From an uncultured Rhizobiaceae bacterium (GTDB taxonomy: Bacteria > Pseudomonadota > Alphaproteobacteria > Rhizobiales > Rhizobiaceae): a stretch of DNA of 64,000 bases. The stretch covers positions 3,472,001 to 3,536,000 of the forward strand of contig CATOTF010000002.1 of NCBI GenBank assembly GCA_951813045.1. The letters run 5' to 3'. Shown here one piece after another: positions 1 to 64,000 of this stretch. The notes below the pieces were generated by a model. The model was not told where the DNA came from and did no database searches. It worked only from the letters and a program-made list of their open reading frames with translations. Position 1 is the first letter of the stretch; every line of letters starts with the position of its first letter. Made by a program: the position numbers and the translations under genes.

Positions 1-213
1 ATTGTACAAGACACGCATTTTAGCCTGGGCGGCGCGTCTGGCGGCACCGGCAAGGCCGGAGAAGCAGACCCCATTGAGACCCACGTTTATCTGGAAACTT
101 CTGAGTCTGATGAAGTTGCCCGCGAAATGCTCGATATTTCCGAGCAAACCTGCTTCCTACACGCGTTTTGTCGTACAGACTTGAAAACCAAACTGAAAAT
201 CCGCCGAATTTAA
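1..213 (+). CDS. OsmC family protein, C-terminal 70 residues (partial)
   Basis: The gene enters from the left edge in frame 1 and ends at TAA 211-213; its start lies outside the window. The visible residues include GGASGGTGKAGEADP, a stretch rich in acidic residues, and SEQTCFLHAFCRT near the end. The pattern SEQTC-x-LHA with this cysteine is typical of the second redox cysteine region of OsmC/Ohr-like proteins, which are thiol peroxidases acting on organic hydroperoxides in the cytoplasm. Only the C-terminal half is present, so the OsmC and Ohr subfamilies cannot be separated and the first cysteine cannot be checked. The next gene-like sequence is a decayed membrane gene about 50 bases downstream. 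Confidence 0.7.
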   Translation: MVQDTHFSLGGASGGTGKAGEADPIETHVYLETSESDEVAREMLDISEQTCFLHAFCRTDLKTKLKIRRI

Positions 214-264
214 AGCATCTCTTAAGCACGAAACGGGATTCATGAGCCCAAGAGGAATTATTCA

Positions 265-699
265 ATGAAGGCCATGAAATAGGCATTGAACTGCCCGTGG
301 TTTTTCTGGGCCACTCCGGCACTGCCTGCTATTCCCTTGATGCTGGTTTTGACATCGGGAGGTGCAACGACAGCCCACAGGTTGTTTCATCCAACAGGGA
401 AGTTTGCCGTACGTTTCATGATTATCGCGATGATGGTTACGCCGTTAGCCATGCTTTTTAGAAATCACTAGTGGCCACGATGACTTATGAAATGGCACTG
501 CCATATCGGCGTCGCCGCTATGGTGTGGGGAGCTGCAGTGCTGACACTCATACACTGGGTGGCTCATCACGATTGGGGTGACATCGGCCCTGCCATCTTC
601 CATTTCCTGCCACACACAGTTCTCGAGGTTTACAGAACTTGGCATAACATTCAGCGCAGTACTCGGTCAGGAATTCAGGAAAATGCCCCGCCATGGTGA
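265..699 (+). pseudogene. Decayed ferric reductase-like transmembrane protein (MsrQ/YedZ-like)
   Basis: A Shine-Dalgarno-like AGAGGAATT precedes ATG 265. One reading frame then carries family-like text broken by in-frame stops at 280 (TAG), 469 (TAG) and 481 (TGA). The readable parts are FHPTGKFAVRFMIIAMMVTP, which matches the conserved HPTGEFAxRFMI-type helix, then HIGVAA, then LIHW and a tail of the form GPAIFHFLPHTVLEVYRTW. Between HIGVAA and LIHW about 60 residues expected in this family are missing, so an internal deletion is likely as well as the stops. Family members are heme membrane proteins of 5-6 helices. I see no gene from 700 to 947. Confidence 0.6.
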
Positions 700-947
700 A
701 CAAGCCATTCCTGCACAAATATTTCCGCGCCTACACAATAGTTTTCATAGGCCAGTGCACCTGTTTGCGACAATCCCAAATCTGAAACGTAAAGAGTCGA
801 GCACCTATTCGAAATCTTCAACTACTCAAATTTAAATGGCCGCTTACTCAAATCTCTTCTTGTATCAGAAAACTACTGAATAGCTCGCTTCCTCCATTAT
901 CAGCAATACCGATGTTACGTTACAATAACTGCACCACCATAACCCCC

Positions 948-2216
948 TCACCCATTCACATTCCGTATCCGCAACTGCGTAATCCGGTTTTTCTCGCGCC
1001 CCAGCACAACAAACCGCTTTCCATGAAACGTGAATGTTTGTTTTTCTTCCGGGATCATCTGTGCCTCGTGGATAACGAGGCCAGCGACTGTGGTTGCCTC
1101 TTCGTCGGGTAGTTCCCAGTCCAGCGCCCGGTTCAGGTCGCGGATTGGCAGCGTACCGTCAACAATCACGGATCCGTCCACCTGGGCGGCTAGGCCTGAG
1201 ATTTCTTCGTCGTGTTCGTCGGCAATTTCACCGACGATTTCTTCAAGAATGTCTTCCAGCGTCACCAGACCTTCCACCTCACCATATTCATCAACCACGA
1301 GCGCGATATGGGCCTGACGGCGCAGGAAGGCGTTGAGTTGATCCTGTAAGGTGGTAGATTCCGGCACGAACCATGGCTCCACCATGGTTTTGCGAACATC
1401 GAATTTTTTAACGTCATAGTTCTTGGCAGCCAGCGCCCGCAGCATGTCTTTGGCGTGAATAACGCCAATTATATTGTCAGTCTCATCCTGCCACACGGGA
1501 AGGCGTGTGTGGGGGCTTGCCAGAATTTGCGCCACAAGCTCGTCCGACGGGTCGTTCACATCAATACTTTCCATGACGGTGCGGTGCACCATGACGTCTT
1601 CGATCTCCAACTCGTGCAAGTCGAGAACCCCGCCGACCCGGTCCCGGTCGTCCTTCGCCACAGCCCCGTCCCGGTTGAGCACATCTACGGTGCCCCGTAG
1701 TTCATCATGACCGGAGAGCGGCGAGGAATCCTCGTCAAGGTTGATCCCAAATACACTTAAAACCCGCCGCACCAGGAAGGTTACAATATTGGTGAGTGGT
1801 CCGAAAACCTTAACGATAACATTGACGAAAGGAGCGACCGTCAGGGCGAACCTTTCAGTGTTGGAAATCGCCCAGCTTTTGGGCAGGACTTCGGCAAAAA
1901 TAACAACCAGAACGGTCATCGCCAGCGTGGCATAAACCACGCCTAGCTCACCGAACAGGGATATAAAAACGCTGGTCGCCAGTGCCGATGCCAGAATATT
2001 CACCAGATTGTTTGACAACAATAGGGAACCGATCAGCTTTTCCTGCATGCCGATGAGGTGAGACACCAATGCGGCACGTCTGCTCCCGGCTTTTTCCATC
2101 GCGTGGATACGGGCCCGCGATACGGCGGTCAGGGCCGTTTCGGAACCCGAAAAGAAGGCGGAAAGCGCCAGCAAAAACACGATGGCGATGATCAACAGCC
2201 AGATAGATGTAAACAT
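948..2216 (-). CDS. CorC/HlyC family membrane protein (DUF21-CBS-CorC_HlyC)
   Basis: This is a 422-residue protein with the standard three-part layout. Residues 1 to about 160 form a DUF21 region with four hydrophobic segments, including FFSGSETALTAVSRAR after the first helix. A CBS pair follows at about 185-325, including GVIHAKDMLRAL and ALVVDEYGEVEGLVTLEDIL, and then a C-terminal CorC_HlyC domain. Such proteins are linked to magnesium and cobalt homeostasis; the old name hemolysin is misleading. I place the start at ATG 2216 rather than the upstream TTG 2228 because the hydrophobic segment begins there. It follows aroB on the same strand, a common alphaproteobacterial neighbourhood. The transported ion cannot be read from the sequence. 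Confidence 0.88.
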   Translation of the reverse strand: MFTSIWLLIIAIVFLLALSAFFSGSETALTAVSRARIHAMEKAGSRRAALVSHLIGMQEKLIGSLLLSNNLVNILASALATSVFISLFGELGVVYATLAMTVLVVIFAEVLPKSWAISNTERFALTVAPFVNVIVKVFGPLTNIVTFLVRRVLSVFGINLDEDSSPLSGHDELRGTVDVLNRDGAVAKDDRDRVGGVLDLHELEIEDVMVHRTVMESIDVNDPSDELVAQILASPHTRLPVWQDETDNIIGVIHAKDMLRALAAKNYDVKKFDVRKTMVEPWFVPESTTLQDQLNAFLRRQAHIALVVDEYGEVEGLVTLEDILEEIVGEIADEHDEEISGLAAQVDGSVIVDGTLPIRDLNRALDWELPDEEATTVAGLVIHEAQMIPEEKQTFTFHGKRFVVLGREKNRITQLRIRNVNG

Positions 2217-2328
2217 TTGAATATCCAAATAGAAGGCAAGCCCTGAGACGATAGCTTAAATGGTGTTACTCTGAATTCAAAACGGGATTTGCCCATAAGC
2301 AGGTCGGTATTGAGCGCAGGTTATGACC

Positions 2329-3468
2329 CTAATGCGTCAGCTTTAGTTCGAGAAATTCCCGCACGGCGCTATCGGGTACATCCTTGGCCACAAAACTCTC
2401 ACCGATGCCCCGGGTGAGAATAAAAGTCAGAGCACCGCGCTCGACTTTTTTATCCTGCGCAATGGCGGTCATAAGCTGTTTAACCGTGAAATCCTGCCCC
2501 GGAATATCCTGAATGCGGGTCGGCAGGCCGACTTTTTCAAGGTGGGCCACAAGACGCTCGGCAGCTTCCGGACCGCAATGGTTCATTCTTGCAGAAAATT
2601 CATGGGCCAGCACCATGCCAATCGCGACACCTTCCCCGTGCACGAGGCGTTGACTGTCGTAAGACACCGCCGCTTCAAGCGAATGGCCAAATGTATGCCC
2701 CAGATTGAGTAACGCTCTGCTGCCCTGTTCCAATTCATCGGCCTTAACAACATTCGCTTTCGCCTGACAGCTGGTTGCAACTGCCTGAGCTCTCGCAGAG
2801 CCACCTGCCAAAACCGCTTCAAAGTTATCTTCCAGCCAGGTAAAAAACTCTGGGCGGTCAATCAGGCCGTATTTCGCAACTTCGGCGTATCCAGCCCGCA
2901 TTTCCCGATCAGTTAATGTGTCCAACACAGACGTATCAGCCAAAACGAGTTGCGGTTGATTAAAAAGCCCAACAAGGTTCTTACCCTGCGCTGTGTTGAT
3001 ACCGGTTTTGCCACCAACGGAAGAATCAACCTGCGCCAAAAGGGAAGTTGGAACCTGTATGAATTTGATGCCGCGACGAATAATACCGGCAGCAAAGCCG
3101 GCCAGGTCGCCGATCACACCACCACCAAGGGCCAGCAGTACATCGCCCCTTTCCATGCCGGCGTCCAGCACCTGCGTCACAACATCTTCCAGGGTGGAAA
3201 AGCTCTTGGAGGGCTCGCCTGCCGCCACGCAAACCGTTGCGTGTTCAATACCGCTTCCTTCAAGCGACGCGCGAACCCGGTTGCCATATAAGGCACCCAC
3301 GTTATCATCTGTCACGATAACTGCACGGCTGTGGGGGAATAGCTCCGCTACCCGTTGACCGATCGTATCCAGAACACCATCACCAATTTCAATATCATAG
3401 CTGCGATCACCAAGATCGACCTGAATTGTTGGCCAGTCGGCAGAACCGTCCAAAGCTCGGGGCGCCAT
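2329..3468 (-). CDS. aroB: 3-dehydroquinate synthase
   Basis: AroB converts DAHP to 3-dehydroquinate, the second step of the shikimate pathway, in the cytoplasm using NAD and a divalent metal. The 379-residue length is normal. Visible family motifs are ALGGGVIGDLAGFAA (NAD binding), QVPTSLLAQVDSSVGGKTGIN, the substrate and metal region with GYAEVAKYGL, and the metal histidines in LNLGHTFGHSLE and LVHGEGVAIGM. The start codon overlaps the aroK stop by one base (TAATG), which indicates translational coupling. The gene is intact and nothing unusual was seen. Confidence 0.97.
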   Translation of the reverse strand: MAPRALDGSADWPTIQVDLGDRSYDIEIGDGVLDTIGQRVAELFPHSRAVIVTDDNVGALYGNRVRASLEGSGIEHATVCVAAGEPSKSFSTLEDVVTQVLDAGMERGDVLLALGGGVIGDLAGFAAGIIRRGIKFIQVPTSLLAQVDSSVGGKTGINTAQGKNLVGLFNQPQLVLADTSVLDTLTDREMRAGYAEVAKYGLIDRPEFFTWLEDNFEAVLAGGSARAQAVATSCQAKANVVKADELEQGSRALLNLGHTFGHSLEAAVSYDSQRLVHGEGVAIGMVLAHEFSARMNHCGPEAAERLVAHLEKVGLPTRIQDIPGQDFTVKQLMTAIAQDKKVERGALTFILTRGIGESFVAKDVPDSAVREFLELKLTH

Positions 3469-4085
3469 TAACTCCAGCCCCGCTCCTCGGCGATTGACGG
3501 CAGGCGTTGTGCCAGGACATCCACAACTTCCACGGCGATAACATCGCGGGACACGGTGCGTGATTCAATGTGAATATCGGACAAAGCGTAGATAGGGTTA
3601 CGTTCGTCCAGAAGCGCTTGCATTGTGGCCTCGGGATCTTCGGTTTTCAACAAAGGCCTGTTTGCGCGCCTTTGAACACGTTTCATCAGGATTTCCAGAT
3701 CAGCATTCAACCAAACGGACACGCCACCGTGGGAGACATCAGAACGAATATCCTCGTTCATAAATGCACCACCCCCCGTGGCCAATATCTTCTGGCCTTC
3801 TGCCATCAGTCGTTTGATAACTTTTTTCTCACCCGAACGGAAAGCTTCTTCACCGAATTGGTCGAAAATATCTTCGATTGACATGCCAGCGGCTTTTTCA
3901 ATCTCCTTGTCGGCGTCGACAAATGGAATATCAAGATATTGCGAAAGACGCTTACCAATGGTTGATTTTCCAACGCCCATAATGCCGACCAATACAATTG
4001 AACGCCCCCCAAGGGCACGTCTGATGGTGCTGGAACGGTCTGCAATGACGGCGCGATTGACTTCTTGAGTTGATGCTGTGCTCAC
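3468..4085 (-). CDS. aroK: Shikimate kinase
   Basis: AroK phosphorylates shikimate to shikimate 3-phosphate with ATP. The 205 residues contain an N-terminal extension of about 28 residues, then the Walker A loop GIMGVGKSTIGKRL, the shikimate-binding DADKEIE, FRSGEKKVI and the glycine-rich ATGGGAF. The lid region is RRANRPLLKT. The annotated start is GTG 4085; the upstream Shine-Dalgarno is weak, so a somewhat shorter form is possible. It is the first gene of the aroK-aroB-corC set and is divergent from the small membrane gene at 4321. Confidence 0.95.
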   Translation of the reverse strand: MSTASTQEVNRAVIADRSSTIRRALGGRSIVLVGIMGVGKSTIGKRLSQYLDIPFVDADKEIEKAAGMSIEDIFDQFGEEAFRSGEKKVIKRLMAEGQKILATGGGAFMNEDIRSDVSHGGVSVWLNADLEILMKRVQRRANRPLLKTEDPEATMQALLDERNPIYALSDIHIESRTVSRDVIAVEVVDVLAQRLPSIAEERGWS

Positions 4086-4320
4086 GGTTTTTTTCGTTTT
4101 CTGACTTCTTCACGGGTTTCGGTTTTGGGTGTGTGTGCCAAACACCTCAAAAACAACCAAGCGTCAAGTCCAGGTGAGGGACGAACGCGAATTTGATTGA
4201 AATTTTGGCTATTCTCATGCCGATAACTTGCTATTGCGCCGCTGTTTTTCCATATAGAAGCTTGGGTGTTGGCTGGGGCAGGCCAAATACACAGTAACGT
4301 TTGCCGTTGGGAACAATTTC

Positions 4321-4464
4321 GTGCCAAGTTTGATCAGATTTATTGTGATCTGCGGTGTTCTCGCTGGCCTCGCCTATGCTGGCATGTTCGCACTTGCCAC
4401 CCTGGTGGAGCCGCAGGAGCGCGAAATGCGCGTTAAAATCCCCTCAAAAAAGCTAAACAAATAA
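4321..4464 (+). CDS. Conserved-looking 47-residue single-pass membrane protein
   Basis: A GTG-started frame of 47 codons encodes a short N-terminus, one hydrophobic helix (about residues 3-22, RFIVICGVLAGLAYAGMFAL) and a charged tail of the form LVEPQEREMRVKIP. I recall very similar short proteins beside aroK or xerD in other alphaproteobacteria, sometimes mislabelled as histidine kinase. That recollection, the transmembrane-plus-charged-tail design and the clean frame are the evidence. The Shine-Dalgarno is weak, so the exact start is uncertain. Function is unknown. It is divergent from aroK. Confidence 0.68.
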   Translation: MPSLIRFIVICGVLAGLAYAGMFALATLVEPQEREMRVKIPSKKLNK

Positions 4465-4484
4465 CAACAGACCGGCGGAAGGTG

Positions 4485-5378
4485 TTAAACTTCCTCGCGG
4501 CACAGTGCTTGTGCAAGACAATGCACACCGCCGCCGCCGAGTGTGAACATTGACATGTCGGGATCGTAGACTTCAAACCCAATCGCGCGCATCTTGTTGT
4601 TCAAATCCGTTGCACCTTGCATGGAAAGCACCTTGTCATTGCCCAGCGCCACGAGATTAACACCGAGGTTTTTGGCTTCACGGTAGCTCACATCAACGAA
4701 ATCAAAACCCCAGTCGCGCAATTGTTGCACCACCCAGGGTTCAAGCGCGTCGAGACAGGAAACGAGCAGTTTTTCAGCCAAAGGCACCACAAGACCGTCC
4801 ATATGAACGAATTCACGGCTGATCGGGGCAACAACAGCTTCCCAACCTTCGTTTCGTACAAATTCAGCGACTTGCTCTGATCCCGCCTGTTCAGAGCGCT
4901 CTCCACAATAACCGATCAGTACCTTGCCAGGCTCAAGAATGACAAAATCTCCGCCTTCGAAGTGTCCGGCGGTGGCATATTGCCAGATCGGAATATCGTT
5001 TTCCTGATAGAATTTGATGGCGGTCACATAGTCTGCCCGCCGCACCTTCAACTGCATGTGGCAGATCAAGGCGCCCCAGGGGGACATGGCGGAAGAATCG
5101 CGGGCAAAGAAGTTACGGTGCAACACCGGATCGGCATCAAGATAATGGCATTTAACGCCATTATCTTCGTAGATCGATACCATCTCCGCATGTTGCGCCA
5201 TCGCCGTTTGAAGATCGAACTTTGCGCCGGTCATATGAGCATTCGCAAGGGTACGGCCAATCAGCGGCCCGGCCTCGACCCATTGGAAATACTCCGGTTT
5301 TCCAAGAAGAACATCTTTTAGCGGAGCATAATCATTATTGATGCCCCATTTTCCGGTTCCTGTTTCGAGATGTACCAT
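4485..5378 (-). CDS. Arginine deiminase/amidinotransferase-fold protein
   Basis: The 297-residue protein has the ordered motifs of the guanidine-modifying superfamily (arginine deiminase, DDAH, amidinotransferase). These are FARD at 91-94, FEGGD at 140-144, HMD at 192-194 and the C-terminal GGGGVHC with the likely nucleophile Cys287. Such enzymes attack the guanidinium carbon of arginine-like substrates and release ammonia or amines, or transfer the amidino group. The start has a strong Shine-Dalgarno (GGGAGG). It is the last gene of the leftward operon headed by the flavin reductase, so it may act on the product or substrate of that pathway. Which guanidine it uses is unknown; DDAH-like, citrullinase-like and amidinotransferase roles all remain possible. 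Confidence 0.8.
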   Translation of the reverse strand: MVHLETGTGKWGINNDYAPLKDVLLGKPEYFQWVEAGPLIGRTLANAHMTGAKFDLQTAMAQHAEMVSIYEDNGVKCHYLDADPVLHRNFFARDSSAMSPWGALICHMQLKVRRADYVTAIKFYQENDIPIWQYATAGHFEGGDFVILEPGKVLIGYCGERSEQAGSEQVAEFVRNEGWEAVVAPISREFVHMDGLVVPLAEKLLVSCLDALEPWVVQQLRDWGFDFVDVSYREAKNLGVNLVALGNDKVLSMQGATDLNNKMRAIGFEVYDPDMSMFTLGGGGVHCLAQALCREEV

Positions 5379-5408
5379 ATCAAACTCCCTCCCAAGCGCC
5401 TCTTTGCT

Positions 5409-5744
5409 TTAATCGGTGTAGCGCTCCCGGTCCATGACGTAATGCCATAAATTCATCTTATCAAAATACCTGTCGTATAGCTCTGGCAAAATGTCCTTGG
5501 CTTCATGCCTTGCTGGAGAATTCACCCCTTTTTCCATCGCGGCATGGTCAGCATAGGTAATCGCCAGTATGAGCGGGATATTGGGGCCATCTGCATCCTG
5601 CTCAACGCCAAACAACACCCGCACTTCCTCAGCACAGGCAAATTTTCGCCACAGCGGTGTCAGCTTTTCATTCACAAAGGATCGCATTTCAGCGTCCAAT
5701 CCAGGCTTCACCGAGCCGGAAAAAATTGCGTAGCGGGTTATCAT
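5409..5744 (-). CDS. EthD/Dabb-like small protein
   Basis: This is a 111-residue soluble protein of the size and style of EthD or stress-responsive A/B-barrel proteins. It has an N-terminal strand with FSGSVKPGLDAEM, a central hydrophobic strand LILAITYAD and a C-terminal LYDRYFDKMNLWHYV. Proteins of this fold form dimeric barrels and often accompany oxygenases as small auxiliary enzymes or isomerases. The Shine-Dalgarno GGGGAGGG lies in the short gap after the ThDP gene, so it is translated from the same message. Fold assignment is by general resemblance only and no catalytic residue can be named. Confidence 0.6.
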   Translation of the reverse strand: MITRYAIFSGSVKPGLDAEMRSFVNEKLTPLWRKFACAEEVRVLFGVEQDADGPNIPLILAITYADHAAMEKGVNSPARHEAKDILPELYDRYFDKMNLWHYVMDRERYTD

Positions 5745-5746
5745 AT

Positions 5747-7435
5747 TTACCCTCCCCGGTGTTTGAAACTATCGCGGCGGAAAGAATAAAGAGCAGCCGG
5801 GTCGACCGCGATATCAACGACAGCAGGTGCGTTGCATTCGAGCGCTGCCTTAATCGCCTCACCAGCTTCTGCGTTTGTCTCTGCACGGAAACCTCTGGCA
5901 CCGTAAAGTTCGGCTAGCTTATCAAATCGCGGGCTCGAAACATCCGCTCCTATGTAACGCTTACCGAAAAAGTCCCGTTGATAGGCTTTTTCCGCGCCCC
6001 AGCATTTGTTATTCATCACAACGGTTACCGTCGATACATTATGATCAACTGCAGTGGATATCTCTGAGACAGTCATGCCAAATCCGCCATCACCCATGAA
6101 AGAAACCACAGGCCGTTCCGGCATCGCCAGCTTTACGCCCAACCCACAGGCGTAGGAGAAACCAACCAGCCCGAAATCCAGCGGTGTGAACAGACTTTTC
6201 GGTTGCCAATAGTTCATCGCATCGGTTGCCTGAAGGCAAAGCGTACCAGCATCCATCGTGATAGCCGCATCCTGCGGGAGAACATCACGCAGGGTTTTAA
6301 ACAGGCCTGACGGTTGGATCGGATTACCCGTCACGTCTGCATCCGCATCACGCTTTTCCAGAAAGGCCGATCGCTCCGACTGAAATCCAGCGACCCAGTC
6401 ATCGGCAGTTTTGCGGTTTTCTGTTCTCTGAAGCGTCGCTGTCAGCTGCTTGGCCGCTGTGGGCGCATCTGCCCAGATGCCCATCTCAACCGGGAAGTAC
6501 CGCCCGATAGCCGTTGGCTCCAGTTCCACATGGATAATCGCGGCATCACGGTTGATATTGTCATAAGTATAAAAGGTTGAGTTGAAACCAAGCCGTGTAC
6601 CCAGCGCCAGTATAACATCGGCTTCCTTGGCGAGGCGTGACGCAACCGGGTTACCTCGCGGGCCCATTTGTCCCGCATTCAATGGGTGGCCGAAGGGAAT
6701 GGCATCTCCATGGCCCGGAGATGTCACAATGGGGCAATTAAGCGCGGCAGCGAGCGCGAGCGCCTGCTCATGACCTTCGGTGTTTTTTATGCCTCCACCG
6801 GCAATAATTACCGGTTGCCTGGCGCTTGCCAATAATTTGGCAGCTTGTGTAATCTGATCGTCGTTTGCAGCTGGCATGGATTGCGAACGATAGGTTGAAG
6901 GAACTTGCATATCCTCAAATTCGGCGGTCGCGGATAGCACATCACGCGGCAGGTTCAACTGCACCGGCCCGCGACGCGGTGTCATGGCAACACGAAAGGC
7001 CTCGCGAAACATTTCCGGCACCCGGTCAGCACCAGTTGCCGTCCACGTCTTTTTAGTGATCGGGGTAAACAATGCCTGTTGATCGACTTCCTGAAAAGCG
7101 TCGCGATAGACATGGGAAGAAGACAATGAACCTGCAATCGAGACCACAGGCGAGAAAGCCGCTTTTGCCTGGCTCAACCCGGTTGCAAGATTGGTTGCTC
7201 CCGGCCCGTTTTGGCCAGCGACAATAACACCCGGCAAGCCTGATGCGCGGGCGTAGCCGTCCGCCATATGGGTACCGGTTCGTTCATCATGCACACCGAT
7301 AAAACCGATGTCTTTTGCGTCATATAACGCATCAAACATCTCCATGGTCGCCGAACCGATAAGCCCGAAAACATATTTGGTATCTTCCGCCTTCAACGCT
7401 TCAACAGCGGCTTGCCCACCGGACATTTTTTTCAT
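5747..7435 (-). CDS. Thiamine diphosphate-dependent enzyme, acetolactate synthase/Xsc-like
   Basis: The 562 residues follow the ThDP-enzyme plan. The N-terminal pyrimidine-binding domain has the catalytic Glu in VHDERTGTHMADGYAR, followed by GQNGPGATN and FQEVDQQALF. A central domain has AGGGIKNTEG. The C-terminal pyrophosphate-binding domain has MGDGGFGMTVSEI ending in NNKCWG. The FQEVxQ and WGAEK elements recall sulfoacetaldehyde acetyltransferase, but overall it is a general member of the acetolactate synthase superfamily. It probably makes or breaks a carbon-carbon bond on a 2-oxo acid or aldehyde intermediate of the operon. The substrate is not determined; biosynthetic acetolactate synthase is less likely in this context. 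Confidence 0.85.
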   Translation of the reverse strand: MKKMSGGQAAVEALKAEDTKYVFGLIGSATMEMFDALYDAKDIGFIGVHDERTGTHMADGYARASGLPGVIVAGQNGPGATNLATGLSQAKAAFSPVVSIAGSLSSSHVYRDAFQEVDQQALFTPITKKTWTATGADRVPEMFREAFRVAMTPRRGPVQLNLPRDVLSATAEFEDMQVPSTYRSQSMPAANDDQITQAAKLLASARQPVIIAGGGIKNTEGHEQALALAAALNCPIVTSPGHGDAIPFGHPLNAGQMGPRGNPVASRLAKEADVILALGTRLGFNSTFYTYDNINRDAAIIHVELEPTAIGRYFPVEMGIWADAPTAAKQLTATLQRTENRKTADDWVAGFQSERSAFLEKRDADADVTGNPIQPSGLFKTLRDVLPQDAAITMDAGTLCLQATDAMNYWQPKSLFTPLDFGLVGFSYACGLGVKLAMPERPVVSFMGDGGFGMTVSEISTAVDHNVSTVTVVMNNKCWGAEKAYQRDFFGKRYIGADVSSPRFDKLAELYGARGFRAETNAEAGEAIKAALECNAPAVVDIAVDPAALYSFRRDSFKHRGG

Positions 7436-7459
7436 GGAATTGACTTTCTTCGGTCGTGA

Positions 7460-8257
7460 TCAGGAATTGTGTTGATCGAGAAATTCGAGAATTGGTGCGG
7501 TAAAAAGATCTGGCCGTTCAACCAGCCCCATATGTTGGAGCGTTGGAACGATAATCGCCTTGGCGCCGGTAATCTCGGCGGCAATATCCCGGCTCATTTT
7601 GGGAGTGGAACCGCTATCGTTTTCGCACGTCATCACCAGTGTCGGGTGGATGATCGGCGGGTCGGGCTGGATAATCTCTTTAACGCCGTGGGCCAGCACC
7701 ATGCGACATTGCGCATAGATAGCCGGATCATTTGCCAAAACCCAGCCACGAATTTGATCGATGATATCTGCGTTATTTATGCGGAATTCTTCGGTGAACC
7801 AGCGTTCAATCGTCGCATCAAGTGTTGCGCCTGGACCTCCCGCGCTTGTGTCCGCTGCGCGTTGTTCAACTAGTTTCTGAGCCTCTTCACCCCGGTCATG
7901 GGGAGAGTTCAAGACAACAAGCGATGATACCCGGTCAGGGTAATCCATGGCGAAACGTCGGTTGATCATGCCGCCTAGCGAAAAGCCAATAATGGCGACG
8001 CGATCAATGTTCAGTTCGTCCAACAGATCGCGCAACTGTTGCGCAAACATGGTGACAGATGGTTTCTCGGGCAGGGCTGCGCTTTCGCCATGACCAAACA
8101 GATCATAATTTAACACGCGATAGTTTTGTTTTAGAGCCGGCAGATGCCCGGCCCAGGTCTCTCGTGTCAGCCCAAGCCCGTGGACTAGCGCAACAACGGG
8201 CCGACCCTCCGGCCCATGCAGCTCATAAACTGTACCATTTGCACTCGTTTGGCGCAT
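7460..8257 (-). CDS. Alpha/beta hydrolase
   Basis: This is a 265-residue single-domain hydrolase. It has the oxyanion HGLG motif near residue 26, an FGHGES-type loop, the nucleophile elbow GFSLGG near residue 95, and a late His in LQHMGLVERP that can complete the triad with an Asp in the CENDSG strand. It resembles enol-lactone hydrolases and carboxylesterases in layout. It sits between the ThDP enzyme and the DUF1185 protein, with only three bases to the latter, so it is translated as part of the operon. It probably hydrolyses an ester, lactone or amide intermediate. Substrate unknown. Confidence 0.85.
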   Translation of the reverse strand: MRQTSANGTVYELHGPEGRPVVALVHGLGLTRETWAGHLPALKQNYRVLNYDLFGHGESAALPEKPSVTMFAQQLRDLLDELNIDRVAIIGFSLGGMINRRFAMDYPDRVSSLVVLNSPHDRGEEAQKLVEQRAADTSAGGPGATLDATIERWFTEEFRINNADIIDQIRGWVLANDPAIYAQCRMVLAHGVKEIIQPDPPIIHPTLVMTCENDSGSTPKMSRDIAAEITGAKAIIVPTLQHMGLVERPDLFTAPILEFLDQHNS

Positions 8258-8260
8258 GGT

Positions 8261-8857
8261 TCAAACACCTGCCGGATTATCGACGTCGTGACCCATTTCT
8301 TTAAGGTCCGTATAACGATCACCAATGCGGTGCAGGGGATGACCGCCAATGGAGGCGCCAAGTGCCACGACGATTTCATCATCTGCCGGAGCATCAGGAA
8401 TATTCATATGGATCGTCTGGTAATGGGACCGCCGCCCGGCATCGTGCTTGTCCATCAACGGAATAACGATCGGCGCTCCCATGGATCCCCGCAGGTTGGC
8501 AAACGCGAGATATGTCTTGGCCTGCACCGCATCGCGATATTGATTACCGAACCACAGGGTGTGGGTCAGGGCTTGCGCATGTTCCAGCTCGCCGCCCGTC
8601 CCCACGACAGACGCTTTTCCGTACCCCTCAATCGCATCGCCGGTGACATCCAGAATCATTTTGACAAGCAGCTTTCCAAGCTCCGGCCCGATTTCGCGAA
8701 CTTCAGGCGACAGGTCCTCAACAAAGCCACGACCGGACCACGGGTTTTTGATAATTGCTGCGGCGGCGACGAGCTTGGTGGGTTCGGGAACCTTGCGCCC
8801 GCCTTCCACAAACGTGTCTTGAACTTGCAGTAATGTGCGTCTGATTTCAGTTGGCAT
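8261..8857 (-). CDS. Amino acid synthesis family protein (DUF1185)
   Basis: The 198-residue protein matches my memory of the PF06684 family. It starts with EIRRTLLQVQDTFVEGG, continues through AAAAIIKNPWSG, GGELEHAQALTHT and LRGSMGAPIVIPLMDKHDAG, and ends in LGASIGGHPLHRIGD. Despite the family name, no biochemical role is firmly established. Members often sit beside luciferase-type monooxygenases, alpha/beta hydrolases and flavin reductases, as here. No signal peptide or membrane segment is visible. Its place between oxygenase and hydrolase suggests action on an early oxidation product, which is inference. Confidence 0.8.
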   Translation of the reverse strand: MPTEIRRTLLQVQDTFVEGGRKVPEPTKLVAAAAIIKNPWSGRGFVEDLSPEVREIGPELGKLLVKMILDVTGDAIEGYGKASVVGTGGELEHAQALTHTLWFGNQYRDAVQAKTYLAFANLRGSMGAPIVIPLMDKHDAGRRSHYQTIHMNIPDAPADDEIVVALGASIGGHPLHRIGDRYTDLKEMGHDVDNPAGV

Positions 8858-8883
8858 GAATGCTCTTTCTTTGCGTGAATAGT

Positions 8884-9921
8884 TTATTCGGAAAATGTCG
8901 GCATGACCTTTTCGATAAAAAGCCGCAACGAGCGCTTCTGCTGCCCCATATCCATGCCCATGGAGGCGTAGTAGATGAAGGAATCAACGCCAATCCCGTC
9001 ATATAACTTCAGTTTTTCGATGACCGTTTCAGGGCTGCCAAACATGAGATTTTCCTCAAGTGTCACGGGATCATACCGTAAACTGCCCTCCAGTTTTTCC
9101 AAAGAAACCTTCTCCGGAAACCCATTGATAACGTCGCCGGTCTTGGTCATCAGATTACCGAATTGACCCAGAACTCCACGCAAAGACGACATTGCTGCTT
9201 CGCGATCTGCGTCGTTTTCATATACCGCTGTATGGCGCATCAACGCCCAAGTTCCATCATATTTTCCATCATTGGCGGCAATGGAGCTGTCCAACCGTTC
9301 ACGATAGGCCTGTGCCTCACCAAACGGCATGGTGAGCGGCCAGGACATAATGTTGCAATTGTTTTGAACCGCATAGTCAAAGGTGATGGGAGCGCGCGCC
9401 GCCACCCAGACAGGCACGTCTTTTTGTACGGGTTTCGGGCAGGACGTCGAAGTCGGAAATTGCCAGTAATCCCCTTCGTGGGCGTAGTCGCCCTGCCAAA
9501 GCTTTTGTACTGCAGGCAGCATTTCCTGCATATATTTCCAGCTGTCTTTCTGGTCGAGACCGGGGAACATGCGGTCGAATTCCCGTTGATAAGCGCCGGA
9601 ACCGATGCCGAATTCAAGCCGCCCATCGCTGATAAGGTCAAGCATCGCGGCTTCCCCCGCCAGATTTATCGGATGCCAATAGGCAGCATTTACAACACCA
9701 ACGCCGAGGCGAATATTCTTCGCGTGCTCCCCCCACCAGGTAAGAATTTGAAACGGGTTTGGCGCGATGGTCATTTCCAGAGCGTGGTGTTCTGCCGCCC
9801 AGGCAATTTCAAAACCGGCTTCATCAGCCATCTTCACCATATCAAGCGTGTGGTCGCGCACTGCCATCATGTCAGTGTCAGCGCTCATGCGCTCGAGGTT
9901 GATTGCGAGGTGAAACTTCAT
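8884..9921 (-). CDS. LLM-class flavin-dependent monooxygenase (luciferase-like)
   Basis: The 345 residues have the bacterial luciferase TIM-barrel pattern: FEIAWAAEHH near the N-terminus, RLGVGVVNAAYWHP, LDLISDGRLEFGIGSG and the late FGSPETVIEKL. Enzymes of this class take reduced FMN from a partner flavin reductase and oxygenate their substrate. A flavin reductase is encoded two genes upstream in the same operon, which completes such a two-component system. Alkanesulfonate, pyrimidine (RutA-type) and long-chain aldehyde oxygenases share this fold, so the substrate cannot be chosen from sequence alone. It most likely performs the first oxygen insertion of this pathway. Confidence 0.87.
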   Translation of the reverse strand: MKFHLAINLERMSADTDMMAVRDHTLDMVKMADEAGFEIAWAAEHHALEMTIAPNPFQILTWWGEHAKNIRLGVGVVNAAYWHPINLAGEAAMLDLISDGRLEFGIGSGAYQREFDRMFPGLDQKDSWKYMQEMLPAVQKLWQGDYAHEGDYWQFPTSTSCPKPVQKDVPVWVAARAPITFDYAVQNNCNIMSWPLTMPFGEAQAYRERLDSSIAANDGKYDGTWALMRHTAVYENDADREAAMSSLRGVLGQFGNLMTKTGDVINGFPEKVSLEKLEGSLRYDPVTLEENLMFGSPETVIEKLKLYDGIGVDSFIYYASMGMDMGQQKRSLRLFIEKVMPTFSE

Positions 9922-9937
9922 AATCTTTGTCCTGCTG

Positions 9938-11419
9938 TTATCGGCTGACGAACTGGCTCGCGAGCGGTTCGCTGGATGTGTTCATCCACACCGCTTTTGG
10001 CCGGGTGTAATCCATGACCGCCTGGAATCCACTTTCGCGACCGTAGCCGGAATTCTTCATTCCGCCGAATTCGGCAACCGGTGAAATAACGCGATAGGTG
10101 TTAACCCACACGATACCGGCCTTAACCGCATCGGCCATGCGCAAAGACCGGGCGCTGTCGCGGGTAAAGATGCCGGCAGCCAACCCGTGTTCAGTGTCGT
10201 TGGCCAGCGCAATTGCTTCTTCTTCCGTCCTAAACCGCATCGCCGCCACGACGGGGCCGAATAGTTCCGTATCAACGATTTGCAGGCTGTTGTTGGGGCA
10301 GTCGATAATCGTCGGTTCGTAGAATAACCCGTTCAATTCTTCCGGCCGCTTACCACCGCACAAGACCGTAGCGCCTTCGACCTGTGCCAGCGCAACCTGC
10401 TTTTCGATGTTTTCCAACTGACCGACAGTGCAGAGCGGGCCCATTTCGGTCTCTTCCAACATCGGATCACCGATCAAAACTTCATCCGCCACGGCCTTCA
10501 TCCGTGCCAGGAAATCGTCAGCGATATCTTCATGGAGCAGAAGCCGTGAACCGGCGACACAGCTTTGTCCGGAGGCGGCAAAAATACCGCCGACAGCGCC
10601 ATTAACGGCGCTTTCAATATCGGCATCGTCAAAAACAATGAAAGGCGATTTACCACCTAATTCCAGTGATACTTCAGCAAAATTCTCAGCAGAGTTATGA
10701 ATAACGTGGCGTGCTGCAACAGGCCCACCGGTGAAGGAGATACGCGCAACTTTGGGATGGCTGGTGAGCACCTTGCCGCACACATCGCCGTGGCCGGTAA
10801 CGATATTAACGACACCATCGGGAATCCCTGCTTCAGCAATCAGCTTACCGAACTCCAGCATCGCGGCAGATGCATGCTCGGAGGCTTTTAGCACAATCGT
10901 GTTGCCTGCCGCTAAGGCCGGACCAATCTTTACCGCGCTCAAAAAGAGCTGCGAATTCCACGGCACTATTGCTGCAATCACCCCCAGAGGCTCACGTTTT
11001 GTGAAGACGAACAGGTCGGGCTTGTCGATAGGCAGGGTGTCGCCATGAATTTTATCGGCACAGCCGGCGTAGAAATGGAAGAATTCTGAAATATATTGCG
11101 CCTGCCAGCGCGTTTCCTTGAACATTTTACCCGTATCGCGAGTTTCAATCCGACCAAGGTCTTCTGACTTATCGGCTAGAAGATCGCCCAACTGTCGCAG
11201 GCATCTGCCACGTTGTGTCGGGGTCATTTCTTTCCACGGGCCGTTTTCTCCGGCTCTTTGGGCAGCTTCAACAGCGCGATTTACATCGTCAGTGGTTGCT
11301 TCGGGAATACGGCTCCACACCTTGGTCGTAGAAGGGTCAAAACTGTCAAAGGTTTTACCGTCAGAGGCATCACACCATTGACCGTCAATCAGCATTTTGA
11401 AGGATTCAATATCGCTCAT
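9938..11419 (-). CDS. NAD(P)-dependent aldehyde dehydrogenase
   Basis: This is a 493-residue member of the aldehyde dehydrogenase superfamily of normal length. The cofactor region PWNSQLFLSAVKIGPALAAGN, the general base Glu in VSLELGGKSP near residue 256, the catalytic Cys in ASGQSCVAGSR near residue 290 and ELFGPVVAAMRF are all present. The start has a good Shine-Dalgarno (CGGAGATT). It oxidises an aldehyde to an acid, presumably the aldehyde made by the neighbouring monooxygenase or ThDP enzyme. It is close to the betaine- and aminoaldehyde-type group in general look, but substrate choice is not determined. Confidence 0.92.
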   Translation of the reverse strand: MSDIESFKMLIDGQWCDASDGKTFDSFDPSTTKVWSRIPEATTDDVNRAVEAAQRAGENGPWKEMTPTQRGRCLRQLGDLLADKSEDLGRIETRDTGKMFKETRWQAQYISEFFHFYAGCADKIHGDTLPIDKPDLFVFTKREPLGVIAAIVPWNSQLFLSAVKIGPALAAGNTIVLKASEHASAAMLEFGKLIAEAGIPDGVVNIVTGHGDVCGKVLTSHPKVARISFTGGPVAARHVIHNSAENFAEVSLELGGKSPFIVFDDADIESAVNGAVGGIFAASGQSCVAGSRLLLHEDIADDFLARMKAVADEVLIGDPMLEETEMGPLCTVGQLENIEKQVALAQVEGATVLCGGKRPEELNGLFYEPTIIDCPNNSLQIVDTELFGPVVAAMRFRTEEEAIALANDTEHGLAAGIFTRDSARSLRMADAVKAGIVWVNTYRVISPVAEFGGMKNSGYGRESGFQAVMDYTRPKAVWMNTSSEPLASQFVSR

Positions 11420-11434
11420 GGGAATCTCCGATAC

Positions 11435-11953
11435 TTAGACGAGCCAGGGGCGGTATTGACCGTCCAAATAGGTGAGTGGCCGCTCTATACGGCCATCAAT
11501 ATGCTCCACCCTGCCGATCATTACCCGATGGCTGCCTGACGCATGATTTGTCTTAAGTTGGCAGTGGAAGGCGACAGCCCCCACGATAAAAGGACTGGCA
11601 GGATGATTATCCCCGTTATCATTGGTGTGATCAACATCGTCAAACCTGTCGATAAGGGTATCATCCTGACGCCCGGCAAAACGATCCGCAACCGCACTCA
11701 TTTCTTGCGGCAGGACATTTATGCAAAAGCATTTGTTGATTTTTACGCATTCCGCGATGCGGCTGCTGTCATGAAGACAAATCAACATGGAAGGAGGGTC
11801 GGCAGAAACTGAACAAAATGAACTCACGGTGGCACCATGTTTCCCAGCAGGACCATTGGTGGTGACAACTGCCACAGTCGTCGCGATCTGCCGCATTGCC
11901 GCGACAAACTCGTCACCCTTGAGGGATAGGTCATTTTCAACACGACATTGCAT
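11435..11953 (-). CDS. Flavin reductase family protein (FMN-binding split barrel)
   Basis: The 172-residue form begins at ATG 11953, which has a GGGGTGA Shine-Dalgarno; an upstream GTG at 12013 would add 20 residues without a good site. The sequence has the flavin-reductase pattern: FVAAMRQIATTVAVVTT, GATVSSFCSVSADPPSMLICL, FCINVL and the ending YLDGQYR. These enzymes reduce FMN with NAD(P)H and pass it to a monooxygenase. It is the first gene of the leftward operon and is the likely partner of the luciferase-like oxygenase. It is divergent from the LysR gene and probably controlled by it. Confidence 0.88.
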   Translation of the reverse strand: MQCRVENDLSLKGDEFVAAMRQIATTVAVVTTNGPAGKHGATVSSFCSVSADPPSMLICLHDSSRIAECVKINKCFCINVLPQEMSAVADRFAGRQDDTLIDRFDDVDHTNDNGDNHPASPFIVGAVAFHCQLKTNHASGSHRVMIGRVEHIDGRIERPLTYLDGQYRPWLV

Positions 11954-11996
11954 TGTATCACCCCACAGATTTGACGGCCTTTTAGTTAACCTGAAG

Positions 11997-12057
11997 GAAT
12001 TTGCATGAATCACTAAATGTTGTAAAACGAATAATATTGTAGATTAAATGCAAATTC
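11997..12057. promoter_or_regulatory. Candidate LysR operator: perfect 10-bp inverted repeat
   Basis: The arms GAATTTGCAT (11997-12006) and ATGCAAATTC (12048-12057) are exact reverse complements. Their starts are 51 bp apart, close to five helical turns. They lie in the 125-bp region between the divergent flavin-reductase operon and the lysR gene. LysR-type regulators bind as tetramers to two sites in such divergent regions. The link to this regulator is inference. Confidence 0.5.
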
Positions 12058-12078
12058 TTCTAATCAACAGAGGAAACC

Positions 12079-12918
12079 ATGAGCCTCGTTCTCATCAAGA
12101 CGTTCCTGTCTATCGTCGAAACCGGTTCACTGGTGAAAGCTTCGCGCACGCTCAACATCACCCAATCCACAGTGACATCCCGTTTGAAATCACTCGAAAT
12201 CGATGTTGGTCAAACGCTGATCTATCGCCAAAAGTCCGGCATTGTGCTCACATCAGCCGGCATCAAGTTTCACCGTTACGCCGAAGCGATGAACAATATG
12301 TGGCAGCAGGCCATGTTGGAAACATCCTTGCCTAAAGGCATGGAAGCGGTTTGCAATTTGGGCTGCGACCCTGACCTTTGGCCGCGGTTCGGCAGACAAT
12401 TGGCGCGCAAAGCCCACAGCGAGCATGCCACAACGGCGCTCACCGTCCATCACGCCGCCTCCGTCCAGTTGTGCGAATGGCTCACCACCGGCGTGATCGA
12501 TGCAGCCCTCACATACCGTCAAACTACCCTGCCCAATATGACGACCCTGGAACTCGAAGCTGAGGAACTGGTGCTTCATGCAACTCACCCTGACACCCCA
12601 GTGCGCGGAGACCCAAATTATGTTTATTTCGATGCCGGGCCCGAATTTGGTAGCCAGCATGCGTCAGAATATGCGGATGCCGGCATCGCCAATCACACCT
12701 TTGGCAGCGCCATCTGGGTCATGGATTACTTGAAGGATTGCGGCGGATCCGCCTATTTGCCGACCCATCTGGCGGCCTCTCATGTACGCGAAGGCAACCT
12801 GTTCATATTGGAAGAGGCCCCCACATTCACCCGTAAGGTATATCTTGTGACCAATGATACAGCACTTGAAAGCTGGCCGTGGCTTCCAGCAATTCTGAAA
12901 TCGCCCAATTTTCACTAA
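12079..12918 (+). CDS. LysR-family transcriptional regulator
   Basis: The 279-residue protein starts with the typical LysR helix-turn-helix (about residues 1-60): IKTFLSIVETGSLVKASRTL, then TQSTVTSRLKSLE. The C-terminal effector domain is somewhat short for the family (about 290-310 residues) and lacks a clear second periplasmic-fold half marker. The Shine-Dalgarno AGAGGAAACC precedes ATG 12079. It faces away from the catabolic operon, which is the usual arrangement for a LysR activator of the divergent genes. The inducer is probably a pathway intermediate and is unknown. It may also affect the transporter set beginning at 13190. Confidence 0.92.
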   Translation: MSLVLIKTFLSIVETGSLVKASRTLNITQSTVTSRLKSLEIDVGQTLIYRQKSGIVLTSAGIKFHRYAEAMNNMWQQAMLETSLPKGMEAVCNLGCDPDLWPRFGRQLARKAHSEHATTALTVHHAASVQLCEWLTTGVIDAALTYRQTTLPNMTTLELEAEELVLHATHPDTPVRGDPNYVYFDAGPEFGSQHASEYADAGIANHTFGSAIWVMDYLKDCGGSAYLPTHLAASHVREGNLFILEEAPTFTRKVYLVTNDTALESWPWLPAILKSPNFH

Positions 12919-13189
12919 TTCGACAAATTCGAATTTAATATTGGGTATGATTTGATTTTCTTCACTCAATTGCCGTGGCATGTTCACTTCGGGTAATTGC
13001 TTCATTTGGTCGGCCCACTGGACTGTTCATATATCACAATCTGGACTCGCAGTCGGCCACGCTACATGTTGAAATAAAGCCTGCCGCAGGACGCTAACTG
13101 CGCGATGGCACGGCCCTTTACCCGTGTTGAAAACCATCCGCCAATTCGTTTGGCAAACAAAACAAGCCAAAAGGCTTCGGGAGAAAATC

Positions 13190-14143
13190 ATGATGAAATT
13201 AACAAAATTTGCAGCCGCTGCTGCGATGACCACAGCGCTTACGCTGCCAGCAATTGCCGCAGATGTGGTCATTGGTGTTCCAAACTGGCCGTCTGTTCGT
13301 GTGACAGCCCATGTTCTTAAAACCGTGATGGAAGACAATCTCGGTGTCGATGTCGAATTGCAAAACGGCACCAACCCGGTGGTTTTTGAAGCCATGGACA
13401 CAGGCGCGATGCATGTGCATCCGGAAGTTTGGTTACCCAACCAGGCGAACCTTGAAGCCAAATATGTGAAAGACAAAGGTTCTGTACGTCAGAATCCAAA
13501 CGGCGTGAACGGTGACCAAGCCATGTGCGTCACCAAAGGCACCGCCGAGCGCACCGGCATCAAGGACCTTTCCGAACTGTCCAACCCGGATATGGCCAAG
13601 AACTTTGACACCGATGGTGATGGCAAAGGCGAAATCTGGATCGGTGCTGCCGGTTGGGCATCAACGAACGTGGAGAAAATCCGCGCCAAATCCTACGGTT
13701 ATGCGGAGACAATGAACCTCAAGGAAATCGACGAAACTCTGGCTCTTGCCGAAGTCGATAACGCTGTTGCCCAGAAAAAAGACATCGTCTTTTTCTGCTA
13801 CACGCCGCACCACATGTTTGCATTGCATGATCTGGTAATTCTCAAAGAGCCTGCATATGACGAAGCAAAATGGGTCGTGAAGCAACCAACCGATGATCCA
13901 CAATGGCTTGAAAATTCCAGCGCTCCGGTTGCCTGGAACACCGCGAAGTTGAAAATCCACTACGCTTCAAGCCTTGAGAAGGATAATCCAGCGGTTGCAA
14001 AGCTGCTGTCTCAGGTCAAACTGGATACCGACATCGTATCTAAAATGACATTTGCTCTTGTTGTTGAAAAACAGGACCCGGCGGAATTCGCCAAGAAATG
14101 GGTCGCCGAAAACGGCGCTACAGTCGACGCCTGGTTGAAGTAA
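13190..14143 (+). CDS. Betaine/proline-type ABC transporter substrate-binding protein
   Basis: The start at ATG 13190 follows GGGAGAAAATC and begins a clear signal peptide (MMKLTKF, an Ala-rich core, cleavage after ALTLPAIAA). The mature protein has the OpuAC/ProX-like pattern: VIGVPNWPSVRVTAH, HVHPEVWLPNQ and IGAAGWAS supply tryptophans of the kind that form an aromatic box around quaternary ammonium groups. The length of 317 fits. It delivers a compatible-solute-like ligand to the ATPase and permease that follow. Because the genes downstream encode ureohydrolase-like and ectoine-hydrolase-like enzymes, the ligand may not be glycine betaine itself. Substrate is inference. Confidence 0.85.
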   Translation: MMKLTKFAAAAAMTTALTLPAIAADVVIGVPNWPSVRVTAHVLKTVMEDNLGVDVELQNGTNPVVFEAMDTGAMHVHPEVWLPNQANLEAKYVKDKGSVRQNPNGVNGDQAMCVTKGTAERTGIKDLSELSNPDMAKNFDTDGDGKGEIWIGAAGWASTNVEKIRAKSYGYAETMNLKEIDETLALAEVDNAVAQKKDIVFFCYTPHHMFALHDLVILKEPAYDEAKWVVKQPTDDPQWLENSSAPVAWNTAKLKIHYASSLEKDNPAVAKLLSQVKLDTDIVSKMTFALVVEKQDPAEFAKKWVAENGATVDAWLK

Positions 14144-14157
14144 TCAAGCCAATTGAG

Positions 14158-14185
14158 CAGGCGGTGCGATTTATTGCGCCGCCTG
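14158..14185 (+). terminator. Hairpin between binding-protein and ATPase genes
   Basis: CAGGCGGTGC pairs with GCGCCGCCTG with one G-U pair and an AT-rich loop, starting 14 bases after the binding-protein stop. It is followed only by TTTCACC, so it may act as a partial terminator or an mRNA-stabilising structure that raises the binding protein over the membrane components. Confidence 0.55.
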
Positions 14186-14226
14186 TTTCACCTCTACGAA
14201 TACGCTAAATTGTATCGGGGAACATT

Positions 14227-15276
14227 GTGTCGCAAGACGTGATTGCGCTGGAAGGCGTTTGGAAGATATTCGGCTCGCGAGCAGATGAAGCCATGAAGGC
14301 CGTTAAGGAACGCGGATTAACCAAGCCGGAAGTTCTGCAGGAATTTGGTTGCGTCGTCGGTATTGCCGATTGCTCGTTTTCAATCCCCCGCGGTGAAATC
14401 TTCTGCGTTATGGGCCTCTCCGGTTCGGGCAAGTCCACCATGGTGCGCCACCTCAACCGGTTGATAGAACCAACTGCCGGTTCCATCTCGATGCTGGGCA
14501 AAGATGTTCTTTCCCTGAACGATAAAGAACTGCGCGAAATGCGCGCACGCCATATCGGCATGGTTTTTCAACACATGGCGTTACTCCCGCATCGCACGGT
14601 TCGCGACAATGTGGGCTTTCCCCTACAGGTTCGAGGCGAACCGAAATCCACCCGTTGGGAAGTCTCCCAGCGCTGCCTCTCAATGGTAAATCTCGACGGC
14701 TATGAAGACCGTTTCCCCCGTGAGCTTTCCGGTGGCATGCAACAAAGGGTTGGCCTCGCCCGCGCACTGGCATCCGACCCCGAAATTCTTCTCATGGATG
14801 AACCGTTCTCCGCCCTTGACCCGTTGATCCGACGGCAGCTGCAAGACCAGTTCATGGGGCTCTCCGCAGAACTCAATAAGACAACGGTATTCATCACGCA
14901 CGACCTCGACGAGGCAATTCGCATCGGCGACCGTATTGCCATCATGAAGGACGGCTTGATCGTACAGATTGGGACGCCCGAAGAAATCGTCACCAATCCT
15001 GCGGACGATTATGTCCGGGATTTCGTTGAGGGTATATCCAAACTCAAACTGGTGTTCGCCCGTTCCATTATGGTCCCGATCAAGAAATACAAAAAGGCAC
15101 AAGGGGATGACCTCAAAGTAAGTCCCCGCACCCATGAAGGAACGGACCTCGATCAGTTAATCGATATCGCGACAACAACCGATCAGCCGATCGTCATTCA
15201 AAACGATGAAGGCAAGGACGTGGGTGTGGTCAGCAAATCAGTCCTGCTAAAAGGTATTCAGGGAGGTAAGGCATGA
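14227..15276 (+). CDS. Betaine/proline-type ABC transporter ATPase with C-terminal CBS-like region
   Basis: The 349 residues hold a complete ABC ATPase: Walker A GLSGSGKST, Q-loop MVFQHMALLPH, signature LSGGMQQR, Walker B ILLMDEPFSALD and switch ITHDLDEA. An N-terminal piece precedes the Walker A region (KIFGSRADEAMKAV), as in ProV-like proteins, and the tail after residue 270 resembles a short CBS-type regulatory region. The start codon is GTG 14227. The stop overlaps the permease start by four bases (ATGA). It energises uptake of the ligand caught by the preceding binding protein. Confidence 0.92.
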   Translation: MSQDVIALEGVWKIFGSRADEAMKAVKERGLTKPEVLQEFGCVVGIADCSFSIPRGEIFCVMGLSGSGKSTMVRHLNRLIEPTAGSISMLGKDVLSLNDKELREMRARHIGMVFQHMALLPHRTVRDNVGFPLQVRGEPKSTRWEVSQRCLSMVNLDGYEDRFPRELSGGMQQRVGLARALASDPEILLMDEPFSALDPLIRRQLQDQFMGLSAELNKTTVFITHDLDEAIRIGDRIAIMKDGLIVQIGTPEEIVTNPADDYVRDFVEGISKLKLVFARSIMVPIKKYKKAQGDDLKVSPRTHEGTDLDQLIDIATTTDQPIVIQNDEGKDVGVVSKSVLLKGIQGGKA

Positions 15277-16841
15277 CCGATACAGGATTGGAATCGGGAC
15301 CTTCGGAACTTCATCACAGTGTTGGTGATTTTGCAGGTGAAAACGAAACCTTCTATTCCGACCAGTTTGCCAGAATACAAGGGAGCAACAATTGGGTTTG
15401 GTCCTGGAACCCGGCGGCTGCGCTGCTCGGTCCATTGTGGGGCGCACTGCGTGGTGCTTGGGGTTTCTTTTGGATATTCGTTGTTCTGGAGCTCTTTGCA
15501 CTGGTGCAGGTTGGCCGCGGGCTATGGGGAGAACTTGGCGCAGACCAATTAGCAAAGTTCGATCGCCTGAGTGCCAATATCGCCAAACGTGAACAACAGG
15601 CAAAGGATTTTGTAGCTGCTGGCGATACAGAAGCTGCTGAGGGACAATTAAAGATTGCAGATAATCTCAAACGTGTTGCGGCCCAAGCAAAAGAGCAGGC
15701 TGACCTCGCGGCAACTGAAGCGGTAAGTATCTTGCTCGTCGGGCTGGGCCTGTTAATTGCCGTAAAGCTGCTGGAAGGCTTTTTTGCCAACCAGTCCTAT
15801 GAAAAACAATATTTGCGCTGGCGGGCGGATGAGGCAACACCGTCCGGTGTCAACCGTACACGTTTGTGGTTTGGCGCGTTTCTTATGGTCGCGATCTGGC
15901 CGCTGACGTTGTTTCGGTTCACGGTGGCGGACCCCGACGCCAAACTCGCTGCACTTTCCGACGGTTTTTTGGGCAAGACGATACCGATCACAAAATTCCC
16001 GGTCGGGAAGGAATATTTTGGATCTCTTGCGAAATCCGGAGACGCCGGTTTTGACTGGCTCGCCAACAATTTCAGCCAGTTTTTCGAGGGCATCACCTAC
16101 GCCATCAGAAGCGTATTGGACGGCCTCGAAATCATACTCATCGAAACACCATGGCCCGTCGTCATGGTGGTCATCATCGTCATGGCGTTCCGTTTGGCAG
16201 GGATTCGGGTAGCCATTTTCACTGCGGCTTCCCTGCTTTATCTTGCCTTCATGGGGCTTTGGGAAATCTCAATGATCACCGTTGCGCTGATCGGTGCCGG
16301 CGCTTTCCTGTGTGTCCTATTCGGCATTCCGCTGGGCATCTGGTTTGGTAAATCTAAACGCGCCTACACTTTTGCGGAACCCGTACTGGACTTCATGCAG
16401 ACCATGCCGGCTTTTGTTTATCTCATCCCGATCATCGCTTTTTTCGGCACCGGTAAACCGCCTGGTGTTCTGGCTACCATCATATTCGCTATGCCGCCGG
16501 TCATCCGATTGACGGCGCTGGGCATGCGCGGCGTTCCAGAAGCAACGCGGGAAGCTGCAGTCGCGTTTGGCTGCTCGAAATGGCAACTCCTGACAAACGT
16601 CGAAATTCCACTGGCGATGCCATCGATTATGACCGGCATCAACCAGACGATTCTGATGTCCCTCTCCATGGTGGTTATCGCGTCGCTCATCGGTGCGGAA
16701 GGCTTGGGGGCGCTCATTCTCGAAGCACTGCAATACGCCGCCAAAGGTCAGGGCCTGCTTGGAGGCATCGCCATTCTGCTGTGTGCAATGGTCATCGACC
16801 GTATCGCGCAAGGAATGTATCGCCGCCGCACAGGTGCCTAA
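15273..16841 (+). CDS. Betaine/proline-type ABC transporter permease with long N-terminal extension
   Basis: The C-terminal 240 residues (about 285-522) are a ProW-like permease with the EAA-type loop EATREAAVAFGCSKWQLL and several helices. Residues 1 to about 280 are an extra segment. It starts with FYSDQFARIQGSNNWVWSWN and GPLWGALRGAWGFFW, resembling DUF2628-type membrane domains, then a helical charged stretch with AKREQQAKDF, and further helices. Typical ProW proteins are near 280-350 residues, so 522 is long. It overlaps the ATPase gene by four bases. The extension may sense membrane or osmotic state; that is inference. Confidence 0.88.
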   Translation: MTDTGLESGPSELHHSVGDFAGENETFYSDQFARIQGSNNWVWSWNPAAALLGPLWGALRGAWGFFWIFVVLELFALVQVGRGLWGELGADQLAKFDRLSANIAKREQQAKDFVAAGDTEAAEGQLKIADNLKRVAAQAKEQADLAATEAVSILLVGLGLLIAVKLLEGFFANQSYEKQYLRWRADEATPSGVNRTRLWFGAFLMVAIWPLTLFRFTVADPDAKLAALSDGFLGKTIPITKFPVGKEYFGSLAKSGDAGFDWLANNFSQFFEGITYAIRSVLDGLEIILIETPWPVVMVVIIVMAFRLAGIRVAIFTAASLLYLAFMGLWEISMITVALIGAGAFLCVLFGIPLGIWFGKSKRAYTFAEPVLDFMQTMPAFVYLIPIIAFFGTGKPPGVLATIIFAMPPVIRLTALGMRGVPEATREAAVAFGCSKWQLLTNVEIPLAMPSIMTGINQTILMSLSMVVIASLIGAEGLGALILEALQYAAKGQGLLGGIAILLCAMVIDRIAQGMYRRRTGA

Positions 16842-16881
16842 ACCTGTTATGGTGTGAGACCGTATAAAGAAGGGATCCAAC

Positions 16882-17865
16882 GTGGCTCAGGAACACGACA
16901 AGTCCATGATGGAAAACCTCTATTGGTGGGGAATTCCAACATTCTTCCGGTGCGAGAATACCGGGCCTGCTGGAAAAGACATTGCGCTGGTGGGCGTGCC
17001 CCACTCAACCGGTAATGGGACAACCGAACGGGACCAACACCTTGGCCCCCGCGCCGTGCGTAACGTTTCTGCGGTTGCCCGGCGTGCCCATATGGAATTC
17101 GGCATTGTTCCGTGGGAAAAAGCCAGTGTAATCGACGTCGGCGACGTGCCGTTTCCCCGCGCTAACGACAATGAGCACTGTATTGAACAGATAACAGAGT
17201 TTTATAACGGCATTGATGAGTCTGGCGCGCGACCCGTGTCAGTCGGCGGCGACCACTCGATCACCGGCGGCATCGTTCAGGCGCTGGGGTGTGGAAGGAT
17301 AGCAGGAGGCGAGCCCGTCTGCTTTCTACATCTCGATGCACATACTGATGTTTTTACAAAAGTCGACCATTTTCTCGGTGCTGAAAAATCCGCAGCCCAT
17401 TGGGGCGCATATTTAGCGGACCAAGGCAAGGTTGATCCGACTCACTCCATGCAGATTGGATTGCGCGGCCACCCCCGCACTCTGGACTGGCTACAGCCTT
17501 CCTATGATTACGGCTACAATGTCGTAACGATGAAAGAGTTTCGCCAGCGCGGCCTTGACGATGTGATCTCGCAAATCAAAACCGTTTTAAACGGGAAACC
17601 GGTCTACATCACCTTCGATCTTGACTGCCTCGATCCGACAATCGCTCCAGCGGTCTCGAATCTTGAGGCTGGAGAAAAGGGCTTTGACATAGATGAAGCC
17701 GTCGGCCTGCTCCGTGCCGTGCGGGGCATGAACATTATCGGTGGCGATATCGTTTGCATGATGCCAACCAAGGACAGCCCAAACCAAATCACAGCCCTGA
17801 CGGCTTCCGCTATCATGTTTGAAATGATCTCGATGATCGCGGAATACGTGGGCACAGACGGCTAG
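16882..17865 (+). CDS. Ureohydrolase family protein (agmatinase/arginase fold), variant loop
   Basis: The 327 residues carry the metal ligands of the ureohydrolase family: His125 in GGDHS, Asp152, His154 and Asp156 in DAHTD, and Asp246 and Asp248 in DLDCLD. These bind two Mn or Ni ions and activate water to cleave a guanidino group into urea and an amine. After DPTIAP the usual GTGTPEPGG loop is replaced by AVSNLEAGE, which changes the substrate pocket. The start is GTG 16882 after AGAAGGGATCC. A second family member follows after ten bases. Agmatinase is the default name, but the altered loop argues for another guanidine substrate or for a heteromeric partner role. Confidence 0.85.
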   Translation: MAQEHDKSMMENLYWWGIPTFFRCENTGPAGKDIALVGVPHSTGNGTTERDQHLGPRAVRNVSAVARRAHMEFGIVPWEKASVIDVGDVPFPRANDNEHCIEQITEFYNGIDESGARPVSVGGDHSITGGIVQALGCGRIAGGEPVCFLHLDAHTDVFTKVDHFLGAEKSAAHWGAYLADQGKVDPTHSMQIGLRGHPRTLDWLQPSYDYGYNVVTMKEFRQRGLDDVISQIKTVLNGKPVYITFDLDCLDPTIAPAVSNLEAGEKGFDIDEAVGLLRAVRGMNIIGGDIVCMMPTKDSPNQITALTASAIMFEMISMIAEYVGTDG

Positions 17866-17875
17866 GAAAATACAG

Positions 17876-18859
17876 ATGGCGAAACCCGATAATAATGAAT
17901 TCTTTCACCCGGTTTCGGGTATGGACCTGCCCCGTTTTGCCGGTGTGCCCACCTTCATGCGCCTGCCCTATTTGCGCGAGGATGACGCTGAATATGCGCA
18001 GGTTGAGATGGGTATCGTCGGTGTTCCGTGGGACGTAGGCACCACCAATAGACCCGGCACGCGCCACGGCCCCCGGCAATTACGCGATTCCTCAACCATG
18101 ATACGCGCAGTTAATGGCGCGACCAATGTTGCTCCATTTTACGCTACCAATTGCGCCGACCTTGGGGACGTGTCGATAAACCCGGTTGATGTGATGGACG
18201 GCATGGACCGCATCACTAAATTTTATACTGGCATAAAATCCCGTGGCATTACCCCGATGACCGCCGGAGGCGACCACCTCCTGTCCCTGCCCGTACTGCG
18301 CGCATTGGCAGCGGACGAGCCTGTGGGGTTGATACAATTTGATTCCCACACTGATCTTTTTAACAGTTATTTCGATGGCAATAAATTTACACACGGCACC
18401 CCATTCCGCCGCGCTATCGAGGAAGGGTTGGTTGATCCCAAGCGCTTTGTGCAAGTTGGAATTCGCGGCACCGCCTATAATTTTGACGACATCGCATGGG
18501 GTGAAGCGCAGGGCGTGCGCATTATCCGCATCGACGAATTTTTCGACCGGGGCATTGATGACGTGATGCAGGAAGTTCGCAGCATCGTCGGCGACAGAGC
18601 AACCTACTGCACCTATGATATTGATTTCATCGACCCGACATTTGCGCCAGGAACAGGAACACCGGAAGTCGGTGGCCCCAATTCCTACGAGGCCCTAAAG
18701 GTCGTTCGCGAATTGGCGGGCCTCAATCTGATCGGCGCCGACATGGTAGAAGTCTCCCCGCCATTTGACCTGCAAGGTGGTACGTCATGGCTTGGCGTAT
18801 CCGTCATGTTCGAACTCATGTGCATCCTGTCCCAGGCCATTGAGAGTCGACGTGGTTAG
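17876..18859 (+). CDS. Ureohydrolase family protein (agmatinase-like)
   Basis: This is the second 327-residue family member in tandem. Ligands are His134 in GGDH, Asp156, His158 and Asp160 in DSHTD, and Asp248 and Asp250 in DIDFID, followed by the canonical GTGTPEVGG loop. The Shine-Dalgarno AGGAAAATACAG overlaps the end of the preceding gene. It probably hydrolyses a guanidino compound such as agmatine, guanidinobutyrate or guanidinopropionate. Equal length and tandem placement with a loop-variant sister suggest a duplicated and diverged pair, possibly forming a mixed oligomer. The 208-bp gap to the next gene shows no gene that I recognise. Confidence 0.88.
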   Translation: MAKPDNNEFFHPVSGMDLPRFAGVPTFMRLPYLREDDAEYAQVEMGIVGVPWDVGTTNRPGTRHGPRQLRDSSTMIRAVNGATNVAPFYATNCADLGDVSINPVDVMDGMDRITKFYTGIKSRGITPMTAGGDHLLSLPVLRALAADEPVGLIQFDSHTDLFNSYFDGNKFTHGTPFRRAIEEGLVDPKRFVQVGIRGTAYNFDDIAWGEAQGVRIIRIDEFFDRGIDDVMQEVRSIVGDRATYCTYDIDFIDPTFAPGTGTPEVGGPNSYEALKVVRELAGLNLIGADMVEVSPPFDLQGGTSWLGVSVMFELMCILSQAIESRRG

Positions 18860-19067
18860 AACATCGAACGAGTGATCATCGATGCGGGAGTGCAGTGGCA
18901 GAGACACTGCGAGTCTTGTCCACCTAGTTCAGATTGCTGCACGCATCGTATTGAAAGTTGAAACATCAGGCCTTGTCCTTCTACTCTGGTCCACGCATCT
19001 GGAGGCCAGCGCCATTATCAATGCAACAAACAAAGCTTTAGGCCGATAGCAGTAAGGAAGTTATTCG

Positions 19068-20252
19068 ATGACGAACACCAGGTCTCCTTTCAGCCATGCA
19101 GAATATGACCGCCGGTTAGCAAAAACCCGAACCGCCATGGCCAAAGCTGGTGTTGATGTGTTGTTCGTGACAGACCCGTCAAATCAGGCGTGGCTAACCG
19201 GTTACGACGGGTGGTCTTTTTATGTTCATCAAGGCGTCATTGTCACAATGGAAGAGCAACCGGTCTGGTGGGGCAGACACATGGACAAGATCGGGGGGCA
19301 TCGCACTTGCTGGATGGACCATAAAAATGTTGTTGGTTACGCAGATCATTTCGTCCAGTCCACTGAAATTCACCCGATGCAGGACTTGGCGACACACCTA
19401 AAGGCACGTGGTTTCGAAAATGCGCGCATCGGCGTTGAAATGGAAAATTATTATTATTCGGCCAAAGCACATTCCGTGATGGGAGAAGAACTCCCCAATG
19501 CCGTATTGATGGATGCAACCGCGCTTGTAAATTGGCAACGGTTGATAAAATCTACCGATGAAATCGCGTTCATTCGCAAAGCTGCGCGTATCTCTGATAG
19601 GGTGGTGAGAACGGCCATCGAACGGGCTTCACCCGGTGTTCGAAAAAATGATCTTGTGGCCGATATCCTGCATGCCGGTATCACCGGCGTTGATGAAGAC
19701 TGGGGGGATTACCCAGCAATCCTGCCGCTGACCCCGTCCGGGCTGGACGCCACGGCTGCACATTTGACCTGGAATGGTGAGCCCATGCGGGAGGGTGAAG
19801 CAACTTTTTTCGAACTATCTGGTTGCTACCGCCGCTATCACGCGCCTCTATGCCGCACGGTTTTTCTTGGCACACCCACTGACGCGATGCGCCGCACAGA
19901 AGCTGCACAGATGGAAGGTATAGAAGCTGGGCTGGAGGCCGCTCGGGCCGGAAATCGCACTTGCGACATTGCTAACGCCCTCATGCGGGTCCTGGCAAAA
20001 TACGGGATCGAGCGCAGTGGACGTATGGGATACGCTGTCGGCCTGAGCTACCCGCCAGATTGGGGGGAACGCACTGCGTCGATCCGCACCGAGGATAAAA
20101 CAGAGTTGGAACCGGGAATGACATTCCATTTTATGCCAGCTTTGTGGATGGACACATGGGGGCTGGAAACAACTGAAACCATACTAATTCAGGAGAGCGG
20201 GCCTGCCGAAACCGTCTGTAATATCGAGCGCAAATTGTTTGTAAAGAATTGA
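19068..20252 (+). CDS. M24-family hydrolase, ectoine hydrolase (DoeA/EutD)-like
   Basis: The 394-residue length and text match my memory of ectoine hydrolase: VTDPSNQAWLTGYDGWSFYV near the N-terminus, GVEMENYYYSAKAH, LVNWQRLIKS, HLTWNGEPM, LSYPPDWGERT and the late MTFHFMPALWMDTWG. Ectoine hydrolase opens the cyclic amidine ring of ectoine to acetyl-diaminobutyrate. The protein has the creatinase/aminopeptidase pita-bread fold, so creatinase-like activity is the alternative. The Shine-Dalgarno AAGGAAGTT is good. Its neighbours are ureohydrolase-like genes and an ArgE-like deacetylase, not the usual DoeB, so either ectoine is degraded by an unusual set or the substrate is a related amidine. Confidence 0.82.
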   Translation: MTNTRSPFSHAEYDRRLAKTRTAMAKAGVDVLFVTDPSNQAWLTGYDGWSFYVHQGVIVTMEEQPVWWGRHMDKIGGHRTCWMDHKNVVGYADHFVQSTEIHPMQDLATHLKARGFENARIGVEMENYYYSAKAHSVMGEELPNAVLMDATALVNWQRLIKSTDEIAFIRKAARISDRVVRTAIERASPGVRKNDLVADILHAGITGVDEDWGDYPAILPLTPSGLDATAAHLTWNGEPMREGEATFFELSGCYRRYHAPLCRTVFLGTPTDAMRRTEAAQMEGIEAGLEAARAGNRTCDIANALMRVLAKYGIERSGRMGYAVGLSYPPDWGERTASIRTEDKTELEPGMTFHFMPALWMDTWGLETTETILIQESGPAETVCNIERKLFVKN

Positions 20253-20255
20253 ACC

Positions 20256-21404
20256 GTGCTCGAGGAAACCAAACATATTCTGTCGCAGTTGGTTGCATTT
20301 CCAACCGTATCCGCCGACAGCAATCTCGACATGATCCATTATCTGGCCAACAGGTTGGACGATTGTGGCGCACGGCTGGATATCTCCCACGATGAGAGCG
20401 GAAAGAAGGCCAATCTCTTCGCTACACTTGGCCCCGACCGCGACGGCGGCATTGTGCTATCGGGCCATAGTGATGTTGTTCCGCTCACCGACCAGACGTG
20501 GTCCAGCGACCCCTTTGTTATCGACGAGCGTGACGAACGTCTCTACGGGCGCGGCACATGCGATATGAAAGGTTTCATCGCCGCAACCATCGCCATGGCC
20601 CCTCAATTCGCCAGGAAAGTGCGGGGCAGGCCGCTTCACTTTGCCTTCACTTATGACGAAGAAGTTGGCTGTATCGGCGCACAACACCTGAAAGAAACTC
20701 TCATCCAAAATGAAGTCATACCGCGGCTGGCAATTATCGGTGAACCGACCAATATGCGCATAATTGACGGTCATAAGGGGTGTTGCGAATACACAACCCG
20801 GTTCGAAGGACTTGAAGGCCACGGCTCCACACCGGACCTGGGTGTCAATGCGGTTGAATATGCCGCGCTGTTCGTATCTCGATTGCTGGAATTGAGAGAT
20901 GAGCTGCAGACGATGGTGCCGAAAACAAGTCGCTTTAATCCACCATGGTCAACGTTAAATGTTGGAGCAATTCACGGTGGCGACGTGCACAATGTGATTG
21001 CACCCAAAGCCCATGTAAATTGGGAAATGCGGCCCGTTCAGGATTCCGATATGTCCTTCGTAAAAAAGGCGATGGAAACTTATTGCAGCAAAACGCTGTT
21101 GCCCGCCATGCAGACGGTTCACCCGGATGCCAGGATCGAAACCGACATCATCGGGGAAGTCACGGGATTAATACCAACCGACGTCAATGAAGCACGAACT
21201 TTGTTATCGAAGCTTACGGGGGCAAATGCCACCGATCTCGTATCATTTGGCACCGAAGCAGGAATATTCCAGTCGTTGGGAATGGACGTCGTTGTTTGCG
21301 GCCCCGGCAGCATCGAGCAGGCACATAAAGCTGACGAATATCTCGCGGTTGATCAATTGACGCAATGTTTGAGCATGTTGGAAAAACTGAGCGATACCCT
21401 GTGA
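20256..21404 (+). CDS. M20-family deacetylase, acetylornithine deacetylase (ArgE)-like
   Basis: The 382 residues show M20 metal ligands and catalytic residues in order: His71 and Asp73 in SGHSDVVP, Asp103 in GRGTCDMKG, the Glu pair in TYDEEVGC, Glu in GEPTNM, and a late His in IEQAHKADEY. This is the pattern of ArgE-type enzymes that remove acetyl from N-acetylornithine. It begins three bases after the stop of the M24 gene (GTG 20256), so the two are translated together. In that setting it may deacetylate N-acetyl-diaminobutyrate or another acetylated diamino acid released by the M24 enzyme. Arginine biosynthesis is the alternative. Confidence 0.82.
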   Translation: MLEETKHILSQLVAFPTVSADSNLDMIHYLANRLDDCGARLDISHDESGKKANLFATLGPDRDGGIVLSGHSDVVPLTDQTWSSDPFVIDERDERLYGRGTCDMKGFIAATIAMAPQFARKVRGRPLHFAFTYDEEVGCIGAQHLKETLIQNEVIPRLAIIGEPTNMRIIDGHKGCCEYTTRFEGLEGHGSTPDLGVNAVEYAALFVSRLLELRDELQTMVPKTSRFNPPWSTLNVGAIHGGDVHNVIAPKAHVNWEMRPVQDSDMSFVKKAMETYCSKTLLPAMQTVHPDARIETDIIGEVTGLIPTDVNEARTLLSKLTGANATDLVSFGTEAGIFQSLGMDVVVCGPGSIEQAHKADEYLAVDQLTQCLSMLEKLSDTL

Positions 21405-21557
21405 TTTGCTGCCGGTTCCGTCGTCACTATGGTGCATTCAAACAGGCAGACTAATTCGGATGCTTGAATTGACCCAAACAGCCCCTACCCTGACGCGTTA
21501 CTAGTAACCCAGACAAAACACTGATGCGGAATAGAAAACCCCATTTTCGAGCAATGA

Positions 21558-22583
21558 TCAATTGTTACTTCCGACCATATGGTGGACGCGGTCGAGCAGG
21601 TTGATACCGAACTGATCAAAGAGATCTATCATATCAACGAAAACCCAGTTTTCAGTAAACTGCCCGTTTTCGAACCGCCAAAAGTCGATACCATTGACAC
21701 CCGCCCGCGCCTGCGTAGCCGAATGCCCTAGATAGGGGCCGGTATGGGAGAGCCAGACGCCTGGAAGGCTGGAAGCGCCGACAAACGCGCCTTCCGCGAT
21801 AAGATTATCCAGATCACCAACCTTGCGGTCGGGAAACGCGACCAACCAAGGTTTCTGATGCAATTCTTCAAATTCCTTCAAGGACAGGCAAGCCCCGATG
21901 CCACCCGGCCCATACCACTTCAGATTGGGATGAAAATAATCGGCCATCTTCATGGATTTAAGATTCGACTGGTCAAAAGCGTTTAAGCCGCCAAAAATGA
22001 ACTGACGCGCGAACGCCAGCATTTGAGAGGGATCACCCTGATCTTCCCAGAGCTCACCCAGCGTGCCAGTCGGTGCCGGGTATACAAAGGGTGCGCCGCG
22101 TGAAGGCGGAAGCGGGGAAAGGTTCAATTGTTCCAACCAGTCAATTACATCAATGATTATCTGTATGCGGACAATTCTCCCCTCTGCATCAAACTCAAGA
22201 AATTCGCCCCACCGAAGGCGCAATTTCTGATTGCGGCCGGGAACACCCCACAGGTCAGCAGTTTGTGTGCCGCACAGGTAACCGGTACCCCCAACCCAAT
22301 ACGCACCATCGCAACCACCGTCAGCTTTACCTTCGGACTTCCCTCCAATTACAATATGAGCCTGGCGGGTCAGGTCGTGGAACGCTTCTCGAAGGGGGCG
22401 CAGATATTGATCGACGATAGCCGGCGCACCGGTGCAATCTGTCAACGGCATGAAACTCTGCCAGCGAATATCTTCGCTGAGAATTTGGGACACCGCATCC
22501 GTCAAACCTGATACAGGTTCAGAATCTGATATTTGCCACCATGACCGGGCAATTTTTTTGTTGCGCTGGTTGATCTCACTCAT
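21558..22583 (-). CDS. Double SnoaL-like (NTF2-fold) protein
   Basis: I use ATG 22583, which has a TGAGGGACAGGG Shine-Dalgarno, giving 341 residues; an upstream start at 22760 would overlap the divergent gene. The protein has two successive NTF2-type halves. The first includes WGEFLEFDAEGRIVRIQIII, the second VNGIDFWRFENGQFTENWV and FDQFGINLL; the FENGQFTENW type motif is characteristic of SnoaL-like cyclases and isomerases. No signal peptide is visible. It lies convergent to the ArgE-like gene. Such proteins act as isomerases, cyclases or dehydratases in secondary or carbohydrate metabolism. Role here unknown. Confidence 0.72.
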   Translation of the reverse strand: MSEINQRNKKIARSWWQISDSEPVSGLTDAVSQILSEDIRWQSFMPLTDCTGAPAIVDQYLRPLREAFHDLTRQAHIVIGGKSEGKADGGCDGAYWVGGTGYLCGTQTADLWGVPGRNQKLRLRWGEFLEFDAEGRIVRIQIIIDVIDWLEQLNLSPLPPSRGAPFVYPAPTGTLGELWEDQGDPSQMLAFARQFIFGGLNAFDQSNLKSMKMADYFHPNLKWYGPGGIGACLSLKEFEELHQKPWLVAFPDRKVGDLDNLIAEGAFVGASSLPGVWLSHTGPYLGHSATQARAGVNGIDFWRFENGQFTENWVFVDMIDLFDQFGINLLDRVHHMVGSNN

Positions 22584-22709
22584 ATCCCTGTCCCTCAGTC
22601 TTTGGGGTCTTATCACTCTGCACTTTTTGGTACATTCCAGAAAGTCCGATTGGAACCGTTGAAATAAATCTGTTGTTTTTCGATCTGCTTTCGCGCCAAA
22701 TTGATCTTC

Positions 22710-23465
22710 ATGAGGGTCATACTTACTTGTATCTTTATCTGCACGATATTGGTTAGCCATGTTTTAGCGAACGGGCAGACCGGGGACGCAAATATCGATC
22801 ATAATTGTGCCGAGAGGCCGATTGCGCACGGTGTAGTTTCCGCACTTCATTCCGCCTTGGGATTCACATTGAAATCAAGCAATCAGGTCTACTTTCTTGA
22901 TGGACTCCGTCTCCAGACTGGAAAACCGTATTTATCAATCGGCCAAAAACTGGAGCTTTTTTCTTCACCAAACCATACCGACCGTTACGGACGAATTCCG
23001 GTTTTTGCGTTTTCGGGCCAAAAATTGATTCAAGTAAAATTGCTTGAATTCGGAGAAGCTGTGATATTTGGTACAGAATTGACAAATAAGTGTCTTAACA
23101 TATTACGGCAGGCGGAAAAGCAGGCTGAAACAGGGAAAAGGGGCTATTGGAAAACCAAAAACGGGGTAATTTTAGCGAAAAACTTGCCACTTTTGTCGAA
23201 AATTTCGGGCAAATTCGCAATAATTCAAGGAAAGATCGCAAGTGTTGGTGATAGAAGCCGACGTCTTTACCTCAATTTTGGCCAAAATTGGTCGCAAGAT
23301 TTCACAGTGTCGGTTGTCAAATCCGGTTCCGGCGCGTTTAAGGGAAACGTGGCGCGTTTGGGTGGCCTGGGAAACAGGACTGTTCGGGTACGTGGGAATG
23401 TTGAGCAACGACAGGGACCGTTAATCCGGTTATTCGATGAATCACAGATCGAGATTTTGGATTAA
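22710..23465 (+). CDS. Exported SNase (thermonuclease)-like protein, probably catalytically degenerate
   Basis: The start at ATG 22710 gives 251 residues with a signal peptide (VILTCIFICTILVSHVLA). The first domain resembles the staphylococcal nuclease barrel, with DRYGRIPVFAF and VKLLEFGEAVIF where active enzymes have DKYGRxLA and LVxxGLA. The usual catalytic Asp-x-Pro-Glu element near the expected place is not seen (text is DGLRLQTGKPY), so nuclease activity is doubtful. The second half is a further barrel-like domain with GKFAIIQGKIASVG. The 3' end overlaps the M48 gene by 29 bases. In other alphaproteobacteria such proteins also stand before M48 peptidases. Confidence 0.7.
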   Translation: MRVILTCIFICTILVSHVLANGQTGDANIDHNCAERPIAHGVVSALHSALGFTLKSSNQVYFLDGLRLQTGKPYLSIGQKLELFSSPNHTDRYGRIPVFAFSGQKLIQVKLLEFGEAVIFGTELTNKCLNILRQAEKQAETGKRGYWKTKNGVILAKNLPLLSKISGKFAIIQGKIASVGDRSRRLYLNFGQNWSQDFTVSVVKSGSGAFKGNVARLGGLGNRTVRVRGNVEQRQGPLIRLFDESQIEILD

Positions 23466-24918
23466 TTTTTGCGCCTGCCTTGCCGGCGCCACGCTATCGG
23501 CATGCAATCTGTTTCCAGATGTCGATGAGCTAACCGATATTGCACCGCAGGAAAACGGCAAATCCAAAGTAACCGTTGACGCCATCCGGGCTAAAGACCC
23601 GCAGGCGAAAATCGGAGCGCAGAGCCACCCCAAAGTCTTTAAAGCAAATGGAGGGGCTTACCAAAATGAGCAGCTGGAAAATCTGCTCACCCTGGTTACC
23701 GGTCGGCTTGTCGCGGAGACCAGCAATCCGAACAGGGCCTTCGATATTACAGTTTTAAACACCCCAAGTGTTAACGCATTCGCCCTGCCTGGTGGCTATC
23801 TTTATGTAACGCGCGGCCTGTTGGCGCTTGCAAATGACGCGTCAGAAATTGCAGCGGTATTGGCTCACGAAATGGCCCATATTTCGTCCAACCACGGGGT
23901 ACAGCGCAGTCGCCAGGCGCAGGCAATCAGCATCGCAGACCGTGTAGCCGATCAGGTTGTTACCAACCCTGTCGTTGCGCAGGTTGTAAAGGCGACCGGC
24001 GAAGATAAGCTCTCCGCCTTTTCACAAAAGCAGGAGCTGCAAGCCGATGCGATTGGTATAAAAATGTTGGGCGGAGCCGGATATGACGCATTCGCTGCGT
24101 CCCGCTTTTTACGTTCGATGGATCGTTATTCCGCCTGGAGAACAGCATCCAACAATGCCAATGATGTGGACATGTCGAGTTCTCACCCGTCCACCCCCCG
24201 GCGCATTGAATTGGCGAAAAGACACGCCCGTATCATTGGCGCTCCGGGAACCGGCGATCGTGGCCGAAAACGTTACCTTGAGGGCGTCGACGGAATTATG
24301 TTTGGCGACACCCGGAAAAACGGGTTTGTGCGGGAGAGCAGGTTTTCCCATCCAAAATTACGCATCACCTTCCAGGTCCCTGAGGCATTCGAACTGTCGA
24401 ATCGTGAAGAAGCAGTCATTGCGTCCGGCCCCAATCAAATGGCCCTGCGGTTTGACGCAGTTAGCCAAAAAGGATTTGAGAGAAAACCGGTCAAATATCT
24501 AAAGTCCGGGTGGTTGAACGGATTGGATGTGGCGACCGTTCGTCGGATTAAATCCAATGGGTTGTCAGGCGCACGCGGGTTTGCATCAACCGGTGATTGG
24601 CATTTCGTGGTTTCAGTGTTCGATACAGGCAACCGTTTTTATCGGTTTATCACCGCAGCGCCGCGCGACACCGCGCAACTGGACACGATCGCAGATCAGA
24701 TTTCTAACAGTTTCCGGAAAATGTCGGCAAAAGAAGTCACAGACATTAAAACGTTGCATGTGCGGGTGGTGACGGTGAAGGACACTGACACACTGGCTAA
24801 ACTGGCCAGTCGGATGCAGGGTGTTTCACGCAAACTGGAGCTGTTTCGAGCTTTGAACGGACTGGAATCCGGTCAGCGCCCAAAAGAAGGTTCGCAGGTC
24901 AAGATCGTAAGCGAATAG
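23437..24918 (+). CDS. M48-family metalloprotease lipoprotein with C-terminal LysM-like region
   Basis: The 493 residues begin with a lipoprotein signal ending in ATLSAC (Cys23), so it is likely anchored on the periplasmic side. The zinc motif is HEMAH at 144-148, with the third ligand Glu in QELQADAIGIKML near residue 203. Upstream NAFALPGGYLYVTRGLL is typical of M48 peptidases such as BepA. The C-terminus (about 440-493) contains VKDTDTLAKLASRM and LFRALNGLESGQRP, which resembles a LysM repeat. BepA-type enzymes degrade misfolded outer-membrane proteins. It overlaps the upstream SNase-like gene and is probably co-translated with it. Confidence 0.9.
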   Translation: MNHRSRFWINFCACLAGATLSACNLFPDVDELTDIAPQENGKSKVTVDAIRAKDPQAKIGAQSHPKVFKANGGAYQNEQLENLLTLVTGRLVAETSNPNRAFDITVLNTPSVNAFALPGGYLYVTRGLLALANDASEIAAVLAHEMAHISSNHGVQRSRQAQAISIADRVADQVVTNPVVAQVVKATGEDKLSAFSQKQELQADAIGIKMLGGAGYDAFAASRFLRSMDRYSAWRTASNNANDVDMSSSHPSTPRRIELAKRHARIIGAPGTGDRGRKRYLEGVDGIMFGDTRKNGFVRESRFSHPKLRITFQVPEAFELSNREEAVIASGPNQMALRFDAVSQKGFERKPVKYLKSGWLNGLDVATVRRIKSNGLSGARGFASTGDWHFVVSVFDTGNRFYRFITAAPRDTAQLDTIADQISNSFRKMSAKEVTDIKTLHVRVVTVKDTDTLAKLASRMQGVSRKLELFRALNGLESGQRPKEGSQVKIVSE

Positions 24919-24948
24919 CACCAAACAACCACCCAAATAGAACGGAGT

Positions 24949-25890
24949 TCAGGCTGAATTTAGAAGCGCAAGGGGGTGGGCTTTTTCAACCAGTTCGCGC
25001 AAACGTTCTTCCAGCACATGGGTATAAATCTGGGTGGTCGAAATATCCGTATGCCCCAGAAGCTGTTGGACGGCTCGAAGATCGGCCCCATTTTGCAGCA
25101 AGTGGCTGGCGAATGCGTGGCGCAACACGTGGGGGGAAATTTTACCTGCTTGCAGCCCGGCGGCAGCAGCCAGTGTTTTCAGATCCCGAGCAAAGTGCTG
25201 TCGGGTCAGATGGCCCATTTCACCAGACGAAGGGAATAACCACTTCTGGTCAAGTAATATCGCTTTGTTTGAGGACCCCATTAATTCCAAATATGCGGAA
25301 ATTGCCTGTTTGGCTTTTTTCCCAAGCGGCACCAAACGCTCTTTGTTACCCTTACCATTTACCAGCAAAAAACGCGTATCTTTTTTAGTCGCAGCAATCG
25401 GAAGGCTCACGAGTTCAGAGACACGAAGGCCTGTAGCATAGAGCAATTCCAACAATGCGTGCATTCGGGCGGCACGCAGCTTTTCATCGGGTGCGGCGGT
25501 ATTTTCAACCTTTTCCTGCGCGACCATAAGCAGGTGATCAACCTGATCTTCGCTCATAATCTTTGGGAGAGGACGACCGGCTTTTGGACTGTCAATTGCA
25601 CCGGTAGGGTCATCTTCACGCAGACCATCAGCATACATAAAACGGTAGATTTGGCGTAATGCTGATAGCTTTCGCGCCTGTGTCGATGGTGCAATTCCCA
25701 GGCTCACCAGATTACCCAGATAATCACGAATATTGTCTGATCGGGCGGCACTGATAGTTATATTCTTTGTGCTGAGGAATTCAGAATAATCCGACAAGTC
25801 ACGTTCATAAGCGTCAAGCGTATTGGCTGCTGCGCCTCGCTCCGCACTCATCATTTCCAAAAAGGAATCAATCAAAAGTCCATCATTCAT
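24949..25890 (-). CDS. xerD: Tyrosine recombinase XerD
   Basis: The 313 residues have the complete tyrosine recombinase catalytic set: Arg156 in ATGLRVSEL, His254 and Arg257 in PHVLRHAFASH, His280 in LGHTDIS and the nucleophile Tyr289 in TTQIYTHV. The N-terminal core-binding domain (residues 1-110) begins with a SAxRGAAANTLDAYERDL pattern typical of XerC/XerD. It resolves chromosome dimers at dif together with XerC. No dif site is claimed here. In related bacteria it stands close to aroK, but here it is about 21 kb away. XerC is the alternative, but the overall text fits XerD better. Confidence 0.9.
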   Translation of the reverse strand: MNDGLLIDSFLEMMSAERGAAANTLDAYERDLSDYSEFLSTKNITISAARSDNIRDYLGNLVSLGIAPSTQARKLSALRQIYRFMYADGLREDDPTGAIDSPKAGRPLPKIMSEDQVDHLLMVAQEKVENTAAPDEKLRAARMHALLELLYATGLRVSELVSLPIAATKKDTRFLLVNGKGNKERLVPLGKKAKQAISAYLELMGSSNKAILLDQKWLFPSSGEMGHLTRQHFARDLKTLAAAAGLQAGKISPHVLRHAFASHLLQNGADLRAVQQLLGHTDISTTQIYTHVLEERLRELVEKAHPLALLNSA

Positions 25891-25974
25891 ATTCCCGGAT
25901 TAAGGGAACATGGTTTCATAAGCGTGAAGAGGCGTAACATACGGTAGAACGATGCAGATAAACGGCGCGCTGCT

Positions 25975-26735
25975 CTAGTGATCTTCAACAATGTGCAGTT
26001 CGCTGGAGAACCCCCACTGGGGGTCAAATCTATGCACGTGATAAACCGGAGCCGTTGCCATTAGCGGCGGGTAATCTCCGCGACGCAATGGTGTTGCGAT
26101 ACTTGGCATAACGAGGACCGGAATATCCCCGACAAGACCGGCCACCCCACGATGCACATGGCCACAAAATATATTTATGATTGAGGAAAATTGTTGCAGC
26201 ACACCGCAAAACGCTTCCATGATCTCATATGACTTAAAGTGTAAAGGATCTGGCCCTTCCTGGACGAGAAAAGGGGGATGATGGGCAAACACCGCTGTCG
26301 GCCTGTTGGTATCCGATTTAAGTGTTTCAATCAGACTGGCTGTTCTTTCCTTACAAAAATTCCCTTTGTTGCTGCCCGGGTCCAACGTATCCAGCACAAC
26401 CAGCCTGACGGGGAAATCTTCAACCGAATAACAATAAATTCTGAATTGGACCCCAAATATTCCGCAGAGGAAAATACCGTTCGCAGGTTGGTACGGTCAT
26501 CCTTATTGCCGACCATCACGTAGACCGGCGCCTCGGCGTTTTCCAGGATAACGGCAGCACATTGGTACTCATCCAACCTGCCGTTTTGTACAATATCACC
26601 CGTATGGATAATAATATCCGGTTGCGGATCGAGCGCATTTATGTCCGCGATCGTTCTTTCAAAGTCCACGATCCGTTGATCAGAATCGGGTGTATCAAGC
26701 GCAATATGCGTGTCGGAAACCTGCGCTATTATCAT
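25975..26735 (-). pseudogene. Frameshifted metallophosphoesterase (Icc/CpdA-like)
   Basis: Two frames together make one calcineurin-type phosphoesterase. The first carries the metal motifs VSDTHIA (residues 7-13), HTGDIVQNG and VMVGNKDDR. The second carries LDTLDPG, VFAHHPPF and CGHVHRG, which completes the metal set. The shift lies near 26430-26450, in the run TTTATTGTTATT on the minus strand, where one frame ends in wrong text and the other begins in VEDFPVRLVVLDT. It corresponds to one lost base (or two gained). The gene would be a cAMP-type phosphodiesterase. Either it is a recent pseudogene or the shift is a sequencing error. Confidence 0.78.
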
Positions 26736-26751
26736 AGTCCCAGGCCTGACC

Positions 26752-27927
26752 CTAGGACTTTAAACCGGCGTAGTATTTCTTGAGTATCGTCACCACTTCA
26801 GGTCGGCCAAACTCCAAAGGGATATCCGCATCATTTTCCAACATTTGGCGCTGCTCGGTTCCCGACACCGATATATGGTGCTCCCTGTCATGGGGGCAGG
26901 TTTTTCCAGTCGCCATTCCATAGCACTTACGGCAGAAAAAGGTGATGTCTATTTTGAGTGGTTCCGTCTGTAACGCGCCGTCCCATAATTCGTCGAAAAT
27001 ATTATGTGCATCGAATGGGCCATAATAATCACCAACGCCCGCATGATCGCGCCCGACAATAAGATGCGAGCAGCCGAAGTTCTGACGGATAAGCGCGTGA
27101 AATAAAGCTTCTCTTGGGCCTGCATACCGCATTTCAATGGGGTAACCGGCCTGAACCACGGTGTCCTTTACGAAGTAATTATCGATCATCGCCTGAATGG
27201 CTTCCGTGCGCACTTCAGCGGGTATATCGCCAGGTTTAAGAGCACCCAGAACCTGATGAATAAAGACGCCATCGGTCACTTCAACAGCAATTTTTACGAG
27301 ATGTTCGTGACTGCGATGCATCGGGTTTCTGGTCTGGAACGCCGCGACCCGTGACCAGCCTTTTTCTTCAAACAGTGCCCGGGATTCTAAGGGCCTTAAA
27401 TACAGCTCCGGGTATTTAGCCGGATATTCGCCTTCTGAAATAACTCGAACCGCTCCGCCAAGATTAACGGCTTCCTGCGCCAGAACCTTTTGTACACCCG
27501 GATGAGCTTGATCGGTTGTGCGGTATACTTTTTCGCACTCAAATTCCTTATCGATTTCGTACTTTTCAGCGACAGACATGATTGCCAGCACTTCACCGCT
27601 TTCGCCATCGCACAGAGCGACCTCATCACCAATTGCAATCGCATCCGCAGTGTCGCTATTTGCCGACAGGGTGACCGGAATTGGCCAGAAAACACCATTG
27701 TCCAGTTTCATATCTGCACAAACGCCGTGCCAGCTTTCTTTGCCCATAAACCCTGTCAGGGGAGTGTAAGCACCCATGCCGAACATGAAAACATCGGAAG
27801 CTTCACGGGTGGTCAGCGGTATCTGCGTCAGCGATTTTGCATGCTCAATCAACTGTGCCCGCTCGGCTTCCGGTACCAACAATGGCTGGACGGTAGCCGA
27901 CCCGTGAGGGGGTACAAGTTTTGACAT
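26752..27927 (-). CDS. sat: Sulfate adenylyltransferase (ATP sulfurylase, dissimilatory/homodimeric type)
   Basis: Sat interconverts adenylylsulfate plus pyrophosphate and sulfate plus ATP. In sulfur oxidisers it runs toward ATP. The 391-residue length fits the Sat type rather than CysDN. The nucleotide motifs are FQTRNPMHRSHE (with the conserved QTRNPMHRxHE) and the later GRDHAGVGDYYGP, and Cys residues in FCRKCYGMATGKTCPHD are typical of bacterial Sat with a zinc site. It starts after CAGGAGAATTGTC. It lies on the same strand as aprBA but is separated by about 700 bases and two other genes. Together with AprA and AprB it forms the last part of sulfite oxidation to sulfate. Confidence 0.95.
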   Translation of the reverse strand: MSKLVPPHGSATVQPLLVPEAERAQLIEHAKSLTQIPLTTREASDVFMFGMGAYTPLTGFMGKESWHGVCADMKLDNGVFWPIPVTLSANSDTADAIAIGDEVALCDGESGEVLAIMSVAEKYEIDKEFECEKVYRTTDQAHPGVQKVLAQEAVNLGGAVRVISEGEYPAKYPELYLRPLESRALFEEKGWSRVAAFQTRNPMHRSHEHLVKIAVEVTDGVFIHQVLGALKPGDIPAEVRTEAIQAMIDNYFVKDTVVQAGYPIEMRYAGPREALFHALIRQNFGCSHLIVGRDHAGVGDYYGPFDAHNIFDELWDGALQTEPLKIDITFFCRKCYGMATGKTCPHDREHHISVSGTEQRQMLENDADIPLEFGRPEVVTILKKYYAGLKS

Positions 27928-28210
27928 GACAATTCTCCTGAACGCGCAAAATTTGCGAATTTATTTCTAAAACTCTGTGACTTAAGAATCGAGCCACGGC
28001 AACCTGTTTCTCTCAAACCAGTAATTTTCCCGCACAAAATCGGGCCCATATATAATTTGAAGTTATTGGACCTTCGGCGGAATTTTGACCTAAAAAGCCT
28101 TTTCTCCGATCGCATAAACCTGTATTGCCTAGTGAAGAAATTCAAACCGTTTCCCGGTTGACCTGCATAAGCGCAAGTTAGGCCGGAACCAGCCCATGTT
28201 GGGATAGAAT

Positions 28211-28369
28211 ATGGCCAATACCAAACCCGTCGAAAATGTTCCTGAGGGGCAAGCACGGTTTTTCAAAACCCGCCAGATGGAAGCAAATGAAAAAGGCTTT
28301 GTTGGATTTGAAACGGTCTGGGAACCTTTTCAAAAAGAGGTCGAATACGAGACTCCGAAAAAGCCCTAA
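28211..28369 (+). CDS. Possible 52-residue hypothetical protein
   Basis: ATG 28211 follows GTTGGGATAGAAT and opens a 52-codon frame that ends at TAA 28367. The text is mostly hydrophilic with aromatic residues (ARFFKTRQ, VGFETVWEPF, EVEYETPKKP) and no membrane segment. It reads like a small structured or binding protein. I do not recognise a family. It lies in the 725-base gap between sat and the FKBP-like gene and runs opposite to both. A 12-bp hairpin starts about 75 bases after its stop. The rest of this gap shows no other gene. The chance of random origin is real for a frame this short. Confidence 0.45.
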   Translation: MANTKPVENVPEGQARFFKTRQMEANEKGFVGFETVWEPFQKEVEYETPKKP

Positions 28370-28445
28370 CGGACTTAATCTGGAGCCGATTTCGAGGCAC
28401 CTTTTTAGTCATGCCCAAATCCAACTCACTCGCGAGTGTTTGTTT

Positions 28446-28476
28446 AAAATGAATTCCGCTTAATGGGATTCATTTT
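28446..28476. terminator. 12-bp inverted repeat hairpin
   Basis: AAAATGAATTCC pairs with GGGATTCATTTT (one G-U pair) around a seven-base loop, GCTTAAT. The stem is AT-rich and ends in TTTT on either strand. It could end transcription of the small rightward gene at 28211 or of the leftward FKBP-like gene. It could also be a regulatory palindrome. Confidence 0.45.
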
Positions 28477-28652
28477 GAATTGCTTTAGCCTATATATTCT
28501 ACAGGCCAGCAATGCGTGTTGATATCGCTTATTCATGAACAAGCATTAATGTGACACGCATTAAACTTTGAAACGCTCTTACGCTGTTCAACAGACGGAC
28601 GAAAATTATCCTAAGTCGCCCGATGGAATAGTGATCAGCCCATAGGCGATAT

Positions 28653-29162
28653 TCACACTGGAACTTTACTAGCACCTTCAACAGCAATGTTGGGCTGAAC
28701 TGTGCCACCTGCTGCGAACTCTTCTTCTGTTGGCTCACGGACCGTCAGCACCTCAAGGGTAAAAATCACTTCCCTACCGCAGAGCGGGTTGTTGCCATCT
28801 ACTGTTAGTGTCTCGTCATCAATTTTTGTGACGATGAAGTTTTTGGTTTTCCCCGAGGCGCTTTCCATAGTGATCGTCGTGCCGAGTTCACGGTACTCTT
28901 GCGGCACATTTTCAATGCGATCGGTAAAAACAAGTTTTTCATCCCGCGGGCCATAAATCTCGTTACAATCGATCGGCACCTCCAAAATATCCCCAACTGA
29001 CCTTCCCTCGAGTTCCTTGAGAACCGGCGGAGCAAGGGTATCGTTTTGGCCGTGGACATATCCGAGCGGGAACTCAACTGTGCTGAGCACTTCTCCAGAT
29101 TTTTTGTCGGTCACTTTATAGGTGAGCTCAACAAACATGCCGTCCTGGATCGTATCGTTCAT
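28653..29162 (-). CDS. FKBP/SlyD-like peptidyl-prolyl isomerase-type protein
   Basis: I start at ATG 29162, giving 169 residues that begin MNDTIQDGMFVELTYKVTDKKSGEVL. The pattern FPLGYVHGQNDTLAPPVLKELEGRSVGDILEVPID is the FKBP-like core (compare PLxxxxGxxxLxPxxExALxGxxxGD), with later ENVPQEYRELGTT and NPLCGREVIFTLEVLTVREPT, as in SlyD-type proteins (DHNHPLAGxxLxF). The central insert differs from SlyD in detail. Catalysis of prolyl isomerisation is therefore likely but not proven. It directly follows the 116-residue gene downstream of aprA and may help assembly of the sulfur-oxidation proteins, which is inference. Confidence 0.72.
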   Translation of the reverse strand: MNDTIQDGMFVELTYKVTDKKSGEVLSTVEFPLGYVHGQNDTLAPPVLKELEGRSVGDILEVPIDCNEIYGPRDEKLVFTDRIENVPQEYRELGTTITMESASGKTKNFIVTKIDDETLTVDGNNPLCGREVIFTLEVLTVREPTEEEFAAGGTVQPNIAVEGASKVPV

Positions 29163-29182
29163 ATCAATATCAAACCAATATT

Positions 29183-29533
29183 CTAGAAAATTGACGCGCC
29201 GAATATTTTGATGCTGTCTTCTTCGTACCCAAGCACGAGCCTTCCCAACCATTCGCCTGGTTTAGTCGTACTTCTTTGCCGGTAAAGCACGGTTACATGA
29301 GCACCGCGTCGGATCAGGCCAAGACAATCAACTTCATAGGAGAGGCTCTGTGTCAATTCACTGCCTGCAAACTGTCTGCCGACTTCAATCTCATTCAGCG
29401 CAAGAGCGAGGGATTTTGAAAAATTGGACGAGAATTCCTGATACCGTCCTTCATTGGAGAACTTAATAAGGTCAAGCCACATCGGATCAGCTACCGCTAA
29501 TATCTCGTCGTCAGGTTGATCAATTATATTCAT
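29183..29533 (-). CDS. Hypothetical protein, 116 residues, in apr locus
   Basis: This is a soluble 116-residue protein with no signal or membrane segment. It has a helical N-terminal half (FSNEGRYQEFSSNFSKSLALALN) and a C-terminal half with strands (SYEVDCLGLIRRGAHVTVLY and WLGRLVLGYEEDSIKIFG). I do not recognise a family. The stop lies 20 bases before the FKBP-like start, so the pair is probably co-transcribed. A strong terminator separates it from aprA upstream, so it depends on read-through or its own promoter. Its job may be linked to sulfur oxidation by location only. Confidence 0.72.
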   Translation of the reverse strand: MNIIDQPDDEILAVADPMWLDLIKFSNEGRYQEFSSNFSKSLALALNEIEVGRQFAGSELTQSLSYEVDCLGLIRRGAHVTVLYRQRSTTKPGEWLGRLVLGYEEDSIKIFGASIF

Positions 29534-29580
29534 CGGTGCTTTTTCACTATTACTGCAGGACTGGCAATATTATTCGCCGG

Positions 29581-29614
29581 AAATAAAAAGGCCGCCATTC
29601 TGGACAGCGGCCTT
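29581..29614 (-). terminator. Rho-independent terminator of the aprMBA operon
   Basis: On the minus strand AAGGCCGC pairs with GCGGCCTT, followed by TTTATTT. The loop is 11 bases. It starts 26 bases after the aprA stop, so it ends the aprM-aprB-aprA message. The downstream 116-residue gene then needs read-through or another promoter. Confidence 0.85.
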
Positions 29615-29639
29615 GTTCAATATCTCAAGTGCAGTTGTA

Positions 29640-31529
29640 TTATTCTGCAGCTTCGAGTTGCTCATCGCTCTCATCGGTCAGATGATACAGCGGTGCTTTT
29701 TCCATCGTGTATTCCCCGGTTTCCGGGTCACGGCGGGAAACTGTCAGCACATGCCAGTTTTCATCGTCCAGCTTCATCGCGTCGCCACGATAATAATAGC
29801 CGGGCCAACGTGTTTCCTTACGGAACAACGTATGCTGGGTAACACATTCTGAAGTACGATGACGGTGCTTGAGTTCCCATGCGCGCAGCAACTCATGAAG
29901 ATCTTTAGCCGCAAGTTTCTCAAGGTCTTCTTCCATGATCTTGAGCTTCTTCAGGCAAATATTCAAAAGCTTTTCGTTGGTCATGTAACCAACCGTCACA
30001 CCACCACAATATTCATCCATGAGCTTTTGCAACCGGTCCAGCCCCTGTTTGGGGTTATGGTAACTTGGGCTAACCGTACCGGCGACGATTTCATTGCTGT
30101 AGATCTTATAACGTTCAAGCGGCGCAAAAATTTCTTTCTTGCGACCTTCGATCTGCTTATCGGAAACCTTAATGCCTTCCGCCTTTCCGTCGTCGATATA
30201 TTTACACGCCGCTTTAGCAGCCAAACGACCTTCGGTAAACGAACCCGACGAGAAAGCGTGAGGTGTTCCGCCAACGGCATCACCCGCACCGAACAATCCC
30301 TCGATTGTCATCATACGGTTGTAACCCCAGAAATATTCCGGTGGAGAAATATCTTCAGGACCACTTGCCCAGCCGCCACAGCCTGTCGCGTGAGAGCCCA
30401 TGACGTAAGGTTCTGATGTGGTCAATTCCGGGTTTTCGTTTTTGGGGTCAACGTCTGTTGCCGCCCACAATACCGCTTGCCCAATGGTCATGCCAAGGAA
30501 GTTTTCCCAACCCACTTCTTCAAGATGCGGGTCCTGGAAAGCTTTCATGGTGACCATGTGAATGGGGCCACGCCCGGCGTTCACTTCGCTGATCATCGCA
30601 TGATTGCGAAGGCAGGTCGGGATTGGCCGGTGTGTGCGGTGCGATACTTCGGGGTCCAGATATTCCTTGCCGACCAGTTTTTGAAGGCTTGGGAACCATT
30701 TGGATTCGTACTCTTCGCCCATGCCGTTTTGTGTGTAGGTCTTGAGGTGGAGGAAATAAGCTCCAACAGGTCCATAACCGTCCTTGAAACGGGCCAGAAC
30801 AATACGGTTTTCCATCTGCGTCATCTTGGCGCCAGCGTTGATCATCAGACCATATGCAGACCCTGACGACCATGGTGCGTACCAAACGCGGCCAGCACCT
30901 TCACCGACAGAACGTGGTTTGAAGATATTGGACGCACCACCGGCACCACAAATTACTGTTTTGGATTTGAAGACGTGATAATCGCCGGTGCGCACGTTGA
31001 ATCCAACAGCGCCCGCAATGCGGTTGTCTTTGGCATCGTCCATCAACAGATGGGTTACGCAAATGCGGTTGTATACTTTGTCAGCTGACTTTTTGGCGGC
31101 TTCCGCAACGATTGGCTTGTAGGATTCGCCGTGGATCATGATCTGCCAGCGGCCTTCACGAAGATATTGCCCGGTATTCGGATCCTTCATGATCGGTAGG
31201 CCCCAGTCTTCAAACTGGTGAACTGTTGAATCAACGTGCCTTGCCATATCGAACAGCAAGTCTTCACGGACCATGCCCATCAGGTCGATTCGCGCATAAC
31301 GCACGTGATCTTCGGGATTATTCTCACCCCAACGTGTGCCCATGTAGCAGTTAATTGCATAGAGCCCCTGCGCAACGGCGCCGGAACGGTCGATATTTGC
31401 CTTCTCGGCAATTACGATCTTCTTATCCTGTCCCCAGAAGCGGGCTTCCCAGGCAGCACCCGTACCACCTAGGCCGGCACCGACAACAAGAACGTCAATG
31501 TTATCTTCAACAACGGTTTTGTGAGCCAT
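29640..31529 (-). CDS. aprA: Adenylylsulfate reductase alpha subunit
   Basis: AprA is the FAD-bearing subunit that interconverts sulfite plus AMP and adenylylsulfate; in this setting it works in sulfite oxidation. The 629-residue length is normal. It has the FAD loop VVGAGLGGTGAAWEARFWG near the N-terminus, the substrate-region IDRSGAVAQGLYAIN, GAGGASNIFKPRSVGEGAGR and the late GAGDAVGG. The start overlaps the aprB stop by one base (TAATG). A clear terminator follows. Direction of reaction (oxidation versus reduction) is judged from the membrane partner AprM and the absence here of dsr genes; sequence alone cannot prove it. Confidence 0.95.
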   Translation of the reverse strand: MAHKTVVEDNIDVLVVGAGLGGTGAAWEARFWGQDKKIVIAEKANIDRSGAVAQGLYAINCYMGTRWGENNPEDHVRYARIDLMGMVREDLLFDMARHVDSTVHQFEDWGLPIMKDPNTGQYLREGRWQIMIHGESYKPIVAEAAKKSADKVYNRICVTHLLMDDAKDNRIAGAVGFNVRTGDYHVFKSKTVICGAGGASNIFKPRSVGEGAGRVWYAPWSSGSAYGLMINAGAKMTQMENRIVLARFKDGYGPVGAYFLHLKTYTQNGMGEEYESKWFPSLQKLVGKEYLDPEVSHRTHRPIPTCLRNHAMISEVNAGRGPIHMVTMKAFQDPHLEEVGWENFLGMTIGQAVLWAATDVDPKNENPELTTSEPYVMGSHATGCGGWASGPEDISPPEYFWGYNRMMTIEGLFGAGDAVGGTPHAFSSGSFTEGRLAAKAACKYIDDGKAEGIKVSDKQIEGRKKEIFAPLERYKIYSNEIVAGTVSPSYHNPKQGLDRLQKLMDEYCGGVTVGYMTNEKLLNICLKKLKIMEEDLEKLAAKDLHELLRAWELKHRHRTSECVTQHTLFRKETRWPGYYYRGDAMKLDDENWHVLTVSRRDPETGEYTMEKAPLYHLTDESDEQLEAAE

Positions 31530-32008
31530 TAGTAATAAACTCCCTTTTTCATCTTCAGACCGTTGGATTCGAGTGTATGAACCTCGCCCTCGTCCATGCG
31601 GATATATTTAGGCTCGCTGTACAAGTGCTGGCTTTCGCGTTGCTCGCTCGTAGGCGCAGGCACGTCTTTCAACTGAGGCGTACCTGTTCCCCAGGGGATG
31701 GTCGTAATCGGTGAAAGAAAGTTCTTTTCGGTGCCATCGCGAAATTTGATCCGCCAGGAAATAGTACCTTTTTCCTCTTCCCTGCGCACACGAACGCTGT
31801 GCCCAAGTGGCGCAAAATCTGCATACCCACGGGCGTCAATCGCGTTTTGGGGGCAGGCTTTCACACAGGAATAGCATTCCCAGCACATGTCAGGCTCAAT
31901 GTTGTAGGCACGGCGGTGGGTCGGGTCGATGTGCATAATGTCCGATGGACAGATATCAACACAGTGGCCACAGCCATCGCAGCTCGTCATATATACAAAG
32001 GTTGGCAT
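31529..32008 (-). CDS. aprB: Adenylylsulfate reductase beta subunit
   Basis: The 159-residue protein has two [4Fe-4S] clusters. They are bound by CDGCGHCVDICPSDIM near the N-terminus (C-x2-C-x2-C-x3-CP) and by CWECYSCVKACPQNAI after it. The tail of about 100 residues is typical of AprB and wraps the alpha subunit. It moves electrons between the AprA flavin and the membrane acceptor. The start follows TTAGGGAGCAATT. It is coupled to aprA by a one-base overlap and follows aprM after 43 bases. Confidence 0.95.
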   Translation of the reverse strand: MPTFVYMTSCDGCGHCVDICPSDIMHIDPTHRRAYNIEPDMCWECYSCVKACPQNAIDARGYADFAPLGHSVRVRREEEKGTISWRIKFRDGTEKNFLSPITTIPWGTGTPQLKDVPAPTSEQRESQHLYSEPKYIRMDEGEVHTLESNGLKMKKGVYY

Positions 32009-32051
32009 AATTGCTCCCTAACTCATTCTTTAATTATCTGTTGCTCGCCAA

Positions 32052-32897
32052 TCAGTAATGACGTGGTTTTTCCCGTTTGATGCCAAGCCCCATATTCAGC
32101 GGAGCATCTTTCAACAGTTCCATAGAATGTCGGTCCCGGTCGGCGGCGTTTGTTCGATCTGCCGGTTGCGGCAGGTTGGCCATTGTACCATTCGCCACGC
32201 CAACCTTTTTCTGAAAGGCCGCAGCCGGCTTAAAGAACATGTGGGCGAATTTTGACCACGGAACCCCGGCGAACAGCACCACAGTTGAGATGAGATAGAG
32301 GCCAAGGAAAATATTTGACCAAACACCAATGCCACCCAATTGCAGAAGAGCCCATAACAGACCGAAAGTTGAGCTGGCCAGAAGCGAAAGAATGAACAGA
32401 TCGGCTCTTACCAGCCGCCAGGGAGAACTTCCCTCAGCAGCAACATCAACACGAATAAAAAACCAGAACCAATAACCACCCACGCAGACCATCAGTGCGC
32501 CCAAGTACCAAAGGAATGGCCAAATCCCAGGCGTCTCAGCACCGGTGCTGGCGTAACCGAAAACCATTGCAATTGTTGCAATCAAATAGAAAACAAAGCC
32601 GTACATCCCAAGCAGGTGAGCAATGCGCCGATGCGGATTACAAAATTCCGACGAGGTTAGAACATCGGAAGCAAGAGTCTTGACTGCCAATCCGGCTTTT
32701 TCTCCACCTGAGACTTCGCGCGCGCCTTCTTCCTCCGCCTTTCGAGCAGCATTGAAAAAATATTCGGCACTCCTTTTGTGCAGGATATCGAAAAGCGTCC
32801 CCCCGACGACCAATAAAATCATGATGACAACGAATGCCTGCATGAGAGATGGTGCGACAAAAACCGAAATTTCGGCAAATGGATTGCTGGTAAACAT
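32052..32897 (-). CDS. aprM: Putative membrane anchor of adenylylsulfate reductase (AprM-like)
   Basis: The 281-residue protein has about five hydrophobic segments, among them FVVIMILLVVGGTLF near residue 22 and further segments in 95-250. A soluble loop near residue 45-85 has NAARKAEEEGARE, and the charged C-terminus ends in KREKPRHY. It is the first gene before aprB and aprA, the order aprM-aprB-aprA being that of many sulfur-oxidising bacteria. AprM is thought to connect the reductase to the quinone pool. Histidines suitable for heme ligands are present (HRRIAHLLGM). The family name is an inference from order, size and topology. Confidence 0.75.
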   Translation of the reverse strand: MFTSNPFAEISVFVAPSLMQAFVVIMILLVVGGTLFDILHKRSAEYFFNAARKAEEEGAREVSGGEKAGLAVKTLASDVLTSSEFCNPHRRIAHLLGMYGFVFYLIATIAMVFGYASTGAETPGIWPFLWYLGALMVCVGGYWFWFFIRVDVAAEGSSPWRLVRADLFILSLLASSTFGLLWALLQLGGIGVWSNIFLGLYLISTVVLFAGVPWSKFAHMFFKPAAAFQKKVGVANGTMANLPQPADRTNAADRDRHSMELLKDAPLNMGLGIKREKPRHY

Positions 32898-32918
32898 GTA
32901 GATTTTTCTCCCCGGACC

Positions 32919-32943
32919 TTAGGGTCATTTTTGGATGACCTAA
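32919..32943. promoter_or_regulatory. Near-palindrome between divergent aprM and soeA
   Basis: TTAGGGTCAT and ATGACCTAA pair around TTTTGG with a single extra G in the first arm. The site lies just upstream of the aprM start and upstream of the rightward sequence that leads to soeA. Its placement suits an operator for a regulator of the sulfur-oxidation genes. No regulator gene is next to it. Confidence 0.3.
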
Positions 32944-32964
32944 ACCATTTAGGCAGGAGGAGCA

Positions 32965-33012
32965 ATGAGTTCTCAACCAATTGGTGTGGGATTAAAAGCT
33001 GGTCTTAGTTGA
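32965..33012 (+). other. 15-codon frame with very strong ribosome binding site
   Basis: GGCAGGAGGAGCA stands directly before ATG 32965, a near-perfect ribosome binding site. The frame encodes MSSQPIGVGLKAGLS and ends at TGA 33010. It lies 164 bases before soeA on the same strand. It may be a leader peptide or the start of a decayed gene. The text PIGVGLKA recalls the beginning of some metal-dependent family proteins, but too little remains to decide. Confidence 0.4.
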
Positions 33013-33175
33013 TTGAGATATCTGGCCCCAACATCAGCATGCAGATGAAGTCAGAAGCTCCAAGAGTTGATCGAGAATTGGATTTCAGCAACAACAGACC
33101 AACCCCCAAAATGGCAGCGGTATCGATTCCATTGAGCAATTTACAATCGCCATTCAAATGTGCCGGAACTTTCTG

Positions 33176-36049
33176 ATGACTGATGCAGACCACGAAATTG
33201 ACCTGTCTACCCCAATTGGCGACGAGGTTCATCAAACGACATGCTACATGTGTGCATGCAGATGCGGTATAAATGTTCACATGAAAAAGGGGGCGGATGG
33301 CGTACCAAAAGTCCGCTATATTGAAGGCAATCGTGATCACCCCATCAACAAGGGTGTGCTATGTGCCAAGGGCTCCGCTGGCATCATGCAGCATTATTCA
33401 CCAGCACGGCTTGAACAACCTTTATTGCGAACCGGCCCGAGAGGGTCTGGTGAATTTAAGAAAATTTCATGGGAAGAGGCTCTCACTATTGCATCAGACT
33501 GGCTCCAGCCGCTGCGCAAAGATCCTAAAAAGCTGGCGTTCTTTACAGGCCGTGACCAATCTCAGTCACTTACTAATTTTTGGGCACAGCAATTTGGCAC
33601 CCCGAATTATGCAGCCCATGGCGGTTTCTGCTCCGTTAATATGGCGGCTGCCGGAATATACACAATCGGAGGGGCATTTTGGGAGTTCGGATCACCCGAC
33701 TGGGAACGCACCAAACTGTTTCTCATGTTCGGCGTTGCTGAAGACCATGATTCAAACCCGCTCAAAATCGGCATCGGCAAACTGAAAAAGAATGGCGGGC
33801 GTTTCGTCTCCGTAAATCCCGTCCGTACCGGCTATTCCGCGGTTGCAGACAATTGGCTTGGCATCACCCCTGGAACTGACGGGCTTCTCGTGCTTGCGCT
33901 GCTTCACGAGTTATTTCGTACACGCAAGGTCGATTTGGACTTTCTTATTCGATACACTAATGCGCCGTGGTTGGTGATCCATAACCCCGGAGCTGCCGAC
34001 CACGGATTGTTCGCGCGAGATTCCGACGGGGTTGAATTAATTTGGGACAGCAAGAAAAACAAGGCTGTCGCTCATACCGGTACTGGTGTCGTCCCAAATC
34101 TGACACAGGAAGTGACACTCCCCAACGGCCAGAAGGTTAAGCCGGTTCTGCGGCTGATGGCCGATATGTACTGTGATGACGCATACTCCCCTGAGGCGGT
34201 GGCAGCGCAAACTGGAATTGCTGCCGAAACGATAACAGGGCTCGCCGCCGAAGTTGCCCGGGTAGCTTTCGAGGAAGAAATTATAATCGAGCAACCCTGG
34301 ACCGATATGAAAGGCGAACGCCATGACCATTTTATCGGGCGTCCGGTTTCAATGCACGCCATGCGTGGAATCTCAGCACACTCTAATGGGTTCCAGACCT
34401 GCCGTGCTATACATGTCTTGCAGGTATTGATTGGTTCGATCGATTGCCCCGGCGGGTTCCGTTCCAAACCGCCTTATCCCAAACCTGTCAAAGCGCACCC
34501 CAAGCCCCATGCCCGACGTCCTAGTGGTGATCCAACCGCCCCTTTGAATGGCCCGCACCTTGGCTATCCTTTGGGGCCGGAAGACCTGTTGATGGAGGAA
34601 GACGGCCAACCATTGCGTATCGACAAGGCATTTTCCTGGGACGCGCCACTTGCAGCACATGGCATGATGCACATGGTCATCGCAAACGCACATGCGGGCG
34701 ACCCTTACCGGATTGATACGTTGTTCATGTATATGGCCAACATGGCTTGGAACTCTTCAATGAACACCAAGGGTGTCATTGAGATGCTAACAGACAAAGA
34801 TACCAAGACCGGGGAATATGTTATCCCCCGCATTATCTATTCAGACGCCTATGCGAGCGAAACCGTCGCTTATGCGGACCTTGTATTACCCGATACAACC
34901 TATCTTGAACGGCACGATTGTATCTCACTCCTTGATCGACCAATCTCCGAACCGGATGCGGTGAATGACGCCATCCGCTGGCCCGTCGTTGAACCGGACA
35001 GGGAGGTCCGCGGATTCCAGTCGGTGCTGATTGATTTGGGAAGCCGCCTCAATCTGAACGGCTTTGTAAACGACGACGGCAAGGCGCGTTATAAAGATTA
35101 TGCCGATTATATTGTTAATCACGAACGCAGGCCTAACATCGGCCCCCTAGCGGGATTTCGTGGCAAGGGTGGCACTGAAGAAGGCCGGGGCACTCCCAAT
35201 TCTGACCAGCTCGAGCGTTACAAGTCTAACGGGTCATTTTGGTCTAAACACATACCGATGGAAGCACAGTTTTTTAAGCACGCGAACGCAGCTTATCAGA
35301 AGCTAGCAGTTTCGCTGGGCTTTTTCGATACACCTCAACCGGTGACCTTCCAGCTTTATTGTGAAGAACTGCAGAAGTTTAGATTGGCGGCACAAGGGCA
35401 CGGCGAGCACCAACCTCCTGAGCACCTTCGAAAGAACATAGACGCCAGTTTTGATCCGTTGCCCATATGGTATGAACCCTTTGAAACCGCAGATCTTGGT
35501 GGACGGACAGTCGATGAATTCCCCTATCATGCGCTAACCCAACGACCCATGGCGATGTATCATTCCTGGGGATCGCAGAACGCCTGGCTACGGCAAATTC
35601 ACACGGCCAACAGGCTTTTTGTCCCCAGCGGTATCTGTGATAAAAAAGGGCTCCAGGACCATGACTGGGCGTGGGTTACTTCCTGGCATGGACGGATAAA
35701 AGTACAGGTATTACGGATGGAGGCCGTTAACGGTCAAACCATGTGGACCTGGAACGCTATTGGCAAAAAAGGCGGTGCATGGGCGCTCGATCCAAATGCT
35801 CCGGAAGTTAAAAACGGTTTCCTCCTGAACCATCTGATCAGCGAGTTGTTACCGCCAAAAGGTGACGGGCATCGGTGGTCAAACTCAGACCCAATTACGG
35901 GGCAGGCTGCCTGGTATGATTTACGGGTAAATATTGAAAAAGCCGAGGATGGAGAAGCGGTAAGCGAGCCGACATTTGAAGACCAGTCACCCGTGGGTGT
36001 GGGCGCCACAAAAGGGGAACTGCGCTACGGAGAAGAATGGAACAAATAA
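33176..36049 (+). CDS. soeA: Sulfite dehydrogenase (quinone)-like molybdopterin subunit, SoeA-like
   Basis: The 957 residues (ATG 33176; ATG 33158 would add six) form a DMSO-reductase family molybdoenzyme. An N-terminal [4Fe-4S] site is CYMCACRC with a fourth Cys in GVLCAKGSAG. HGGFCSVNMAAAG is the probable region of the molybdenum ligand. Family text continues through MFGVAEDHDSNP, SVNPVRTGYS and the C-terminal molybdopterin-binding domain with PMAMYHSWGSQNAWLRQIH. SoeA oxidises sulfite on the cytoplasmic side and passes electrons to SoeB and SoeC. Neither partner follows. It is divergent from aprMBA, which fits a role in sulfite oxidation. Another CISM-type oxidoreductase is the alternative. 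Confidence 0.82.
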   Translation: MTDADHEIDLSTPIGDEVHQTTCYMCACRCGINVHMKKGADGVPKVRYIEGNRDHPINKGVLCAKGSAGIMQHYSPARLEQPLLRTGPRGSGEFKKISWEEALTIASDWLQPLRKDPKKLAFFTGRDQSQSLTNFWAQQFGTPNYAAHGGFCSVNMAAAGIYTIGGAFWEFGSPDWERTKLFLMFGVAEDHDSNPLKIGIGKLKKNGGRFVSVNPVRTGYSAVADNWLGITPGTDGLLVLALLHELFRTRKVDLDFLIRYTNAPWLVIHNPGAADHGLFARDSDGVELIWDSKKNKAVAHTGTGVVPNLTQEVTLPNGQKVKPVLRLMADMYCDDAYSPEAVAAQTGIAAETITGLAAEVARVAFEEEIIIEQPWTDMKGERHDHFIGRPVSMHAMRGISAHSNGFQTCRAIHVLQVLIGSIDCPGGFRSKPPYPKPVKAHPKPHARRPSGDPTAPLNGPHLGYPLGPEDLLMEEDGQPLRIDKAFSWDAPLAAHGMMHMVIANAHAGDPYRIDTLFMYMANMAWNSSMNTKGVIEMLTDKDTKTGEYVIPRIIYSDAYASETVAYADLVLPDTTYLERHDCISLLDRPISEPDAVNDAIRWPVVEPDREVRGFQSVLIDLGSRLNLNGFVNDDGKARYKDYADYIVNHERRPNIGPLAGFRGKGGTEEGRGTPNSDQLERYKSNGSFWSKHIPMEAQFFKHANAAYQKLAVSLGFFDTPQPVTFQLYCEELQKFRLAAQGHGEHQPPEHLRKNIDASFDPLPIWYEPFETADLGGRTVDEFPYHALTQRPMAMYHSWGSQNAWLRQIHTANRLFVPSGICDKKGLQDHDWAWVTSWHGRIKVQVLRMEAVNGQTMWTWNAIGKKGGAWALDPNAPEVKNGFLLNHLISELLPPKGDGHRWSNSDPITGQAAWYDLRVNIEKAEDGEAVSEPTFEDQSPVGVGATKGELRYGEEWNK

Positions 36050-36051
36050 CC

Positions 36052-36093
36052 GATAAACCGCAGCAGAATGCCTATATCGAACGTTACAATCGA
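36052..36093 (+). mobile_element. Remnant of an IS3-family transposase (14 codons)
   Basis: Two bases after the soeA stop the sequence reads DKPQQNAYIERYNR in one frame and then loses meaning. This is the conserved region around the catalytic Glu of IS3-family OrfB transposases (compare GKPQQNAYIERFN). No other part of the element is visible. It marks an old insertion followed by deletion at the end of soeA. The 160 bases beyond it show no gene. Confidence 0.75.
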
Positions 36094-36258
36094 AAAAAAT
36101 TACTTTTTAAGCTTCCAATGCCGATATTGGTTCGTCTCGTAACAATGATATATTTACTCGAAATAAAGACACCGACTTTAACAACTGATTGAAAATGTGC
36201 AGTGATTAACTGTATTATGGTAAATGTTGAAATGCGATTTTAGCTTGGGGTGAAAACC

Positions 36259-36759
36259 ATGGCAGTATCAGTAGAGGACGATGTATCGACGGTCTCGCAC
36301 CTCGATTTTAATCAACTTTCTGCACATGCATTTTCCTTTGGCTCCAAAATTGACTCACTTTGGCAACGCGTCGTCTATATCCACATCGGTATGGTTGCGG
36401 CGGTGATTTTTCTCGCGAGTGCAGATCAGCCCTATTATGCTGCAAGGGCAATTGTCCTTGGTTTTTACACATTCAATATCGTCATCACTTATCTAAATAT
36501 GCGCGATTGCTATAGTGGGCTGCAAAAAGTGATCCTCGATATAGATCGGTTTCCCGAATGCCCGAATGGTGGCGTATTCGAGAACTGGCTAAAAGAACGA
36601 AACTACAGCAGGAACACTCAGGTGCGGGCTGCGGTATTGATTATGTTTTGGTGCTTGATTGCCTATCTACTTGTGATCCCGGTATTCAATGTTACGGGCC
36701 TGGATGTGATCGCCCCGCTCAACAACGCCATTGTTAATGGAGCGCAACCGATTAAATAA
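36259..36759 (+). CDS. Hypothetical membrane protein, 166 residues
   Basis: I start at ATG 36259, which has TTGGGGTGA eight bases before it; a GTG at 36250 is less suited. The protein has a hydrophilic N-terminus, two adjacent hydrophobic segments at about 38-55 and 62-79, a soluble loop with GLQKVILDIDRFPECPNGG, and a third segment at about 124-143 (VLIMFWCLIAYLLVI). I do not recognise the family. It ends six bases from the 3' end of the CHAT gene, which runs toward it. It may be part of the adjacent protease island or a separate gene. Confidence 0.7.
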   Translation: MAVSVEDDVSTVSHLDFNQLSAHAFSFGSKIDSLWQRVVYIHIGMVAAVIFLASADQPYYAARAIVLGFYTFNIVITYLNMRDCYSGLQKVILDIDRFPECPNGGVFENWLKERNYSRNTQVRAAVLIMFWCLIAYLLVIPVFNVTGLDVIAPLNNAIVNGAQPIK

Positions 36760-38072
36760 TGGCGACTATCTGCTGTCACCAACCAGGCTAAACGGGGCCC
36801 AATAGGCCGGGTGTAATTCACGCGGGGTTGAGTTCGGATTGTCGAGAACCTCGAAAATTGCGAGGCGCTGAGCTTCCCCTTTATCAAGGTCAGGATTGTT
36901 ACGGCGTTGCGCAAACAGGCCGGTGGTCAAACGCGTCGCAGCGTCCGAGTACACAGGCCAATGTGACACGAGAATGCTGCGAGCACCGGCATGAAAGAAT
37001 GCGCTGGCAAGTCCCGAAAGACCTTCCTGACCCGCCTGATCCGGTGCTGCCGTATTACAGGCGGACAACAGCACGAAGTCCGCATTTAACCGTAAGGTGC
37101 TGATTTCAGCAGAAGAGAGTAACCCGTCGTCTTCTTCGCTGGCTGTTGGTGGGGGCGTAAAAACCAACCCGGCATGGTTTTGACCCAACTCCCCGGCAAT
37201 CAAACCGTGTGTCGCAAATGACAGAATATCAAAATCTGCCAGACGGCCATCCTCGCTCAAACTCTTGATCGCAGTTTCTGTCGCATCCCCGTGTAGCAAG
37301 AGCAGGTTTTCGCCTCCTGCGGCTTCGGCACCGGCCTGCAATTCGCACCGTGTGTCCGGCAATTCCTGCAAATCCAGAAGGGCGTTGCTGTTTGCAGTTC
37401 CCGATCGTGTATCAACTGCGGAACTGGCAAGGTTTTGTGCAATTAGAAGCGGTTTTTGTTGGGGAAGTGAACAATCGTGCGGTAGCGCGCCATTCCGCTG
37501 TTTGCCGATCAACGGATCACCCACCCCAAAGAAACTGCGCTTCGTTATCTTTTTGCTTTTTTTTCGCTGACGGAAGGCGTGAAACCCAGCCACGCTGGGT
37601 ACGATGGTAATTGATTTAGATCGTATCAGCCATGGAGCGTTTTCAAGAGTGGTGTTTTCATCTGGTGGGCTGGTGATCATCAGATGAAACGGCATGGAAA
37701 CAAGTGACTTGTCAGGAACAATAATGAGGCGCTTGCGGTCGCTCAATTCTTTTTCATAAGGCTTCATCAGCAGCTGATATGCCTCATAAGCTAATTCGAA
37801 GTCGAAAGACTTTTGTGATGCGCCTTGTTCGGGTTGGTCCTCGTCTAACGACATTACGCCACGCGTGGCTAAACTTGCGGAGCCACATGCGGGATCTGTG
37901 AGAGCTGCCTGACACCGCAGCCTGCGGGCGATGTTCTCCAGCTCGGCACGGTTTCGTGTGCTTGTATATGATTGATTGCGTGTACCGTCCGCATCGCGCG
38001 AGAGTGTGAATATCAAGCTGGGGTTGATAAACTCTGGACTTGTCCCGTATTAATTCCGCATCCTGTTCTCGT

Positions 38073-38930
38073 TTAACTCGTTTTTCGTTCAAATTTGATG
38101 GGCGACATTCCTCCTATTGCTGAGTGTCTTCTGCGGCTGTTGTAAAAGCCGTTGATGTATTGGAACAGGGCGTCGGTTGCTTGCTGTCGTGTTTGCCATG
38201 TGCCGCGCCAGATGAGTTCGGCTTTGAGTGTTTTGAAGAACGTCTCGACCACGGCGTTGTCCCAGCAATTGCCTTTTCGGCTCATGGACACTTTAAACTT
38301 CAGTTCACGCATTCGTTTTTGATAATCATGAGAGCAGTATTGACTGCCACGGTCCGTATGATGAATGCAGCCCGGCGGTGGGTTTCGAAGGGCCAAAGCC
38401 CGGTTGAGAGCCTGCAATGCCAAGTCTTTCTTCAACCGGTTGCTGACAGCCCAACCCACCACACGGCGTGAATGTAGATCGATCATCACTGCCAGATACA
38501 GCCAGCCCTCACGGGTCCAGATGTAGCTGATGTCACCTGCCCATTTCTGGTTGGGTTTATCCGCTTGGAAGTTCCGCCCCAGCAAGTTAGGCGCAATGTT
38601 GAAGCGGTGATTGCTATCGGTCGTAGCTTTGTATTTGCGTGTTCTGACCACTCGAATGCCGTTGTCGCGCATCAGGCGGCCAACACGGCGGTGACCAATA
38701 GCAAGGCCGGCTTCCTTCAACTCCTGCGTCATTCTCGGGCGACCATAACTGCCAAGGCTCAAGTGATGCTGTTCACGGATGTGCGCCAGAACCACCATGT
38801 CATCGCGCTGCCGTTGACTAACAGGGCGGTTGTGCCAGGCACGATAACCACGCGATGTAACATTCAGAATATGGCAAAGCCGATCCACCGGAACGTGTTT
38901 CCTGTGTTCTTCGACAAACGCAAATCTCAC
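38073..38930 (-). CDS. IS3-family transposase OrfB (DDE integrase core)
   Basis: The 285-residue protein has an N-terminal DNA-binding part (SYGRPRMTQELKEAGL) and an integrase core. The catalytic triad is Asp133 in GDISYIW, Asp193 in HTDRGSQY and Glu229 in AVVETFFK; 35 residues lie between the second Asp and Glu, as expected for IS3 elements. It starts at GTG inside the end of orfA, and a frameshift fusion with OrfA is the usual way the active transposase is made. All key residues are present, so it is probably functional. Confidence 0.95.
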   Translation of the reverse strand: MRFAFVEEHRKHVPVDRLCHILNVTSRGYRAWHNRPVSQRQRDDMVVLAHIREQHHLSLGSYGRPRMTQELKEAGLAIGHRRVGRLMRDNGIRVVRTRKYKATTDSNHRFNIAPNLLGRNFQADKPNQKWAGDISYIWTREGWLYLAVMIDLHSRRVVGWAVSNRLKKDLALQALNRALALRNPPPGCIHHTDRGSQYCSHDYQKRMRELKFKVSMSRKGNCWDNAVVETFFKTLKAELIWRGTWQTRQQATDALFQYINGFYNSRRRHSAIGGMSPIKFERKTS

Positions 38931-39202
38931 TTGCTTTGACCCGCGAAGAACACTGTTGCCTTCTTTAATATCTCCCTCTCCTCCGTGAGGAGACGAACCT
39001 CTCTGCGAAGCCGCTCATTCTCTTTGGCCAGATCAATATCAACCGATGGTGGAAGGTCATCAGGCCGGGATTGTTGTATCCATTTCGATAACGTCGAAAA
39101 GCCGACCCCCAAATCTGATGCCACTTGTTTCCGGGTAAGTCCGCTGGTCAGCGCAATACGCACCGCTTCACGCTTGAATTCGTCTGTGTGGCCTCGTGCC
39201 AT
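38927..39202 (-). CDS. IS3-family OrfA (helix-turn-helix, leucine zipper)
   Basis: The 91-residue OrfA starts MARGHTDEFKREAVRIAL and carries a helix-turn-helix in RKQVASDLGVGFSTLSKW. The C-terminal half (KENERLRREVRLLTEEREIL) is a leucine-zipper-like coiled coil for multimerisation. It binds the element ends and, fused with OrfB by frameshifting, gives the transposase. It overlaps OrfB by four bases. Confidence 0.95.
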   Translation of the reverse strand: MARGHTDEFKREAVRIALTSGLTRKQVASDLGVGFSTLSKWIQQSRPDDLPPSVDIDLAKENERLRREVRLLTEEREILKKATVFFAGQSK

Positions 39203-41609
39203 AATAGTTCTCCTTGATGGGATTAATCCAATTCAAGGACACGGAACTAAACCGTGACAAGTCCACTCTGTAGCAAACTGAGGAACGGTTATCATGACAA
39301 TGAGAGCTTCATCAGCCTCCAAATGATTGATAGCAGTCGTCATGCTCACTGGTTGTTGATGCGTGAAGCTGTCGGGCGACTGAGGTGTGGTACGATGCAA
39401 TTCGCGTAACTGTGTTTGGAGACTTCGAACTTTACGTTGAGCGGTGGTAACGTCAATTTTGTTAGCAAGACCATTCAATAATTCTTCGCGCGCCCGTTGA
39501 AGCGCTAATTCTGCGTCCTGAACAGCGCGCGTCCCGGCAGCGGAGTTGGAGGATGTCACATTTCGGTTCTGAGCACGCGATAGTGCTTTACTGACCGAAA
39601 GTGAGGTGGTGTTTTGGGCTACTTCGAAGGCCTCATCTACAAGCGAGTTTTGCTGGTTGCCGGGAAGTGTTGCCGCAACTCGAATTGCTGATAACGCGTG
39701 GGAAGCAAATAAGGTGGACGTTTCACCGGTTTCCGTCGAAATTCCAGGCGAAAGTGCGGTCTTGCTGGCCTTGCGGAAATGGGTCAACGCCGTCGAAAAA
39801 TCGTTTTCCAGCAGGCCGATTTGAGCCGCGAATATTTCTAAAATGATATTAATTCTACCATTTTTTGGTACAAGTTGCTTCAGATTTGCCAGTTCAATTT
39901 TTGCCAGTTCTGGTTTTTGGGTTCGAATTGCGTCAGCCAACTTGGCCGACGTCTTGGCAAAGCGGACCATGAACCGATCACTATTGTTTTCACCGCGAGC
40001 ACTACTCCGTTCTTGGGTAGTTTCGGTTTCGTCTGATTTAGCTATCGACCTTTGCGAATTGGTGTCACGGTTGACATCCCGTAAAATTTTTGTGGCTTCA
40101 AGTTCAGCAAATACAGGGTCATCAGGAGGTAAGATGCGCTTTGCTAATTGCATCGCGCGATTTAACGCCTCGTCCTCGCCGACATCGTCACCAGTCTGGC
40201 CTGCGATATCGGAAAGGCGGTTAAAATATGTGATGGATGCGCGCGTGGGACCATCCGGTTTTTCCTTATCGGTATCCAAGAGTCGCTCATAAAGCAGTTT
40301 CGCTTGATCAAACTTACCTGTGTTAGTGAGAGTATCCGCCCATGCATTAAGAATATTTTCGACAATCTGGCTGCCTCGCTCACCTGTCGCATCGGGCGTT
40401 AACAATGCCCGGGAAAATAACTTCTCCGCGAGTTCATACTGTCCAATGAGTGTTGTCTCCAGCCCCAGTTGCAGCAGTAGATTTCCAGCACCATTTTCGT
40501 TGTCGTTAATAAGCGCTAGAGCATGTTGACGCATAATTTCTGCATTCAGAGTATCACCGGAGCGGTTCATAATGGCTGCAAGATTAATTGCTGCGAGACC
40601 AACATTATAGCCTACACCATCGTGTTGCAGTTTGAGCAATGTGTAAGCTCGCTCGCTGTAGTTTCTTGCTGCCCCGGATACGTCATGATTGGAGGTATTA
40701 AGTTCTAATTGATATTGTGACCAGGAGGCGTAAACGCCTCCTGGATGGATTGGCATAATGGCAAAAAACAACGGTAACTCTCGGTCAAGCTTACCAAGCC
40801 AGACCCCAGCTTGCTGGACATCTTGTTTGAAATAGGCCCCCCAGGCTGCATAAGAGGCGATGTCAGCCATGAACGGAAGTTCAGGAGACATAAGTTCATA
40901 GATAGCTTTTGCTGCATCAATAACCTTAGTCGCCTCATCCGGGTTGCTTGCCATGAAAGCGGAAAATTGGCGAATGTTGCCGTAAGCAGCCAAAACCGGA
41001 GCAATCGCTTCTCGGAATTTATCCTGTTGTCGCCTTGCCTCGGCGAGTTTTTCGCGAAACATTGACGACTCCTGATCCATTCCATTGAGCAGACTGATCT
41101 TCAGACGTTCCCATCGAGCGAACAGTTGGCGATCATTACCCCGTAGGTTGAGCTCGCTTTGAAAAATTGGAAGAGCAGGTTGAAGTGCTTCTTCCACGCT
41201 GCCAAGCCGAACCAGTGCTTCCGCTTCCAGCAAGGCCGTTCGAAATTGATAGTCGGTTAAGGGTGCATTTAGATAAAACCCGTGCCCTATGCGCATGCGC
41301 TTGCCGAGCCGCGCAGCCAATTTTACATCGTGTTCCAACAATAGATCTAATACATCATTTATCCGCGTTGAGATGCTCACAATGCTTGCATTTGGATTGG
41401 CGCGTTCTTTGGCAAGCGCTCTTAATACGGGTGCCAGATGTTCGACCGATTTTCCATAAAGCCCATTGTAAAACGGGGCGTCCTCATCGTGAAGTTTCTG
41501 GGCTAATACTGTCGTTGAATATAAAAGAACCACCGTCACAAAAAACGTAACCAGCGCTTTGCGCCCGGCGTAGATGGCTGCCCAAACCGACTTCATATTA
41601 CTCTTCCCA

Positions 41610-43358
41610 TTAGTTCGATAACATCCGTCCCATGGCAGAGCCCACATTGGGGTATTTTTCCTGATCGAGTTTCAACTCGCCGAAGAGGTCTTCCAGTTCT
41701 TTACGTGTGTTGAGGCTGCGGGATCGAATATGGGCCATTAGCGGTAAAAAAACATCAGTATCGCAGGTGTCTGGTTTATAAATCCAAAAGTCACCAATGT
41801 TCTCACCTTTGCTATCCGCTGTCGTCCTTTCCAAACCGCAGCGATTTTCGGGGGCCGCGTTTTGCCAAAACAGCGAGGCCAAATCGAGCAAAGCTGACGT
41901 TTCTTTGGCGAAATAACCGTGGGCCAACATGTCCCCTCCGAGGCTGGACATGTCGATACTATCCATCGCCCCACTCACAACGGTTCCAATGCCGCCCTGT
42001 CCGGCGCGTTTAGAATCCCCATGAATCTTCTGGGAGACTTTCAAGGCCCAGTCATTGTTGGAAGCGTAAAGCGTGAGGCGTCGTGCCAACGGGCTTATTG
42101 TTTTGACCATCTCAACGAACAGATCAGCATCCACATCGGGTGCCGCAAAAATTACCTGGTCAAGCGGCGGTTGTTGCAGGTTGGATAATGACCTGCGGGC
42201 TGCAATGAGTTCCAAAGCATCTGTCATCGCACGGTTACCCATTGAATGGGCCACGAGATGAATGGTCTTTGCACCCGATTTTTGAACAACGTCTTCGAGA
42301 AACCCGGCGAGCCTTCTGCCACTGAGGCGTACAACTGCCGTGTCCGCCACGTATTCCAATACAGAATGTCTCGAAGGCCAAGAGTAGGCTATTGGCAGAC
42401 CGTCAAATTGCATGTCGTGGGCGAGTTGCGCGGCGCGCTTGACAGCCTTTTCGAAACTGACATTAAAGCCATGGATGAAAACAAAGGCTTCTTTGCTGAC
42501 CTTGGTTTTAAGATCAGACCGCATTTGCGCAAAATAGTCATTTTCCCCTTCGGGAGTGACTGATGTTAAAATCACATGTTTATTACTGGATTCGGAGAAT
42601 TCCAATCTCCAGATTGACGGGGATTCTACAGCGCCGGACTTGTGGTTCTCTGGAATTGTGACGACGGCTGTTCCCAGCTCAAGTTTGCCGCGCCTGCTGC
42701 CATAAATTTCCGAAGGCTTTGATGAATTCTCTCTTGCCCTGTCTGTAGCGTAGTAGATTTTTACGGATTTGTAGCCATCTTCATTACCGCGCGTTGCAGA
42801 ATTGCTGCCGGAAGGTTCTTGCAGAAGGAGGTTAAGAGAATCCAGGTATCTCCCTTGCGCAGCCACATTGTTACGTTTTCTCGCAATCTCCAAAAGCGCT
42901 TGAACCAATTCGATACGCCGTGATTTGGCGAGATTATTTTCCGTTGCAAGTTTTAGTGCGGTTTCAAGTGTGCGTTGTGCCTCCCGCAGATTGCCAGCGG
43001 TCTGATAGGCGGCAGATGCTTCTTGCAATAACGGAATGGGATCTGTTGAAAGTTCATCGCGATTGGACTGCGCAAATGATGCCATATCAACCAGGATACG
43101 CGCCTGTAATTCGTGTTGAGATGTGCGTTTTGCCAATTCCTTTTGGAAGTCCAGCAAGGAATAGATACTTTGAATGTCGCGCGGATTTTCGCCTGCAAGT
43201 TCCTTCACCTTGTGACCGGCAAGCGCGATGGCCTCCACCGGGTTGGTTTCAGCTCTGGCTTTAATTGTGCTGGCAAAAGACGGGTCAACCCCTTCTGCAG
43301 CAGCTGGAAGAGCCCAAGGTAGAAACAGGATTATTATTGTTAAGAGAGAGCGTAACAA
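41610..43358 (-). CDS. Exported alpha/beta hydrolase (DUF900 type) with helical N-terminal region
   Basis: The TTG start at 43358 follows GGTGAGATACT and begins a signal peptide (LLTIIILFLPWALPAAA). Residues 25-180 are helical repeat-like. A DUF900-type alpha/beta hydrolase follows: IYYATDRARE near 201, AFVFIHGFNVSFEKA at 291-305, PIAYSWPS and the nucleophile elbow HLVAHSMGNRAM with Ser372. Such enzymes are esterases or lipases of poorly known substrates. The stop is 13 bases before the CHAT gene start, so the two were one operon. The start is 78 bases from the divergent metacaspase gene. It is intact. Confidence 0.88.
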   Translation of the reverse strand: MLRSLLTIIILFLPWALPAAAEGVDPSFASTIKARAETNPVEAIALAGHKVKELAGENPRDIQSIYSLLDFQKELAKRTSQHELQARILVDMASFAQSNRDELSTDPIPLLQEASAAYQTAGNLREAQRTLETALKLATENNLAKSRRIELVQALLEIARKRNNVAAQGRYLDSLNLLLQEPSGSNSATRGNEDGYKSVKIYYATDRARENSSKPSEIYGSRRGKLELGTAVVTIPENHKSGAVESPSIWRLEFSESSNKHVILTSVTPEGENDYFAQMRSDLKTKVSKEAFVFIHGFNVSFEKAVKRAAQLAHDMQFDGLPIAYSWPSRHSVLEYVADTAVVRLSGRRLAGFLEDVVQKSGAKTIHLVAHSMGNRAMTDALELIAARRSLSNLQQPPLDQVIFAAPDVDADLFVEMVKTISPLARRLTLYASNNDWALKVSQKIHGDSKRAGQGGIGTVVSGAMDSIDMSSLGGDMLAHGYFAKETSALLDLASLFWQNAAPENRCGLERTTADSKGENIGDFWIYKPDTCDTDVFLPLMAHIRSRSLNTRKELEDLFGELKLDQEKYPNVGSAMGRMLSN

Positions 43359-43436
43359 AGTATCTCACCAAAGGTTGATCATCGTATTCCTATACCAAGA
43401 GGAACACTTTCCAATACAATTGCCAATCAAAACAGA

Positions 43437-45704
43437 ATGTTCAATAGTCTTTTTAGGGTTTGTTTAGGGATGGATTGTTTGGGAACAACTCAGCTGTACT
43501 TGTTTTTCTATATCAGGCCGATTGCACGTATCGCTACGGTTTGCGTCATATTTTTGGGCGTTGTCACATCTGCTATGGCGGAAACACGGGCATTGTTAGT
43601 TGGTGTTTCAGACTATGATAATACAATCGGATTGGCTGACTTGCGTGGCCCTGCAAACGATGTCCGGCTCTTGCGAAAAGTATTAAATGCACGCGGTGTA
43701 AAAGACATACGTGTGTTGGCTGACGGGGTAGACGGTGCAAACAGACCGACCCGCGATGCTATCATGAAGGCGCTCAAAAAGCTGACTTTGGATTCAGATG
43801 AAGGTGATTTATCGATCATCCATTTCAGTGGACATGGCACACGACAACTTGATGGCAGCGGCGATGAACAGGACGGGTTTGACGAGGTATTTCTGCCCTC
43901 CGATGTGGCCAGGGCGCCCGCTGATACGGGGCTTATTCCCAATGCTATTTTAGATGAGGAAATCGGTGCGGCGGTTCGTGAACTGCGTTCCAATGGAGTA
44001 GATGTTTGGACCATAATGGATTTTTGTCATGCGGGGACTGGCCTGCGCAGTGGCGGCACAAACAGCGCTTCACGTTACGTGGACCCAGCCGTACTGGTGG
44101 ACGAAATTAAGCCAGCCAGTGCTTCTGGAAATAAGCAACGATGGTTTTCAAATATTGTTTCCGATGACCAGCTGAAGGGTGGCCTTGTGGCCTTCTACGC
44201 AGCGCAGGCGCACGAGGTTGCTCGCGAAGTAAATTTCACCACAGGTGATGAAAACCAAGGTGAAAACGAAAACGGCTGGTACGGGTTGTTTACATCGAAA
44301 ATTGCTAACCGGTTGCATGCATCACCCGGAATTACCTATCGACAGTTATTTCAGTCCGTCCTGGCGGATATGAATGACACGTCTGTCCCGGGTGGCGCGA
44401 GGCTACAGACACCATCTCGAGAGGGTAACCTGTTTGAGGCAACTGTCCTGGGCGGTGCCAGAACGGCAGGTGTTCGACAGTACCCCGTCAGTTTTGATGA
44501 ATTGCAAGCGGGCAAGGTTCATGGCCTCACAAAGGGGACGGTGGTAGAACTCTTTAGCGATGCTGCTGCTGGGCAAGAGGATGGTTTGGGGTTCGCGCAG
44601 GTGGAAGAGGCCCGCACATTACTCTCCTTTTTACGTCCGGTAGATGACAGCTGCCGCATAGATGGGGATGCGTTATGCGCTTCCTCTGGCGAGATAGCCC
44701 AGGACACGCGGTTTGCCCGGATTGTTCTTCGCCCAAATAGTTTTGGCCTATCATTATCAGCGGTAATTAACCTGAAAACCGGCGCAAAGGCAGATGAACA
44801 AGAACCAGCCGTTGCTGCTTTGACCAGAACAATTGGTAAATTAAAGGTTGAAAACGGGCTGGATATTCAATTGAGTGAAGATGCCTATACGGTAGAGGTG
44901 GCCGTCGCTGACGGCAAGCTTTGGTTTGGCCACAACGTTATTCAGGGTGGCGTACCGGTGGGGCTTGCCTGGGATTCATCCGAGCCAGAAGCGGATGCGC
45001 AACTTGCATCACTTTTGCTTCGAATGCTGGATGCCGAACGCATTGCGGCCACTATGGATACGATTGCCGAAAGTGGGTCTCCGCTTTCACCGAGCCCGGT
45101 TGATGTTACTGTGGAGACAAAGTCCAGCGATGCAGCATTGCTTGAAAAGGTTTCAGGTAGACTTTCCCCAGTACGGGAATGCCGCCGAATTCAACGCCGG
45201 GAAGCTTATAGTGCTGCCTCACCATTGGCGAAGCAAAGCCTGTTGAAACAGTGCGATGTGGTTCAACCGACCGCACAGGCCAGCGAACAAGGTCAGTTCG
45301 ACATCAACACCATTCATATCGACTCCCAATTCTGCGCCCGTGCAATCCATACACGCATAGACGGGGCAAATGCAGCTACGTTACTGGGCTCCCCAATGAT
45401 CATCTGTTCTGATTGTCCAGGTGGTCTCTCCACCGGGAATGAGCGGTTATATGTGCTTAAAACCAAAGCGGTTGAAAATGCGGATCAAGTCAACCTTTCG
45501 CAGGTATTGAGCACGTGCGATACAGGGTCGCGCACGCGAAGCGCACAGGGTAACGCTTTGCAGCAGCTTATTCGAACAGTTGGACGAAAGCATGGAACGC
45601 GTGGCGCATTCGGTGGCATGGCACCGGGAGATGTTTGGGTCACCCGGTTTGAGTGGAATGTTTTACCACGCGACCAGGGTTTGAGGTTGGCAGTCGGTCA
45701 ATAG
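43437..45704 (+). CDS. Exported metacaspase-like protein (peptidase C14 family)
   Basis: The 755 residues have an N-terminal hydrophobic segment (ATVCVIFLGVVTSAMA) and a caspase fold at about 50-330. The catalytic pair is His133 in HFSGHGTRQ and Cys197 in MDFCHAGTG, with the start ALLVGVSDY typical of metacaspases. Metacaspases cleave after Arg or Lys and often need calcium. The remaining 400 residues are a separate domain that I do not recognise. Either ATG 43437 or ATG 43470 could be the start. The trypsin-like gene follows on the same strand after 23 bases, so both are likely in one transcript. The calcium requirement and specificity are family inference. Confidence 0.88.
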   Translation: MFNSLFRVCLGMDCLGTTQLYLFFYIRPIARIATVCVIFLGVVTSAMAETRALLVGVSDYDNTIGLADLRGPANDVRLLRKVLNARGVKDIRVLADGVDGANRPTRDAIMKALKKLTLDSDEGDLSIIHFSGHGTRQLDGSGDEQDGFDEVFLPSDVARAPADTGLIPNAILDEEIGAAVRELRSNGVDVWTIMDFCHAGTGLRSGGTNSASRYVDPAVLVDEIKPASASGNKQRWFSNIVSDDQLKGGLVAFYAAQAHEVAREVNFTTGDENQGENENGWYGLFTSKIANRLHASPGITYRQLFQSVLADMNDTSVPGGARLQTPSREGNLFEATVLGGARTAGVRQYPVSFDELQAGKVHGLTKGTVVELFSDAAAGQEDGLGFAQVEEARTLLSFLRPVDDSCRIDGDALCASSGEIAQDTRFARIVLRPNSFGLSLSAVINLKTGAKADEQEPAVAALTRTIGKLKVENGLDIQLSEDAYTVEVAVADGKLWFGHNVIQGGVPVGLAWDSSEPEADAQLASLLLRMLDAERIAATMDTIAESGSPLSPSPVDVTVETKSSDAALLEKVSGRLSPVRECRRIQRREAYSAASPLAKQSLLKQCDVVQPTAQASEQGQFDINTIHIDSQFCARAIHTRIDGANAATLLGSPMIICSDCPGGLSTGNERLYVLKTKAVENADQVNLSQVLSTCDTGSRTRSAQGNALQQLIRTVGRKHGTRGAFGGMAPGDVWVTRFEWNVLPRDQGLRLAVGQ

Positions 45705-45727
45705 GGATAAGGGAGCGAAAAATCAGA

Positions 45728-46810
45728 ATGAAGTATCGAGAACGGATAATTATGATGAAAAAACTGGGATTAGCATTTCTGCTGAGTAATCTTGCCGCCG
45801 CGACAATACCTGCTTATGCGCAGGATCTGAAAGATATTGTTGTTACATCGCCAGCCGGCAGCCGTGACTATATGGAGCGTGTTGTTGAATGGCGTAAAGA
45901 CGCCGAGATCGTGGATTTCGATGAAGTGGGTGATACGCGCATTTACGGCGGGCGCCCGGCACAGGAAGGCGCCTGGCCCGCACAAGTGAGTCTGATGATG
46001 GTGGCGGCACTCAACCAAGACCCCAAAAGCCGCATACGGGCCCACTTCTGCGGTGGCTCCATCATATCGCGAAGCTGGATTCTAACCGCAGCACATTGCG
46101 TTGTGGATAAGAACAACCGGCCAAAGCCAGTTGAAGCTATCGCTGTTCATAGCGGGTCTGTGGCATTGGAACGCGGTGACCTCAGAGCGATCGAGAAAAT
46201 CATCGTTCACGAAAATTATATGCCGTTCGACAATGATATTGCCCTGCTAAAACTCCAACGCCCAATCTCCGATTCGTCTGGACCGGTTGGTGCCATGTCA
46301 GTAATTGCTCAAGGTGCTGCGATTCCGCAAGGTGGCGCTGTCGTCATCGGGTGGGGCATGACCCGTCGTGCATCGGTGGCGGAAAGCCTGTTGGAAACCA
46401 ACATCGATATTCAGCAGAACGCCACGTGCAATAAGGGTATGACAAATGCTGCGCGCCGTGATCTTGGTTCCGTTTTACAGCGGATCGGCTGGGCGTCAAA
46501 AATTCCACAAAATAAGCTTGAAGATGCCTATAAATATCTCACCGAAGCCATGGGGGATCCCCTCACCAACAACATGATCTGCGCTGGTACGCCGACCGGC
46601 GAACGCGATTCCTGTCACGGCGACAGTGGCGGGCCTTTAATGGTGAAACAGACCAACGGAAAATGGTTGCAGATCGGACTTGTTTCCTGGGGTGCCAAAC
46701 CGCTGACAGGTGAAGTGCAAACGCCTTGTGGTAAAAAGAACCTTTATGCAGTTTATACAAGGCTTTCAAACTATTTTGATTGGATTGGCAAACAACTTAA
46801 GGAAAATTAA
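45728..46810 (+). CDS. Trypsin-like serine protease zymogen (S1 family), exported
   Basis: The 360 residues have a signal peptide (MKKLGLAFLLSNLAAA...AYAQ) and a propeptide of about 39 residues. It ends in FDEVGDTR with the classic activation junction Arg71-IYGG, so the protein is made as a zymogen. The triad is His123 in TAAHCV, Asp170 in DNDIALLKL and Ser300 in GDSGGP, and Asp294 six residues before the Ser gives a trypsin-like (Arg/Lys) pocket. The cysteines CGGS/AAHC and others form disulfides typical of exported S1 proteases. It follows the metacaspase gene and is adjacent to the rhodanese gene (one base apart). ATG 45752 is an alternative start. Confidence 0.93.
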   Translation: MKYRERIIMMKKLGLAFLLSNLAAATIPAYAQDLKDIVVTSPAGSRDYMERVVEWRKDAEIVDFDEVGDTRIYGGRPAQEGAWPAQVSLMMVAALNQDPKSRIRAHFCGGSIISRSWILTAAHCVVDKNNRPKPVEAIAVHSGSVALERGDLRAIEKIIVHENYMPFDNDIALLKLQRPISDSSGPVGAMSVIAQGAAIPQGGAVVIGWGMTRRASVAESLLETNIDIQQNATCNKGMTNAARRDLGSVLQRIGWASKIPQNKLEDAYKYLTEAMGDPLTNNMICAGTPTGERDSCHGDSGGPLMVKQTNGKWLQIGLVSWGAKPLTGEVQTPCGKKNLYAVYTRLSNYFDWIGKQLKEN

Positions 46811-46811
46811 G

Positions 46812-47630
46812 ATGCCCTTTTTCAAAAAGAGATTGATCATTTTATTTGCAACAATGGGGTTGGCGATTTCCCCAACTGCCTTTGCCAAGGACAATTTTTC
46901 TGACGGTAGTTTTGGAGATGATAACGCCGGCGGGAAACCGACTAAGCCTTCAAGTGATGTGGTAGATAATCTGGATGGCAGTTTTGATGAAAAAGAACCC
47001 GGCCAGATTCCAGCACAAAACCCGACAGAAACAACCAAACCTGACGATGGTTTTATCGAAGGTGGCTCTTTTGTTGAAAATGAAGATACGCCGATAGTCG
47101 TTAAACCGAAGCCGATAAAAAAAGTTGAACCAGAACCTGTTAAGCCTGTTAAGCCCGCCAAACCTCACGACCCGATCTTGGCCTATGAGATGCGTGATTT
47201 TGGTGTTCGTCCAGTTAAGGTATTACGACGACAACAAATGCATGCTCCCACACCAACAGCGATTCCCTCTGGACGTTTGATCAGCACCGCACAATTGTTT
47301 CAGGCCTATAAGTCTAATCAGCAGATGGTTGTAATTGATGTGTTAGGCGGTAGTTACACCTTGCCGGGATCCCATGTGGAGCAAAGGGTCGCTTATGGCG
47401 GCAACTACAATGACCGCATTCAGCAACAAACGGCTGCATGGCTGCACCAACTTTCCGACGGCAATAGAAGTGTGGCGATCGTCATGTTCTGCAGCGACCC
47501 AATGTGCTGGCTGAGTTATAATGCTTCGCTGCGTGCCATCAATGCTGGGTTTAAAAATGTGTTTTGGTATCGTGGCGGTAAGACAGCCTGGCAAATGGCG
47601 GGCCATCAAATGGTGCCAACTGGATTCTAA
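46812..47630 (+). CDS. Exported rhodanese-like protein with CxxxxCW motif and acidic repeats
   Basis: ATG 46812 follows AAGGAAAATTAAG and starts a signal peptide (LIILFATMGLAISPTAFA). Residues 30-95 contain three degenerate acidic repeats with a GSF core (DGSFGDD, DGSFDEK, GGSFVEN). A lysine-proline-rich linker follows at about 98-118. The C-terminal rhodanese-like domain (about 155-272) has MVVIDVLGG and FCSDPMCWLSYNASLRA, with Cys227 and Cys232. This CxxxxCW form resembles PQQ-associated CXXCW rhodanese proteins. It is the third gene of the rightward exported set. Its role is unknown; sulfur transfer or disulfide work in the periplasm is possible. Confidence 0.75.
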   Translation: MPFFKKRLIILFATMGLAISPTAFAKDNFSDGSFGDDNAGGKPTKPSSDVVDNLDGSFDEKEPGQIPAQNPTETTKPDDGFIEGGSFVENEDTPIVVKPKPIKKVEPEPVKPVKPAKPHDPILAYEMRDFGVRPVKVLRRQQMHAPTPTAIPSGRLISTAQLFQAYKSNQQMVVIDVLGGSYTLPGSHVEQRVAYGGNYNDRIQQQTAAWLHQLSDGNRSVAIVMFCSDPMCWLSYNASLRAINAGFKNVFWYRGGKTAWQMAGHQMVPTGF

Positions 47631-47906
47631 CATTCCGGTATACAGGAGCGTTCACAATTGCGCCGCCCGAAGTGCGGCATCAAATGTCAGATGATACCAA
47701 TTAGCCCGAGGCTGTTTTTGCTCCTCGATCCATCTCTATGAATGAAACGTCATGCCGCGCAGTTGGAGATCTTCACATCTAACGCAGCAAACAAGTCTCT
47801 GATTCTGCGGAAGTCAACGGGCTAGCGTAACTGCCATCCGTATTCAGTGGCCCTGACCTCGGCTCTTCAAGGGAATCTGCTGTGTCCACCTAATTCACTG
47901 AGCTAA

Positions 47907-48698
47907 TCAAGTAGGGTGAATTTGATCATTCACCCCAATCATCCCGTCAGACACAATCTGCGCGTAAATTCCCATGTCGAAATGGCCATAGGTTTTGCGT
48001 AATAGAGCTGGCAGTTGAAGGTCACGCTTAGCGGTTTCGGGATTAACCTGTGTTGCTGCACATCTCTTTGTTCGGGCCAGAATTTTCAGGGAAACTTCGC
48101 CTGCTCTTATCATCTCTCCAACAAGATCAAACTCATGAAATGCCGGCCAGTTGTCGAAGATGATGTTCGCTCGAAAGCGCGCTGGATCAACCGGTTGACC
48201 TATTTGGTTCTCAAAGTCCCGGACCGAGGCGAGGTTTATCAGCGAAACAGCATTCATCAGCGTTTCGGACACGACCGACACGTCGGTAAATCGATGCGGC
48301 TGGGCTTCAACAAAGTGCGGTCTTTCTTCCTCACTCAGGCCTAGAAAATCAAAGAAATACCTTGATGCCTCCGCCTTTCCTTCTTTGGTTTTTAGATCGA
48401 CACGTAAAATCTCACGACCCGCCTTTGTGACCAGAAAATCCCTGGTGTTTTCATCAAGGAACGTATGTAGTTCTGCCAGCTTTTCCTGCTGCGCAAGTAC
48501 AAGGAAACGGTCCTTGGGAAGAGGTTTGGGGTTGGCCACATCAAACCCGCTATTTGCCTTGGCAAATCCGAACAGCCGATCTCCGGGAAAGCCGCCATCG
48601 ACTTCCAATACCACACTATCCACCGGCACGGGGCTTAGCCCCTTTATGGGATAATAGTTTAGCGCACAAATTGTACCGCTTTCGTCGGCGTCGGGCAT
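47907..48698 (-). CDS. MOSC domain-containing protein
   Basis: The 263-residue protein has a MOSC N-terminal beta-barrel (YYPIKGLSPVPVDSVVL, GDRLFGFA) and a C-terminal MOSC domain. The latter holds LINLASVRDFEN, DPARFRANIIFD and the conserved Cys in RTKRCAATQVNPETAKRD. MOSC proteins bind sulfurated molybdenum cofactor and some reduce N-hydroxylated compounds. It lies between the exported set and the dihydroxyacetone kinase, with no clear operon partner. The 276-base gap upstream of its 3' end (47631-47906) holds no gene that I recognise. Confidence 0.85.
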   Translation of the reverse strand: MPDADESGTICALNYYPIKGLSPVPVDSVVLEVDGGFPGDRLFGFAKANSGFDVANPKPLPKDRFLVLAQQEKLAELHTFLDENTRDFLVTKAGREILRVDLKTKEGKAEASRYFFDFLGLSEEERPHFVEAQPHRFTDVSVVSETLMNAVSLINLASVRDFENQIGQPVDPARFRANIIFDNWPAFHEFDLVGEMIRAGEVSLKILARTKRCAATQVNPETAKRDLQLPALLRKTYGHFDMGIYAQIVSDGMIGVNDQIHPT

Positions 48699-48734
48699 TC
48701 GATGTCCTCAGTGATTGTGACCCGGCTCATGATA

Positions 48735-50357
48735 TCACCCGGCAGCGATTCCCTCAAACAACAGCGCGACAGCCTCAGCGCCCGGGTCGTTATGCCCCTT
48801 GAGGTTTTGTGCCGATATGTAGGCCGCACGTCCAGCTTTGGCCTTTGTTATGGTTGCTGTGTGATCTGCGCCCTGTCTTGCCGCCTTGGCTGCATCAGCG
48901 ATTCCAGACGCCAGCGCTTTGAGAGCGGGATCAAGCGCGTCGATCACTGTTCGGTCCCCAAGGCTCGCACCACCGACTTGCTGGATTCTCTCAAGTCCGG
49001 CAACAAGCGATGCAATGGTGTCCTTGCAATTAGCAGATGCATCACCGGCCGCGCCAAAGAAAATAGCGAGCAAAACGCCGGACGATCCGCCCATCGTCTG
49101 GCTCAACTCATTGCCGATTGCGCGATAGAGCTGAGTCATATCCGCAAGCGGCATCCGGTCGAGCGCATCTATCAAGGCACGCGATGCAGTGGCAAGTGTA
49201 GACCCAGTGTCACCGTCACCGGACTTCGCATCCAGCGCATTCAGCGCCACCTCCGCACCAATCAGAATATCACAACAACGCACGATAAAGGCGCGATGAT
49301 CAGGATGGGTGGACGCCATTGGTTGGATAGGGGTGAGGCCGTCGGGAATCGGTTGCACCACCGGATCAGAAACTTCGACCATCGGTCGCCAATCGGCACA
49401 GTCAACAGGCGCATGCAGCAGGGCCTGAAATTCAGCATCCGTTGGCAAGAGCGAAACGGAAAAACCGCGCATGTCCAGCGACGTCATTAAATGCGCGGGG
49501 CCAATCAGGTATTTGACCTTTTCAGCAATTGCCGACTGGCATAACTCTTCTGCAAGAACTGACATTTCCAGTGGCGTAGTGCCGCCAAGATTGTTGAGCA
49601 AGGCAGTATGCGAGCCATCGCCGATATTGACGGCAAGCTTGTCAATTACCATCGACATGGCCTGTCTTGCGCTCTCATAGTCGACCTGTTCCACACCGGG
49701 TTCCCCATGGATGCCGAGCCCTAGCTCGGCCTTTCCCGCCGCAATACGATCTTCCTTGGGAGAACCGGGCACCGTGCAGGTATCAAGTGACATGCCGATG
49801 GAGACGACATTGGCGCATACTTTTTCTGCAGCAGCAGCGACTGATTCAAGATCCACTCCCTGCTCCGCCAGTGCTCCGGCAATCTTGTGAACAAACAACG
49901 TACCTGCAACGCCCCGCGGTTGGGGCAGGTCGGGCAAGGCGATGTCATCATCTACCACCACCATCGATACCTTTAAGCCAAAGGCGCGGGCGCGCTCGGC
50001 GGCAAGGCCGAAATTCAAACGATCGCCGGTATAATTCTTGACGATGAGCAGGCAGCCGACTTTTCCGGTGACGGCAAGAATTCCGGCCAGAACCGCATCC
50101 ACAGATGGTGAGGCAAACACGTCACCGCAGACGGCCGCCGTCAGCAGGCCTTTTCCGACAAACCCGGCATGGGCCGGTTCATGACCTGATCCACCGCCGG
50201 ACACCAGCGCGACTTTTGACTTGTCCCAGTCGCTGCGCACCACGACTTTGATATGAGGAAACCCGTCAAGCCGTTCCCGCTTGCCCCTGGAGCTTCTTAA
50301 AAGCCCGTCAATCGCCTCCGTGACGACATCTTCCTTTGCATTGATAAATTGGCTCAT
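48735..50357 (-). CDS. Dihydroxyacetone kinase, fused DhaK-DhaL (ATP-dependent)
   Basis: The 540 residues join both domains. DhaK (about 1-330) has SGGGSGHEPAHAGFVGKGLL and the substrate-binding His in GLGIHGEPG. DhaL (about 350-540) has the ATP and Mg region KSGDGDTGSTL and MGGSSGVLLAIFFGAAGDA. Such single-chain kinases use ATP to phosphorylate dihydroxyacetone or related short-chain ketoses such as erythrulose. Its start overlaps the stop of the transporter ATPase by four bases. It is the last gene of the LacI-controlled transport operon, so the imported sugar is probably converted to a ketose or is one. The exact ketose is not determined. Confidence 0.93.
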   Translation of the reverse strand: MSQFINAKEDVVTEAIDGLLRSSRGKRERLDGFPHIKVVVRSDWDKSKVALVSGGGSGHEPAHAGFVGKGLLTAAVCGDVFASPSVDAVLAGILAVTGKVGCLLIVKNYTGDRLNFGLAAERARAFGLKVSMVVVDDDIALPDLPQPRGVAGTLFVHKIAGALAEQGVDLESVAAAAEKVCANVVSIGMSLDTCTVPGSPKEDRIAAGKAELGLGIHGEPGVEQVDYESARQAMSMVIDKLAVNIGDGSHTALLNNLGGTTPLEMSVLAEELCQSAIAEKVKYLIGPAHLMTSLDMRGFSVSLLPTDAEFQALLHAPVDCADWRPMVEVSDPVVQPIPDGLTPIQPMASTHPDHRAFIVRCCDILIGAEVALNALDAKSGDGDTGSTLATASRALIDALDRMPLADMTQLYRAIGNELSQTMGGSSGVLLAIFFGAAGDASANCKDTIASLVAGLERIQQVGGASLGDRTVIDALDPALKALASGIADAAKAARQGADHTATITKAKAGRAAYISAQNLKGHNDPGAEAVALLFEGIAAG

Positions 50358-51394
50358 GGCGCAACTCCTCCCGAAATGCGGTTTCCATCGGTATCAAAAT
50401 AAAGTGGGTTTCGCGGTCTGATATGCAGCGTATCGCCTGTCGCGAGCGCAGTATGGGCGTTAGTCAACGTGGTCACCGCATGTCCGCAACAATCAAGATG
50501 CAACCGCGTTTGGTCACCCAGATGTTCTACCCGCTTTACTGTTGTTTCAGTGGTGCCAGTTTGGACCTCTGCCTTATTCCCAGGGGACATTTGATCAATG
50601 TTCTCGGGACGCAGGCCGACGGTTTTAGCATTAGCGGGAGGAGTTCCAAGCAGATCAGCAGGTAATATGTTGATGCGTGGCAGGCCCAATCGCGTGGCTA
50701 CATATTCACTGACCGGATTCTCATAGATTTCACGTGGCGACCCAAACTGAACCAGATGTCCTTTATCCAGAACACCAACATGCGTCGCCATGGTCATCGC
50801 TTCTATCTGATCGTGAGTGACATAGAGTAGCGTTGCACCAAGGTCGGCCTGTATGCGTTTCAATTCCACCCGCAGGTCTGCCCGCAGTTTGGCGTCCAGT
50901 GAACTCAATGGCTCGTCCATCAGGTAGATTTCGGGGTCCCGCACCAATGCGCGACCGATGGAGACGCGCTGCATCTCGCCGCCGGAAAGTTCTGTCGATT
51001 TACTGTCGAGCTTGTGGGTGATCTGGAGGACAGTGGCAACTTCGTCAACCTTGCGCCGAATGTCAGCCGGGCTGGTTTTCAGGATTGGTGACTTGAGCGG
51101 GAATTCGAGATTTTGGCGAACGGTCAGATGCGGATAAAGCGAGTATTGCTGGAAGACCATTGCAACATTACGCTGCGCAGGCGTGTCGCCTACCACATTG
51201 CGCCCATCGATGAAGATATCGCCCATATCCGGTGCTTCCAGCCCGGAGATCAGACGCAGCGTTGTCGTCTTCCCCGCACCAGTTGGCCCCAGCAAGGCAA
51301 CAAAGGCCCCATCTGGGATAGTCAAACACATATCCCGAATGGCGATGTCGGCCCCAAACGCCTTTGTTATGCCATTGAGCACAATCTCAGCCAT
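50354..51394 (-). CDS. ABC transporter ATPase (UgpC/MalK type)
   Basis: The 346 residues start at ATG 51394 after GGGGAG and overlap the upstream ATPase gene by eight bases. The ATPase core has Walker A LLGPTGAGKTTTL, Q-loop MVFQQYSLYPHL, signature LSGGEMQRV, Walker B IYLMDEPLSSLD and switch VTHDQIEA. The C-terminal TOBE-type region has GLRPENID and ends in RISGGVAP. It is the second ATPase of this operon, and MalK-type transporters with two different ATPases are known for polyols and glycerol. It powers the two permeases below. Confidence 0.9.
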   Translation of the reverse strand: MAEIVLNGITKAFGADIAIRDMCLTIPDGAFVALLGPTGAGKTTTLRLISGLEAPDMGDIFIDGRNVVGDTPAQRNVAMVFQQYSLYPHLTVRQNLEFPLKSPILKTSPADIRRKVDEVATVLQITHKLDSKSTELSGGEMQRVSIGRALVRDPEIYLMDEPLSSLDAKLRADLRVELKRIQADLGATLLYVTHDQIEAMTMATHVGVLDKGHLVQFGSPREIYENPVSEYVATRLGLPRINILPADLLGTPPANAKTVGLRPENIDQMSPGNKAEVQTGTTETTVKRVEHLGDQTRLHLDCCGHAVTTLTNAHTALATGDTLHIRPRNPLYFDTDGNRISGGVAP

Positions 51395-52484
51395 TGCCAA
51401 AACTCCCCTCATTCAGAGTGGATTTAAGAGCTTTGCCGGAACTCCCGTTGAACAACGTCAGCGTGCGGGAGTTGAAATCGAGTCCCACTGTTTCTCCAAC
51501 TTTCGCGGCCTGCGCCGAACTCGTGCGCGCCTTCACCGGCCCGTGGCCGGTCTCCAGAGTGATAATCTGTGTGGTCCCAAGATATTCTGTTGCAAGTACT
51601 TCGCCACGATATTTTGCGCTATCCGACAGAGTGACATGTTCTGGTCGCACACCAAGGACAAGCTTTCCGCTTGCCGCCTCATGCTGTTGGGGAACCGCAA
51701 ATGTCTGACCGTCCAGCTTGGCGGTAGTCGCCCCCGGTTTTACTTCACCGTCAAAGGGCAGGAAATTCATCGGCGGGGAGCCGATGAACTCAGCCACAAA
51801 CATCGTGTGGGGTTTGTCGTAAATTTCCTGTGGCGTACCAAATTGCTCCACGAGGCCATGATTCATCACAACGATCTTGTCACCCATCTGCATGGCTTCA
51901 AGCTGGTCATGCGTGACATAGACCGTCGTCGCATTCATGCGATCATGCAGGGCCCGCAATTCTTCCGCCATATGTTCGCGGAACTCTGCGTCGAGAGCTC
52001 CCAGTGGCTCGTCCATCATGAAGGCCTTTGGATCCCTCACAATGGCGCGGCCCAGCGCCACCCGCTGACGGTCGCCGCCGGAAAGACCCCCCACTGATCG
52101 ATCAAGAATATCCTCAATTCCAAGGATACCTGCCACTTCCGCAACTTTGGCGCGCACATCTGCCCGGCTCATGCCCTGACTAACCAGCGGGTAGGAAATG
52201 TTCTTGCGCACATTCATATGCGGGTAGAGTGCGAACATCTGGAACACGAAAGCGATGTCCCGCTCGCTGGCCGGCTTCATCCCAACTTCTTCGCCATCGA
52301 GATAAATTTCTCCTGAGGTCGGCAGTTCCAGACCGGCGATCATCCGCAGTGTCGTTGTCTTGCCGCAGCCGGACGGGCCAAGCAACATGAAGAATTCGCC
52401 ATCCTCAATGGTGAATGAAGAAGACTGCACGGCTGTGAAGTCACCGAACTTTTTCTGCAGATTTTTGATGACGATCTCAGCCAT
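51387..52484 (-). CDS. ABC transporter ATPase (UgpC/MalK type)
   Basis: The 365 residues contain Walker A LLGPSGCGKTTTLRMIAGLE, Q-loop FVFQMFALYPHM, signature LSGGDRQRVALGRA, Walker B AFMMDEPLGALD and VTHDQLEAMQ. A regulatory TOBE region follows with FIGSPPMNFLPF and LGVRPEHVTL. It is the first of two different ATPases, and three bases after the small membrane gene. The two ATPases probably form a heterodimer with the two permeases. Confidence 0.92.
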   Translation of the reverse strand: MAEIVIKNLQKKFGDFTAVQSSSFTIEDGEFFMLLGPSGCGKTTTLRMIAGLELPTSGEIYLDGEEVGMKPASERDIAFVFQMFALYPHMNVRKNISYPLVSQGMSRADVRAKVAEVAGILGIEDILDRSVGGLSGGDRQRVALGRAIVRDPKAFMMDEPLGALDAEFREHMAEELRALHDRMNATTVYVTHDQLEAMQMGDKIVVMNHGLVEQFGTPQEIYDKPHTMFVAEFIGSPPMNFLPFDGEVKPGATTAKLDGQTFAVPQQHEAASGKLVLGVRPEHVTLSDSAKYRGEVLATEYLGTTQIITLETGHGPVKARTSSAQAAKVGETVGLDFNSRTLTLFNGSSGKALKSTLNEGSFGNG

Positions 52485-52487
52485 TGT

Positions 52488-52676
52488 TCACTCGCGAAAA
52501 TGGCTGACGATAATGAACATCACCGTGCCAATGAGTGTGGTGATGAAGGAATAGGTATACGCCCACAGCACAAAGGGTTGCAGCAGCATGAACACGCCAA
52601 GTGCGATGATAATGGTGGCGAGCAATTCCCATGATCCACGGCGCAACTGTATCAATCCGGAGGTAAACTTGGTCAT
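52488..52676 (-). CDS. Small membrane protein (62 residues) of the polyol-type ABC operon
   Basis: The 62-residue protein has a short charged N-terminus (MTKFTSGLIQLRRGSWE) and two hydrophobic segments (ATIIIALGVFMLLQPFVLWA and ITTLIGTVMFIIV), ending HFRE. It lies ten bases after the permease gene and three bases before the ATPase gene. Similar small two-helix proteins stand in comparable sugar-alcohol and glycerol transporter operons (compare the glpU position). Its function is not known. Confidence 0.78.
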   Translation of the reverse strand: MTKFTSGLIQLRRGSWELLATIIIALGVFMLLQPFVLWAYTYSFITTLIGTVMFIIVSHFRE

Positions 52677-52686
52677 TCCCGCTCCT

Positions 52687-53628
52687 TCATTTTCGCACCG
52701 CCCCGAATGTGATCCCTCGCAACAGGTGTTTGCGCAAAAGGATAGTAAAGATCATCACGGGCAGCAGGAAGATCGATGCAGCGGCAGCCACCGCCGGCCA
52801 GTCGAGACCACCCACTCCGATTATAGTTGGAATGAAGGGGGGCGCCGTTTGCGCAGTTCCTGAGGTAAGCAAGACTGCAAATGCATATTCGTTCCACGAG
52901 AAAATCAGACAGAAGATCGCAGTTGATGCGATGCCGGTGGCGGCTTGCGGCAGCACCACTTTCATGAAGGCCTGAAACCGTGTGTAGCCATCAATCAACG
53001 CCGCCTCTTCATATTCTCGCGGTATCTCGTCGATGAAACCCTTGAGCAGCCAGACCGCGAGCGAGATATTCACAGCTGTATAAAGCAGGATCATGCCCAA
53101 ATGTGTGTCGCTGAGACCAAGCTGTCGGTACATCAAAAAAATCGGAATGGCGACGGCGACGGGTGGCATCATTCGGGTGGAGAGGATGAAAAACAACAGA
53201 TCGTCTTTCAACGGAACTTTGAACCGCGAAAACCCATAGGCAGCCAATGTTCCAAGAAATATGGACAGGAATGTCGAGCCAAATCCGATAATGACAGAGT
53301 TAACGAACCGCTCGCCAAAGCGCGATGGCCCGGCAATCACCATGTTGCGGTTGCGTACAATCGCCTCATACCATGTCCGCGGCGGTGGCAGGGCATCCAG
53401 GTCTTCCTGCGCCAGTCGTGTACGGGTAGTAAAAAGGTTCACATAGCCTTCCAGAGATGGCTGAAAGATCACCTTTGGCGGGTAGGAAATACTGTCTGGA
53501 GGCGTCTTAAAGCCAGTCGCGAATATCCACAATATGGGAACAATCGTCACGAGCGCATACGTAATGACGAGGATTCCGGCGATCCATTTTACCCGCTTCG
53601 ACGGCTCAGTGATAGAATAAGCGCTCAT
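52687..53628 (-). CDS. ABC transporter permease (binding-protein-dependent, MalG type)
   Basis: The 313-residue protein starts at ATG 53628, which overlaps the stop of the upstream permease (ATGA). It has six membrane segments and the EAA loop EYEEAALIDGYTRFQAFMKVVLPQAATG. The usual PILWIFATGFK start and the ending FTILLRKHLLRGITFGAVRK are typical. It forms the channel with the other permease. The upstream in-frame extension to 53730 is overlap with that permease and not a start. Confidence 0.92.
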   Translation of the reverse strand: MSAYSITEPSKRVKWIAGILVITYALVTIVPILWIFATGFKTPPDSISYPPKVIFQPSLEGYVNLFTTRTRLAQEDLDALPPPRTWYEAIVRNRNMVIAGPSRFGERFVNSVIIGFGSTFLSIFLGTLAAYGFSRFKVPLKDDLLFFILSTRMMPPVAVAIPIFLMYRQLGLSDTHLGMILLYTAVNISLAVWLLKGFIDEIPREYEEAALIDGYTRFQAFMKVVLPQAATGIASTAIFCLIFSWNEYAFAVLLTSGTAQTAPPFIPTIIGVGGLDWPAVAAAASIFLLPVMIFTILLRKHLLRGITFGAVRK

Positions 53629-54596
53629 CGTTCTTTCACCTTGTTCAGTGCCTTCACGTAGATGCTGGCGAGGCCGAATACTGTGACGAACAGGATGATG
53701 GCGAATGCGGAGGAATAGCCGGTACGCCACTTCTCAAAGGCTTCCCGCTTTAGATTGATCGAGGCGAGTTCTGTCGTTGAACCCGGACCGCCGCCGGTCA
53801 GTTGCACGACCAGGTCGAACATTTTAAAATTTTCAATACCGCGAAACAGGATGGCCAGCATCAGGAAAGGAAGTACCATCGGCAAAGTGATGGTCCAAAA
53901 TTGCCGCCATTTGGACGCTCGATCAATCACTGCTGCCTCGTAGATATAATCGGGGATACTTCGTAGCCCCGCCAGGCAAATCAACATCACAAACGGCGTC
54001 CACATCCATGTGTCAACAATCACAATGGACCACGGCGCAAGATTAACCGAGCCGAGCATCTCGAAGCTCGAAGATTCGGCCCCTGTAAACCAGGTCACAA
54101 CGTAATTAAAAAAGCCAATTTGCGGCTGGTAGAGAAATTTCCAGAAATTTCCGACAACCGCTGGGGACAACATCATCGGCAGCACGATGATAGTAGTCCA
54201 CAAATCATTACCTTTGAATTTCTTGTTGATCAGCCAGGCCAATGTGAATCCGATAAGGACTTGAAAAAAGATCGTCCAGAACAGGAAATGTGCCGTCGCC
54301 TGCATGGCGATCCAGGTGTCGGTGTCTGTCAAAAGGCGCTCGTAGTTGCGCAGGCCTACGTATTTGATGTCGCGATTCGGTCGGTTGGCCTTGAAGTTGG
54401 TAAAGGACAGATAGATAGTCCAGATCAGCGGAAAAATATTGACTGCCAACAGCAGAATAATGGTCGGACCAACAAACCACCAGGCAATCGCACGGTCAGA
54501 CAGGCCACGAATTCTGCGGGCCATCGCCACCGGCGTTTTGTGCGCCGCCTTGTCGATTGTGGTTTCGGTCATCGTAACCTGCGCCGGGTCAAGCAT
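53625..54596 (-). CDS. ABC transporter permease (MalF type)
   Basis: This is a 323-residue permease with six segments, the first at about 33-55 (FVGPTIILLLAVNIFPLIWT) and the EAA-like loop YEAAVIDRASKWRQFWTITLPM. The start at ATG 54596 follows GGCAGGATAGGGCT; ATG 54572 is an alternative. A perfect 10-bp hairpin separates it from the binding-protein gene. It pairs with the next permease. Confidence 0.92.
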   Translation of the reverse strand: MLDPAQVTMTETTIDKAAHKTPVAMARRIRGLSDRAIAWWFVGPTIILLLAVNIFPLIWTIYLSFTNFKANRPNRDIKYVGLRNYERLLTDTDTWIAMQATAHFLFWTIFFQVLIGFTLAWLINKKFKGNDLWTTIIVLPMMLSPAVVGNFWKFLYQPQIGFFNYVVTWFTGAESSSFEMLGSVNLAPWSIVIVDTWMWTPFVMLICLAGLRSIPDYIYEAAVIDRASKWRQFWTITLPMVLPFLMLAILFRGIENFKMFDLVVQLTGGGPGSTTELASINLKREAFEKWRTGYSSAFAIILFVTVFGLASIYVKALNKVKER

Positions 54597-54662
54597 AGCC
54601 CTATCCTGCCGCCATCTGTGTCAGGCAGACAAGTCGGGATCGAATGAAAATTCATGGAGAAA

Positions 54663-54688
54663 GATATCCCGGTGATTGCCGGGATATC
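54663..54688 (-). terminator. Hairpin between binding-protein gene and permease genes
   Basis: GATATCCCGG and CCGGGATATC form a perfect 10-bp stem around TGATTG, 15 bases after the binding-protein stop. On the minus strand it is followed by TTTCTCC, so termination is partial at best. It suits higher expression of the binding protein than of the membrane parts. Confidence 0.6.
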
Positions 54689-54703
54689 GAAATTTGCTTC
54701 GGA

Positions 54704-56023
54704 TTACAGCTTGCCTTCGTCTTCGAAGACTTCCGTCCAATCCTTGATCAGCGCATCCAGTGCTTCCTTCGCAGTGCCCTTGTCGGCCACCACATAGTCA
54801 TGCACGCGCTTCTGCATGGCGATCAGAAGTTCTGCGTATGCGGGTTCCTGCCAGAAGTCCTGCACACCTTCCATGGCGACTAGGAAGTCGCCTGCAAAAG
54901 GCTGTGAGGCTTTGAACCCTGGGTCCTGCAGCACCGAGTTATGCGCAGAATAACCGCCAAGCTTCCACCATTGGGCCTGGATCTTGGGATCAGCGAACCA
55001 CTTAATGTATTCAAGTGCGGCGTCCTTTTTATCGGAATAACTGACAACTGAAATACCCTGACCGCCCAGTGTTGACCCGGCCACGTTCTGTGGCGGGTTG
55101 ACGAAGAAGTCGATCTTGTCTCCGCCTGTGTTCGGGTCGGCATAAAGACCGGGGAAGAAGGCAAACCAGTTCATCGCCATAGCCACCTGGCCGGACTTAA
55201 ACGCATCAAGGCTCTCACCCATATAGGAGTTAGTATAGCCCGGGGGTGTCGCTGTTTTGTAGAACTCCTTGTAGAATTCCAGCGCTTCGACGGCGGCAGC
55301 TGAGTTCACCGCACCTTCCATGTCATATTTTCCAGGAGTGTTTTCATATTTGAAACCCCAAGGATAGAGCGCCGACGTCACACCCATGGTGATGCCTTCA
55401 GAACCGCGCTCGGTGAAGATGGCAGCACCGTAGACTTTTTTGCCATCAATCTCACGGCCCTGGAAGAACTGCGCAATTTCCAGCATTTCCTTTTGTGTTT
55501 TTGGTTCGCCTAGCTCCCGTCCGGTCTTTTCCTTAAACGCGCTACGAATGTCCTCGCGGGCAAACCAGTCCTTACGATAAAACCAACCATTGGCATCGCC
55601 CATAGCAGGCAGAGCGTAGTAATTCGGCGTCCCCTTGGGCCATGTGGAATATGCATAAACCGTCGCAGGTGCGAAATCGTCCATGCTGATTTTTTCCTTG
55701 TCGAAAAAATCATTCAGTTTGACGTAGTGGCCGTTTTCAGCGCCACCGCCGATCCACTGGCTGTCCCCAATGAGGAGATCGCAAAGCTTGCCACCGGAAT
55801 TCAATTCATTGAGCATCCGGTCCGCAAAATTTGGCCACGGTACGAATTCAAATTCCATTGTATGGCCGCTCTTACCCTCAAAATCCTTACTCAATTCAAC
55901 AAGAGCGTTGGCTGGATCCCAGGCTGCCCAACAAAGGGTCAATTCTTCTGATTGCGCTGCACTGGATGAAAACAGTGCAACAACAGACATGGTTGACGCG
56001 GCTAGAAATGATTTCAGTTTCAT
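54704..56023 (-). CDS. ABC transporter substrate-binding protein (sugar/polyol type)
   Basis: ATG 56023 follows GGGAGGAAAATTC and starts a signal peptide (MKLKSFLAASTMSVVALFSSSAAQ). The mature protein of about 415 residues is a type-1 (family 1) sugar-binding protein with WDPANALVELSKDFEGKSG near the start and WFADPKIQAQWWKLGGYSAH in the C-terminal half. It picks up the ligand for the two permeases and two ATPases. It is the first gene of the operon downstream of the LacI gene. The ligand is likely a sugar alcohol or ketose, by context with the dihydroxyacetone kinase. Confidence 0.9.
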   Translation of the reverse strand: MKLKSFLAASTMSVVALFSSSAAQSEELTLCWAAWDPANALVELSKDFEGKSGHTMEFEFVPWPNFADRMLNELNSGGKLCDLLIGDSQWIGGGAENGHYVKLNDFFDKEKISMDDFAPATVYAYSTWPKGTPNYYALPAMGDANGWFYRKDWFAREDIRSAFKEKTGRELGEPKTQKEMLEIAQFFQGREIDGKKVYGAAIFTERGSEGITMGVTSALYPWGFKYENTPGKYDMEGAVNSAAAVEALEFYKEFYKTATPPGYTNSYMGESLDAFKSGQVAMAMNWFAFFPGLYADPNTGGDKIDFFVNPPQNVAGSTLGGQGISVVSYSDKKDAALEYIKWFADPKIQAQWWKLGGYSAHNSVLQDPGFKASQPFAGDFLVAMEGVQDFWQEPAYAELLIAMQKRVHDYVVADKGTAKEALDALIKDWTEVFEDEGKL

Positions 56024-56087
56024 GAATTTTCCTCCCAAGTTTGGTGTGAATTAGCTGAAATTGAGCCATTCACTGTTATGATGCTAA

Positions 56088-56105
56088 ATGAAGTACGTAC
56101 CTCAT
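56088..56105. promoter_or_regulatory. LacI-type operator candidate upstream of the binding-protein gene
   Basis: ATGAAGTACGTACCTCAT is a near-perfect palindrome (16 of 18 positions) with a central C-G step, as typical for LacI-family operators. It lies 65 bases upstream of the binding-protein start. A related copy lies upstream of lacI itself. Confidence 0.65.
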
Positions 56106-56281
56106 GTCGAGTCGGATTCACCTTTTTGAAGTTTTTGTTTTGCGATTGGGTGTTCAACAAACCCCGACACCGTCATCAAACGCAGACCGTACGCCGGCAT
56201 TGACGCCGTTATCTCTTGGATATCGGGGGGTAAGTTGCTCTAGTATGTGATTTTCGATGCCTTTGCTTCAGTGCCTTGATA

Positions 56282-57307
56282 TCAGTTCAAGTTTTCCTTC
56301 AAGACTACCTCAATTCGTATTTTTTCTTGCGAGGCTATCAAGTCGCGCCCATCGCTGTTTGCCCGCATCATGCGGATGGCGCTGCGTACGATGTGACCAA
56401 CATCCTGCTTAATGACGGCATCGAAAACACCGTTTTCCAGGGCCGCACGTGACGTGTCCGTAAGTTCGTGCGCAACCACGAATCTGCGTACGGGGCACCG
56501 CTTGGTCAAAGCTTTCACAAGTCCCGAATTACCACTGGCAATCGAATAGACAGCTCCGATTTCGGGTCGTGCAGCGAGAGCACGACCGACAAGCTCTTCC
56601 ATTAAGTGGCTATCGTCCCATGCTTCCACTGTCGGCAAGACATTAATATGCGGGAATTGCTCGGTCATGATCGCATCAAAGCCCTGCCGACGTTCCACAT
56701 GGTCACGCGCCTGCATAGACCCCGCAATCACCAATATGTCCACCGGCTGTGGCCCCAGAAACATCCCAAGAAGTAGTCCGGCCGTGCGACCGGCGGCAAT
56801 GTTGTTGATGCCTACAAATTGGTCGACATCGGAGTTCGGTAAATCAGAGATTATGCCAATCACAGAAACACCCTGATCCTTTAAACGTTTGATCGCGTCT
56901 CGGATTTGCGGAGTTTCCGGCGCCATGATGGCAATGCCGTTTAATGACTTGGAATCGAGTTTCTCCAATTCAGCAACTAAGGCGTGCGGGTCATTGGCGG
57001 GTACCCTGACGATGGAAATATCTGTCCGATCCACCAGCGAGCGCGTTATCGCCTCAGATATAACCCCGTTGAGTTGTGTAAAAAACGCGCTAGTAAGATC
57101 AGGAATGACAAAGACGAATTGATAATTGCGCTGTCGGGCCAGATTAGCCGCCGCAACGTCACGAATATAGCCAATCTCGTGAATGACTTCGCGGACACGC
57201 TCAACGGTAGCGGGTCTGACACCTGGGCGCCGGTTTAAAACCCGGTCCACAGTTGCCAGACTCACACCCGCATTTTTTGCAATATCATGCACAGTAGGTC
57301 GCGGCAA
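56282..57307 (-). CDS. LacI-family transcriptional regulator
   Basis: The 341-residue regulator has the classic N-terminal LacI headpiece (TVHDIAKNAGVSLATVDRVLNRRPGV) and hinge helix. The C-terminal effector domain resembles periplasmic sugar-binding proteins (VFVIPDLTSAFFTQLNG, GIAIMAPETP). It lies in the same direction as the transporter operon, 258 bases upstream of it. Matching palindromes occur upstream of both this gene and the transporter genes, so it probably represses itself and the transporter until the imported sugar or its metabolite binds. Confidence 0.93.
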   Translation of the reverse strand: MPRPTVHDIAKNAGVSLATVDRVLNRRPGVRPATVERVREVIHEIGYIRDVAAANLARQRNYQFVFVIPDLTSAFFTQLNGVISEAITRSLVDRTDISIVRVPANDPHALVAELEKLDSKSLNGIAIMAPETPQIRDAIKRLKDQGVSVIGIISDLPNSDVDQFVGINNIAAGRTAGLLLGMFLGPQPVDILVIAGSMQARDHVERRQGFDAIMTEQFPHINVLPTVEAWDDSHLMEELVGRALAARPEIGAVYSIASGNSGLVKALTKRCPVRRFVVAHELTDTSRAALENGVFDAVIKQDVGHIVRSAIRMMRANSDGRDLIASQEKIRIEVVLKENLN

Positions 57308-57341
57308 AGTCGCTCCGAAGTCGTAATTTCTGGAGGTTAGT

Positions 57342-57359
57342 ATGAGGCACTTACTTCTT
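57342..57359. promoter_or_regulatory. LacI-type operator candidate upstream of lacI
   Basis: ATGAGGCACTTACTTCTT matches the reverse complement of the site at 56088 (ATGAGGTACGTACTTCAT) at 15 of 18 positions. It lies 35-52 bases upstream of the lacI start, as expected for autoregulation. Confidence 0.55.
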
Positions 57360-57967
57360 TCGCGTCAATCTCCCGACCCTTTGCTGAACTCAAGAATTTG
57401 TCTGAATCTACCGTTTCCGCAAAGTATCCAGTTTCCACATTACTAGATACAATATCACGATCATTGCGTGGGGCACAAATACGATCACTCGATTCAAAAC
57501 TGCGTTTACCTTGGGCAGTGGCGAAGATTCGACCCTCACCCAATTGATGCCGTTCATTGCGGAATTCTCAGATTCTATCGTTTGCCACTTTCACATCAGC
57601 ATGTCGATGATTGTCCGACTCGGAGCTCCGGCCTTCACGCGCTGTAATTGCTCAGCATCCACCACCAGAATGAATTGTGTCATCGTCCTCGGGCTCGCTG
57701 ATAAGACAGCCAAGCTCCACCAGTCACGGCTGCTGCCCCTCCACTCCAATTCAAAGTTTTTTGAGTTGGCGGCCGTAGGGCAAATCTACTATTCATTTCA
57801 CAAGTCAATATTCCACCAATGGCAGGACGAAATTGGGATATGACAATTAATGTGGTTAGCAGAAAAAGACACGCATTGATGCTGTTAAAGCTAATCAATC
57901 GGCTTGATAATTTTCGTAGCCAGGAAGTGCCTATTACCTAGTTTATTGCAGGCGATGTTTACCGATA
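57360..57967. other. Intergenic stretch without recognised gene
   Basis: This 608-base region between the lacI promoter and the malonyl-CoA decarboxylase gene shows no gene that I can support. A minus-strand frame of about 31 codons starts MTQFILVVDAEQLQRV near 57681 but has no family resemblance. The region is likely decayed sequence. Confidence 0.5.
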
Positions 57968-59209
57968 TTAGATAAGTGTTTTCTTATATGTCGTCACGAG
58001 TGCGCGAACTGCTTTTGAAGTTTCAACGTGACCATTACTGGCAAACGTTTCCTGGTTTGCTTCTACCTGATCCAGATCGTAGAGGTAATTCACCATTACG
58101 CCCTTCGATTGCTGTTCCCCGTTTGGAGAGATGTCAGCTTTGGCATGGATTGCATGTACCTGCGCACCATTTGCCAGATGAAACCGTGCAACAGGGTCAA
58201 CAGGCCGCCCGCGGTCATCTTTTTGTTCCACCAGATAATGTGCCGCCTGATTGATAATCGCCTCGGGCTCGGCCTCGAGCTGATCGTCCTGTTCAAGCCA
58301 TTTGCCGAAACCGGGCAGCGGCGACAGTGTAACAAACACTTTCAGGTTCGGCAGTTCGCGCCCAAGGTCCGCCACAACCTGCTTGATCAACAGATTGCCA
58401 AATGAGACACCATGCAGGCCTTTTTGGCAGTTGGAGATTGAGTAGAATACGGCGGTATCCGCCTCTTCGGCAGATTGTTCCTCGCGTTCTTCGTCCAGTA
58501 CGTCCTGGACTGATTTTGGCACACCTCGTACCAAAGCGAGCTCGGTAAACACGAGTGGTTCACCGGGCATGGCCGGGTGGAAGAAAGCATAGCAGCGTCG
58601 GTCCGACGGCTGAATGCGAGAACGAAGATCGCTCCAACCGTTGATCTCATGAACTGCTTCATAAGCAATGATCTTGGCCAGGACAGAGGCGGAACTGTCC
58701 CAGGAAATACGCTGCAATTCTAAGAACCCACGATTGAACCAAGACGCAAAGAGATGGGCAAAGTCGAGATCAACCCGTTTCAGGTCCGGCTCTTCACGTG
58801 CAAAGCGCAGGAGATCTTCGCGCATCGTTACGATGTCATTTGTGACGCCCGGTACCGCGTTGATACGGCGCAACAGTTCCTGGCGTTGAGGTTCACCGGC
58901 AGCTTGCAACAACTTCAAATTCGTGGGTGAACGCTCTTCATCATAAGCATCCGCCAAGTCAGCAAGATTTTGTGGGTCAATATCCAGGCTGTCCGCCAGA
59001 AAGCGAAAAAATATGACTTTCTCGTCATCGCTCAGCGCTGCATATCGAGCCAGAATGGATTTCGCGACCCGTTTACCGGCATCCGCCCCAAGGCGCAGGA
59101 GGTCAGCGCAGTCATCTTCGATGGAACCCGTGTTGGGCACATTTCCCCGATGGCGAACACGCACAATCGTATCGAGTACCGCATCCAGCATAGATCGTTG
59201 TTGGTTCAT
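57968..59209 (-). CDS. Malonyl-CoA decarboxylase
   Basis: The 413 residues match malonyl-CoA decarboxylase: AYEAVHEINGWSDLRSRI, CYAFFHPAMPGEPLVF, ISNCQKGLHGVSFGNLLIKQ, and ARFHLANGAQVHAIH near the C-terminus with the conserved His. The enzyme converts malonyl-CoA to acetyl-CoA and CO2 in the cytoplasm. It is the last gene of a leftward set with a TRAP transporter and a cupin. No malonyl-CoA synthetase (MatB) is nearby, so the source of malonyl-CoA is unclear. It lacks any visible targeting signal. Confidence 0.92.
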   Translation of the reverse strand: MNQQRSMLDAVLDTIVRVRHRGNVPNTGSIEDDCADLLRLGADAGKRVAKSILARYAALSDDEKVIFFRFLADSLDIDPQNLADLADAYDEERSPTNLKLLQAAGEPQRQELLRRINAVPGVTNDIVTMREDLLRFAREEPDLKRVDLDFAHLFASWFNRGFLELQRISWDSSASVLAKIIAYEAVHEINGWSDLRSRIQPSDRRCYAFFHPAMPGEPLVFTELALVRGVPKSVQDVLDEEREEQSAEEADTAVFYSISNCQKGLHGVSFGNLLIKQVVADLGRELPNLKVFVTLSPLPGFGKWLEQDDQLEAEPEAIINQAAHYLVEQKDDRGRPVDPVARFHLANGAQVHAIHAKADISPNGEQQSKGVMVNYLYDLDQVEANQETFASNGHVETSKAVRALVTTYKKTLI

Positions 59210-59242
59210 GAGACTTCCTGTTTGAGAGACTTATTTGTCAGG

Positions 59243-59824
59243 TTAACCGCGAGGCGGAATGCCTTTGCCCTGACCATTCGATGTTACACCGTCGATAAGA
59301 ATAAACATCATGGTGCAAGGCTCTGTGCCGCGATTGGCCCACGCATGATTTGTACCGCGCTGAACAACGACGTCGCCAGCCTTCAACAGAACATCGTCTT
59401 CTTCATTGTCCATCAGCATCCAGATTTCACCATTCATAACGATCCCGTAATCAACTGAATCGGTTCGGTGCATCCATGGATGCCTTCCGCCCTGGACCAC
59501 ATTTGCCCCTGCACCCATTTCTGCAAAAGCTGTGGCCCCGTCTTCACTGGAAAGTCGTGCCATAACCTCCGGGTCCTCCGGCATGAACTCCACACATCTG
59601 AAGACCGAACCATCTGTTGGAGGATGCAGGATAAATGGACCTGTGCATGTTTCCGTCGGGCCATCGTATTCTGCGGGTGTTTGGTCGGTCAGCCAGAAGT
59701 TTGTCAATCTGACCCCCGGACGGTTTGGCCGTTCAAGAATTTGTGTCGCTATCTGGTCGCTTTCGACAATGGCCACACCATTTTCATCGTGACCGGTGAC
59801 AACACGTCGATATTCTTTATGCAT
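59243..59824 (-). CDS. Cupin-domain protein
   Basis: I start at ATG 59824, which gives 193 residues beginning MHKEYRRVVTG; upstream codons run into the TRAP gene. The cupin fold is shown by HRTDSVDYGIVMNGEIWM and DVVVQRGTNHAWANRGTEPC, with His residues fit for a metal. Such small cupins bind metal and act as isomerases, dioxygenases or lyases. It lies between the TRAP transporter and malonyl-CoA decarboxylase genes, and may turn the imported compound into a malonate-type intermediate. That is inference. Confidence 0.78.
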   Translation of the reverse strand: MHKEYRRVVTGHDENGVAIVESDQIATQILERPNRPGVRLTNFWLTDQTPAEYDGPTETCTGPFILHPPTDGSVFRCVEFMPEDPEVMARLSSEDGATAFAEMGAGANVVQGGRHPWMHRTDSVDYGIVMNGEIWMLMDNEEDDVLLKAGDVVVQRGTNHAWANRGTEPCTMMFILIDGVTSNGQGKGIPPRG

Positions 59825-59834
59825 AATGGCTCCG

Positions 59835-61739
59835 TTATTGACTATTTTTAGACAGATATTTCGGGCCTTTGAGCAAGACCATTGCGACCAACAGGCCAAT
59901 TCCTGAAATATTCGTGATAAGTGACTGGTACAACAACAGGAGACCTGCAACCGCCATTATTATCCGCTCGATAGTTCCCAATGGTTGCAAAAAGTAGCCA
60001 ACGACGGCGGTCGCGATGCAATAGACGCTGATCAACCCGACAACGCAGGCCAGCAGAATTTCAACAACCGTCCCATCCAGCAAAAGCGCAGGGCCAAAGA
60101 AGAACATGAACGGCAGGATGTAGCTGGTTATTCCGTAAGCAAATGCGGTCCAACTGGTCCTGTTGATGTTACTACCCGCTATGCCCGCGGCGACGTAAGA
60201 TGCGAGCGCAACAGGCGGTGTGATTGTCGAGATACAGCCAAAAAAGAAGACGAACATGTGAGCTGTTAGAATTGGCACGCCCATTTCCACCAGCGGCGGA
60301 GCAACAACGGTCGCGAGGATCAAATAGGCAGCCGTCGTCGGCAGGCCCATGCCCAACACGATCGCCATCAAGGCGGTCAGACCCAGAGCGATAAGGGGCT
60401 GACCAGCCGAAATGCCGACAATTACGCCGGATATTTTTGAACCCAGTCCGGTCATGGACAATACACCAGCGACAATTCCGGCAGCGGCGCAGGCGGCTGT
60501 GATGGACAGGACGGCAAGTGCCCCCTGTTCCAGCGATTTCAACACGCGGCTCACATAGGTTTTTGGATCACGCCACTCAAAAAATAGGCATCCGATCAAC
60601 AACGCAATTAATGCAACGAATGATGCGCGGAAGGGTGAATATCCAACGACCATCATGCCTACGAGAAGCAAGAATGGTACGACAAAACGCAGCCCCGGAA
60701 GAAAGACGGTCGATAGCGGTTCTGCCGGGCCAGTGTCTACGCTGATAGCCATTCCTGATTTCACTGCGCGGAGATGAACAATGAACAAAATCGACGTGAA
60801 GAACAGCAAGGCGGGGATCAGGGCAGCGAGCATCACATCGCGGTAAGGGCGTCCAATTATTTCGGCCATGATAAAAGCCGCAGCACCCATAATCGGCGGC
60901 ATGATTTGTCCGCCGGTCGAGACAACAGCTTCGATGGCGGCTGCCTGATCAGGCTTGTAACCTTCCCGTTTCATCATCGGGATTGTCATTGTGCCCGTCA
61001 CCGCAACGTTACCTGCGGCTGAACCGGAAATCATGCCAAGCAGTGTGCTGAATATGACTGCAGTTTTGGCTGAAGCCGCCCGCGTTCCCCGCGTCACAGC
61101 ACTTGCTATACGAAAGAAAAACTCGCCCGCACCAAAATTGTTCAGGAACGCCCCGAAGATCGTGAAGATGATGATATATGAGGCTGACACGCCAAGAGGG
61201 ATGCCAAAGATGCCCTCAGTACCCGTCGCCATGAAGATTGCAATCCGCTCCACGCCATACCCACGATCAGCGAAAACACCGGGCAGATAGGGCGCGACCA
61301 ATGGATAGACCAGAAAAATTGTGGCAATCAGGCTGAGCAAAAAACCGATACGCCTGATCACGGCGAGAAGCACAAGGACGATGACGACCATGCCGACGCA
61401 TGCATCCAGATCATCGGTCACGCCGCCGCTGAAGGCTATAGGTTTCCACCGCAGATAAGTGTAAAGGCCTGCGCCAAGCGACATCAAAGCCAGCACCATC
61501 CGAAGGCCGATATCCATTAACTCTCGCGACGATGCTGCCGGGGTGCTGGCGGCCTCATCCGACAATATTGGTGTTTTTACCGCAAGAAAAACAAGGACCA
61601 ACATCACCGTCAGGTGGATACTGCGAATATCCATCGTGGAATAGCTTCCAAAACCAGCAACAATCGAGAGGTGCCAAAGGCTAAGGCCGATAGCGACCAC
61701 TGAGACTATCCTGTTGAGAACCTGGTGGATGGTCGTCAT
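59835..61739 (-). CDS. TRAP transporter fused permease (TAXI type)
   Basis: The 634-residue membrane protein fuses the small and large TRAP subunits. About four helices at residues 1-180 form the small part. The large part follows with the typical VFADRGYGVERIAIFMATGTEGIFG, GSAAGNVAVTGTMTIPMMKREGY, VVSTGGQIMPPIMGAAAFIMAE and GMGLPTTAAYLILA. TAXI-type TRAP systems move organic acids or amino acids with sodium. It follows the TAXI binding-protein gene after a terminator-like hairpin. The substrate is unknown. Confidence 0.93.
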   Translation of the reverse strand: MTTIHQVLNRIVSVVAIGLSLWHLSIVAGFGSYSTMDIRSIHLTVMLVLVFLAVKTPILSDEAASTPAASSRELMDIGLRMVLALMSLGAGLYTYLRWKPIAFSGGVTDDLDACVGMVVIVLVLLAVIRRIGFLLSLIATIFLVYPLVAPYLPGVFADRGYGVERIAIFMATGTEGIFGIPLGVSASYIIIFTIFGAFLNNFGAGEFFFRIASAVTRGTRAASAKTAVIFSTLLGMISGSAAGNVAVTGTMTIPMMKREGYKPDQAAAIEAVVSTGGQIMPPIMGAAAFIMAEIIGRPYRDVMLAALIPALLFFTSILFIVHLRAVKSGMAISVDTGPAEPLSTVFLPGLRFVVPFLLLVGMMVVGYSPFRASFVALIALLIGCLFFEWRDPKTYVSRVLKSLEQGALAVLSITAACAAAGIVAGVLSMTGLGSKISGVIVGISAGQPLIALGLTALMAIVLGMGLPTTAAYLILATVVAPPLVEMGVPILTAHMFVFFFGCISTITPPVALASYVAAGIAGSNINRTSWTAFAYGITSYILPFMFFFGPALLLDGTVVEILLACVVGLISVYCIATAVVGYFLQPLGTIERIIMAVAGLLLLYQSLITNISGIGLLVAMVLLKGPKYLSKNSQ

Positions 61740-61762
61740 CCCGTCACCCCTGAGCCAGGAAA

Positions 61763-61795
61763 CAAAAAGGGCGGCACGCTAGCTGGTGCCGCCCT
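61763..61795 (-). terminator. Strong hairpin between TAXI binding protein and permease genes
   Basis: On the minus strand AGGGCGGCAC pairs with GTGCCGCCCT and is followed by TTTTTGTTTCC. It is the strongest terminator-like structure here and ends most transcription after the binding protein, leaving reduced read-through for the permease, cupin and decarboxylase. Confidence 0.85.
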
Positions 61796-61812
61796 CATTA
61801 TTTGGTTTGCGA

Positions 61813-62742
61813 TCACTTGAGAGCTTCGAAATACGCCTTGGCTGCCGGATGCAACGGGATTGGGAGCCCCAAAGACGCTTTGGGCACGATCTGTTTGGCA
61901 AGTGCGTTTTCGGCAATCAGATCGTCCAGATTTCCATAGATGGCCTTAAGCAGAACCGTCGCTCTTTCATCATCCATTTCACCATTAGCGATCAGCATGT
62001 TGGCTGATCCGATCACCACAACATCACCCTCCGTTTTATAGACGTCGGAAGGCAGCGTAACGTTGGAATAGTAAGGGAACGTATCCGTCAGTTCCTTCAT
62101 CTTTGCGTCGCCAAGCTCGATGAACTGCAACTTGGTGGTCGCACTGGTTTGCAAGACCGCCGATGTTGGAAATCCGGCAAGGGCGAATGCGGCATCGACG
62201 TTTCCATCAGAAAGCTGGCTGAAACCGTCAGCATAGGACAAAAAGCTCGGAATAATGTCCTCTACTTTCATGTCGTACAGTTTGAACAGATTGCGGGTCA
62301 TGCTGATCGTGCCGCCGCCCGCAGGACCAATGGCAACACGTTTGCCCTTAAGATCAGCAATGGTTTTGATGCCAGATCCCGGCAAAGTGACCATGTGCAA
62401 TACGCTGGAGTGCAGCTGGCCCATGGCCTTGATGTTCAGCGGCCCGCTTTTATAAGGGCCTTTACCTTTCACCGCCAGAAAGCTCAGGCTTGCGGGCGCG
62501 ATACCCAGGTCAACTTCACCAGAATCTACCAGGCGTGGATTTTCAGCACCCCCACCGGTTACAATCGGCACCATTTCATAGCCCTCGGCATGCTTGATCA
62601 CCATATTGCTAAGGGCTTGTCCCATTGGATAATAGGCACCACCAAGGCTTGCCGTGCCAATGCGTAATTTTTCCTGCGCCGAAACCGCGCCCGACACAAG
62701 CACCATTGCTGCAACCGCTGCTAATTTCATTACTAAATTCAT
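61813..62742 (-). CDS. TRAP transporter substrate-binding protein, TAXI family
   Basis: ATG 62742 follows AAATGGGAGG and begins a signal peptide (MNLVMKLAAVAAMVLVSGAVSAQ). The mature protein has TAXI-family text (RIGTASLGGAYYPMGQALSNM, ENPRLVDSGEVDLGIAP, IGPAGGGTISMTRNLFKL and later YADGFSQLSDG). These proteins bind the ligand for the fused permease. It is the first gene of the set with cupin and malonyl-CoA decarboxylase. The ligand is likely a small organic acid; unknown. Confidence 0.92.
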   Translation of the reverse strand: MNLVMKLAAVAAMVLVSGAVSAQEKLRIGTASLGGAYYPMGQALSNMVIKHAEGYEMVPIVTGGGAENPRLVDSGEVDLGIAPASLSFLAVKGKGPYKSGPLNIKAMGQLHSSVLHMVTLPGSGIKTIADLKGKRVAIGPAGGGTISMTRNLFKLYDMKVEDIIPSFLSYADGFSQLSDGNVDAAFALAGFPTSAVLQTSATTKLQFIELGDAKMKELTDTFPYYSNVTLPSDVYKTEGDVVVIGSANMLIANGEMDDERATVLLKAIYGNLDDLIAENALAKQIVPKASLGLPIPLHPAAKAYFEALK

Positions 62743-63004
62743 GAAAACCTCCCATTTTTTGCTGAAAGCGGATTGCATTCGATACCCGCTATCAACTTCG
62801 ATAATATCGGTATAATAACCCATAACTCAATTTTGTCGATTTTTTTGTCGACTTACATTAAAGCTGGGTTGTGATTTCGTTAACGACGTTCTGTAAGGAC
62901 AATCCGGTATCGCAATCCGACATAGCGACGATCATACAAAATAGACAAACCCAATTCACGCCGACAAACTAACCACATCAACTGATTATCACAGGGCACA
63001 ATCA

Positions 63005-63784
63005 ATGCTCAAACTGTATCATGCAAACCATTCCACCTGCAGCCAGAAAGTTCGGCTTTGCCTTGCTGAAAAAAGCCTGGATTGGGAAGGCCAATTGGTC
63101 AATCTTGCGACCAACGAACACCTGACTTCCGAATATCTGAAACTCAATCCCAACGGAGTTGTCCCAACCCTGATCCATGATGGCGAAGTCATCACCGACT
63201 CCGGGGTAATTTGTGAGTATCTGGAAGAGGTTTTTCCAGAAACACCAATGTTGCCAACAGACCCGGTGGAACGCGCTGAGGTCAGAGCGTGGGTGCGTTA
63301 TCTTGATGAAGTACCAACCGCGGCGATTCGTGTTCCATCATTCAATATGGCGTTTTTACCCCGCTACGATAATCTCGATGATCTGTCGTTCCAGAAACAA
63401 CAGGCGGATGTCCGTCCCATACGAAAACATTTTTATGAACGCATGGGGCGCAAGGGGTTCGATAATGTTGAGGTTGATGCGGCGCTAGCACAGATTCGGT
63501 CAACTTTAGAGCGGATGGAAAAAAGACTTGCCAATAATACATGGCTGTCGGGCACCATCTTCGGTTTAGCCGACATCATTGCCTTGCCATTGATAGATCG
63601 TATGGATGATTTGGGTTTCGCCCAAATGTGGCAGGATGGCCAACCAAAAGTGACGGACTGGTTCAAACGGGCGAAGGCACGGGGCTCGTTTGACACAACG
63701 TTTTACCCCAAATCTCGCTTATCTGAATTTTTGAGGCTATCTCCTTTGCAACCGCAAGACAAAGCACAAATTCCGACTCGTTAG
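63005..63784 (+). CDS. Glutathione S-transferase family protein
   Basis: The 259-residue protein has the N-terminal thioredoxin-like GST domain with YHANHSTCSQKVRLCLAEKSLDWE, where Ser or Cys can activate glutathione. The conserved EYLKLNPNGVVPTLIHDG with DSGVICEYLEE follows, then an all-helical C-terminal domain with LSGTIFGLADIIALPLI. The family includes dehalogenases and maleylacetoacetate isomerases. It is divergent from the TAXI transporter set. The upstream ribosome site is weak. Substrate not determined. Confidence 0.9.
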   Translation: MLKLYHANHSTCSQKVRLCLAEKSLDWEGQLVNLATNEHLTSEYLKLNPNGVVPTLIHDGEVITDSGVICEYLEEVFPETPMLPTDPVERAEVRAWVRYLDEVPTAAIRVPSFNMAFLPRYDNLDDLSFQKQQADVRPIRKHFYERMGRKGFDNVEVDAALAQIRSTLERMEKRLANNTWLSGTIFGLADIIALPLIDRMDDLGFAQMWQDGQPKVTDWFKRAKARGSFDTTFYPKSRLSEFLRLSPLQPQDKAQIPTR

Positions 63785-63836
63785 ATTCGAAAATTCGATA
63801 AATACGCCGGGCATTAGGTGTGGTCCGTGTTAAGTT

Positions 63837-64000
63837 TCAACCCAATGTTTCTACGAGTAGCCGTATCGCTAACACCGTAAGAATGACGAGGATTATGCGG
63901 TCGAATGATTGCCGCGAGACATGTCTGGAAAGAAATACGCCGATAGGCATGAAAATCAGCATTAATACTGTCGCTGCACAACTGAGCCAAAACCTTTCCC
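63837..64000 (-). CDS. Sulfite exporter TauE/SafE-type membrane protein, C-terminal end (partial)
   Basis: The gene enters from the right edge and ends at the stop complementary to 63837-63839. The visible 54 residues have two hydrophobic segments: TVLMLIFMPIGVFL, then a loop with RHVSRQSFDRIILVI and an ending AIRLLVETLG. This is the common pattern of the last part of TauE/SafE family exporters (FMPxGxWLxxR...FxRLxLxLLxxxxxRLL). The start and most of the protein lie outside the window. Such proteins export sulfite or organosulfonates, or move other small anions. Confidence 0.65.
   Translation of the reverse strand, partial: ERFWLSCAATVLMLIFMPIGVFLSRHVSRQSFDRIILVILTVLAIRLLVETLG

Follow-up and report, generated by a model that had tools for sequence, protein, structure and literature searches.

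A gene for a metacaspase and a gene for a serine protease with a propeptide lie side by side in the window (the whole 64,000-nucleotide stretch analysed here, from an uncultured Rhizobiaceae bacterium), which raises the question of whether the product of the first gene activates the product of the second. Trypsin-fold zymogens require an Ile or Val N-terminus released by a cut, and residue 189 largely determines the cleavage preference of the mature enzyme. Prokaryotic caspase homologues and orthocaspases are described as cleaving after positively charged residues (PMC6426788).

The metacaspase and zymogen genes

The two genes and the residues on which the argument depends are as follows.

43437..45704, + strand: metacaspase, apparently exported, 755 aa from the first ATG (Pfam, AlphaFold2 model, Foldseek); likely signal peptide at residues 1-48 (by eye), caspase domain at residues 51-327, then an extended C-terminal region that no Pfam family matches
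43659..43661, + strand: Asp75, predicted S1-pocket acid, in the motif GPxND, aligned with LxGCxND of Yca1/MC4; invariant in 16/16 (alignment number D30)
43833..43835, + strand: catalytic His133, motif HFSGHGT; invariant in 16/16 (alignment number H88)
44019..44027, + strand: Asp195 (pocket) and catalytic Cys197, motif DFC (DFCHAG); both invariant in 16/16 (alignment numbers D150 and C152)
45728..46810, + strand: S1A serine-protease zymogen, 360 aa (Pfam; model pLDDT 71.9)
45818..45940, + strand: propeptide, approximately residues 31-71, ending in Arg71 (45938-45940) and followed by Ile72; Arg71 invariant in 14/14
46094..46096, + strand: catalytic His123 (sequence)
46235..46237, + strand: catalytic Asp170 (sequence)
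46607..46609, + strand: Asp294, at the position of Asp189 (sequence)
46625..46627, + strand: catalytic Ser300 (sequence)

The product of 43437-45704 is a C14 metacaspase/orthocaspase with a p20 domain above the curated cut-off and an intact dyad, as the initial annotation had read from His133 and Cys197. Peptidase_C14 of Pfam covers residues 51-327 of the ORF (E 1.6e-18; 67.6 bits against a cut-off of 21.4), the best PDB matches of the AlphaFold2 model (mean pLDDT 72.4) in Foldseek are Geobacter GSU0716 (3bij) and plant and yeast metacaspases, and profile comparison with the PDB also yields metacaspases. The Pfam match ends at residue 327 and the Foldseek alignments run to about 300 columns, with the p10 domain delimited by neither. 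In alignment with solved metacaspases, Asp75, Ser131, His133, Asp195 and Cys197 fall on the motifs of the dyad and the pocket; the pocket roles of Asp75 and Asp195 are presumed to carry over from those proteins, and since both Asp residues are aligned and invariant the S1 pocket is predicted to be acidic and suited to Arg or Lys. This is the single C14 caspase in the 4.84-Mb, two-contig genome of the window.

The zymogen gene follows after an intergenic gap of 23 bp, and its product is an S1A zymogen with the catalytic triad, the GDSGGP motif, Asp194 (Asp299 being present), and a propeptide and junction before IxGG. Trypsin (PF00089) is matched over the whole profile at residues 72-353 (E 5.3e-47), and the activation junction reads GDTR71/I72YGG, so that the signal peptide (by eye), propeptide and Arg71-Ile junction first proposed for this gene were all recovered. 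There are exactly six Cys residues (108, 124, 234, 285, 296, and 334), a number that would fit the three classic disulfide bonds. Both proteins are apparently exported, with putative signal-peptide cuts at SAMA48/E49 in the metacaspase and PAYA/Q in the zymogen; export of the window proteins was judged from the N-termini by eye. A chance motif was rejected as an explanation by the domain E-values.

The trypsin-like pocket that had been proposed through Asp294 needs qualifying. The Asp is present, but the specificity positions 189, 216 and 226 carry Asp, Gly and Ala (Asp189, Gly216 and Gly226 in trypsin), Ala341 sitting at the Gly226 position, where, judging by trypsin mutants, it may alter or weaken the pocket. 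In addition, Asp294 is atypical among the nearest relatives of the window zymogen, most of which have Thr there; in the tree, the window zymogen branches at the base of the clade from loci of its own type (type A, below).

Conservation and gene context of the pair

The proposed comparison of many genomes for side-by-side occurrence found the pair to be conserved. Among 151 genomes of the family of the window, the metacaspase query matched 34 genomes at E <= 1e-5 (20 of them strong, with best E < 1e-29) and the protease query 23 at E <= 1e-10 (18 strong, E < 1e-50). All 18 strong-protease genomes fall among the 20 strong-metacaspase genomes (hypergeometric 2e-21, a value uncorrected for shared descent); G021 and G066 have a strong metacaspase without a strong protease, and no genome of the 151 has a strong protease without a strong metacaspase. 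In 13 of the 18 co-occurring genomes no more than 25 kb separates the two genes; they are farther apart in G007 and G062, and on different contigs in G030, G055, and G112. In the genus sample, the metacaspase occurs in 3/15 genomes, which are the same three with a close protease (E < 1e-40).

The searches yielded 54 metacaspase-zymogen pairs no more than 4 kb apart, all distinct in sequence, of which 45 are on the same strand with the metacaspase upstream, five are fused in frame, three are on opposite strands, and one is on the same strand with the metacaspase downstream. The distance from the stop codon of the metacaspase to the Ile/Val16 codon in the 45 same-strand pairs is 159-276 bp in 44 and 907 bp in one. 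Accidental neighbourhood was rejected on this conserved arrangement.

A scan of named genomes, in which 76 loci were kept of 554 relatives (a complete partner within 4 kb in 41/76), distinguishes three gene contexts. In type A, that of the window, the metacaspase and protease are accompanied by a more or less complete set of rhodanese-like, DUF900 and CHAT genes, which in the window are as follows.

46812..47630, + strand: rhodanese-like/CXXCW protein, apparently exported, 272 aa, the next gene in the same direction (PF00581 E 1.4e-5; TIGR03865 below cut-off)
41610..43358, - strand: alpha/beta hydrolase (DUF900), apparently exported, divergent, recurring in clusters of the window type (PF05990 E 8.4e-46)
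39233..41647, - strand: TPR N-terminal part of an apparently exported TPR-CHAT protein, interrupted (sequence)
36766..38016, - strand: CHAT protease C-terminal part of the same TPR-CHAT gene (PF12770 E 3.4e-44)

Type B (Rhizobiaceae and relatives) has the metacaspase with two small genes and, at some loci, genes for WD40-caspase, CapA-like, MORN, and V8-like protease proteins; the protease stands about 10 kb on in the only named locus reaching that far (L114). Type C (Rhodobacteraceae) has two metacaspases about 6 kb apart, with the protease usually adjoining one of them. Of the type C loci, L126 alone was annotated with Pfam in this way; it also encodes a patatin-like lipase and a DegP-like protease, together with a histidine kinase and a response regulator. 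A complete partner lies no farther than 4 kb away in 14 of the 23 type A loci and a partial one in two (L087 and L097), a contig edge ends two more (L099 and L109), and five have no partner in the fetched stretch (L083, L093, L095, L096, and L103); metacaspases of the window type therefore probably have other uses too.

Beyond the family, a class sample of 289 genomes was searched, with a phylum-level search in addition. Four genomes of the class sample encode trypsin and caspase domains in one ORF with the caspase dyad intact (L188-L191), and L077 is a trypsin-caspase fusion with Gln replacing the catalytic His. Outside the class, G559 carries a protease and a PF00656 caspase on one strand with the domains about 1 kb apart. 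A protease search blind to caspases reached L238 and L240, both with Thr189, an Arg site, and an adjoining metacaspase.

Specificity pockets and activation sites

In the 54 paired zymogens, the residue before the activation cut (P1) is Arg in 38 and Lys in 16; at position 189, 10 have Asp, 39 have Thr, four have Gly, and one has Val. The activation site thus holds Arg or Lys in 44/44 of the paired zymogens without Asp189, and the metacaspases of those pairs retain the His/Cys dyad together with the two pocket Asp residues in 44/44; among the 10 pairs keeping Asp189, the caspase dyad is lacking or not evident in L077 and L249. An acid at position 226 standing in for Asp189 was considered and rejected, as 0/44 have an acid at 189, 190, or 226. 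Because the pocket lacks Asp189 while the site stays basic, most paired zymogens should not self-activate.

Controls without a caspase in the fetched stretch were drawn from the class and phylum searches, and 22 control genomes were re-scanned with PF00656. Controls without Asp189 have Arg or Lys at the site in 0/11, with Tyr, Phe, Met, Ala, or Ser/Ile instead, and 9/11 combine small pocket residues with Tyr/Phe/Met sites. Controls with Asp189 have Arg or Lys in 12/17, the rest being three Cys (lipoprotein-like), one Tyr (L247, the exception to the rule that the site of a lone zymogen follows its own pocket), and one unclear. PF00656 is absent from the genomes of 10/11 non-Asp189 controls; the eleventh, L196 (G388), has a match about 680 kb away on the same contig. 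The raw comparison of 44/44 against 0/12, which includes L237 although it has no recognisable junction, gives a Fisher p of 1.8e-12 across sequences that share descent. Losses of Asp189 judged independent on the tree by eye number about 3-5 on the caspase side against 3 on the control side, and a 4-to-3 split has odds of about 1 in 35.

These counts are to be read with their sampling. Nine of the 11 non-Asp189 controls come from one genus, and 40 of the 44 non-Asp189 pairs come from a single metacaspase-based scan, so that those 40 loci were bound to contain a caspase. Two cases found later in the genus of the window fit the pattern, both having Gly189 with Arg, one with a metacaspase 3.5 kb away (L263) and one with a metacaspase C-terminus on the same contig (L264). 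L081 speaks against the pattern: Ser189 goes with Arg there, and the 18 kb fetched around it show no caspase, although metacaspases occur elsewhere in its genome. At L232 (G559), an adjacent same-strand caspase was missed by the caspase model; the locus was removed from the Asp189 controls (13/18 to 12/17) and is not among the 54, and further misses are therefore possible in stretches from caspase-bearing genomes. Activation sites with failed or odd automatic calls were read by eye, including L192 (9517) and L245 (6366), both Arg with Asp189, and L251, whose residue reads as Ser in one register and as Ile in the other. L237, L236, and L239 have no recognisable junction and were left out of the control. 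Zymogens at contig or locus ends (L087, L114, and L136), the incomplete L097 and a second copy in L081 stand outside the 54, and a second non-Asp protease in L196 (7363-8142; Ala before VVGG) was left uncounted. Outside a caspase context, then, the activation site in most cases matches the pocket of the same protease, and beside a metacaspase it stays basic irrespective of the pocket.

The rule for lone zymogens also fits the alternative of self-activation, in which the Asp294 zymogen is a trypsin that cuts its own Arg71 and the metacaspase acts on something else. Besides the Asp294 of the window zymogen, the Asp189 kept in the fused proteases and in type B ones (except L081) favours this reading. 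With Asp294 kept and the window zymogen at the base of the type A clade, either activation route could apply in this genome. Self-activation nevertheless leaves the 44 partners without Asp189 unexplained, including most of the closest clade of the window, and the pocket of the window zymogen may be weakened by its Ala341; on balance, it is an unlikely route for the window zymogen.

Proposed activation route and its place among known systems

The two genes probably encode an exported protease-activation pair, with the metacaspase as the activator. The metacaspase would be active, or become activated, in the periplasm and would cut its partner zymogen once, after the conserved Arg or Lys (Arg71 in the window), and the Ile or Val N-terminus thus freed would turn the serine protease on by pairing with Asp194. 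Homology, catalytic residues, adjacency, fusions, and the mismatch of pocket and site are the observations from which the cut is proposed, along with where it takes place and which protein acts first. The initial annotation had proposed the same activation, and the conserved pair and the specificity argument point in its direction; its argument from Asp294 is weak, as it equally allows self-activation and as most of the paired relatives lack this Asp.

It is improbable that another Arg/Lys-specific protease is the activator, whether CHAT, a different periplasmic enzyme, or one from outside. CHAT proteases can take part in cascades, and a CHAT match occurs in 18/23 loci of the window type, but most type C loci with the pair have no CHAT match in the fetched stretch, and the caspase-blind protease searches still reach metacaspases. 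In the window itself, an IS3 element separates the TPR and CHAT halves, which the relative L032 has in one 1250-aa ORF; a second CHAT protein is encoded elsewhere in the genome of the window. The broken gene suggests either that the functions remaining here can do without CHAT or that the cluster is in decay. Parallel action of the two proteases on common envelope targets, under shared regulation and with no cut between them, is likewise a poor prospect: the several exported hydrolases in these clusters and the metacaspases without a protease nearby would suit it, but it would leave unexplained why zymogens that lost Asp189 have a basic site when a metacaspase is adjacent and lack one in the controls. 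The reverse order, with the serine protease processing and activating the metacaspase, is very improbable, for although the only orthocaspase biochemically studied by 2017 is described as requiring cleavage of the p20 from the remainder, it carried out this processing on its own and required no additional activation (PMC5756287); a protease of this kind is also missing from the surroundings of some metacaspases, and none of the 151 genomes has a strong protease without a strong metacaspase.

The joining of trypsin-like and caspase modules is already in print. The alphaproteobacterial pseudo-orthocaspases of Klemencic and colleagues are described with a QC dyad, an N-terminal trypsin-like domain, and a C-terminal DUF4384 (PMC6426788); L077, with Gln for His, is a similar fusion, whereas the window pair consists of two proteins with an intact caspase dyad, and zymogen logic is absent from that description as far as it was available. 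Proteolysis domains are reported for 23/217 metacaspase operons, with one variant in four Rhizobium strains having protease and protease-inhibition functions (PMC3501461); the main text of that study does not contain the word trypsin, and its figures and supplementary tables may include such pairs. In the canu systems, where a caspase or a trypsin is paired with a nuclease, the protease is described as activating its dormant partner by a cut (PMC12799240), but those are antiphage nucleases, whereas the dormant partner in the window is itself a protease zymogen and appears to carry an export signal. A PADLOC scan of five proteins gave partial matches only (positions 5-158 of 453 in a caspase model; LmuA, Avs1b, and others weaker) and no full-length match to known antiphage defence models. 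In the open-licence literature, supplementary tables aside, neither the adjacent exported pair nor the mismatch of pocket and site was found.

The Type I/II metacaspases Yca1 (4f6o), AtMC4 (6w8s), and MCA2 (4af8) share the p20 domain, dyad and pocket Asp with the window protein, which differs from them in being bacterial, apparently exported, and extended by its long C-terminal region. In vertebrates, trypsin activates chymotrypsinogen and proelastase, which are likewise non-trypsin zymogens with a basic site that need an Arg/Lys-specific protease in trans; the proposed activator here differs in being a bacterial caspase-fold cysteine protease. Bacterial metacaspases have few known natural substrates, and the pair offers a candidate substrate named to the bond, for a conserved family. 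The nearby hydrolases and CHAT proteases, together with the lipase, DegP-like protease, and two-component system of L126, hint weakly at an envelope-stress or self-destruct role.

If the proposed activation is true, a caspase-fold protease starts a zymogen cascade outside the cytoplasm, and the specificity switch (Asp189 lost and the basic site kept, which this sample shows where the genome has metacaspases and does not show in the controls) could reveal other activator-zymogen pairs. The chances are about even that Alphaproteobacteria have an exported, metacaspase-started zymogen cascade in which the partner gave up self-activation and which would serve envelope surveillance or controlled lysis, as a counterpart of the digestive and clotting cascades.

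Features within the window

The window's S1A zymogen (P0002) contains a helical insertion at residues 231-273 (window 46418-46546), which is flanked by two strands of the second barrel in the predicted structure and is common to the aligned relatives. Elsewhere in the window, the TPR-CHAT gene is interrupted by a mobile element with inverted, imperfect ends, and the ACTCT flanking it is possibly a 5-bp duplication.

~38036-39264: IS3-family element with two ORFs, inserted in the TPR-CHAT gene

Additional S1A copies in relatives' loci

Locus L081 carries a second S1A copy (7369-8577), in which the catalytic His is replaced by Arg, adjoining a normal copy with Ser at the S1 pocket position 189. 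At locus L105, a tandem of three S1A zymogens (16307-19899) lies 7-9 kb from a metacaspase, with Asp, Ser, and Ser at residue 189 and Arg, Arg, and Lys at the P1 activation site, in order.

Caspases and gene neighborhoods

In three genomes, a trypsin-caspase fusion has immediately upstream of it a caspase-like protein lacking the catalytic dyad, where GAG replaces GHG and the Cys is absent.

L188, 7571-9067: dyad-less caspase-like protein
L189, 8309-9826: dyad-less caspase-like protein
L190, 5589-7082: dyad-less caspase-like protein

At L232 (G559:C6, ~11936-14303), in a genome outside the Alphaproteobacteria, an Asp189 protease with an Arg site adjoins a caspase that was matched by PF00656 and overlooked by our own caspase model. 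At L114, L128, L137, L140, L152, and L154, the type B cluster of Rhizobiaceae and relatives forms a conserved set in which the metacaspase is accompanied by a pair of small conserved genes and by WD40-caspase, CapA-like, MORN, and V8-like protease genes.
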